IMG/VR virus record: IMGVR_UViG_3300034013_000713
Location: 1 to 26,432 of that record
From: a virus
Strand: one strand, 5' to 3'
DNA length: 26,432 bases
Shown here: piece after piece, positions 1 through 26,432 of the stretch
Layout of the letters: each line of letters begins with the position of its first letter
How positions within the stretch are numbered: position 1 is the stretch's first letter
Made by a program: the position numbers and the translations under genes
Notes under the pieces: model-generated
Told to the model about the DNA's origin: nothing
Databases searched by the model: none
The model's input: the letters and a program-made list of their open reading frames with translations, nothing else

Positions 1-234
1 AAATGTTCGCACAACCATTTCGCTATCAACTCCGCCTGACAACATTACATCAAATGGTTCATTATACGAGTCTCGCATAATACGGGCATTATTAAATAAT
101 GCATCTCTATAAGAAGGGAGATTTTTATCTATTTTTTTATTAAAATGAATTTTAAAAATAGAATTTGAATCAGTTTTTTTGCCATATTCTATAGCATCAA
201 AACTGTAGCTCATCCATTGATTATGTCTTTCCAT
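1..234 (-). CDS. PP-loop ATPase, asparagine-synthetase-like (partial, N-terminus)
   Basis: Minus-strand reading frame that starts at ATG 234-232 and runs open off the left edge, giving 78 residues. The visible protein contains SGGVDSE at residues 66-72, the PP-loop (SGGxDS) that binds ATP in asparagine synthetases, NAD synthetases and tRNA thiolases, which activate a carboxylate or nucleobase by adenylation. No glutamine-amidotransferase domain precedes the loop, so it is not a full AsnB; the family member and substrate cannot be named. It lies 49 nt downstream of the radical-SAM gene on the same strand, with no promoter or terminator visible between, so it is probably the third gene of the unit that begins at 2379. 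Confidence 0.75.
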   Translation of the reverse strand, partial: MERHNQWMSYSFDAIEYGKKTDSNSIFKIHFNKKIDKNLPSYRDALFNNARIMRDSYNEPFDVMLSGGVDSEMVVRTF

Positions 235-283
235 TTGTTAGTTCTAATTTTGTAAAAATGTTAATTTAACTCTACCTAGATAA

Positions 284-1816
284 TTATTCATTATTTTTCA
301 TTACATTAAGTATTAATGATCGATAATTATCTTTTTTTGTTTTTAGCAGTTGTTTGACGTTATACTTTGTATATATTTCATTCCGACTCAGTGCCACTAG
401 ATCATCTGCTGGAATTCCGAGAGACCTATGCCAATTGTAACCAAATCCACCGCACTTGAATCTACCATCGAAATATTTTCTTACATTTATTTTTTTTGCA
501 GCTTTAGCTACTTGATCAAAAGTCATTCCGATATAATCGTTGGTCCATCTAATTTCAGTAATAGAAGATGTTTCGATGTTTTCATAAATCTTATATCCAT
601 ATTTTTCATATTCTATATCAAATTCAGAAAAATCTTTAAATTTTGTTTGATCAAATTTTGGAGGAAATATAATCAAAGGTTCTACACTAAAGTCATCTAA
701 TTTATTCTTTTCTGAAAATAAGAATTCTTCTAGGATATTAATCTCGTCGTGTCTGTCTTTTGGCAACCCTAATATAAATCCAGAACGAGTTAGTATCTCT
801 TTAAATTCATTTTTTTTAATTTCTTCAATAAACTGAAATTGTTCAATGGGATTTAAACCTTTGCCAATAGCCTTACCTGAATTATGATTTATTGTTTCTA
901 TACCAAAGACTGCTGATTTTAAACCTGACTCTTGTAAGTATTTCACTGTGTCGGGAAATTTTATCATTAAATCAAGTCTCAAATATGTAGTAAAGTTTAA
1001 TTTAAATGGTAGCCTACTATACACTTCGTCATACAATCTTTTAACTTTTTCTTCACTATCATTGTATGTGTCATCGGAAAAACTGTATTCTGTTACTCCA
1101 TGCAACTCATAATTCTTTATAAACTCTTCATACAATACATTAGAACGTTTAACCCATTCGCCTTTCTTTTTACCATTAAGTGGAAATGAACAAAATTTAC
1201 ATTTAAAAATACAACCTCTACTAACTTCAATAGGAAGGGTATCTGACGATTCGACAATATCGTTCTTAGTAAAGATATTTTGGCTTGTTGTAAACTGTTG
1301 AAATTCTGAACCTTCAATCAGTGATTCTAAAAAACTTACTGGTATTTTTTTAGATTTTTTTGCACAATAATCTGTAAACTCAATAATTTCAGTATCATTA
1401 TTTTTTGTAAAAACTTTAAAACCGTATTTCTCGATCATAAATCTTTTCGAGCCACCGGCAATAAATTTTACGTTTGGATTAATATCCTTAACGGTTTTAA
1501 TAAAATTTAAAATTTCTTTATCAATATTTGGGATAGTTGTAGATTTTACATTAAATGAATCTATCGTACGAAAATAGGGATATCCAAATACATGACGCAA
1601 AAAGGTTGTACTAATTCCCACCCATAATGTATTATTACCTATAAACATCTTTATTGTATCGATGAGTTCTTCACGGTTGTCTTCATACGCTGTCATATCA
1701 ATACACTGAACAGTATAGCCTGCATTTCTTAACTCGCTAGCAATTCGAAATGTTCCCGCATATTTAGACATAGGTAATAAATGATTACCATATAGTAACA
1801 AACAATCTACTGTCAT
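284..1816 (-). CDS. Radical SAM protein with B12-binding-like N-terminal region
   Basis: Protein of 510 residues. Residues 201-209 contain Cys202-x3-Cys206-x2-Cys209, the cluster-binding motif of radical SAM enzymes, preceded by the common PIEVSRGC context. The first ~150 residues look like the alpha/beta cobalamin-binding-type domain often fused in front (LLLYGN near the N-terminus, then WVGIST near residue 65), but I do not see the DxHxxG motif that binds B12, so cofactor use is open. The length and the GIET motif near residue 305 fit the B12-binding radical SAM superfamily, which includes methyltransferases and other C-H activating enzymes. Its ATG overlaps the stop of the upstream oxygenase (ATGA at 1813-1816), implying translational coupling. 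The substrate is unknown. Confidence 0.85.
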   Translation of the reverse strand: MTVDCLLLYGNHLLPMSKYAGTFRIASELRNAGYTVQCIDMTAYEDNREELIDTIKMFIGNNTLWVGISTTFLRHVFGYPYFRTIDSFNVKSTTIPNIDKEILNFIKTVKDINPNVKFIAGGSKRFMIEKYGFKVFTKNNDTEIIEFTDYCAKKSKKIPVSFLESLIEGSEFQQFTTSQNIFTKNDIVESSDTLPIEVSRGCIFKCKFCSFPLNGKKKGEWVKRSNVLYEEFIKNYELHGVTEYSFSDDTYNDSEEKVKRLYDEVYSRLPFKLNFTTYLRLDLMIKFPDTVKYLQESGLKSAVFGIETINHNSGKAIGKGLNPIEQFQFIEEIKKNEFKEILTRSGFILGLPKDRHDEINILEEFLFSEKNKLDDFSVEPLIIFPPKFDQTKFKDFSEFDIEYEKYGYKIYENIETSSITEIRWTNDYIGMTFDQVAKAAKKINVRKYFDGRFKCGGFGYNWHRSLGIPADDLVALSRNEIYTKYNVKQLLKTKKDNYRSLILNVMKNNE

Positions 1817-2379
1817 TTTTTTTCAATCACTGTATTTTGATCAATTACTGATTTAAAATTATCTATATTTTCAGAAGAAATATTCAATGTTAAAAAATAT
1901 CGAATTTGACCTTCTTCAATTCCTCTAACATCGTGTAGTTGATTAACTTTTAATAAACACCATCTATTAATTTCTATAGGTGGTGTTTCTGCTGCCACAA
2001 CATTATCTTCGTACCACCTAACGGTAGTATTACTTCCACCAGTGGTAAAATAATAATTTAATGCCCAGTTTCTGCCTTTGTCGATATGTTTAGGGTGTGT
2101 ACCCCATGTCTCTTCTTGAGGTTTTAACTTTTGGTATGTAGTTACATTTAATAAATTTAATTTTAGAGTTGAAGGAATACTTCCATATAACGGAAATACA
2201 ATATTTCTAATAATCCATGTATTACATTCTTCGGGCAGATACGTAGCTCGATTCATTGGCCCTCGATAACTATTAACATTTTCTAGTCTAGGATCTACAC
2301 CAATGTATTTTACATTTTCCAAACATTGAGCAAAAAATTCTTTAGGTAATCTTGGAAGAGATAAGTATGAGAAGTACAT
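1813..2379 (-). CDS. 2-oxoglutarate/Fe(II) oxygenase-like protein
   Basis: Protein of 188 residues with the double-stranded beta-helix iron triad: His98-x-Asp100 (HID), distal His149 (LHD) and Arg160, which would bind the 2-oxoglutarate carboxylate. Such enzymes hydroxylate proteins, nucleic acids or small molecules using O2 and 2-oxoglutarate. It is first in a probable operon with the radical-SAM and PP-loop genes. A TATAAATA late-promoter octamer lies 6 nt before its ATG, and no Shine-Dalgarno sequence is visible. It is more divergent than the oxygenase paralogues at 8-12 kb, lacking their N-I-P-L segment after HxD. The family assignment is fairly secure; the target is unknown. Confidence 0.7.
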   Translation of the reverse strand: MYFSYLSLPRLPKEFFAQCLENVKYIGVDPRLENVNSYRGPMNRATYLPEECNTWIIRNIVFPLYGSIPSTLKLNLLNVTTYQKLKPQEETWGTHPKHIDKGRNWALNYYFTTGGSNTTVRWYEDNVVAAETPPIEINRWCLLKVNQLHDVRGIEEGQIRYFLTLNISSENIDNFKSVIDQNTVIEKK

Positions 2380-2385
2380 AAAGAA

Positions 2386-2393
2386 TATTTATA
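2386..2393 (-). promoter_or_regulatory. T4-late-type promoter octamer
   Basis: The minus strand reads TATAAATA, an 8/8 match to the T4 late-promoter consensus, 6 nt upstream of the ATG at 2379. If the start site falls where it does in T4, transcription begins at about the start codon. The facing TctC gene starts only 18 nt away. Confidence 0.6.
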
Positions 2394-2397
2394 TATC

Positions 2398-3306
2398 ATG
2401 CTAATCAACAAATTTTTTCTTTTATTAATTTTATTTTTTTCAAAAGTTGCAGTAGCTCAATCATTAGAGTTTACAGTTATGCACGCTCCCGGTGGTGTGA
2501 GCGATATCACAACACGGTATATCGCTAAAAACTTAGATAAAAAATATGTAGTAGTCAATCGGCCAGGAGCATCTGGCAAAATTGCTATGGGTCATTTAAT
2601 GAATGAAAAAACTATGCTACTGGCTACTGTAGTTCAAGTTTTTGTTACCAACCCTATCAATTTTAACGACTTAAATTACGATCACAAAATTGATTTAGAA
2701 GTGCTGGCCACTATAGGAATTATGCCCTCTGCATTACTCTGTAATGCTAAAACAGGAATAACATCCTATCAAGACTTTATCAATACTAAAAAATCATTGT
2801 CCTTTGCTGTTGGAGGTTATGGGTCTTCCGAACATATCGCCACTGAAGTATTACTATCAAAAACTAAAAACAATCATATCGTCGTTCCCTATGCTCAAGG
2901 GGGAAATAAGTCTGTATTAGATTTAGTTGGCGGGCATGTTGATTGTATGTTTGGCAACTACCCGACAGTTAAAGCCTACACCAATCACGAAAATTTAAAA
3001 TTATTATTAACTAGTCATGCTGTTGGATTAAAAACATCAACATGGGAAAGTTTTTATAAAGAAGTGTTCCCATTCCAAAGCTATCTTTCAGTAATTGTTC
3101 CTAAGACTATGGATGAATATACTAAAGGTAAAATTACAGCTGATCTAAAAACAATATTTCAATCAGCAGAATATAAGCAAGGGCTTACTGATATAGGATT
3201 ATTTTTCAAATCAGATACTGATAAATCTAAGATTAAAGAATCGTTGAATTATAATGACAATATTAGAAAATTTATTTTAGAAAATAAGATCAAAACAAAA
3301 GATTAA
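2398..3306 (+). CDS. TctC/Bug-family periplasmic solute-binding protein
   Basis: Protein of 302 residues with a classical signal peptide: a short positive N-terminus, a hydrophobic run at residues 6-18 and an AVA cleavage site near residue 20, so the mature protein should be periplasmic. The family pattern is clear: APGGVSDITTRYIA near residues 30-43, then the NRPGASG motif at about residues 54-60 typical of receptors of tripartite tricarboxylate transporters. These proteins bind carboxylates such as citrate or dicarboxylates. No TctA or TctB membrane gene is present here. It is the only rightward gene in the first 8 kb, and its stop shares TTAA (3303-3306) with the convergent neighbour. It shows the AT-rich composition of its neighbours, so it is not a very recent insertion from a GC-rich host. 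Confidence 0.85.
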   Translation: MLINKFFLLLILFFSKVAVAQSLEFTVMHAPGGVSDITTRYIAKNLDKKYVVVNRPGASGKIAMGHLMNEKTMLLATVVQVFVTNPINFNDLNYDHKIDLEVLATIGIMPSALLCNAKTGITSYQDFINTKKSLSFAVGGYGSSEHIATEVLLSKTKNNHIVVPYAQGGNKSVLDLVGGHVDCMFGNYPTVKAYTNHENLKLLLTSHAVGLKTSTWESFYKEVFPFQSYLSVIVPKTMDEYTKGKITADLKTIFQSAEYKQGLTDIGLFFKSDTDKSKIKESLNYNDNIRKFILENKIKTKD

Positions 3307-4469
3307 GACCGTGTTTCAACTCTACCAATTAAATATTGTTTAACAAAGGATTGTAATCCGTCTGGTTGATTTGTTTCTAAATCGTATCTCAAAAATGGAG
3401 TTAAAGAATTCCTAACATAATCAATGCCCTCATGCCATATGACATTGGCTTTTGTTTTAACGCTTCCTTCGATGAACCAATTGTCAAATTCGCTATACCA
3501 ATCTTTTGTTGCTTTATGCACTTGAAACCAAGAATTATTCCAAGTTGTCGGATACATAACTTTTCTTAATAATCTCTCATGCCAAAATCTTACAGAAGCA
3601 TAACTAGAAGTTTTAGTGTTCCAGTATTGCTGATAATTAGGATTTAATTCTAGCCATCTTTTTATCACATGTCCTTGTTTGATTAATAATGGCACACACT
3701 CAGGGCTCCAGTAAAAATATTCAATAACACTGTTGTCGTAATCTTTTATGTGATCGACAATTGTAACCATGTTAGCTGATCGATCATTGAATCTCATCCA
3801 AAATTGACCTTCATGGATAATGCTTTTAGGTTTTTCTACTCCAAGTATAATACCTATCTTCTTCTCTTTATCAAACAGTCTACGAACTTCATCAAAGTAT
3901 ACATAGTTAAATCGAGTAATTCCTATAGGATTCAATGCTTCTCTTTTTTGCAATACCCAGCTTGCATCACCTACTGACAATAATGAATCGTTAACTTGAT
4001 CAGTTAGATCACAGATTGTAATCTTTGTTTTTGGAATAAACTGCTCTACTTCTTTTAGTCTTGGAATAGTTTGTAGGTAATGCTCGGCCCCTGAATTCAA
4101 ACTAGAAACATTTCTAGGATCTAAACTAGTATAAGGTTTCCAACCTTTTTCCATTGTGTTGATTAGCAGCTCATCTAAGTGTATACCTTGTCTAATAAAA
4201 CTCATTAAAATTTGATGGCTATCAGCGCCGCCGCTGTAACTTAAAATAAGATAATCGTATTTTGCTCGCAGATCTCTCACTCGTTTATCATATAATTGGT
4301 CTAATGTTTCTTCTGGTTCTTTAGTCCAGTCGTGTATGCTAAATTCTAAATCATTAAAGACCCAGTCAACTGGCTTGTTGACTTTAAGAGAATGAAAACA
4401 TGCTTGAATTTTTGATTCAAATTCTAAACCGTCACATGTATAATAGCCCAGTAACTTATTAATTAACAT
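3303..4469 (-). CDS. PP-loop ATPase, asparagine-synthetase-like
   Basis: Protein of 388 residues. SGGADS at residues 79-84, after a hydrophobic strand (YLILSY), is the PP-loop of N-type ATP pyrophosphatases. The protein lacks an N-terminal glutaminase domain. About 70 residues precede the loop and a long C-terminal region rich in Trp and Tyr follows it, so it is not a normal AsnB, QueC or TilS. It could adenylate a carboxyl group or base for amide or thio transfer; the substrate is unknown. Its ATG lies inside the 3' end of the FabK-like gene (11-nt overlap), making it the last gene of the unit that begins at the desaturase at 6107. A second PP-loop gene lies at the left edge of the window. 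Confidence 0.75.
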   Translation of the reverse strand: MLINKLLGYYTCDGLEFESKIQACFHSLKVNKPVDWVFNDLEFSIHDWTKEPEETLDQLYDKRVRDLRAKYDYLILSYSGGADSHQILMSFIRQGIHLDELLINTMEKGWKPYTSLDPRNVSSLNSGAEHYLQTIPRLKEVEQFIPKTKITICDLTDQVNDSLLSVGDASWVLQKREALNPIGITRFNYVYFDEVRRLFDKEKKIGIILGVEKPKSIIHEGQFWMRFNDRSANMVTIVDHIKDYDNSVIEYFYWSPECVPLLIKQGHVIKRWLELNPNYQQYWNTKTSSYASVRFWHERLLRKVMYPTTWNNSWFQVHKATKDWYSEFDNWFIEGSVKTKANVIWHEGIDYVRNSLTPFLRYDLETNQPDGLQSFVKQYLIGRVETRS

Positions 4470-5331
4470 CTTTAACTAACCACTCTATTATATCTTTTAC
4501 TGGCATTATTTTGTTTATATAGTCTATTCCGTTGCCTACATAGATGCATCCGGAATTAGTTCCCTTGATACCCTCATATAGAGATTTGGAATTGTTATCG
4601 TCGTCATTTTCTAGTCTAGAAAATAACAGCCCTCTGCAATTTAACGGACCTATTAATTTGATATCTTTTGATGTGGACTCTATAATTTTTTGTTTAGTAT
4701 CGCTTGACACACAACTTTCTTCAGATGCTGCAAGTAGTGTGCCAATACCCACAGCTAATGCTTCTCTGTCCATAAAATATTTTACCTGTTCAGGACTGCC
4801 AATACCACCGCTTGGAATGATTCTTGATCCTACTTGTTCTTTCATAGCATCATATCGATCTTCTAATGATACTAGACTACCGAATGATCTCCCAGCAGCC
4901 TGAGGACCTTTCAATACTATCGAATCAAAATAGGACATAGGTAGCCGATTAGAAGTTTTAAACATTACAGCTATACCGTGTACCTTCATATTGTCGATCT
5001 GTTTAGATAATTCAGGCCACAAATGATGATCTGATGGTCTAATAAAAAGTTCAACTAATTTTATATTATTTTCTAATAGAACATCTATAACAGGAGTCCA
5101 TATAAAATGTTCCCAGTGCATACTTAAAATTATTTCTGTAGAACTGGTTGCATCTGTAAACCTTTTTAAACTGGCATCTACATGCTTTAGATTTACTTTT
5201 CCACCTTCATAATAATTAAAGATTGACAAACTAGGTACAGCACCCGCTTGAGTTACAGCAATAGCTAAGTCAACATTGGATACTCCATTCATGGGCATAG
5301 CCACAATTGGATGTTTGCTATTAAATTTCAT
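4459..5331 (-). CDS. Nitronate monooxygenase / FabK-like FMN-dependent TIM-barrel enzyme
   Basis: Protein of 290 residues. The N-terminus HPIVAMPMNGVSN and the barrel start resemble the 2-nitropropane dioxygenase/enoyl-ACP reductase II family. LKGPQAAGRSFGS at residues 140-152 occupies the place of the family's K-G-x-E-A-G-G-H segment, and IIPSGGIGSPEQV at residues 171-183 is the typical phosphate-binding turn for FMN. The catalytic His of that G-G-H segment is Arg148 here (GRS), so activity may differ from nitronate oxidation. FabK members reduce enoyl-ACP in fatty-acid synthesis, which would fit the adjoining desaturases, but this is inference. Its ATG shares one base with the desaturase stop (TAATG). 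Confidence 0.75.
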   Translation of the reverse strand: MKFNSKHPIVAMPMNGVSNVDLAIAVTQAGAVPSLSIFNYYEGGKVNLKHVDASLKRFTDATSSTEIILSMHWEHFIWTPVIDVLLENNIKLVELFIRPSDHHLWPELSKQIDNMKVHGIAVMFKTSNRLPMSYFDSIVLKGPQAAGRSFGSLVSLEDRYDAMKEQVGSRIIPSGGIGSPEQVKYFMDREALAVGIGTLLAASEESCVSSDTKQKIIESTSKDIKLIGPLNCRGLLFSRLENDDDNNSKSLYEGIKGTNSGCIYVGNGIDYINKIMPVKDIIEWLVKDVN

Positions 5332-6107
5332 TAAATTTTAATCAATCTAATTACAAGTGCCGAAATATCAATCTCCCACCACTTGTTTCCAAAACTAAAA
5401 TTCCTAGGATATCTATGATGATTGTTGTGCCACGCTTCCCCCCAACTAGGAATAGCCCATAGCCAATTATTTGTACTTTGATCATTTAGATTGTGTGTTC
5501 TATATCCACCCCACCAACTTGGTTTGTGTCCCACATAATTAACAACATTACTCATAAGGGCGGTCATTGCAGCAGGCGCCCAATGAAAAAATACCATCAA
5601 CCAAAATCCTCCTATTAAAAATAGTACAAGGCTATAGGTTGCAATGATTGCAAAATAATATCTATGTAGGAATTGCTGGAATCTGTCAGTGACTAATGCC
5701 CTCATTCTCCATTTTGTATCTTTATCAACTTCATTTATATAATCCATCATAAAGATCTTTACCCCTTTGTATAACGGACTATGCGGATCAGTAGGCTTGT
5801 CACTCTTTAAGTGATGATTGATATGAATGGCCACCCATGCAAGTGGACTGCCGGTCCCTGCAAAGCATCCTAATAATGAAAATATCTTTACAATGATCGG
5901 ATGTGTTCTATAACTATTGTGAGAAAGATTTCTGTGATAAGTTACGACGATACCTAAACAACCATATAAAAAGTATCCCACTAGTACCATCATAAAAGAA
6001 TTAAAATTTAATCCGTACAACCAGACAGCACCGAAAGTACCTATTAAATTTAATATCAAGAATAGTTGAGCACCCCTAGTGCTGCTAGATAAAAATGCTG
6101 TGTTCAT
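5331..6107 (-). CDS. Fatty-acid desaturase (membrane di-iron), paralogue 1
   Basis: Protein of 258 residues with all three histidine boxes of the acyl-CoA/acyl-lipid desaturases: HRNLSH at 58-63, HINHH at 95-99 and HNNHH at 227-231, together binding the two irons. Hydrophobic segments around residues 14-32, 38-56 and 152-176 fit an integral membrane enzyme that introduces a double bond, probably at the delta-9 position judging from family resemblance. The length is typical of short bacterial and viral members. A late-type octamer lies 20 nt upstream and AGGAAA gives a Shine-Dalgarno site. It is first in a unit with the FabK-like and PP-loop genes. The paralogue at 6711 has its boxes at nearly identical positions. 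Confidence 0.93.
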   Translation of the reverse strand: MNTAFLSSSTRGAQLFLILNLIGTFGAVWLYGLNFNSFMMVLVGYFLYGCLGIVVTYHRNLSHNSYRTHPIIVKIFSLLGCFAGTGSPLAWVAIHINHHLKSDKPTDPHSPLYKGVKIFMMDYINEVDKDTKWRMRALVTDRFQQFLHRYYFAIIATYSLVLFLIGGFWLMVFFHWAPAAMTALMSNVVNYVGHKPSWWGGYRTHNLNDQSTNNWLWAIPSWGEAWHNNHHRYPRNFSFGNKWWEIDISALVIRLIKI

Positions 6108-6127
6108 TTAGTTTCCTATGAGCATTA

Positions 6128-6135
6128 TATTTATA
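6128..6135 (-). promoter_or_regulatory. T4-late-type promoter octamer
   Basis: The minus strand reads TATAAATA (8/8), 20 nt upstream of the desaturase ATG at 6107. The leader leaves room for the AGGAAA ribosome-binding site, unlike most octamers in this region. Confidence 0.6.
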
Positions 6136-6153
6136 GGATAAAATAACTGATTT

Positions 6154-6714
6154 TTATTTTCTAAATTCTTGTTTTAACGCTCGCTTTTTAACAATCATTG
6201 GGACAGGTTTAACTTCTTGCCCCATTAGTCTCCAGTGCAATTCATAAAATGGTTTTGTATTAGGTGGAACAACGTCTAACAATATATGTTCGTATCTATG
6301 AGAGTGTGATCGTTTCCATTGTCTTTCATATACATTTATTACACGTTCGGCAGTGCAATAATAATATTCATACCAACCTCGTGATTCAGCATAATCGAAT
6401 GCAAATTTAATTAATTCGCCTATTCCTGAATGGTTAAAGCTAAAATAACTTTTAAAATTCTTAGTATATAATCCCGAAATAACCCAAAATTTTCCTCTCA
6501 TCGTAGTTTCGAACATTCTGATACATACAAAACTAACAAGTTCATTATTTTCAAAGTATCCAATCACACGGCAAAATTCATCATCCTGGAAATATTTTTC
6601 AAAGGCACCTAAAAATCCTTCGAGTGTTAATGGAACAGTGCCACCGGTTCTATTTTTTAATGGTGCAATTTTCATGCAATCCGGCAAGTCATCCATTGTT
6701 AAAAATCGTATCAT
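6154..6714 (-). CDS. GNAT-like acetyltransferase (weak match)
   Basis: Protein of 186 residues beginning MIRFLTMDDLPD, a common N-terminus of Gcn5-related N-acetyltransferases. A strand pair with acidic and hydrophobic alternation follows at residues 45-62 (RVIGYFENNELVSFVCIRM), then a helix FAFDYAESRGW at about 105-115, as in GNAT motif A. The canonical R/Q-x-x-G-x-G/A acetyl-CoA loop is not obvious; the HSGIGELI segment near residues 95-102 could serve. Its start overlaps the stop of the second desaturase (ATGA), so it is coupled to a lipid-type enzyme and may act on an acyl or amino group. The assignment is tentative. Confidence 0.5.
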   Translation of the reverse strand: MIRFLTMDDLPDCMKIAPLKNRTGGTVPLTLEGFLGAFEKYFQDDEFCRVIGYFENNELVSFVCIRMFETTMRGKFWVISGLYTKNFKSYFSFNHSGIGELIKFAFDYAESRGWYEYYYCTAERVINVYERQWKRSHSHRYEHILLDVVPPNTKPFYELHWRLMGQEVKPVPMIVKKRALKQEFRK

Positions 6715-7499
6715 TTTTTCAGTAACTTAATGAGCATTGCACCGGGATCGATCTCCCACCACTTTCCACTTATTTCAGTTCCGTAGTGATAATGTCGAGC
6801 ATGTGCATGGTGGTTGTTATGCCACGCTTCACCTAAATATAAAGGCCACAATAACAAACTATTTTGACTATTGCCGCTAGATGGATTAGTGTAAGTCCTA
6901 TACGCACCTATACCTGACATATGTCCTAAATAGTTTTGTAAATTAATAGAAAATTGTACAAGAACTACAGGAACTAGCCATGTATAATAAAATAATGTAA
7001 AATTAATAAATGCAAAAGGTACTAACAAACATGCTAAGATCAACCAATAGTATTGATTAATAAATAGGTGCTCCTTGGTCATCATAGATCTAATTTTAAA
7101 TATCTGAATATCATCAGCTTTATTTTTGTTGTCAAGTAATCCAAAAAAGTTAAATTTTCTACCAACAGGAGTATGCGGATCATCTTCGGTATCTACGTGT
7201 TCGTGATGTGCTCGATGGATGTATGCCCAAGCTATTGGACTTCCTCGCAACGAAAGCAATGAAATTATAATAAAAACTTTTCTGACAATATTATTTTTAA
7301 ATTCAAAACTTTTATGGCTGAAGTATCTATGCATCATTATGCTTATACCGATAGATAGTAAAACATGATATGCAATAGCAGACACAAGTAATAAGGGTAA
7401 ATTAAATGTTACAAAGAATGCACCTATAATAATTGCTAACCTTGCTACAATATGAGAATACCTAACAGTAGTTGAACTAGCTTGAAATAAATTAGTCAT
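6711..7499 (-). CDS. Fatty-acid desaturase (membrane di-iron), paralogue 2
   Basis: I place the start at ATG 7499-7497 (MTNLF), which overlaps the upstream stop by 8 nt; a longer frame to 7532 would run deep into the upstream gene. The product is 262 residues, with histidine boxes HRYFSH at 57-62, HRAHH at 95-99 and HNNHH at 227-231, nearly the same positions as paralogue 1. Hydrophobic segments at about 18-55 and 152-185 fit membrane helices. The box segments match paralogue 1 closely while the rest differs strongly, so the duplication is old or the two arrived separately. It is the second gene of a unit led by the 2OG-type protein at 8118. Confidence 0.93.
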   Translation of the reverse strand: MTNLFQASSTTVRYSHIVARLAIIIGAFFVTFNLPLLLVSAIAYHVLLSIGISIMMHRYFSHKSFEFKNNIVRKVFIIISLLSLRGSPIAWAYIHRAHHEHVDTEDDPHTPVGRKFNFFGLLDNKNKADDIQIFKIRSMMTKEHLFINQYYWLILACLLVPFAFINFTLFYYTWLVPVVLVQFSINLQNYLGHMSGIGAYRTYTNPSSGNSQNSLLLWPLYLGEAWHNNHHAHARHYHYGTEISGKWWEIDPGAMLIKLLKK

Positions 7500-8118
7500 A
7501 TGATATTGTATATTCTTTGTACATTTCTGCACTTTTTTGTAGGAACTGACTGTTCTTAAATCCTACTCCAAACATTTGAATTAATAATTTAGGGTGATCC
7601 GGGTTATACTTCGACCCATGCCATGTGTACTTATCGTTATATGCAAACCAATTAGTGGACTCTGGCAATGTTAACAACACAGCAGTTTTTGTATCATTCG
7701 GTTTAGTAAAAAACCATTGAGGGTTCGAATCAGTATAATGCAACATTGCTCTAACGTTCCATCGATCTATATTATCATCAGTGTGTGGCGGAATATTTCC
7801 TAGGCTTTCTACAACCCTAACACCAGTGACAAGAGAGAATAGAGGAATTTTTGTAATCATTTGATACATTAAGGGAAGTTCTTCTCGAATATCATAGTAA
7901 GGTGCAGTCCATGCAGATCGAAATAAATTATTTTTATAGATATCTAAACCTTTCCAGACATCTGTATCTCCAATTTTTGAATAAGATCCCTTATGGTTTT
8001 GTTGCGTTTTAACTATAGGTTTTCCATAATTGTTCCAAATATTCCAAAATACAGACCAATCGTCAGGGACTACAGTAGGAAGGTTAAGTGGTGTGGCTAC
8101 TATCATAATATGTTTCAT
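7492..8118 (-). CDS. 2OG/Fe(II) oxygenase-like (aspartyl-hydroxylase-type) protein
   Basis: Protein of 208 residues with His112-x-Asp114 (HTD), distal His167 (WHGS) and Lys177 where most members have Arg, a plausible 2-oxoglutarate ligand. The spacing and the TWHGS ending resemble aspartyl/asparaginyl beta-hydroxylase-like phage proteins. It heads a unit with desaturase 2 and the GNAT-like protein. The start is uncertain: the late octamer TATAAATA ends only 1 nt before this ATG, and a second in-frame ATG lies at codon 5 (8106), which would leave a short leader. No Shine-Dalgarno site is visible for either. Confidence 0.65.
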   Translation of the reverse strand: MKHIMIVATPLNLPTVVPDDWSVFWNIWNNYGKPIVKTQQNHKGSYSKIGDTDVWKGLDIYKNNLFRSAWTAPYYDIREELPLMYQMITKIPLFSLVTGVRVVESLGNIPPHTDDNIDRWNVRAMLHYTDSNPQWFFTKPNDTKTAVLLTLPESTNWFAYNDKYTWHGSKYNPDHPKLLIQMFGVGFKNSQFLQKSAEMYKEYTISYD

Positions 8119-8119
8119 A

Positions 8120-8127
8120 TATTTATA
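8120..8127 (-). promoter_or_regulatory. T4-late-type promoter octamer abutting a start codon
   Basis: The minus strand reads TATAAATA (8/8), one base from the ATG at 8118. Transcription from it would start inside the first codons, which favours the in-frame ATG at 8106 or a non-promoter role for this copy. Confidence 0.5.
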
Positions 8128-8183
8128 TTACAAAATTGCAGAGAGTTAAATAAAAGATATTCCAAAATTTTACGATAAACATC

Positions 8184-8732
8184 GTGTACTGTAAAAAAAT
8201 TCATTTAACATGCGAACATCTTATAAAAGAATTTGCAATTTTAGATATAGAGAAAAAGATAGATACTTCAATTCCTGTAGATAGACAAATACAAATAAGA
8301 CACGAGCTCAACAATCAATTAAAGCATATAATTGATGCAGACCTAGCTAGGTATAATATACCTCCTGTTCGCTATTGTCTAAGTTATATTAGACCAAAGA
8401 ATAGTTTTCAAGGTATTCATATAGACGGTAATGAAGAAGGTATTATAAAATCTGCAATAAACATTCCGTTGAAAGGTTGTAAAAACAGTTACCAAATTTG
8501 GTATAAAGGAAAATACAGCACATCTCTTGTAATGTTATCCAACAACGTTTATCATGAAATTATGTGGCAAGAACCATATACAGAAGATTTTAAATTAGAA
8601 ATTGACAGCCCTCATCTATTAAGAGTAGATTGTCCGCATTCAGCACAATCAAATCAACTCGAAGATCGGTGGGTATTTACTATGAGATTTCACGGTAATC
8701 CAAATTTTGAAGATTTAGTTAGCAATGTCTGA
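8184..8732 (+). CDS. 2OG/Fe(II) oxygenase paralogue, GTG start
   Basis: Protein of 182 residues. His79-x-Asp81 (HID), distal His152 (PHS) and Arg162 form the oxygenase triad plus the co-substrate Arg. INIPLKGC at 92-99, just after HxD, is shared with the paralogues at 10012, 10579 and 11756. There is no ATG at the conserved N-terminus. The GTG at 8184 places the start where the paralogues begin (YCKKIHL against YYKKIEI), and the frame is closed by a stop at 8151. A late-type sequence, GTTAAATA (6/8), lies at 8145-8152. The gene overlaps the following GNAT-like gene by 8 nt. The substrate is unknown. Confidence 0.7.
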   Translation: MYCKKIHLTCEHLIKEFAILDIEKKIDTSIPVDRQIQIRHELNNQLKHIIDADLARYNIPPVRYCLSYIRPKNSFQGIHIDGNEEGIIKSAINIPLKGCKNSYQIWYKGKYSTSLVMLSNNVYHEIMWQEPYTEDFKLEIDSPHLLRVDCPHSAQSNQLEDRWVFTMRFHGNPNFEDLVSNV

Positions 8733-9333
8733 TCTAACACTTATTCGGTATGACGAGTTAGAGGATAAAAGTTTATTTTTTAAATTTTGTCAAGAGGCAT
8801 CAGAAGAAATTACTCAGCTAGCACACAGCAATATGTGGGTAGAAGATTGGCATACTAAATCTAACACACTAATACATCAAATATACAACAGGCATCGATA
8901 TTTTGAAACCAGTGGAGCGTTTCACTTAGCGATAAAAAATGAAACTATTGTAGCCTGTTCGGGAGTTTATAGAAGTGAATTCTCCAATGAAGTTGCCATA
9001 GGCGGATGTAGAACATGGGTTACAAAAGATTACCGACATTTAGGATTACCTAGAGAACTTTTTTTACCAATGCACAAACAATGGGCAATAGACAATAATT
9101 GTAAAGCTATTGCTATCACATTTAATGACTATAATAAAAATTTGATAGAAACATTTAAAAGAAAAAGATTAGGTGAAACTCGATCACCTAGACAATTACA
9201 TCATCTATTTTATAATAATTTTAATGTAATTGATTTTCCTCTTAATATTCAGTACACTAAACAATGGATAGCGTACGAACAACTTAACTTAAATTTTATG
9301 TTTGATTGGAATACTATTAGATGGAAAGACTGA
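8725..9333 (+). CDS. GNAT-like N-acetyltransferase
   Basis: Protein of 202 residues. The central part shows the GNAT core: a strand FHLAIKNETIVACSGVY at about residues 71-87, then GGCRTWVTKDYRHLGLPREL at about 93-112, where V-x-x-x-x-R-x-x-G resembles the acetyl-CoA-binding motif A, followed by a helix and ITFNDYNKNLIETFKRK, as in motif B. It would transfer an acetyl or acyl group to an amine. It is coupled to the preceding oxygenase by an 8-nt overlap and converges on the next oxygenase with only 12 nt between. The acceptor is unknown. Confidence 0.65.
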   Translation: MSDLTLIRYDELEDKSLFFKFCQEASEEITQLAHSNMWVEDWHTKSNTLIHQIYNRHRYFETSGAFHLAIKNETIVACSGVYRSEFSNEVAIGGCRTWVTKDYRHLGLPRELFLPMHKQWAIDNNCKAIAITFNDYNKNLIETFKRKRLGETRSPRQLHHLFYNNFNVIDFPLNIQYTKQWIAYEQLNLNFMFDWNTIRWKD

Positions 9334-9345
9334 ATTTAAAATCTA

Positions 9346-9966
9346 CTACCAACCTTGTGCTTTAACTTCGCTAACGACCTCTTTAAATGCTAGCTTGTAA
9401 CCTTTTAGAATTTCAGCGTATCGACTAGGACTTACATTTTTATAAATTCCGTCAAAATACTCAGGAACAGCAAATCTTTTATCTGGTGTAATGCTTAATA
9501 GATATCTATTTTCATTACTGAAATTAGTTACACAATGTTCCTCTTGTGTATTAAATACAAAATACGTACCAGGTGTGTAGGGAATATCCATAATTTCTGT
9601 ATTCATTTTTCGCACGTACGGTCTATTTGGTCGCCACATAACTTTAGTTGTTTCAAAACCATTTAGTGCTAAATTTATTGCGGTTTGTCTATTTCCTTGA
9701 TTATCGATATGCCATCGATAATGCCCCTTAGGGGGCATACATGTGAAGTTTAACCTCCATCCCTGATCTAGAAAAAATTTAATTACAGGATCTGATTCGA
9801 AATTACAAGCAGTCCTATTTGGTACATCTAAATAAAATGTATGCCAATCTAATCCCTCCCAGTCTTCTACACTTTGAACATATTCTAATAGTTGAGGTAA
9901 GATTGTACAGGGCTGATTAAGTGCATAATAATAATCATCAGGGTTTAATGTTATAGAAGGTAGCAT
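9346..9966 (-). CDS. 2OG/Fe(II) oxygenase paralogue
   Basis: I choose ATG 9966-9964 (MLPSITLN) because an AATAAATA octamer stands 20 nt upstream; an extended frame to 10065 would cross the neighbouring gene's start. The product is 206 residues with His86-x-Asp88 (HID), distal His144 (EEH) and Arg154 (ENRYLLSI). INLALNGF follows HxD in the position of the N-I-P-L-x-x-C segment of its relatives. The middle of the protein, with WHIDNQGNRQ and FNTQEEH, resembles aspartyl-hydroxylase-like and prolyl-hydroxylase-like phage proteins. It is divergent from the paralogue at 10012, with 45 nt between the starts. Confidence 0.75.
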   Translation of the reverse strand: MLPSITLNPDDYYYALNQPCTILPQLLEYVQSVEDWEGLDWHTFYLDVPNRTACNFESDPVIKFFLDQGWRLNFTCMPPKGHYRWHIDNQGNRQTAINLALNGFETTKVMWRPNRPYVRKMNTEIMDIPYTPGTYFVFNTQEEHCVTNFSNENRYLLSITPDKRFAVPEYFDGIYKNVSPSRYAEILKGYKLAFKEVVSEVKAQGW

Positions 9967-9986
9967 AATTTTTAAAGTTTGTAAAG

Positions 9987-9994
9987 TATTTATT
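9987..9994 (-). promoter_or_regulatory. T4-late-type promoter octamer
   Basis: The minus strand reads AATAAATA (7/8 to TATAAATA), 20 nt upstream of the ATG at 9966. It abuts the opposite-strand octamer at 9995-10002, making a back-to-back divergent pair. Confidence 0.5.
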
Positions 9995-10002
9995 ACTAAA
10001 TA
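9995..10002 (+). promoter_or_regulatory. Late-type promoter octamer
   Basis: The plus strand reads ACTAAATA (6/8), followed by TTT, 9 nt before the ATG at 10012. The same ACTAAATA occurs before the genes at 14147 and 24434, which suggests that ACTAAATA is an accepted variant in this phage. Confidence 0.45.
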
Positions 10003-10011
10003 TTTGGAAGT

Positions 10012-10590
10012 ATGCAAGAACTTTATAGATACATCCATATCCCCAACTTTGAAGAGATTCAACACGAATTAATTAAATCTATTAATTATGATTATGCATC
10101 TAAAGGCCTACATGCATGTACGTTCAGTGAAGAGCATATGACTGAACATTGTCCAAAATTAATGAGGTGGCTAAAGTCGAGGAGTAAAAGTCAAATTCGA
10201 TTACTTAGGTTTTATTTTACACCGGGGCATGCTGAGCTAGCTCCTCATGTTGATAGTTCATTCATTACAGTACCGTTTGGATTAAATATTCCTGTATTAA
10301 ATTGTCATAATACAAAAATGTTATGGTATCATTGTCCAAAAGAAAATCTAGTCATGGGTGCCGTACAAAGCAGTTACCTGCATGGTCTAACTCCTATAGA
10401 CAATTCTAAATTAGAAATTATCGAAGACCTTGAGATAACAAAGCCTTGTTTTGTTAAAGGTGATGTCATGCATGGTGTTAAAAATTTTAATGATGATATA
10501 AGGATAATGTTTACCGTGCGATGGGGACTACATCCTATTAAATTTAGAAATATTGAAGATGTAGTGGATACTACAGATTTATTCGTCTGA
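10012..10590 (+). CDS. 2OG/Fe(II) oxygenase paralogue
   Basis: Protein of 192 residues. His79-x-Asp81 (HVD), distal His154 (MHG) and Arg164 are in place; LNIPVLNC at 91-98 is the segment shared with the sister genes. The N-terminus (LYRYIHIPNFEEIQHEL) aligns by eye with MKYYKKIEIENLEVIQKKV of the next gene and MRCFYKLKINNLESIQAHA of the gene at 12307, strong evidence that these three came from duplication. It overlaps the convergent gene at 10579 by 12 nt. The target is unknown; hydroxylation of a protein or nucleotide is possible. Confidence 0.78.
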   Translation: MQELYRYIHIPNFEEIQHELIKSINYDYASKGLHACTFSEEHMTEHCPKLMRWLKSRSKSQIRLLRFYFTPGHAELAPHVDSSFITVPFGLNIPVLNCHNTKMLWYHCPKENLVMGAVQSSYLHGLTPIDNSKLEIIEDLEITKPCFVKGDVMHGVKNFNDDIRIMFTVRWGLHPIKFRNIEDVVDTTDLFV

Positions 10591-11142
10591 CGAAAAATAT
10601 TGATAGAATGGATCAGGATCGCAGCCAATTGACAATGCTATTCTAGGTCTCGAAGTTTCATTCATAAAAACCCTATGTGGTATATAAGTTTTAAGAATTA
10701 ACGGCTGTGTTAATTCGTATGCGTCTACTTCAATACATTCAAGTGGATTTATAATTGCATCTACCTTAAACGTTTTATTATTTGCCATGGTCCTAATTTC
10801 TTCTACTACCTTTTCACCTGTATAAAATTTAGTAAATGTTCCGTTGCAATTTAAAATAGGAATGTTAATTCTAGCTTTCCAGGGCGTAATATCAGTATGT
10901 ATAGCAGAATGTGTATTATCATACATTATATGAATTGACGCAAAAATGCAGGATAAATTCAATTTGCCGAAAGACTCAGAAAGTTCTGGGCATGCCGCCA
11001 ACAAACTCGGAACATCGAGATGGTTCCAAGATGACTCAACTTTTCTAAAATATATAGTGGGGTGTTTAAATTTAATAAATTGTAAAACTTTTTTCTGTAT
11101 TACCTCTAAGTTTTCAATTTCTATTTTTTTATAATATTTCAT
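10579..11142 (-). CDS. 2OG/Fe(II) oxygenase paralogue
   Basis: The start is taken at ATG 11142-11140, not at the TTG one codon upstream, because GATAAATA lies exactly 5 nt before this ATG. The product is 187 residues. His82-x-Asp84 (HTD), distal His156 (PHR) and Arg167 form the predicted iron and co-substrate site; INIPILNC at 92-99 is the family segment. The distal strand ends RIALSIG, like VSICIRI and IMFTVRW in the sisters. It is convergent with the gene at 10012 and divergent from that at 11209. Confidence 0.78.
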   Translation of the reverse strand: MKYYKKIEIENLEVIQKKVLQFIKFKHPTIYFRKVESSWNHLDVPSLLAACPELSESFGKLNLSCIFASIHIMYDNTHSAIHTDITPWKARINIPILNCNGTFTKFYTGEKVVEEIRTMANNKTFKVDAIINPLECIEVDAYELTQPLILKTYIPHRVFMNETSRPRIALSIGCDPDPFYQYFSSDE

Positions 11143-11147
11143 CAAAA

Positions 11148-11155
11148 TATTTATC
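11148..11155 (-). promoter_or_regulatory. Late-type promoter octamer, 5 nt before ATG
   Basis: The minus strand reads GATAAATA (7/8), followed by TTTTG and then ATG at 11142. No Shine-Dalgarno site fits between, so a leaderless mRNA is predicted. Confidence 0.5.
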
Positions 11156-11195
11156 TGCTCTTATTACTCCTAGAAAGCTCGATTAATAATTAGGT

Positions 11196-11203
11196 GGTAA
11201 ATA
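11196..11203 (+). promoter_or_regulatory. Late-type promoter octamer, 5 nt before ATG
   Basis: The plus strand reads GGTAAATA (6/8), followed by TTTGA and ATG at 11209. AGGTGG at 11192-11197 overlaps it and could be a Shine-Dalgarno site if transcription starts further upstream, so this copy is ambiguous. Confidence 0.35.
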
Positions 11204-11208
11204 TTTGA

Positions 11209-11748
11209 ATGAGCGATTATTTTAAAAAACTGTCATTTCCTGTACCGTTTCTTAGCGAATCTTTTGTATGCGAAAAACAATGGAAATTAGGTACTGCTCA
11301 TATAACAGAAATATTAAGTCCAGATATGCTAGAACTGTTAAAGAAAATTGATGATTTTCGACTAAACGGCCTAATAATTTATTATAGTGGGGAAAGCACG
11401 TCTTCCCCGATTCATATAGACAACTATAACGTTTACGATCAAACAAATTTAAATTTTTATATAAATGCAAATGATAGTCTAGTTAACTGGTACAGATCAA
11501 TTAATAAGTATCCAGGACTACCGAAACACAATGGTGTAGCTTGGAAAAGAGACTACGAAATTGATAAAATGCAGTTAATCGAATCCGTAAACTTACAAGG
11601 GGCGTGTTTATTTCAAAGCGGTGTTCCTCATAACGTATCAAATATAACGTCACCTCGATGGTGTGTTAGTATAAAAGTATCATTACACAATTCGAAATAT
11701 TTCAAATGGCAGGATGCATTAAGTAGATTTGAAAAATTTATTATGTAG
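11209..11748 (+). CDS. 2OG/Fe(II) oxygenase-like protein
   Basis: Protein of 179 residues with His69-x-Asp71 (HID), distal His141 (PHN) and Arg150 followed by the strand WCVSIKV. The segment after HxD (LNFYINAND) departs from the N-I-P-L-x-x-C pattern and the N-terminus differs, so it is a more distant relative of the neighbours. SPIHID is nearly identical to SPIHVD of the gene at 12307. It is convergent with that gene, leaving 7 nt between the stops. The substrate is unknown. Confidence 0.72.
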   Translation: MSDYFKKLSFPVPFLSESFVCEKQWKLGTAHITEILSPDMLELLKKIDDFRLNGLIIYYSGESTSSPIHIDNYNVYDQTNLNFYINANDSLVNWYRSINKYPGLPKHNGVAWKRDYEIDKMQLIESVNLQGACLFQSGVPHNVSNITSPRWCVSIKVSLHNSKYFKWQDALSRFEKFIM

Positions 11749-11755
11749 AAATTCG

Positions 11756-12307
11756 TTATTTTAAATCCCATTCTGACAGAGCGGCTTCTATGTCAAATGT
11801 AGATTTTATTCTTATACATATAGAAACTCTTGTTGTAAAAGTAAGATTAGATATGCTGTGAGGAACTGACACATTCATTAAAAATGGATCAGATAATCGA
11901 AGAGAATCTAGTAGTGTGCAAGAGTTTGGATCAAAGATACTGTATTCTATATCACTGTTTGGACTTTTTTTCTTAACAGGAACCTCATTAGATTGATAAA
12001 AATTAGTTCGAGTATATCTGCAATTTTTTAAAGGTATATTTAAACTCCAATTATAGTCATTATCCCCGTCGACATGAATAGGGCTTATGCCTCCTGAATT
12101 GAGAACAAAAAGAGCAACATTATGTATATAATTTGTCAACCCGTATTGATTTAACGCACATAAGAGATCTTGATCATCTAAAAAATTATATTCTGGATAA
12201 AATAATCTAGTTGGCATCAAATTAAGATCTTCTTCAGATATTTTAGATAATGCGTGTGCCTGTATAGATTCTAGATTATTAATTTTTAATTTATAGAAAC
12301 ATCTCAT
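11756..12307 (-). CDS. 2OG/Fe(II) oxygenase paralogue
   Basis: Protein of 183 residues. His78-x-Asp80 (HVD), distal His150 (PHS) and Arg160 are present, with LNIPLKNC at 89-96 matching INIPLKGC of the 8184 gene. The N-terminus aligns with the 10012 and 10579 products. AATAAATA ends 5 nt before the ATG and no Shine-Dalgarno site is seen. It is the last of the alternating-strand run of oxygenases and the last AT-rich gene before the more GC-balanced early region. Confidence 0.78.
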   Translation of the reverse strand: MRCFYKLKINNLESIQAHALSKISEEDLNLMPTRLFYPEYNFLDDQDLLCALNQYGLTNYIHNVALFVLNSGGISPIHVDGDNDYNWSLNIPLKNCRYTRTNFYQSNEVPVKKKSPNSDIEYSIFDPNSCTLLDSLRLSDPFLMNVSVPHSISNLTFTTRVSICIRIKSTFDIEAALSEWDLK

Positions 12308-12312
12308 AATTA

Positions 12313-12320
12313 TATTTATT
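12313..12320 (-). promoter_or_regulatory. Late-type promoter octamer, 5 nt before ATG
   Basis: The minus strand reads AATAAATA (7/8), then TAATT and ATG at 12307. Confidence 0.5.
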
Positions 12321-12343
12321 TCTAAAATTAGAGGGTATAAAAT

Positions 12344-12556
12344 TCAAATTTTACCTTTTTGTTTCCGAGCAAGATGTAATCGTCTTTCTAATTCTTCTGC
12401 AACTGTCCAGTCAGTAGTTGCCAGTCTAGCTAACCAGCCTACCATCAAACCCTTTTGAGCTGCCAGTGTTTCGCCCGTTGTGGGATAAACATAATGATCC
12501 AGCAACTCAAATATATCGTCAGCTTTTTTTTCTAGGCGAGTTTTTTGGGTGGACAT
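12344..12556 (-). CDS. Hypothetical small charged protein
   Basis: I take the start at ATG 12556-12554 (MSTQKTRLEKK), giving 70 residues; the longer frame to 12667 would run through the divergent sigma70 promoter and into the next gene. The protein is rich in Lys, Arg and Glu at both ends, with a helical middle (GLMVGWLARLATTDWTVAEELERRL). I do not recognise a family. AGTAAATA (6/8) lies exactly 5 nt before the ATG. Its composition resembles the genes to its right rather than the AT-rich genes to its left, so the compositional border falls at about 12.33 kb. Confidence 0.6.
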   Translation of the reverse strand: MSTQKTRLEKKADDIFELLDHYVYPTTGETLAAQKGLMVGWLARLATTDWTVAEELERRLHLARKQKGKI

Positions 12557-12561
12557 AACAT

Positions 12562-12569
12562 TATTTACT
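12562..12569 (-). promoter_or_regulatory. Late-type octamer, 5 nt before ATG (weak)
   Basis: The minus strand reads AGTAAATA (6/8), then ATGTT and ATG at 12556. It is back to back with the sigma70 promoter that begins at 12573 on the other strand. Confidence 0.35.
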
Positions 12570-12572
12570 GGC

Positions 12573-12601
12573 TTGACAAAATGGTAAAGTGATGCTATAA
12601 T
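12573..12601 (+). promoter_or_regulatory. Consensus sigma70 promoter
   Basis: TTGACA at 12573-12578, a 17-bp spacer, and TATAAT at 12596-12601, preceded by TGC (extended -10). Both hexamers are perfect. AGGAGA at 12614-12619 then serves the ATG at 12625. This should drive the phosphatase and kinase genes early after infection. Spacer bases ATGGTAAA and ATGC recur at the same positions in the promoter at 14374. Confidence 0.85.
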
Positions 12602-12624
12602 TATATAATGCGCAGGAGAATAAA

Positions 12625-13092
12625 ATGCCATGGATTGAAAACGTAGCGGCCGCTGATATACCCACAAGGTTTCATCATGAGGCAGGTGAGAACAGTATGC
12701 TGATCAGCATTGTTGATCCGGCCAGCTGGCGCCCTGTGCCTGCTCACAAGTTTAAAGAGCAACACAACTTTGAGTTTTTGGACGTAGAGGCCAAGGACGA
12801 AGTGTTGGAAGAAGCAATGAAATGTAGTCAAGAGCAGGCTAACGAGCTTGTTCGACTGTTGCAACACGCAAAGGACAACCGTATGAATGTAGTTGTTCAC
12901 TGCTATGCGGGTATTTGCCGCAGTGGTGCAGTTTGCGAAGTTGGTGTTATGATGGGCTTTGAAGACACAGGTAGATTCCGTAGCCCCAACCTATTGGTCA
13001 AGCATCGCATGATGAAGGCTTTGGGTTGGACATATGATGAAGATGAAAAGCCAAACATAGACGATTGGCGAACTTTTAGGAGTGTAGATTAA
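12625..13092 (+). CDS. Protein tyrosine phosphatase-like protein
   Basis: Protein of 155 residues. VVVHCYAGICRSGAV at about 89-103 contains His92-Cys93-x5-Arg99-Ser100, the complete HCx5R(S/T) phosphate-binding loop of cysteine-based protein phosphatases. An upstream Asp that could act as general acid lies among residues 53-59. The size fits the small dual-specificity-like phosphatases annotated in phages and bacteria. Candidate substrates are phosphoproteins, phosphoinositol-like molecules or RNA 5' ends; the sequence does not decide. It directly abuts the kinase gene (stop TAA then ATG), so the two are co-transcribed from the promoter at 12573. Confidence 0.8.
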   Translation: MPWIENVAAADIPTRFHHEAGENSMLISIVDPASWRPVPAHKFKEQHNFEFLDVEAKDEVLEEAMKCSQEQANELVRLLQHAKDNRMNVVVHCYAGICRSGAVCEVGVMMGFEDTGRFRSPNLLVKHRMMKALGWTYDEDEKPNIDDWRTFRSVD

Positions 13093-13557
13093 ATGGCAAA
13101 ATGTTATCAATTGATTGGAGTGCCTGGTTCAGGTAAAAGTACTTGGGTGGCTGAACAAGACTGGGCGTTGACCTGCTCTTGTATTAGCACAGACAAGTGG
13201 GTTGAAATCTACGCAAAGGAAGTAGGACGCACCTACAGCGAAGTGTTTGTAGACTTTATGCCCACTGCTGTAGACCTTATGGCCAAGGAAGTTGTTGCGG
13301 CTCGTGAAATGAATCGAGATATTATCTGGGATCAAACTAGTACTACTCTTGCAAGTCGTACTCGCAAGTTTAACATGTTACCTGACTATGAGCATATTGC
13401 AATAGTGTTTAAGACACCTGAACACAAAGAACTTATGCGCCGATTGATGAGCCGCCCTGGCAAAGAGATTCCGGATCATGTTATTGCCAGCATGATTGCC
13501 AGTTGGGAAGAGCCCACTGAGGAAGAAGGGTTTAAAGAAATTTGGTATGCCAGTTGA
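13093..13557 (+). CDS. P-loop nucleotide/polynucleotide kinase-like protein
   Basis: Protein of 154 residues. GVPGSGKST at 9-17 is the Walker A motif; CISTDKW at about 30-36 and the paired IIWDQTSTTLASRTRK at about 107-122 match the layout of the 5'-kinase domain of T4 polynucleotide kinase (P-loop, catalytic Asp strand, D-x-T-x-x-x-x-x-x-R segment). The 3'-phosphatase domain of T4 Pnk is absent. Likely reactions are phosphorylation of a 5'-OH nucleic-acid end or a small nucleotide. The TGA stop lies inside the -35 box of the next promoter. Confidence 0.75.
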   Translation: MAKCYQLIGVPGSGKSTWVAEQDWALTCSCISTDKWVEIYAKEVGRTYSEVFVDFMPTAVDLMAKEVVAAREMNRDIIWDQTSTTLASRTRKFNMLPDYEHIAIVFKTPEHKELMRRLMSRPGKEIPDHVIASMIASWEEPTEEEGFKEIWYAS

Positions 13558-13582
13558 CGGTATAGGTCACTGGCTGTATAAT
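13554..13582 (+). promoter_or_regulatory. Sigma70 promoter
   Basis: TTGACG at 13554-13559, a 17-bp spacer and TATAAT at 13577-13582 give 11 of 12 consensus bases. AGGAAA at 13583-13588 precedes the ATG at 13593, so the leader is very short, a few bases only. Confidence 0.75.
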
Positions 13583-13592
13583 AGGAAATAAT

Positions 13593-14138
13593 ATGAAAAC
13601 TTGGATTACTTCGGATCTCCATTTCGGGCACAAGAACATTATGAAGTTCTGTCCGCAAACACGGGCACGATTTCGTGACGATGTTGCTTATATGAATAAC
13701 GCAATGGCGGAAGAATGGAACGACAAAGTAGAGCCGGGTGATTTAGTCTACATCTTAGGCGATGTAGCGTTTATGTCAGGAAGTGATGCTGGACGAATGA
13801 TGAATCGGTTGAACGGAGATAAGATCCTTGTAGAAGGCAACCATGACCGCAAGACCCTAATGGATGTAACATTCCGCGATGCATTTGTTGAAGTACATAA
13901 GTATTTGGATATCACCTATGATGGCCACAAGTGCGTGATGTTTCACTATCCTATCTATGAATGGGATCAGATGCATCGTGGTTCTCTGCACTTTCACGGT
14001 CACTTGCACGGTGGCACTACAGGCATGGAAAAATATCGTTGCATGGATGTGGGTATGGACTCAACTGGGGAAATTGTAATCTCCATGGATCGGGCAGTTC
14101 GTATGATTAAAGATAACGAAATTAAAGGGCATCACTAA
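13593..14138 (+). CDS. Calcineurin-like metallophosphoesterase
   Basis: Protein of 181 residues carrying the metallophosphoesterase motifs in order: D-x-H at 8-10 (SDLHFGH), GD at 56-57 (LGDVAF), GNHD at 82-85, His118 (FHYP) and GHLHG at 136-140. These bind two metal ions and hydrolyse phosphoesters. Its size and motif spacing fit the small phage and bacterial phosphoesterases near the YfcE type, acting on phosphodiesters or nucleotides. It has its own promoter. The stop TAA sits inside the late-type octamer of the next gene. Confidence 0.88.
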   Translation: MKTWITSDLHFGHKNIMKFCPQTRARFRDDVAYMNNAMAEEWNDKVEPGDLVYILGDVAFMSGSDAGRMMNRLNGDKILVEGNHDRKTLMDVTFRDAFVEVHKYLDITYDGHKCVMFHYPIYEWDQMHRGSLHFHGHLHGGTTGMEKYRCMDVGMDSTGEIVISMDRAVRMIKDNEIKGHH

Positions 14139-14141
14139 ATA
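14134..14141 (+). promoter_or_regulatory. Late-type promoter octamer, 5 nt before ATG
   Basis: The plus strand reads ACTAAATA (6/8), then TTTGC and ATG at 14147. The sequence ACTAAATATTTG is identical to that before the gene at 10012. Confidence 0.4.
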
Positions 14142-14146
14142 TTTGC

Positions 14147-14377
14147 ATGTTCAACAAATTTGTTAAAATGTTCAAAGAGCCCGAACAGGGCACAGTGAAG
14201 CTCAGTTTCATAGCGTTAAACGAAAACGATGAACCCTATGAGGACGTTGCTACTATGCCTTACCATGACGAGTACATTCAGGCGGACATAGAAGCCAAGT
14301 TCAAAAAGTTCATGCTACTGCGTAAGCATTTAGTAGTAGAAATTACCATCCTGGAAGTGGTTAAAACTTCCGGTTGA
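14147..14377 (+). CDS. Hypothetical small protein
   Basis: Protein of 76 residues (MFNKFVKMFKEPEQG...). It has a short basic N-terminus, an acidic middle, and a C-terminal strand LVVEITILEVV. I do not recognise a family. No Shine-Dalgarno site is visible, and a late-type octamer ends 5 nt before the ATG, so it may be expressed late on a leaderless mRNA or by read-through from 13554. Its TGA stop lies in the -35 box of the next promoter. Confidence 0.65.
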   Translation: MFNKFVKMFKEPEQGTVKLSFIALNENDEPYEDVATMPYHDEYIQADIEAKFKKFMLLRKHLVVEITILEVVKTSG

Positions 14378-14402
14378 CAGCATGGTAAATCCATGCTATA
14401 AT
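14374..14402 (+). promoter_or_regulatory. Consensus sigma70 promoter with an inverted repeat in the spacer
   Basis: TTGACA at 14374-14379 and TATAAT at 14397-14402 with 17 bp between, both hexamers perfect, with TGC as extended -10. The whole spacer is a perfect inverted repeat: GCATGG (14380-14385), TAAAT, CCATGC (14391-14396), the form expected of an operator. AAGGAG at 14417-14422 serves the ATG at 14429. Confidence 0.85.
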
Positions 14403-14428
14403 ATATACTTATTAACAAGGAGAGCAGC

Positions 14429-14965
14429 ATGGAAGATTTTACAATGGATCTCAGCGGATTTGATGTAGTCCGTAAGGCGCAAGTCTATGCCATGGCTGCT
14501 CACGCCGCAGTTGGACAGAGGCGTAAGTACACTAACGAACCCTACATTGTCCACCCGGCTGAAGTTGCCAAGATCGTAGCAGGCGTTCCGGGTAGCACTC
14601 CTGATATGGTTGCGGCTGCTTGGTTGCATGATGTTGTGGAAGACACTGGTTGCACATACACTGACATCCACATGGCCTTTGGTATCGATGTTGCTACCTT
14701 GGTTGGATGGTTGACTGATGTTAGCCAACCGCATGATGGCAATCGTGCCCACCGCAAGGCAATAGACCGTGAGCATACTGCAAGAGCGCCCGCCGAAGCA
14801 CAGACCATCAAGTTGGCAGATTTGATCAGCAACAGCCGTAGCATCATGGCTCACGATCCTGCTTTCGCCAAGACCTACTTGGAGGAAAAGAGATTGTTGT
14901 TGGCTGTGATGACCAAGGGTGACGCAGGGTTGCACGCCGAAGCCAGCCGGTTCGTAGGTGTATGA
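14429..14965 (+). CDS. HD-domain (p)ppGpp hydrolase (MESH1/SpoT-hydrolase type)
   Basis: Protein of 178 residues, the size of stand-alone small alarmone hydrolases. Motifs follow the RelA/SpoT hydrolase domain: RRKYTNEPYIVHPAEVA at 31-47 with His42, the paired metal-binding HD at 67-68 followed by ED at 71-72 (WLHDVVEDT), and KLADLISN at 128-135 with Asp131. No synthetase domain is present. It should remove the 3'-pyrophosphate from (p)ppGpp, which would dampen the host stringent response during infection; that role is inferred. It is driven by its own consensus promoter with an operator-like spacer, and its stop overlaps the next start (ATGA). Confidence 0.82.
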   Translation: MEDFTMDLSGFDVVRKAQVYAMAAHAAVGQRRKYTNEPYIVHPAEVAKIVAGVPGSTPDMVAAAWLHDVVEDTGCTYTDIHMAFGIDVATLVGWLTDVSQPHDGNRAHRKAIDREHTARAPAEAQTIKLADLISNSRSIMAHDPAFAKTYLEEKRLLLAVMTKGDAGLHAEASRFVGV

Positions 14966-15255
14966 TTGATTTAGACGTTAATAGTTTTTATCCGCATACT
15001 CCTATGAACTGGTTTACTAAACGGCCCCGTAGTTTAGAACTGCGGGTTCGAGAAGAACTTGCTCCCCAGAAATACACTGTGTATTATTCAGGCGGTGATT
15101 GGTGGGAAGAAAAGGATGAGATGATGGCATGGTGCTCAAAGTATTTCGGACACAGAAACGAAGGATATAATAATCCTCGCTGGAGTACTGGACCCTTTGA
15201 GTATAGATTTAAAAACGAAAAGGACGCTGTGTTCTTTATTTTAAAGTGGGGATGA
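14962..15255 (+). CDS. Hypothetical protein
   Basis: Protein of 97 residues, unusually rich in Trp, Tyr and Phe (for example GGDWWEEKDEMMAWCSKYFG). No family recognised. Its ATG overlaps the upstream stop (ATGA), so it is translated with the (p)ppGpp hydrolase. No transmembrane segment or signal peptide is apparent; a single-domain globular protein is likely. Confidence 0.75.
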   Translation: MIDLDVNSFYPHTPMNWFTKRPRSLELRVREELAPQKYTVYYSGGDWWEEKDEMMAWCSKYFGHRNEGYNNPRWSTGPFEYRFKNEKDAVFFILKWG

Positions 15256-15256
15256 T

Positions 15257-15466
15257 ATGAAATTCTTCTGGGGTGATGCGAAAGGGCTCAAGGCAGATGT
15301 CGAACGTCATCGTGCCCACGAAGCCGAACTGGATGCTAAGATAGCAGAGTTGGAGGGCAAGGAAGATCCTATGAGTGTCGCTTCACTGCGAGTTTATCGT
15401 CGCTTCCGTGCCCAACTGCTACAGAGCAAGGCCGATGTTGTAGACAAGATTGGAAAAAGAAAATGA
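15257..15466 (+). CDS. Small coiled-coil protein, DUF465/YdcH-like
   Basis: Protein of 69 residues. ADVERHRAHEAELDAKIAELEGKEDPMSVASLRVYRRFRAQLLQ is helical with a heptad-like pattern; the H-x-x-H-x-x-L-D-x-x-I start and the second basic helix recall the small YdcH/DUF465 proteins, a tentative comparison. It follows the previous stop by one base and overlaps the next gene (ATGA). Confidence 0.65.
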   Translation: MKFFWGDAKGLKADVERHRAHEAELDAKIAELEGKEDPMSVASLRVYRRFRAQLLQSKADVVDKIGKRK

Positions 15467-15666
15467 CAGATTTAGAAAAACTCGAAGCAAGAATTGAAGC
15501 AGTTGACACAGCCATTGCCAGTGTAAAAATGGCTCTAGGCGTAGATCGTAAACTGGGACATGATAAACATCCTAACGGTCACTACACTAAGGCGTTGGCA
15601 GAACTTATGACCATCCAGTCAAGTTTGAACGCATTACGAATTCGATTGATTGCAGTGGGTAGATAA
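15463..15666 (+). CDS. Small hypothetical helical protein
   Basis: Protein of 67 residues (MTDLEKLEARIEAVDTAIASV...). The first 25 residues form a strong coiled-coil pattern; a second helix follows a short loop (KLGHDKHPNGHYTK). No family recognised. It is the last gene of the unit that starts at the 14374 promoter and is followed within 8 nt by a rho-independent terminator. Confidence 0.7.
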   Translation: MTDLEKLEARIEAVDTAIASVKMALGVDRKLGHDKHPNGHYTKALAELMTIQSSLNALRIRLIAVGR

Positions 15667-15673
15667 TTTGGAC

Positions 15674-15702
15674 AAACCAACTCTTGACAGGGTTGGTTTT
15701 TT
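15674..15702 (+). terminator. Rho-independent terminator overlapping the rIIA promoter
   Basis: Perfect 8-bp stem AAACCAAC (15674-15681) with GTTGGTTT (15692-15699), a 10-nt loop, and a run of T through 15702. The loop contains the -35 hexamer TTGACA of the next promoter, so one 40-bp element ends one operon and starts the next. Confidence 0.8.
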
Positions 15703-15712
15703 CTTGTATAAT
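15684..15712 (+). promoter_or_regulatory. Consensus sigma70 promoter of rIIA
   Basis: TTGACA at 15684-15689, 17-bp spacer, TATAAT at 15707-15712, all consensus. The spacer includes the right arm and T run of the terminator. GAAAGG upstream of the ATG at 15751 is the ribosome-binding site. Confidence 0.85.
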
Positions 15713-15750
15713 ATATACATACAGACAAACACACTACTGAAAGGTTTTAC

Positions 15751-17928
15751 ATGATTCTCAACAATGCTCCAGTTAACGAAGCTATTGTTTCTAACGTAGC
15801 AGAAATTGGCGAGTTCCGTATTCGCAATTCTGCCAAAGCGTTCAGCATTTTGAGTTCGGGCTTGTATGCTAACAAGATCCGTGCTATCATCCGCGAATTG
15901 AGTTGCAATGCTGTGGACAGCCATGCAGCCGCAGGTAAGAAAGACACTCCGTTTGATGTGCATTTGCCCAACACATTGGAGCCGCACTTTGCCATCCGTG
16001 ACTACGGCACTGGCTTGAGTCATCAGCAAGTTACCCAAATCTACACCACTTACTTTGAAAGTACTAAAACAAACTCCAACGAGTTTATTGGTGCGCTGGG
16101 GTTGGGTTCAAAGAGTCCGTTCAGCTACACTGACAACTTCACTGTGACTGCTATCCAAAACGGCGTTAAGGGTATCTACTCAGCTTTTATCAACGGGGAA
16201 GGCGTGCCCAGCATTGCCTTGATGATGCAGGAAGCTACAGACGAGCCTGCTGGTGTTGAAGTTAAGTTTTCCGTCAACGATCGTTACGACTTTGACAAGT
16301 TCCGACAAGAAGCTCGAGTTGTCTACAAACACTTTGCTCTCCGTCCGGTTGTTTCTGGCAGTTCCGATTTCCAGTTTGTTGATGCTGAGTACGAAAGCCG
16401 CGACATTGTTCCCGGTGTGCATAGTTTCAAGGATCGCAGTAACAGTGCAGCCATTATGGGCAATATTGCTTATCCTATCGAGGTGCCTAACGCTGACGGA
16501 TCTATTCCGCCTGAGTTGAAGCAGTTGTTGATCTGCGGTTTGGAAATGCACTTTGGTATTGGCGAACTGGACTTCCAAGCCAGCCGCGAAGGCCTCAGTT
16601 ACATCCCATCAACTGTTGCGGCTATCAAACGTAAATTGGAAGCAGTCAATGCGGCGTTGACTGTGGTCATTGCCAAGGAAGCAGATGCTATTGAGAACCT
16701 GTGGGATCGTGCTGTGTTCTTGTTCAAGAAGAAAGAGCATCGACTGTGGACCGCGGCTGTGAGCAAGTATGCTCAAGACACTGCTTTGCCTACTTATGAC
16801 GACAAACAGTACAACCGTTTGAAGCGGTTTGAGTTTAAAGTAGAGGACCTGGCTGCTAACTATAACATCCAGATTCGACAGTTGCATCAGACTCGTCATA
16901 ACAAGGCTGTGACCACTGGTAAGAGCACTACAGAGTACGCTCCCGGACATGCAAAAAATGCTGCCGGACATTACATCACTTGGCAAGAATGGCATGTGCA
17001 GGTTGATGACGCCAGTCACTTCATCATCAATGATTTAAAGACCGGTGCCGGCGAACGTGCTCGTTATCACTATCGTGAAACTGGTTGCGATGTTTACAGC
17101 CGTGCTATCTGGATTTTGGAAAAGGCAGACAAGACTAAGGACATGGATACCAAGTCTTTCTTTGCCGCTATCCAAGAACCTCCGCTTGCTCGTCGCTTTG
17201 TCGCAAGTACCTTGAAGCAACGTGAACGTGAGAACATGGGTAAGAACGTTTCAATTCTCAAGTTGGAACGTCGTGGTGGCGGTGGCTATCGTCGTGATGA
17301 GCAAGATATGGTCTGGCGTGCCGCAGGCGATACTAGCAAGTTTGTCACTACAGAAACCTACTACTATGTACCATTGAGCGGCTTCACAATGCTAAGTGCC
17401 AAAGGCTATACTAGCGGTAAGGACATGCATGAAGATGTCAAGAGCTTGCACAATTTGTTCAACGGTGAGATCTACGGTGTACGTAAGAGCGACATTGAAG
17501 ATATCAAGAAGAAGCCAAACTGGAAGAACTTTGAAGAACACATTGTTGATCAGTTGGCTGCTAAGGACAATTCCAAACTGTTGATGAGTTTGGTTAAGAG
17601 TGCATTAGAGGGGGCCGATGTTATCAACGGCATCCACAATAAAGATATTTTGGCTGAAATTGATGCCAACAGTCCTTACGCTAAACTGGTTTCAGTGTTT
17701 GTAAAGGTTGACAAGTTCACAGGAAACCGCTACAATATTGATAGACTGTTCCGCAAGTTTGCTCCTACAGCTAACCTTAGCCCAGAAGCACTTGTGACCA
17801 AGTATCAAACAGAACTCAACACAGTTAACAGCCGTTATCCGTTGTTGACTAGTTTGAGTACTTACCGCGTAGAGGCAAGCGATATTGCCGAGTATGTAAA
17901 TTTAATTGATGCAAAGAAAGGTATTTAA
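15751..17928 (+). CDS. rIIA: RIIA-like protein (membrane-associated GHKL ATPase fold)
   Basis: Protein of 725 residues, about the length of T4 RIIA. The N-terminus has the GHKL/Bergerat ATP-binding motifs: Glu49 and Asn53-Ala-x-Asp56 (RELSCNAVDSH), Asp84-x-Gly-x-Gly88 (RDYGTG) and the glycine-rich lid GALGLGSKSPF at 114-124. RIIA in T4 affects lysis timing and allows growth on lambda lysogens by countering the RexAB exclusion system. The C-terminal two thirds is less conserved and mainly helical. rIIB follows 1 nt after the stop, the same order as in T4. The gene has its own consensus promoter. Confidence 0.93.
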   Translation: MILNNAPVNEAIVSNVAEIGEFRIRNSAKAFSILSSGLYANKIRAIIRELSCNAVDSHAAAGKKDTPFDVHLPNTLEPHFAIRDYGTGLSHQQVTQIYTTYFESTKTNSNEFIGALGLGSKSPFSYTDNFTVTAIQNGVKGIYSAFINGEGVPSIALMMQEATDEPAGVEVKFSVNDRYDFDKFRQEARVVYKHFALRPVVSGSSDFQFVDAEYESRDIVPGVHSFKDRSNSAAIMGNIAYPIEVPNADGSIPPELKQLLICGLEMHFGIGELDFQASREGLSYIPSTVAAIKRKLEAVNAALTVVIAKEADAIENLWDRAVFLFKKKEHRLWTAAVSKYAQDTALPTYDDKQYNRLKRFEFKVEDLAANYNIQIRQLHQTRHNKAVTTGKSTTEYAPGHAKNAAGHYITWQEWHVQVDDASHFIINDLKTGAGERARYHYRETGCDVYSRAIWILEKADKTKDMDTKSFFAAIQEPPLARRFVASTLKQRERENMGKNVSILKLERRGGGGYRRDEQDMVWRAAGDTSKFVTTETYYYVPLSGFTMLSAKGYTSGKDMHEDVKSLHNLFNGEIYGVRKSDIEDIKKKPNWKNFEEHIVDQLAAKDNSKLLMSLVKSALEGADVINGIHNKDILAEIDANSPYAKLVSVFVKVDKFTGNRYNIDRLFRKFAPTANLSPEALVTKYQTELNTVNSRYPLLTSLSTYRVEASDIAEYVNLIDAKKGI
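17708..17736 (+). promoter_or_regulatory. Possible internal sigma70 promoter for rIIB
   Basis: Inside the 3' part of rIIA: TTGACA at 17708-17713, a 17-bp spacer, TACAAT at 17731-17736 (11 of 12 bases). It lies about 190 bp before rIIB. Coding sequence constrains these bases, so chance cannot be excluded. Confidence 0.4.
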
Positions 17929-17929
17929 A

Positions 17930-18985
17930 ATGAGTTATCCGTTTATTCTTCAAGGTTCGAATGTTACTGTCGTTATTGACGGCAAACCACATACGATTTC
18001 TAAGACCCACGTCACTTACCAAAAGGTAGTTGATGCTATTAAAGCACAAGACTGGGACACTGTTAAAAACATTATTGACCCAGTCAAGGTTGTGCTGAAC
18101 TACGGTGCTGGCAACATCTCTGTCAAAGGCGAACAACTGTTCTGGAAAGGACAACCTTTTGCAGGTGTATTGGCAAGCCGTATGATTACCATGTTGCAGG
18201 ATGGCTTTACTATTGAGCCAATGGTTCTGTTCATGCACAACTTGATGAAGAACCCTTCAAAGCGTTCAGTAGATGAACTCTATGGCTTCTTGGAAAAGAA
18301 CAGTTTGCCCATCACTCCCGATGGTTACTTCCTTGCCTACAAGAAAGTACGCCGAGACTTCAAAGACATTCACAGTGGTACTATGGACAATAGCCCGGGT
18401 ACTGTTGTCGAAATGGAACGCAACGCTGTTGACGACAACAAGGATCAAACTTGCAGTACTGGTCTCCACTTCTGCGGTTTGAGTTACTTGGACCACTTTG
18501 GTGGTAATGACAGCCGTGTGGTAATTGTTAAGATTGATCCAGCTGATGTTGTTTCAATCCCAAGTGACTACAATGGTGCCAAGGGTCGTGCTTGCCGATA
18601 TGAAGTTATTGGTGAAATGGGCGGTGAAGCAAGGGATGCTTTTGACAAGCCTGTACAGAGCAATGCCAACAGTACTGAAACTGTACGTGCGGCTAAGCCT
18701 GCGCCAGAAGTCCGAGTCGGTTCAAGTATCCATAAGCGTGGTTATAGTGACGGCTTCTCTGGTGCAGACTATAGCAATTCATACAACTATGGTTCCAGAG
18801 AACACAATGCATATGACGTTGGATACGAGGCCGGTGTGGAAGATCGCGAAAACGGTGATCCAGCACGGTATCGTTATGTGCAACCAACTGGTTGGACTCG
18901 CAATACTGATGGTAAGGTGACACCACCTCCTGGAACTGTGTTTAGGGCACAAGGCAGTGATTGGCCTTTCCCAACTAAAGGATAA
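17930..18985 (+). CDS. rIIB: RIIB-like protein
   Basis: Start taken at ATG 17930 (MSYPFILQ), after AAAGG; this is 1 nt beyond the rIIA stop. The product is 351 residues, compared with about 312 for T4 RIIB. Recognisable family stretches are VVIDGKPHTISKTHVTYQ near residue 15, NPSKRSVDELYGFLE near 107-121, DGYFLAYKKVR near 128-138 and CSTGLHFCGLSYL near 172-184. The extra length is a C-terminal tail rich in Gly, Tyr, Ser and Asp (about residues 265-351), which looks flexible and is not part of the core. RIIA and RIIB act together at the inner membrane in T4. Confidence 0.93.
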   Translation: MSYPFILQGSNVTVVIDGKPHTISKTHVTYQKVVDAIKAQDWDTVKNIIDPVKVVLNYGAGNISVKGEQLFWKGQPFAGVLASRMITMLQDGFTIEPMVLFMHNLMKNPSKRSVDELYGFLEKNSLPITPDGYFLAYKKVRRDFKDIHSGTMDNSPGTVVEMERNAVDDNKDQTCSTGLHFCGLSYLDHFGGNDSRVVIVKIDPADVVSIPSDYNGAKGRACRYEVIGEMGGEARDAFDKPVQSNANSTETVRAAKPAPEVRVGSSIHKRGYSDGFSGADYSNSYNYGSREHNAYDVGYEAGVEDRENGDPARYRYVQPTGWTRNTDGKVTPPPGTVFRAQGSDWPFPTKG

Positions 18986-18990
18986 TCAAA

Positions 18991-19167
18991 ATGATTAAAC
19001 TTTGGTTTGCATTTGCTATCCTTGCTGTTCTGATACATTTTGGCATTCGTGCTATGAGAAATATGGAAGGCAAGGAACAATTGGCCTTGACAAAAAGCAT
19101 AGGCTATAGTATACTTGTATCACTGGCAGCAGTAATGTTGATGACAGTGCTTGTAATTCTTTTTTAA
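18991..19167 (+). CDS. Small two-helix membrane protein
   Basis: Frame of 58 residues, MIKLWFAFAILAVLIH..., starting 5 nt after the rIIB stop. Hydrophobic runs at residues 3-18 and 38-58 are separated by a charged turn (RNMEGKEQ), predicting a hairpin membrane protein. No family recognised. A promoter for the following genes lies inside it. Its place between rIIB and an SPFH protein suggests a membrane role, possibly with them. Confidence 0.65.
   Translation: MIKLWFAFAILAVLIHFGIRAMRNMEGKEQLALTKSIGYSILVSLAAVMLMTVLVILF
19087..19115 (+). promoter_or_regulatory. Sigma70 promoter inside the small membrane gene
   Basis: TTGACA at 19087-19092, 17-bp spacer, TATACT at 19110-19115 (11 of 12). It is oriented toward the 28-residue peptide and the SPFH lipoprotein. 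Confidence 0.6.
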
Positions 19168-19175
19168 GGTATTGT

Positions 19176-19262
19176 ATGATCAATGATCGTTGGCTAAGGC
19201 CCTTGTATTTTGCTTTGGGTTTTGTTGTTTGTTTTTATCTTTTTTCCACTGGAGTTATCTAA
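19176..19262 (+). CDS. Tiny single-helix membrane peptide
   Basis: Frame of 28 codons, MINDRWLRPLYFALGFVVCF..., with AAGG upstream and one hydrophobic helix at residues 10-28. The stop is immediately followed by the SPFH start (TAA then ATG), which favours translation of this peptide and coupling to the next gene. Such a short frame could also be fortuitous. Confidence 0.4.
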   Translation: MINDRWLRPLYFALGFVVCFYLFSTGVI

Positions 19263-20060
19263 ATGATGCGTTTTATTAAAGTTGGTTTGGTTTTGACCGC
19301 AGTTGCTCTAACTAGTGCTTGTACTCGTATTGAGACTGGTGAGGTCGGTGTGCGAGTTGGTTTTGATAAACAGGTACAACCAGGTGAGTTGTTGCCTGGT
19401 TCGTTCAATCAGACATTCATCGGTGATGTGCTTACATTCCCGGTCAAGGATGTTAACGTGGTCTTGGAGAATATGACTCCGGTGGCCAAGGACAACTCAA
19501 CCATGAAAGACTTCGATGCTGTAGTTGTTTACAACATCAATTCACAGAATGTTGCCGAACTTTATTCAACCAAGAACAAATCGTTCCACGCTGAATTCAA
19601 AGGTGACACTTATGTGATGTACAACTATGTGGTTCAGAATGCTCGTAATGCTATCTACAAAGCCGCACGAAAGTACGAAGCATTGGATATGGCAGACAAC
19701 CGCACTGACATGGAAAACTACATTAAGGAAGAAATTGTTCGCAACCTTTCTGAAGAAAAGTTGGACGGTTCCATTATGATCAGTCAGGTTATGATTCGTA
19801 ATGTACTGCCAAGTGATACTGTTGTTGAGTCGGCTAACGCATTGGTTCGTAGTAAGAACGAACTCAAGCAGAAGGAAGTTGAAGTTAAGACTGCCGAAGC
19901 TGAAAGCCGTCGTATGGCAGCACTTGCAAATAACTCAGGTGCTAGTATTGCATTCATGCAGGCACAAGCCATGTTGAATATCTCAGAAGGTATCAAGAAT
20001 GGACAAGTACAGACCATTGTTGTTCCAAGCAACTTCAATGCATTGATGATGCCTAAGTAA
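19263..20060 (+). CDS. SPFH/prohibitin-like lipoprotein
   Basis: Protein of 265 residues. The N-terminus is a lipoprotein signal: basic start, hydrophobic run at 6-16, then TSAC with Cys20 as the lipidation site. The body has the SPFH (prohibitin/HflK/HflC) pattern: IETGEVGVRVGFD near 23-35, the TPVAKDNSTMKDFDAVVVYNI strand pair near 72-92, then a long coiled-coil region KNELKQKEVEVKTAEAESRRMAALA near 193-217, and the C-terminal IVVPSNFNALM. These proteins assemble into large membrane rings and often control proteases such as FtsH. Whether it stabilises phage or host membrane proteins is unknown. There is an ATGATG start; the second Met is possible. Confidence 0.88.
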   Translation: MMRFIKVGLVLTAVALTSACTRIETGEVGVRVGFDKQVQPGELLPGSFNQTFIGDVLTFPVKDVNVVLENMTPVAKDNSTMKDFDAVVVYNINSQNVAELYSTKNKSFHAEFKGDTYVMYNYVVQNARNAIYKAARKYEALDMADNRTDMENYIKEEIVRNLSEEKLDGSIMISQVMIRNVLPSDTVVESANALVRSKNELKQKEVEVKTAEAESRRMAALANNSGASIAFMQAQAMLNISEGIKNGQVQTIVVPSNFNALMMPK

Positions 20061-20078
20061 TTAGACAAAAAGAAGAAC

Positions 20079-20100
20079 AAGGGCTGTCACGGCCCTTTTT
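20079..20100 (+). terminator. Rho-independent terminator
   Basis: AAGGGC (20079-20084), loop TGTCACG, GCCCTT (20092-20097) continuing into a T run to 20100. It ends the rII-SPFH unit 18 nt after the SPFH stop. Confidence 0.85.
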
Positions 20101-20113
20101 CAGAGAAAGCATA

Positions 20114-20224
20114 ATGTATATCACAAACAAATACGATTCAATCCGACTGCCCAATGAACCAGGCATGTTGGAATGGTTGCAAGAACACTATCCCTACTCA
20201 GGATATAAGGTGGTAGAAAAATGA
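20114..20224 (+). CDS. Small hypothetical protein
   Basis: Frame of 36 codons (MYITNKYDSIRLP...GYKVVEK) whose stop overlaps the next ATG (ATGA at 20221-20224). AGAGAAAG precedes it. The coupling and the lack of other use for this gap support a real gene. No family recognised. Confidence 0.55.
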   Translation: MYITNKYDSIRLPNEPGMLEWLQEHYPYSGYKVVEK

Positions 20225-20445
20225 AAATCAAAAACGCTGTGGGCACACGAGGATTTATTCTGGACACACTGAACGGATATGTATTCCGTGTATATCACGA
20301 CAAAGGTGGATTCACGGACTATGACCTGCGTCATGGTGATTTAGAAGTTACAATAGTAGATGAGGATGCTTACTTCTACCCTAATGACAAAGACGGCGGC
20401 ACATTGGACTATAGTCCAGAAACACAGGGGCTTGATATAAAATGA
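20221..20445 (+). CDS. Small hypothetical protein
   Basis: Protein of 74 residues, acidic, with a beta-rich look (FILDTLNGYVFRVYHDKGGFTDYDL and LEVTIVDEDAYFY). No family recognised. It is joined to both neighbours by ATGA overlaps in a run of four tiny genes typical of T4-like genomes. Confidence 0.7.
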   Translation: MKIKNAVGTRGFILDTLNGYVFRVYHDKGGFTDYDLRHGDLEVTIVDEDAYFYPNDKDGGTLDYSPETQGLDIK

Positions 20446-20624
20446 AAGACGAAAGTCATTTACCAGTAAGTGAACAGAGTCTTATATTCCGCCTACGCAA
20501 GCGAGCAGAGATTCGCAGACAGATCAAAGACCGTAAATCAGTACAGGAAGGCACGCCAGACCGTATTGCAGATTTGTTAGAAGAAGCAGCCGATGAGATT
20601 GATCGATTAAATAGTACACAATGA
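20442..20624 (+). CDS. Small basic/helical hypothetical protein
   Basis: Protein of 60 residues. A basic helix (FRLRKRAEIRRQIKDRK) is followed by DRIADLLEEAADEIDRL, an amphipathic helix of a kind common in small phage proteins. Function unknown; joined by ATGA overlaps on both sides. Confidence 0.65.
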   Translation: MKDESHLPVSEQSLIFRLRKRAEIRRQIKDRKSVQEGTPDRIADLLEEAADEIDRLNSTQ

Positions 20625-20794
20625 ATGATATCGATAAACTTATTTTTCTCAAAGAAGAAGAGATTCAAAAGTACAGACTTGCATCAAAAGATTTTCCCGT
20701 AGAACTAAGAAGAAGATTTTCTGTACATTATATTAAAATGTTAGAAGATCAACTTAATAAATTGCGGCTACAAAAATCAAAAGCATCTAATTAA
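20621..20794 (+). CDS. Small hypothetical helical protein
   Basis: Frame of 57 codons starting in the ATGA overlap with the previous gene (MNDIDKLIFLKEEE...). Two charged helices, with LEDQLNKLRLQKSK resembling a leucine-zipper-like end. Composition shifts here toward AT-rich. It ends 4 nt before the glycosyltransferase start. No family recognised. Confidence 0.6.
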   Translation: MNDIDKLIFLKEEEIQKYRLASKDFPVELRRRFSVHYIKMLEDQLNKLRLQKSKASN

Positions 20795-20798
20795 CTCT

Positions 20799-21821
20799 AT
20801 GCCTACAATTCATATATTAAGCAATCCAACCGGTCCTGTTCATATTAATAACAGGACCGATCCCTTTTCTATAGCGGTAATAAAATTTATCAACAACATG
20901 ATGCCTCTAGGATGGGACTGTATCCATTACGGTATAGTGGGCTGTAAAGTAGATTGTGAAACTGTAATTTGTTTAGATGAGATATACCCACACAGAAATT
21001 CTTGTATAGACAAATACAATATAAGAGCAGCCGGTGAAATTAAATCCCGAAAATCTCCCGGAGATATTATAGTTTGCTTTCATGGTTGGGAAAATCAAGT
21101 TGCCGCCGAAGCCAATAACGATCTTATTATCATCGAACCTAGCATAGGCTACGACACTAAGGCAGTGTTCGCACCTTATAGAGTATTTGTCAGCTATGCC
21201 CAAATGCACATGTTCTACGGTGAGAGAAAGATGTTAATGGCTCCTAGCTGGTATGACGCTGTTATACCAAATGCATTTTCACCAGACGAGTTTGAATTCT
21301 CTAAGGCAAAGAAAGATTATATTCTTTACTTTGGTAGAGTTATTGAAAACAAAGGTCTTAATATTGCTATACAAGCTACAAAAGAAACAGGACATAAATT
21401 GATTGTAGCAGGTCCCGGAGATCTAGCAGACATGGGTTATTCTGAAATTCCTAGTCATGTAGAAGTGTTTGGTGTGGCAAATGCAGAACAGCGTAAAGTA
21501 TTAATGCGAGATGCAAAGGCGATCATAGGACCGACTTACTACGTTGAACCTTTTGGCAATATGGTTGCTGAAGGCTACTTCTCCGGCACCCCAGCTATTA
21601 CCACAGACTGGGGGGGCTTTACAGAAACAGTTGTACAAGGTGTAACTGGATTCCGTTGTAGAGAGTTTAAAGAATTTGTCGACGCATTGAATAACATTGA
21701 CAAGATAGACCCCAAAGTTTGCCGAGACTGGGCAATGAAACACTACTCTGAAGAAGTTGTACATAAACAACTCGATGAATATTTTAAAAAATTATTAACA
21801 GGCAACTTTTATAGATCATGA
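20799..21821 (+). CDS. Glycosyltransferase, GT4-like (GT-B fold)
   Basis: Protein of 340 residues. The C-terminal Rossmann half is clear: YILYFGRVIENKGLNIAIQA at 174-193, LIVAGPG at 201-207, then EPFGNMVAEGYFSGTPAI at 250-267 with the E-x7-E nucleotide-sugar motif (Glu250, Glu258) and WGGFTETV. It should transfer a sugar from a nucleotide donor to an unknown acceptor (surface glycan, phage protein or DNA). The N-terminal acceptor domain is short. Its stop overlaps the next start (ATGA). Confidence 0.88.
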   Translation: MPTIHILSNPTGPVHINNRTDPFSIAVIKFINNMMPLGWDCIHYGIVGCKVDCETVICLDEIYPHRNSCIDKYNIRAAGEIKSRKSPGDIIVCFHGWENQVAAEANNDLIIIEPSIGYDTKAVFAPYRVFVSYAQMHMFYGERKMLMAPSWYDAVIPNAFSPDEFEFSKAKKDYILYFGRVIENKGLNIAIQATKETGHKLIVAGPGDLADMGYSEIPSHVEVFGVANAEQRKVLMRDAKAIIGPTYYVEPFGNMVAEGYFSGTPAITTDWGGFTETVVQGVTGFRCREFKEFVDALNNIDKIDPKVCRDWAMKHYSEEVVHKQLDEYFKKLLTGNFYRS

Positions 21822-22579
21822 AGAAAGCAATACTGGTTACTAGCGTCATTGATGTTGATAATACCTATCCACTTACCTACAGTAATGTAAGATCTATCTT
21901 CAGTAATGAAGAACGATTAAGACAAACTATTTTTACTCTATCATCTTTAGATAGAATAATAGACGACGAAACAACTATATTTTTAGTTGACTCATCTAAA
22001 AATTCTGCACACTACAAAGCAGTACTTGCCTACCAACCAAATCTTGTTTTTATTAATGTAGCAGAAGAATTTCCCGACTTATTTGATATTATTAGAACAC
22101 ACTCTCACAAGAGTCACTGTGAAACAATATTACAACTTGCATTCTTTAATAGATATAAAGATTTGCTCAAAGAATATGACTTCTTTTTTAAATTAAGTGG
22201 AAGATATTTCTTTGATCGGTCGTTTAACCTAACTCATTGTACAAATGAAAATACAGGGAAATTGTTTTTTAAACATCCGTTAAAATTTGAGTGGCAGGAT
22301 ACTTGGCCCTATGAAATGGTAGATAGACGAAGTACCCAGCAAGATAACACGCTTAGACAATATTGCTCAGTGCTTTATGGATGGACTTCTGAGTATCATG
22401 AAAAAATGCTAGACATCTATAGAGTGATTGCAGAATTTACGAATAACCCCAATGGTATAGCATATGATCTTGAAACCTTGTTATATTTCTTTACTAGACC
22501 TTACGAAAAAGACATAGTAGAAACTGACTGGAAAATATATGGCTGGGAAGGAGTTAGTGGAACATACATGAGGTATTAA
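21818..22579 (+). CDS. Glycosyltransferase-like protein (family uncertain)
   Basis: Protein of 253 residues. It opens with a strand typical of GT-A folds (KKAILVTSVI), TIFLVDSS near residues 53-60, and DFFFKLSGRYFF near 121-132, a phrase seen in glycan-synthesis proteins of the WavE and similar groups. No clean DxD motif stands out; YDLETLLYFF near 216-225 could hold a metal ligand. Position between a GT4 gene and two more modifying enzymes supports a role in glycan synthesis. Moderate confidence only. Confidence 0.5.
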   Translation: MKKAILVTSVIDVDNTYPLTYSNVRSIFSNEERLRQTIFTLSSLDRIIDDETTIFLVDSSKNSAHYKAVLAYQPNLVFINVAEEFPDLFDIIRTHSHKSHCETILQLAFFNRYKDLLKEYDFFFKLSGRYFFDRSFNLTHCTNENTGKLFFKHPLKFEWQDTWPYEMVDRRSTQQDNTLRQYCSVLYGWTSEYHEKMLDIYRVIAEFTNNPNGIAYDLETLLYFFTRPYEKDIVETDWKIYGWEGVSGTYMRY

Positions 22580-23128
22580 ATGAATTTAGAATTATTAGTT
22601 ATCGATAACTTTTATGAGAACCCAGACATTGTTAGAAATTATGCATTGTCTCAAGACTTCTCGGTAAAAGGAAATTATCCCGGATCAAGAACTAAACCTT
22701 ATCTACCGGACGATGTTAAATCCTGTATCGAATACTGGATGGCATTTGCAGGGCCGGTTACTCACTGGTTTGAAGATCAAGGTTACACCGGAGCCTTTCA
22801 ATTAGCCACAGCTCAAGACAGAACATGGATACATGCCGACCATCATAATATGTGGGCAGGTGTTTGTTACCTAACTCCAGATGCTCCACATACAGGTGGA
22901 ACTGCATTTTATCGTCACAAAGAAACTGGAGAATTTAGAAGATCTAACAAAGACCACGAAGGTTATGATTATACTAAATGGGATCAATTTGATAGAGTAG
23001 GAAACAAATACAACAGGCTAATAATTTATCGAGGTGATCTATATCACGCAAGTTTAGATTATTTTGGTAACAGCAACGAAACTGGCAGACTTTTCCAAAC
23101 TTTCTTCTTTAATACTGAGAGAATCTAA
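22580..23128 (+). CDS. 2OG/Fe(II) oxygenase, DUF6445-like
   Basis: Protein of 182 residues, beginning directly after the previous stop. It opens LLVIDNFYENPDIVRNYAL, then has His85-x-Asp87 (WIHAD) followed by AGVCYLTPDAPHTGGTAFYRH, distal His156 (YRGDLYHAS) and Arg170 (GRLFQTFFF). This is the pattern I associate with DUF6445-type phage oxygenases and differs from the array at 8-12 kb. Inside a glycosyltransferase cluster, hydroxylation of a sugar or of the residue to be glycosylated is a reasonable guess, not shown. Confidence 0.72.
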   Translation: MNLELLVIDNFYENPDIVRNYALSQDFSVKGNYPGSRTKPYLPDDVKSCIEYWMAFAGPVTHWFEDQGYTGAFQLATAQDRTWIHADHHNMWAGVCYLTPDAPHTGGTAFYRHKETGEFRRSNKDHEGYDYTKWDQFDRVGNKYNRLIIYRGDLYHASLDYFGNSNETGRLFQTFFFNTERI

Positions 23129-23883
23129 TGACCTATAAAATTTGTCAGGTAATATTTTCAACTAACAGACTAGAGTACTTGACTCGTACACTAAGAGCAC
23201 AGCGTAATATAAATTATTACGGATGCGAAGTACATAAAATTTTCATCGATGATTATCCTAAAACTCGAAACGATTTGATGATCACAGAGCTGGTTAAGTT
23301 GTACGGCTATAATGAAATTATTTTGCATCCAGAAAATCTAGGGTTGAGTGTAACATGGAGTCAATTCTGGGACCTAATGAAAGAAAGAGATTATGACTAC
23401 ATATGGCACCAAGAAGATGACGTAGAAATACTAGAACCTGTACTAGTCACCGACCTTATAGAGCTATTGCAAAAAGATCAAGAATTGGGACAGGTTCAGT
23501 TAGCAAGACAAGCATGGTACGGTCACGAAACGGATCCGATTGCTGACAGATCAGATCATATCTATAAGAATTTTCGTTATACAAAAAATAGCTTGATTTT
23601 TAGTCCCATGGCAAGTTTATATTCATTAGATAGGGTTAAGGTGGACTATAGAAAATTCTACGATTTTAATTTAAATGAAGGGCTTGTAGGTAAAGTACTA
23701 CACGAACAGTACGGCATGGTGTCTGCGAATATTAGAAATTATTATGGAAGAAAACTAATTAATCACATAGGCGAGTGGTTCGTAGGTAAAAGAGTGTTAC
23801 CAAACGAACCAAATTATGATCAATTTGCCCACTATGATCCCGATAAAAAGTACCACTCTAGAGACGGCAGAGATTATCAATGA
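23128..23883 (+). CDS. Glycosyltransferase family 2-like protein
   Basis: Protein of 251 residues with a GT-A N-terminus: ICQVIFSTNRLEYLTRTLRA at 5-24, HKIFIDDYPKT at 36-46, NLGLSVTWSQFWDLM at 70-84, and YIWHQEDDVEI at 91-101, where Glu96-Asp97-Asp98 stands at the usual DxD metal-nucleotide site. The start shares a base with the preceding stop (TAATG), and the stop overlaps the dCMP deaminase start (ATGA). Acceptor unknown. Confidence 0.75.
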   Translation: MTYKICQVIFSTNRLEYLTRTLRAQRNINYYGCEVHKIFIDDYPKTRNDLMITELVKLYGYNEIILHPENLGLSVTWSQFWDLMKERDYDYIWHQEDDVEILEPVLVTDLIELLQKDQELGQVQLARQAWYGHETDPIADRSDHIYKNFRYTKNSLIFSPMASLYSLDRVKVDYRKFYDFNLNEGLVGKVLHEQYGMVSANIRNYYGRKLINHIGEWFVGKRVLPNEPNYDQFAHYDPDKKYHSRDGRDYQ

Positions 23884-24413
23884 AAGAAAAATACATAGAC
23901 ATGTATATGGATTGGGCTTTAAGAGCTGCTGAACTTAGCCACGCCATTAGACTTCAGGTAGGTGCGGTTATTGTTAAAGATGGTTCAGTTATTAGCTACG
24001 GCTACAACGGAATGCCTGCGGGCTGGGATAATGACTGTGAAGATAAAGTTTGGGATTCGGGTGCAGGTGGTTGGCTTGACCCAGAGGAGTTCGATGCTAA
24101 GTACCCGCACGAAGGATGGCACGAAGGTGCTCAACGAAATGTTCGTTACGGATTAAAAACTAAACCAGAGGTATTACATGCTGAATCCAATGCGATTGCG
24201 AAGCTGGCCAAGTCGAGCCAAAGCGGCCGTGATGCTGATATTTTTATTACTCACGCTCCTTGTTTGGATTGTGCCAAACTTATATACCAAAGCGGCATAT
24301 CTAGCGTATACTATCGCAATAGTTATAGGGACATGGCGGGCGTAGAATTTTTAGAGAAGAGTGGTCTTAGCGTCATTAAAGTAGCACATAATGAAAGTGT
24401 AAGTGATAACTAA
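23880..24413 (+). CDS. cd: dCMP deaminase
   Basis: Protein of 177 residues. His100-Ala-Glu102 (HAESNAI) and Pro127-Cys128-x2-Cys131 (APCLDC) are the zinc and catalytic residues of the cytidine/deoxycytidylate deaminase family. RLQVGAVIVKDG near 24-35 and YNGMPAGWDN near 42-51 fit the dCMP deaminases of T4-like phages. It converts dCMP to dUMP for dTTP supply. The insertion CEDKVWDSGAGGWLDPEEFD near 53-72 contains further acidic residues and is typical of T4-type enzymes. Confidence 0.92.
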   Translation: MKEKYIDMYMDWALRAAELSHAIRLQVGAVIVKDGSVISYGYNGMPAGWDNDCEDKVWDSGAGGWLDPEEFDAKYPHEGWHEGAQRNVRYGLKTKPEVLHAESNAIAKLAKSSQSGRDADIFITHAPCLDCAKLIYQSGISSVYYRNSYRDMAGVEFLEKSGLSVIKVAHNESVSDN

Positions 24414-24416
24414 ATA
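24409..24416 (+). promoter_or_regulatory. Late-type promoter octamer
   Basis: The plus strand reads ACTAAATA (6/8), 17 nt before the ATG at 24434, with AAGGTGG (24423-24429) as a strong ribosome-binding site in between. The octamer overlaps the dCMP deaminase stop. Confidence 0.4.
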
Positions 24417-24433
24417 TATTACAAGGTGGAAAC

Positions 24434-25168
24434 ATGACTACACCAAGAGTACGATTCAATTGGTCTATGCTAGATCGAGAAACTATCGCCAGTTTCCTGT
24501 ACTCTCTTTATCCGGAATTAGTCGGGCAACAGCTTACTATAGAAAAATTCCACAGCAAAATTACCAATCATTTAAAAAAATTAGCGCCAGTTAGGTTTAA
24601 ACGAAGTACTAATTTTAAAGTAGAATCCAATCAAGTTTGGGTGGGCGGAACATATTATAGTGAGTGGGACCAAGATAAAAAGAAGGCTGTAGAGATAATA
24701 TTTGTTTATTCGTTGTTTGACGAGCATATATGCATAACTAAAAAACGCTACAAGGGAATGTGTTATACAGTAGCAGACACCCTACTACACGAATTGATAC
24801 ACATGAGGCAGTATCGTAGGCGTAAATTTAAAATTATTCCAGATTATGCCAGCACTGCAAACAAAACAGAAGTGCAAATGGAGCAGAGTTATTTGGGCTG
24901 TTCCGATGAAATAGATGCATACGGATTCAATATCGCTTGTGAATTAATAGACAAATTTAAAGGTGATGTGGACCAAATCGTCGACTACCTAAGTGAAAAC
25001 CAAAAAGGCATCAGACGACGTCACAACAGTTGGAGAATGTATTTAAGAGCATTCCAACACGATCACAACCATCCCATTATTCAACGATTAAAAAAGAAAG
25101 TAGTTCGATATCTACCGCAAGCAGCCATTGGTAAACCTTACCGTAATAAAGACTGGATAGACCGTTGA
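24434..25168 (+). CDS. HExxH zinc-metalloprotein, SprT-like peptidase fold
   Basis: Protein of 244 residues. VADTLLHELIHMRQYRRR around 113-130 has His119-Glu120-x2-His123, the zincin motif; DEIDAYGFNIACEL at 158-171 offers an acidic third ligand (Glu159 or Asp161). An RHNSWRMYLRAF helix and a basic C-terminus follow. The layout recalls SprT/Wss1-like phage metallopeptidases, which in some cases act on DNA-bound proteins, but the match is by motif only. The basic composition would suit nucleic-acid contact. Confidence 0.7.
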   Translation: MTTPRVRFNWSMLDRETIASFLYSLYPELVGQQLTIEKFHSKITNHLKKLAPVRFKRSTNFKVESNQVWVGGTYYSEWDQDKKKAVEIIFVYSLFDEHICITKKRYKGMCYTVADTLLHELIHMRQYRRRKFKIIPDYASTANKTEVQMEQSYLGCSDEIDAYGFNIACELIDKFKGDVDQIVDYLSENQKGIRRRHNSWRMYLRAFQHDHNHPIIQRLKKKVVRYLPQAAIGKPYRNKDWIDR

Positions 25169-25193
25169 CATGCAATGTTAATACTGCTATACT
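25165..25193 (+). promoter_or_regulatory. Sigma70 promoter for the gene at 25200
   Basis: TTGACA at 25165-25170, 17-bp spacer, TATACT at 25188-25193 with TGC as extended -10. The predicted start site, about 7 nt past the -10 box, coincides with the A of ATG at 25200. No ribosome-binding site is possible in between. Confidence 0.7.
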
Positions 25194-25200
25194 AGCAGTA
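25182..25200. repeat. Perfect 8-bp inverted repeat over the -10 box (operator-like)
   Basis: TACTGCTA (25182-25189), TAC, TAGCAGTA (25193-25200). The palindrome covers the -10 hexamer and reaches the first base of the start codon. A repressor dimer bound here would block RNA polymerase; as RNA only part of it would be transcribed, so a DNA operator is more likely than a hairpin. Confidence 0.6.
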
Positions 25201-25427
25201 TGACATACACTCTATACAAAAGTCAAATACGCACTCTCAAACAGAGCGATCCTAAATTCGTAATCTACGACGGATTGATGCAGGCACCTCGAGCAGGATT
25301 TGAGATCAATCAAAGTTGTCCAAAAGAATACAAGATGATTATCAATGAATGTATTCGTCACGGTTGGCTCAAACCTGTTGCCAATGTTACAGAGCGTGAA
25401 CTTATTTTTATGGGGCTCAGTGAATGA
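25200..25427 (+). CDS. Small hypothetical protein, probably leaderless mRNA
   Basis: Protein of 75 residues (MTYTLYKSQIRTLK...), ending RELIFMGLSE. No family recognised; it has a helix-rich look with a conserved-looking PRAGFEINQSCPKEYKMIINECIRHGWL core. The first ATG is at the predicted transcription start. The next in-frame ATG is about 26 codons in, which would remove a third of the protein, so the leaderless start is preferred. The stop overlaps the next ATG (ATGA). Confidence 0.7.
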   Translation: MTYTLYKSQIRTLKQSDPKFVIYDGLMQAPRAGFEINQSCPKEYKMIINECIRHGWLKPVANVTERELIFMGLSE

Positions 25428-26257
25428 CATTAAATACATATATTATGAATTTCCCTTTTTCAAATAACCCAAAAATAGGCATTGTGGGCCTAGGATTTGT
25501 GGGCAGTGCCATTGCTAGATCAATGGAAATCTCAACTGACCTTATACTAGTTGATAAAGATACAACAAAAGGTTCACACACATTTAAAGATCTCGCCGAC
25601 TGCGAAGGCGTGTTTGTCTGCGTACCTACTCCAATGGGAGACGATGGCAAATGCGATGCCAGTATATTAGAGTACGTCTTAGAAAAACTTAAAGATTACA
25701 AAGGCGTTATTATCAGTAAGTGTACTGCACCACCTAGTGTGTACCAAACTCTAAATGATCAGTACCCTAATCTAGTTCATGCTCCGGAGTTTCTAACTGC
25801 TGCCAATGCTGAGAGAGATTATATAAATGGCAAGTTTGCCATTATCGGCGGTAGCGTAGGTGCATATCAGCGTGATGCAGAACGCATTATTCGGCTTGGG
25901 CAAACTGCATTAGAACAGGTACAGCATTGCACTATCCAAGAAGCCGCACTGAGCAAATATGCTATCAATTCATTCCTATCGACTAAGGTTACGTTTATGA
26001 ATGAGTTATATGCCCTTGCTACTAAAACAGGGCAAGATTATAATAAGATTGCCAGTATGATTACAATGGATAGTCGTATTGGCAATAGTCATATGAAGGT
26101 GCCAGGACCCGACGGCGAGTTCGGATTTGGCGGTATGTGCTTTCCAAAAGATACTTCTGCTCTATTAAAATACGCAGAACAACAAGGTGTGCAAATGAAT
26201 GTTTTGGACTCCGCAGTTAAGAAAAATCTAATACTACGCTTGACTGAACCTAAATAA
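25424..26257 (+). CDS. UDP-glucose/nucleotide-sugar 6-dehydrogenase-like, C-terminal domain missing
   Basis: Protein of 277 residues. KIGIVGLGFVGSAIA at 17-31 is the NAD-binding Rossmann loop; VCVPTPMGDDG at 65-75 and LSKYAINSFLSTKVTFMNE at 176-194 carry the conserved substrate residues (Lys178, Asn182); GEFGFGGMCFPKDTSAL at 231-247 holds the catalytic Cys239 and Lys242-Asp243. Full enzymes of this family are about 390-450 residues. Here the C-terminal UDP-binding domain is absent, with a normal stop. ATG 25424 overlaps the upstream stop; a second ATG at 25445 lies 8 nt after ATTAAATA. It would oxidise a UDP-sugar to the uronate if functional. Confidence 0.85.
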   Translation: MTLNTYIMNFPFSNNPKIGIVGLGFVGSAIARSMEISTDLILVDKDTTKGSHTFKDLADCEGVFVCVPTPMGDDGKCDASILEYVLEKLKDYKGVIISKCTAPPSVYQTLNDQYPNLVHAPEFLTAANAERDYINGKFAIIGGSVGAYQRDAERIIRLGQTALEQVQHCTIQEAALSKYAINSFLSTKVTFMNELYALATKTGQDYNKIASMITMDSRIGNSHMKVPGPDGEFGFGGMCFPKDTSALLKYAEQQGVQMNVLDSAVKKNLILRLTEPK

Positions 26258-26268
26258 TAATGTATTAT
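26240..26268 (+). promoter_or_regulatory. Sigma70 promoter
   Basis: TTGACT at 26240-26245, 17-bp spacer, TATTAT at 26263-26268, each 5/6. An overlapping TATAAT follows at 26266-26271 with a 20-bp spacer. It is placed to drive the gene at 26307, which has CGGAGAA as ribosome-binding site. Confidence 0.55.
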
Positions 26269-26306
26269 AATATACAAGTCATCCACGACAATAACTCGGA
26301 GAATAA

Positions 26307-26432
26307 ATGGATACAAGTAAAAATCTATCGCAAGTTATCCGCGATCGAATGAAACAAGATAACAAACGCTTCTGGGCAGGCGACAACATCAGCGACTATG
26401 TCGACAACAATGTTATGCCTGAACTTATTGAC
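26307..26432 (+). CDS. Probable GTP cyclohydrolase I (partial, N-terminus)
   Basis: Open frame of 42 codons from ATG 26307 to the right edge. The segment RMKQDNKRFWAGDNISDYV near residues 14-32, followed by MPELID, resembles the N-terminal part of FolE-type GTP cyclohydrolase I of proteobacteria (the R-F-x-A-x-D-N-I-x-D-Y/F pattern). The catalytic Cys and His residues lie beyond the window, so this rests on a short stretch recognised from memory. If right, it would make dihydroneopterin triphosphate for folate or 7-deazaguanine synthesis. Confidence 0.45.
   Translation, partial: MDTSKNLSQVIRDRMKQDNKRFWAGDNISDYVDNNVMPELID

Follow-up and report, generated by a model that had tools for sequence, protein, structure and literature searches.

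An array of small 2OG/Fe(II)-type oxygenases in a relocatable island of a T4-like phage contig

Aquatic T4-like phages commonly carry small 2OG oxygenases, for which we know of no established role. The 26,432-nt window of viral DNA analysed here carries a dense array of such genes. The original prediction saw seven clustered paralogues that arose by duplication, their divergence suggesting different targets or an arms race. The window matches exactly part of a 207.8-kb T4-like contig (G001), where the oxygenase block lies at one end of an 18.8-kb island (G001 63669-82510).

The oxygenase array and its family

Nine open reading frames were found at the predicted positions, each encoding an HxD motif, a later histidine and then an arginine or lysine. 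The oxygenase genes in the island part of the window are:

11756-12307, minus strand: small 2OG/Fe(II)-type oxygenase, array family (AlphaFold pLDDT 91.8, PDB matches, triad)
11209-11748, plus strand: small 2OG/Fe(II)-type oxygenase, array family (blastp and profile relationship, triad)
10579-11145, minus strand: small 2OG/Fe(II)-type oxygenase, array family (blastp, triad); listed start TTG, next codon ATG
10012-10590, plus strand: small 2OG/Fe(II)-type oxygenase, array family (blastp and profile relationship, triad)
9346-10065, minus strand: 2OG/Fe(II)-type oxygenase on a related branch (under the PF13640 cut-off with E 4.8e-4; profile)
8184-8732, plus strand: small 2OG/Fe(II)-type oxygenase, array family (blastp and profile relationship, triad)
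7492-8118, minus strand: 2OG/Fe(II)-type oxygenase from a different family, heading a desaturase operon
1813-2379, minus strand: 2OG/Fe(II)-type oxygenase, distant array-family relative (joined by iterated profile)

The motif ranges given originally had to be widened. HxD, placed at residues 69-112, was measured at 69-119, the upper value coming from 9346-10065 counted from its GTG. Counted from an internal ATG (residue 34), this protein has 206 residues with HxD at residue 86, inside the earlier ranges; this ATG, at 9966, may be the true start, which would abolish the overlap with 10012-10590. Further, the spacing between the HxD and distal histidines was 51-75 residues and not 58-75 (1813: 51; 7492: 55). 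The proposed N-I-P-(L/V/I)-x-x-C segment was recovered in 8184, 10012, 10579 and 11756. The pattern H.D-(45 to 85)-H-(8 to 14)-[RK] occurs in 9 of the 13 island ORFs of 150-262 residues (1000 shuffles: mean 1.36, maximum 5). In the remainder of G001 it occurs in 9 of 61 ORFs against 5.98 after shuffling; the pattern alone is weak evidence beyond the island and was dropped as an oxygenase marker there.

Six of the seven proposed paralogues (8184, 9346, 10012, 10579, 11209 and 11756) form one superfamily, which 1813 joins through an iterated profile. Five members are clearly related by blastp, as for 10579 and 11756 (E 1.4e-11 within the set of nine). The seventh, 7492, belongs to a separate family, so that the original set mixed two; its H112, D114, H167 and K177 are invariant in four relatives, and its AlphaFold model reached a pLDDT of 37. 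In case of the two outlying oxygenases proposed at 1813 and 22580, the motif-bearing frames are present, the latter corresponding to DUF6445/phrog_1644. One further HxD protein is encoded in the off-window portion of the island (G001 81692-82474).

As predicted, the array family can be placed in the 2OG/Fe(II) dioxygenase superfamily. The AlphaFold model of 11756 (pLDDT 91.8, pTM 0.87) shows the expected double-stranded beta-helix, modelled confidently for this one array member with the others assigned by homology, and H78, D80, H150 and R160 are invariant in 23 of 23 rows (alignment A6). Enzymatic activity is predicted from these features. Best matches of the model include solved oxygenases (Foldseek, VIA-align). 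The top match is Cpz10 (PDB 7v4m; Z 13.4, rmsd 2.9 over 136 residues), ahead of the next entry by 1.6 in Z, while AspH, P4H, AlkB and ALKBH5 are tied at Z ~11. Cpz10 is, like 11756, a small 2OG hydroxylase, acting in caprazamycin biosynthesis (PMC9814697, excerpt), but the two share 12% identity with no PDB sequence match and occur in different settings.

Pfam, PHROG and NCBIfam gave no meaningful match for the six-gene superfamily and 1813, except for 9346. PF05118 (Asp_Arg_Hydrox) and PF13640 (2OG-FeII_Oxy_3) share superfamily fold and triad with the array family, yet 22 of 23 family members match neither at E 0.1, and 9346 itself scores under the curated cut-offs (21.5 bits against 27 for PF13640, 14.5 against 22.6 for PF05118). 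Neither two profiles nor 9346 itself drew a credible sequence match from the PDB. No named-phage relatives of 10012, 11756 or 9346 were found by tblastn in 50,697 phage records, nor with two homologues from related viruses as queries, and an exact-word scan returned no cellular relatives. With the 23-row profile there was no match in 369 genomes of the class to which a Pseudomonas record belongs, nor in 3 other genomes, a result of little weight given that there was no positive genome, that the host is not identified and that some candidates were unscored; a profile of PP-loop ATPase A (see below) likewise matched 0 of 369 in the same kind of sample.

Scatter among related viruses

Recent tandem duplication driven by an arms race would fit the presence of five homologous members within 5 kb. 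On the tree, however, the six array rows need six changes, the maximum possible and no fewer than with shuffled labels, and they form one clade in 0% of 200 bootstrap trees. Array members are not each other's nearest relatives: 11756 aligns better with genes from other viruses (96 and 71 bits) than with its neighbour 10579 (50 bits). Since the iterated search from 9346, which gathered 45 proteins, may have drifted, the tree was restricted to 26 chosen rows; because it has long branches and several unresolved forks, the scatter argues against recent local duplication only, and not against an ancient one. The tandem-duplication reading is thus already disfavoured, and we consider it very improbable. 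Different targets for the array members are plausible.

In four related viruses, oxygenase cassettes lie between tRNA genes. A role in modifying tRNA or DNA (repair, tRNA modification or counter-defence) is raised by this location and by the AlkB and ALKBH5 structural matches, which are tied with those to protein and small-molecule hydroxylases. By profile, 26 of the 38 ORFs in the tRNA arrays fall outside the array family (some of these carry HxD), so tRNA arrays are general insertion sites; this sets back a tRNA-directed role and also speaks against the reading that we prefer below. An early or middle role would moreover fit poorly with the late-type promoters described below, and PADLOC offered only a generic 2OG model for 9346, beside a weak model for the radical SAM protein. 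We regard tRNA or DNA substrates as quite improbable.

That several 2OG genes occur in T4-like aquatic phages, as originally stated, holds for cyanophages: 14 of 16 genomes carry small 2OG genes, several per T4-like genome as here (PMC3037559, excerpt). Unlike the cyanophage genes, those studied here form a dense array in a relocatable island and, in relatives, cassettes between tRNA genes.

A relocatable island with pathway-type genes

The oxygenase array is one end of a larger relocatable island, which differs in G+C content from the remainder of G001 (32.4% vs 41.6%). It extends ~6.4 kb past the left end of the window, and its right junction lies within ~30 bases of 12386, close to the 3' end of the ORF at 12344-12667. 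In two close relatives the island is missing at this site and the flanks align on both sides. One of the two (G013) has a related island of 18.3 kb, at a distance of 12 kb from the G001 site; its flanks are 95.8% and 99.4% identical to G001, which is unbroken there save for ~70 diverged bases. By these alignments, the island occupies two different sites in near relatives. A terminal-repeat check of its last 400 bases found AT-rich shared words of 11-16 only, and no recombinase model matched among the scanned island proteins, some small ORFs lying outside the scan. The hyperplastic gp17-gp18 region of cyanomyoviruses also holds cargo at a plastic site of T4-like phages (PMC3037559, excerpt), but the sites here lie beside a tRNA array and after a dCMP-deaminase-like gene, and the cargo is different. 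Besides the oxygenases, the window holds the following island features:

1-12386, no strand: window part of the island, missing at the site in L029 and L039
1-234, minus strand: PP-loop ATPase A, start of a 306-residue protein (G001 75821-76741; weak PP-loop models, PF03054 E 2.9e-4)
284-1816, minus strand: radical SAM protein of B12-type architecture (PF04055 E 2e-11; TIGR04072 E 1e-15, below cut-off)
2398-3306, plus strand: TctC-type solute-binding protein (PF03401 E 2.4e-23)
3303-4469, minus strand: PP-loop-like protein, judged by eye from a motif and without a Pfam match (G013 and G006 have relatives)
4459-5331, minus strand: NMO/FabK-like enoyl reductase (PF03060 E 3.7e-14; FabK model E 4.4e-10, below cut-off)
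5331-6107, minus strand: fatty acid desaturase, DesA-like (PF00487 E 3.6e-16; 71% identical relative in the G013 island)
6154-6714, minus strand: acetyltransferase-like protein, judged by eye and without a Pfam match (G006 has a relative with 43% identity)
6711-7532, minus strand: fatty acid desaturase (PF00487 E 1e-12)
8725-9333, plus strand: GNAT acetyltransferase (PF00583 E 1.8e-4; 50% identical relative in the G013 island)

The G001 and G013 islands have in common B12-type radical SAM, desaturase, PP-loop ATPase, Rieske, acetyltransferase and 7492-like oxygenase genes, with 28-71% identity between pairs. A third version of the gene set occurs in G006, so that these co-located tailoring enzymes are kept as a set in three versions. 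Acyl-CoA ligase, FabG-like and BKACE genes are present in the G013 island. Among the genes of the G001 island, none was recognised as coding for an enzyme that builds a scaffold, the acyl-CoA ligase and FabG-like genes being found in G013 only; this counts against the reading that we prefer below. One acyl-CoA desaturase has been reported in a Nitrospirota virus (PMC7678222, excerpt).

The island might be a general landing site, with the array having no functional tie to its neighbours and the oxygenases having mixed, unrelated roles. The alternating strands of the array and the many other ORFs in tRNA arrays would agree with this, as would the arrangements in G013, where pathway-type genes are present and the array family is missing, and in G006, where cassettes lie ~12 kb or more from the pathway-type genes. 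Array and pathway genes can therefore be separate, which also counts against our preferred reading. On the other side stand 7492 and 1813, both translationally coupled to pathway-type genes: the former overlaps the desaturase gene 6711-7532, the latter the radical SAM gene by 4 bases. Further, among 50 clade contigs, many of them fragments, the array family was found by profile in 11, seven of which also encode PP-loop ATPase A; four contain the array family alone, two PP-loop A alone and 37 neither (P 1e-4, or 3.6e-4 after dropping G045, possibly the same virus as G046). We judge a mere landing site unlikely. A link between the array and a conserved, moving radical SAM/desaturase/PP-loop set would offer a concrete pathway to test.

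Start-proximal late-promoter motifs and the possible role of the array

Late-promoter-like motifs were located close to several start codons:

12313-12320, minus strand: AATAAATA, 13 bases before the ATG of 11756-12307
11196-11203, plus strand: GGTAAATA, 13 bases before the ATG of 11209-11748
11148-11155, minus strand: GATAAATA, 10 bases before the TTG and 13 before the ATG of 10579-11145
9995-10002, plus strand: ACTAAATA, weaker look-alike outside the test counts, 17 bases before the ATG of 10012-10590
8120-8127, minus strand: TATAAATA, 9 bases before the ATG of 7492-8118
2386-2393, minus strand: TATAAATA, 14 bases before the ATG of 1813-2379

A T4-type late motif thus precedes the start codon by 9-14 bases in five of the eight window oxygenase genes. 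By the pattern used it is missing in the other three, and no gp55 homologue was found in G001 (3 of 10 clade contigs have one); both observations count against our preferred reading. Across the family, a near-start TATAAATA-like motif was found for 14 of 35 ORFs against 0.48 after shuffling. For longest ORFs the comparison is 14/35 with 26/354 for others, and re-chosen starts give looser counts of 19/35 and 37/354, all in regions partly picked for holding family members. Sigma-70-type promoter words precede none of 24 island ORFs and 13 of 185 others.

The 8-base motif is common to T4 late promoters, the cyanophage NATAAATA (PMC2984593, excerpt) and the present contigs. In T4 it peaks at -36/-35 together with ribosome sites, whereas a second class is seen here at -17 to -9 without them: a ribosome-site-like word accompanies 1 of 21 genes in this class compared with 72 of 188. 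The close class does not show the usual late-promoter spacing with a ribosome site and contrasts in this with T4, P-SSM2 and Astolliot. Since a promoter lying nearly at the start codon should yield an mRNA that begins at or near the AUG, the close promoters predict leaderless late mRNA, the late timing being suggested by motif type. Such cassettes would explain how single genes added between tRNA genes, on either strand, could be expressed. In the open-licence literature covered here, no title or opening of an abstract describes such an array, phage cluster or leaderless T4-type late genes.

Our preferred reading, to which we tentatively assign a probability of about 0.4, is that the array forms the end of a relocatable T4-like island and supplies late hydroxylases beside an acyl- or lipid-type pathway. 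The conserved part (B12-type radical SAM, desaturases, FabK-like reductase, acetyltransferase, PP-loop ATPases, Rieske, 7492-type oxygenase and solute-binding proteins) would build or remodel an acyl- or lipid-like compound. Single-gene 2OG/Fe(II) hydroxylases, presumably drawn from a diverse pool common to related viruses, would most likely hydroxylate substrates made late, either pathway intermediates or proteins. For several of these genes, the promoter near the start codon would give an mRNA starting from the AUG or nearby and let a single gene work on either strand, also between tRNA genes. Late-made tailoring hydroxylases tied to this pathway are the most likely role of the array enzymes. 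The substrate of Cpz10, a small amino-acyl nucleoside and not a lipid (PMC9814697, excerpt), speaks against it. A broader version, in which phages of the clade carry a relocatable late biosynthetic cluster for an acyl or lipid compound whose product is diversified by clade-wide leaderless hydroxylase cassettes, appears conceivable but doubtful.

Alternatively, the array enzymes could be protein hydroxylases acting on late virion proteins such as collagen-like tail fibres, with the acyl-type neighbours as unrelated cargo. Several G001 ORFs have long Gly-X-Y repeats, some matching tail-fibre families, and the close late promoter also precedes a tail-fibre gene. AspH, viral collagen prolyl hydroxylase and prolyl hydroxylases are among the tied rows of fold matches, and the 2OG genes of P-SSM2 lie directly before the baseplate gene gp25. 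The presence of the family in just 11 of the 50 contigs, many of which are fragments, and its co-occurrence with PP-loop A argue against this alternative, which we consider rather unlikely.

Another proposal is that the enzymes mainly burn 2-oxoglutarate and so alter host metabolism or signalling, as phage 2OG enzymes have been connected, in cyanobacteria, with the level of 2OG and with the NtcA response (PMC3037559, excerpt). A single enzyme would suffice for this, and the diversity of the array suggests different substrates instead, leaving this proposal with hardly any likelihood.

Array proteins and predicted fold

The window matches positions 76054-49623 of G001 (IMGVR_UViG_3300042302_000394, 207,813 bases) at 100% identity and full length; window position p corresponds to G001 position 76055 - p. 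The window is also its own virus record, and two more short contigs are at least 99.98% identical to it across ca. 10 kb. Megablast of its first 25,000 bases against 50,697 phage records returned no match, and best rows for its encoded RIIA among named phages are 28-43% identical, many T4-like. All open frames (named here by window start) with HxD...H...R/K motifs claimed in the original prediction are present, with motifs as described. Within the island carrying the array at one end, 9 of the 13 ORFs encoding 150-262 aa have this motif (1.36 in shuffles), as do 9 of 61 in the rest of G001 (5.98 shuffled), where it is not clearly above chance. Outside the island, the product of 22580-23128 carries HAD...H, is a DUF6445/phrog_1644 protein and is unrelated to the array family. 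An AspH-like 161-aa protein is encoded at G001 93321-93806, past a tRNA array.

Pfam, PHROG and NCBIfam searches at E up to 1 yielded no more than weak, scattered matches for 8184, 10012, 10579, 11209 and 11756, a carbohydrate-cluster 2OG oxygenase model reaching E 0.02-0.03 for 11756 and 10579; 9346 matched PF13640 at E 4.8e-4, below the family cut-off. The former five were joined by blastp (E-values calculated on a nine-sequence set), and their profile found relatives in the related contigs G005 and G006. Iterated search drew in 9346 and 1813 and kept 7492 separate, with relatives of its own. All 23 aligned array-family rows share the same H, D, H and R at a mean column identity of 20%. For 7492, residues H112, D114, H167 and K177 are invariant in four relatives. 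Contigs of the same clade were gathered through NMNAT (80 kept of 159), with four more obtained by way of RIIA; among these an eight-row profile detected members in 8 of 50 records and 0 of 35 others, and a 23-row profile in 11 of 50 at E 1e-5.

The predicted 2OG-type beta-helix was borne out for 11756, whose model (mean pLDDT 91.8, pTM 0.87) places H150 and R160 at the starts of two successive strands. Foldseek returned 366 PDB chains at E <= 0.001, 2OG oxygenases among them. A structural second look placed Cpz10 on top (Z 13.4, rmsd 2.9, 136 aligned); the entries below it, at Z 11.8 and less, were 2OG oxygenases with a few cupins among them. Best BFVD matches were uncharacterised proteins from uncultured Caudovirales phages.

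Array origin and tRNA-array cassettes

Recent local duplication as the origin of the array is disfavoured. In a 26-protein tree, whose long branches and open inner branches (9 of 23) make single placements unsure, the six rows of the window's virus need six changes and form one clade in 0% of 200 bootstrap trees. Further, 11756 scores higher against genes of the related contigs G023 (96 bits) and G006 (71 bits) than against its neighbour 10579 (50 bits). Judged by sequence, the array is apparently not a recent local duplication. The original observation was confirmed, and its interpretation was supported in part.

In G006, G023, G020 and G046, family ORFs are interspersed among the tRNA genes and may be on either strand. 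Family members make up 12 of 38 ORFs of at least 120 aa inside tRNA arrays and 23 of 351 outside (P 2e-5), in a sample biased by choosing regions partly for containing them. No tRNA array encloses the family members of G024, G047 and G048. Clade arrays of ca. 20-39 tRNA genes (L013 3070-12415, L158, L163, L054, L055, L164) hold many protein genes between tRNAs, often AT-rich.

The island and its relatives

Two contigs 98-99% identical to G001 across RIIA, L029 and L039, are without G001 63669-82510 (18.8 kb) and align to G001 at 87-93% at the junction. Island G+C is 32.4%, compared with 41.6% for the rest of G001, and a 39-gene tRNA array starts ca. 0.6 kb past its far side. G013, which contains L039, carries a related 18.3-kb island between the equivalents of G001 51724 and 51653 (window 24331 and 24402), with flanks 95.8% and 99.4% identical to G001. 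There G001 is continuous except for ca. 70 bases that diverge where a dCMP-deaminase-like gene ends. These near-identical viruses thus carry related 18-kb islands in different places (G001 63669-82510; L206 2644-20977 of G013), and each is uninterrupted at the place occupied in the other. Gene order is the same in part; acyl-CoA ligase, FabG-like and BKACE genes are extra in G013, and G006 holds a third version of the gene set at ca. 104.5-120 kb.

Relatives of G001 island genes in the G013 island (identity)
Desaturase, 5331-6107: 71%
PP-loop A (PP-loop ATPase), window 1-234, minus strand: 65%
Rieske: 53%
GNAT 8725: 50%
Radical SAM: 49%
PP-loop B: 45%
Second desaturase: 40%
7492-type oxygenase: 32%
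g77599: 31%
TctC: 30%
PP-loop 3303: 28%

Because 7492, 6711, 6154, 5331, 4459 and 3303 form a minus-strand run with gaps of -41, -4, 46, -1 and -11 bases, we consider 7492 part of a desaturase operon. Genes at 8184-12307 are mostly single with alternating strands; 1813 and 284 overlap by 4 bases. Best NCBIfam matches, all below cut-off, were FabK (4459), DesA (5331) and a lipid-biosynthesis B12-radical-SAM model (284). Phage-borne TctC- and DctP-type solute-binding proteins occur in the islands (window 2398-3306; L206 11654-12565 and 18540-19520).

Late-type promoters and possible function

The motif [N][A/T/G]TAAATA is present 9-17 bases upstream of 14 of the 35 family ORFs, measured from the start of the longest ORF (shuffles: mean 0.48, maximum 4 in 1000). 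In the window it precedes 1813, 7492, 10579, 11209 and 11756 (e.g. 11196-11203 and 12313-12320); 10012 has a weaker look-alike, and the -17 to -9 band of 8184 and 9346 lacks it. Across G001, 21 of 209 ORFs carry it, and a Shine-Dalgarno-like word precedes 1 of these 21 compared with 72 of the 188 others (P 0.0013). The T4 peak of the motif is at -36/-35, whereas G001 has this second class at -17 to -9 without Shine-Dalgarno-like words, also found in related contigs; in ca. 49 kb each, the band holds 1 motif in T4 (44 ORFs), 0 in P-SSM2 (21) and 0 in Astolliot (44). T4 late promoters place the motif at about -13 to -6 relative to the first RNA base, and RNA would thus be expected to start at or near the AUG. 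By this analogy, the start-proximal motifs predict leaderless late mRNAs. A G001 tail-fibre gene (171053-172744) has the motif too, so the trait is not limited to oxygenases. Of 10 clade contigs searched, 3 carry a gp55 homologue; none was detected in G001. Cyanophage late promoters are given as NATAAATA in PMC2984593.

A bolder reading, at a probability of roughly 0.3, is that this phage clade carries a relocatable late biosynthetic cluster whose acyl or lipid product is diversified by a clade-wide pool of single-gene hydroxylase cassettes on leaderless mRNA. Tailoring of a late-made compound is favoured by the late-type promoters, the island shared with acyl-type enzymes and the co-occurrence with PP-loop A: among 50 contigs, 7 have both, 4 the family only, 2 PP-loop A only and 37 neither (P 1e-4; 3.6e-4 with a possible duplicate contig dropped). 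Array and pathway are tied indirectly: G013 carries pathway-type genes but no array family (no profile match at E 1e-4 in its first 20 kb), and the G006 cassettes are located away from such genes. The best rival is that array enzymes hydroxylate virion proteins.

T4-like cyanophages carry several 2OG genes in each genome, according to PMC3037559. Several G001 ORFs contain long Gly-X-Y collagen-like repeats in two sequence styles (6028-12648, 27434-30400, 161820-163799, 171053-172744 and 175984-178683).
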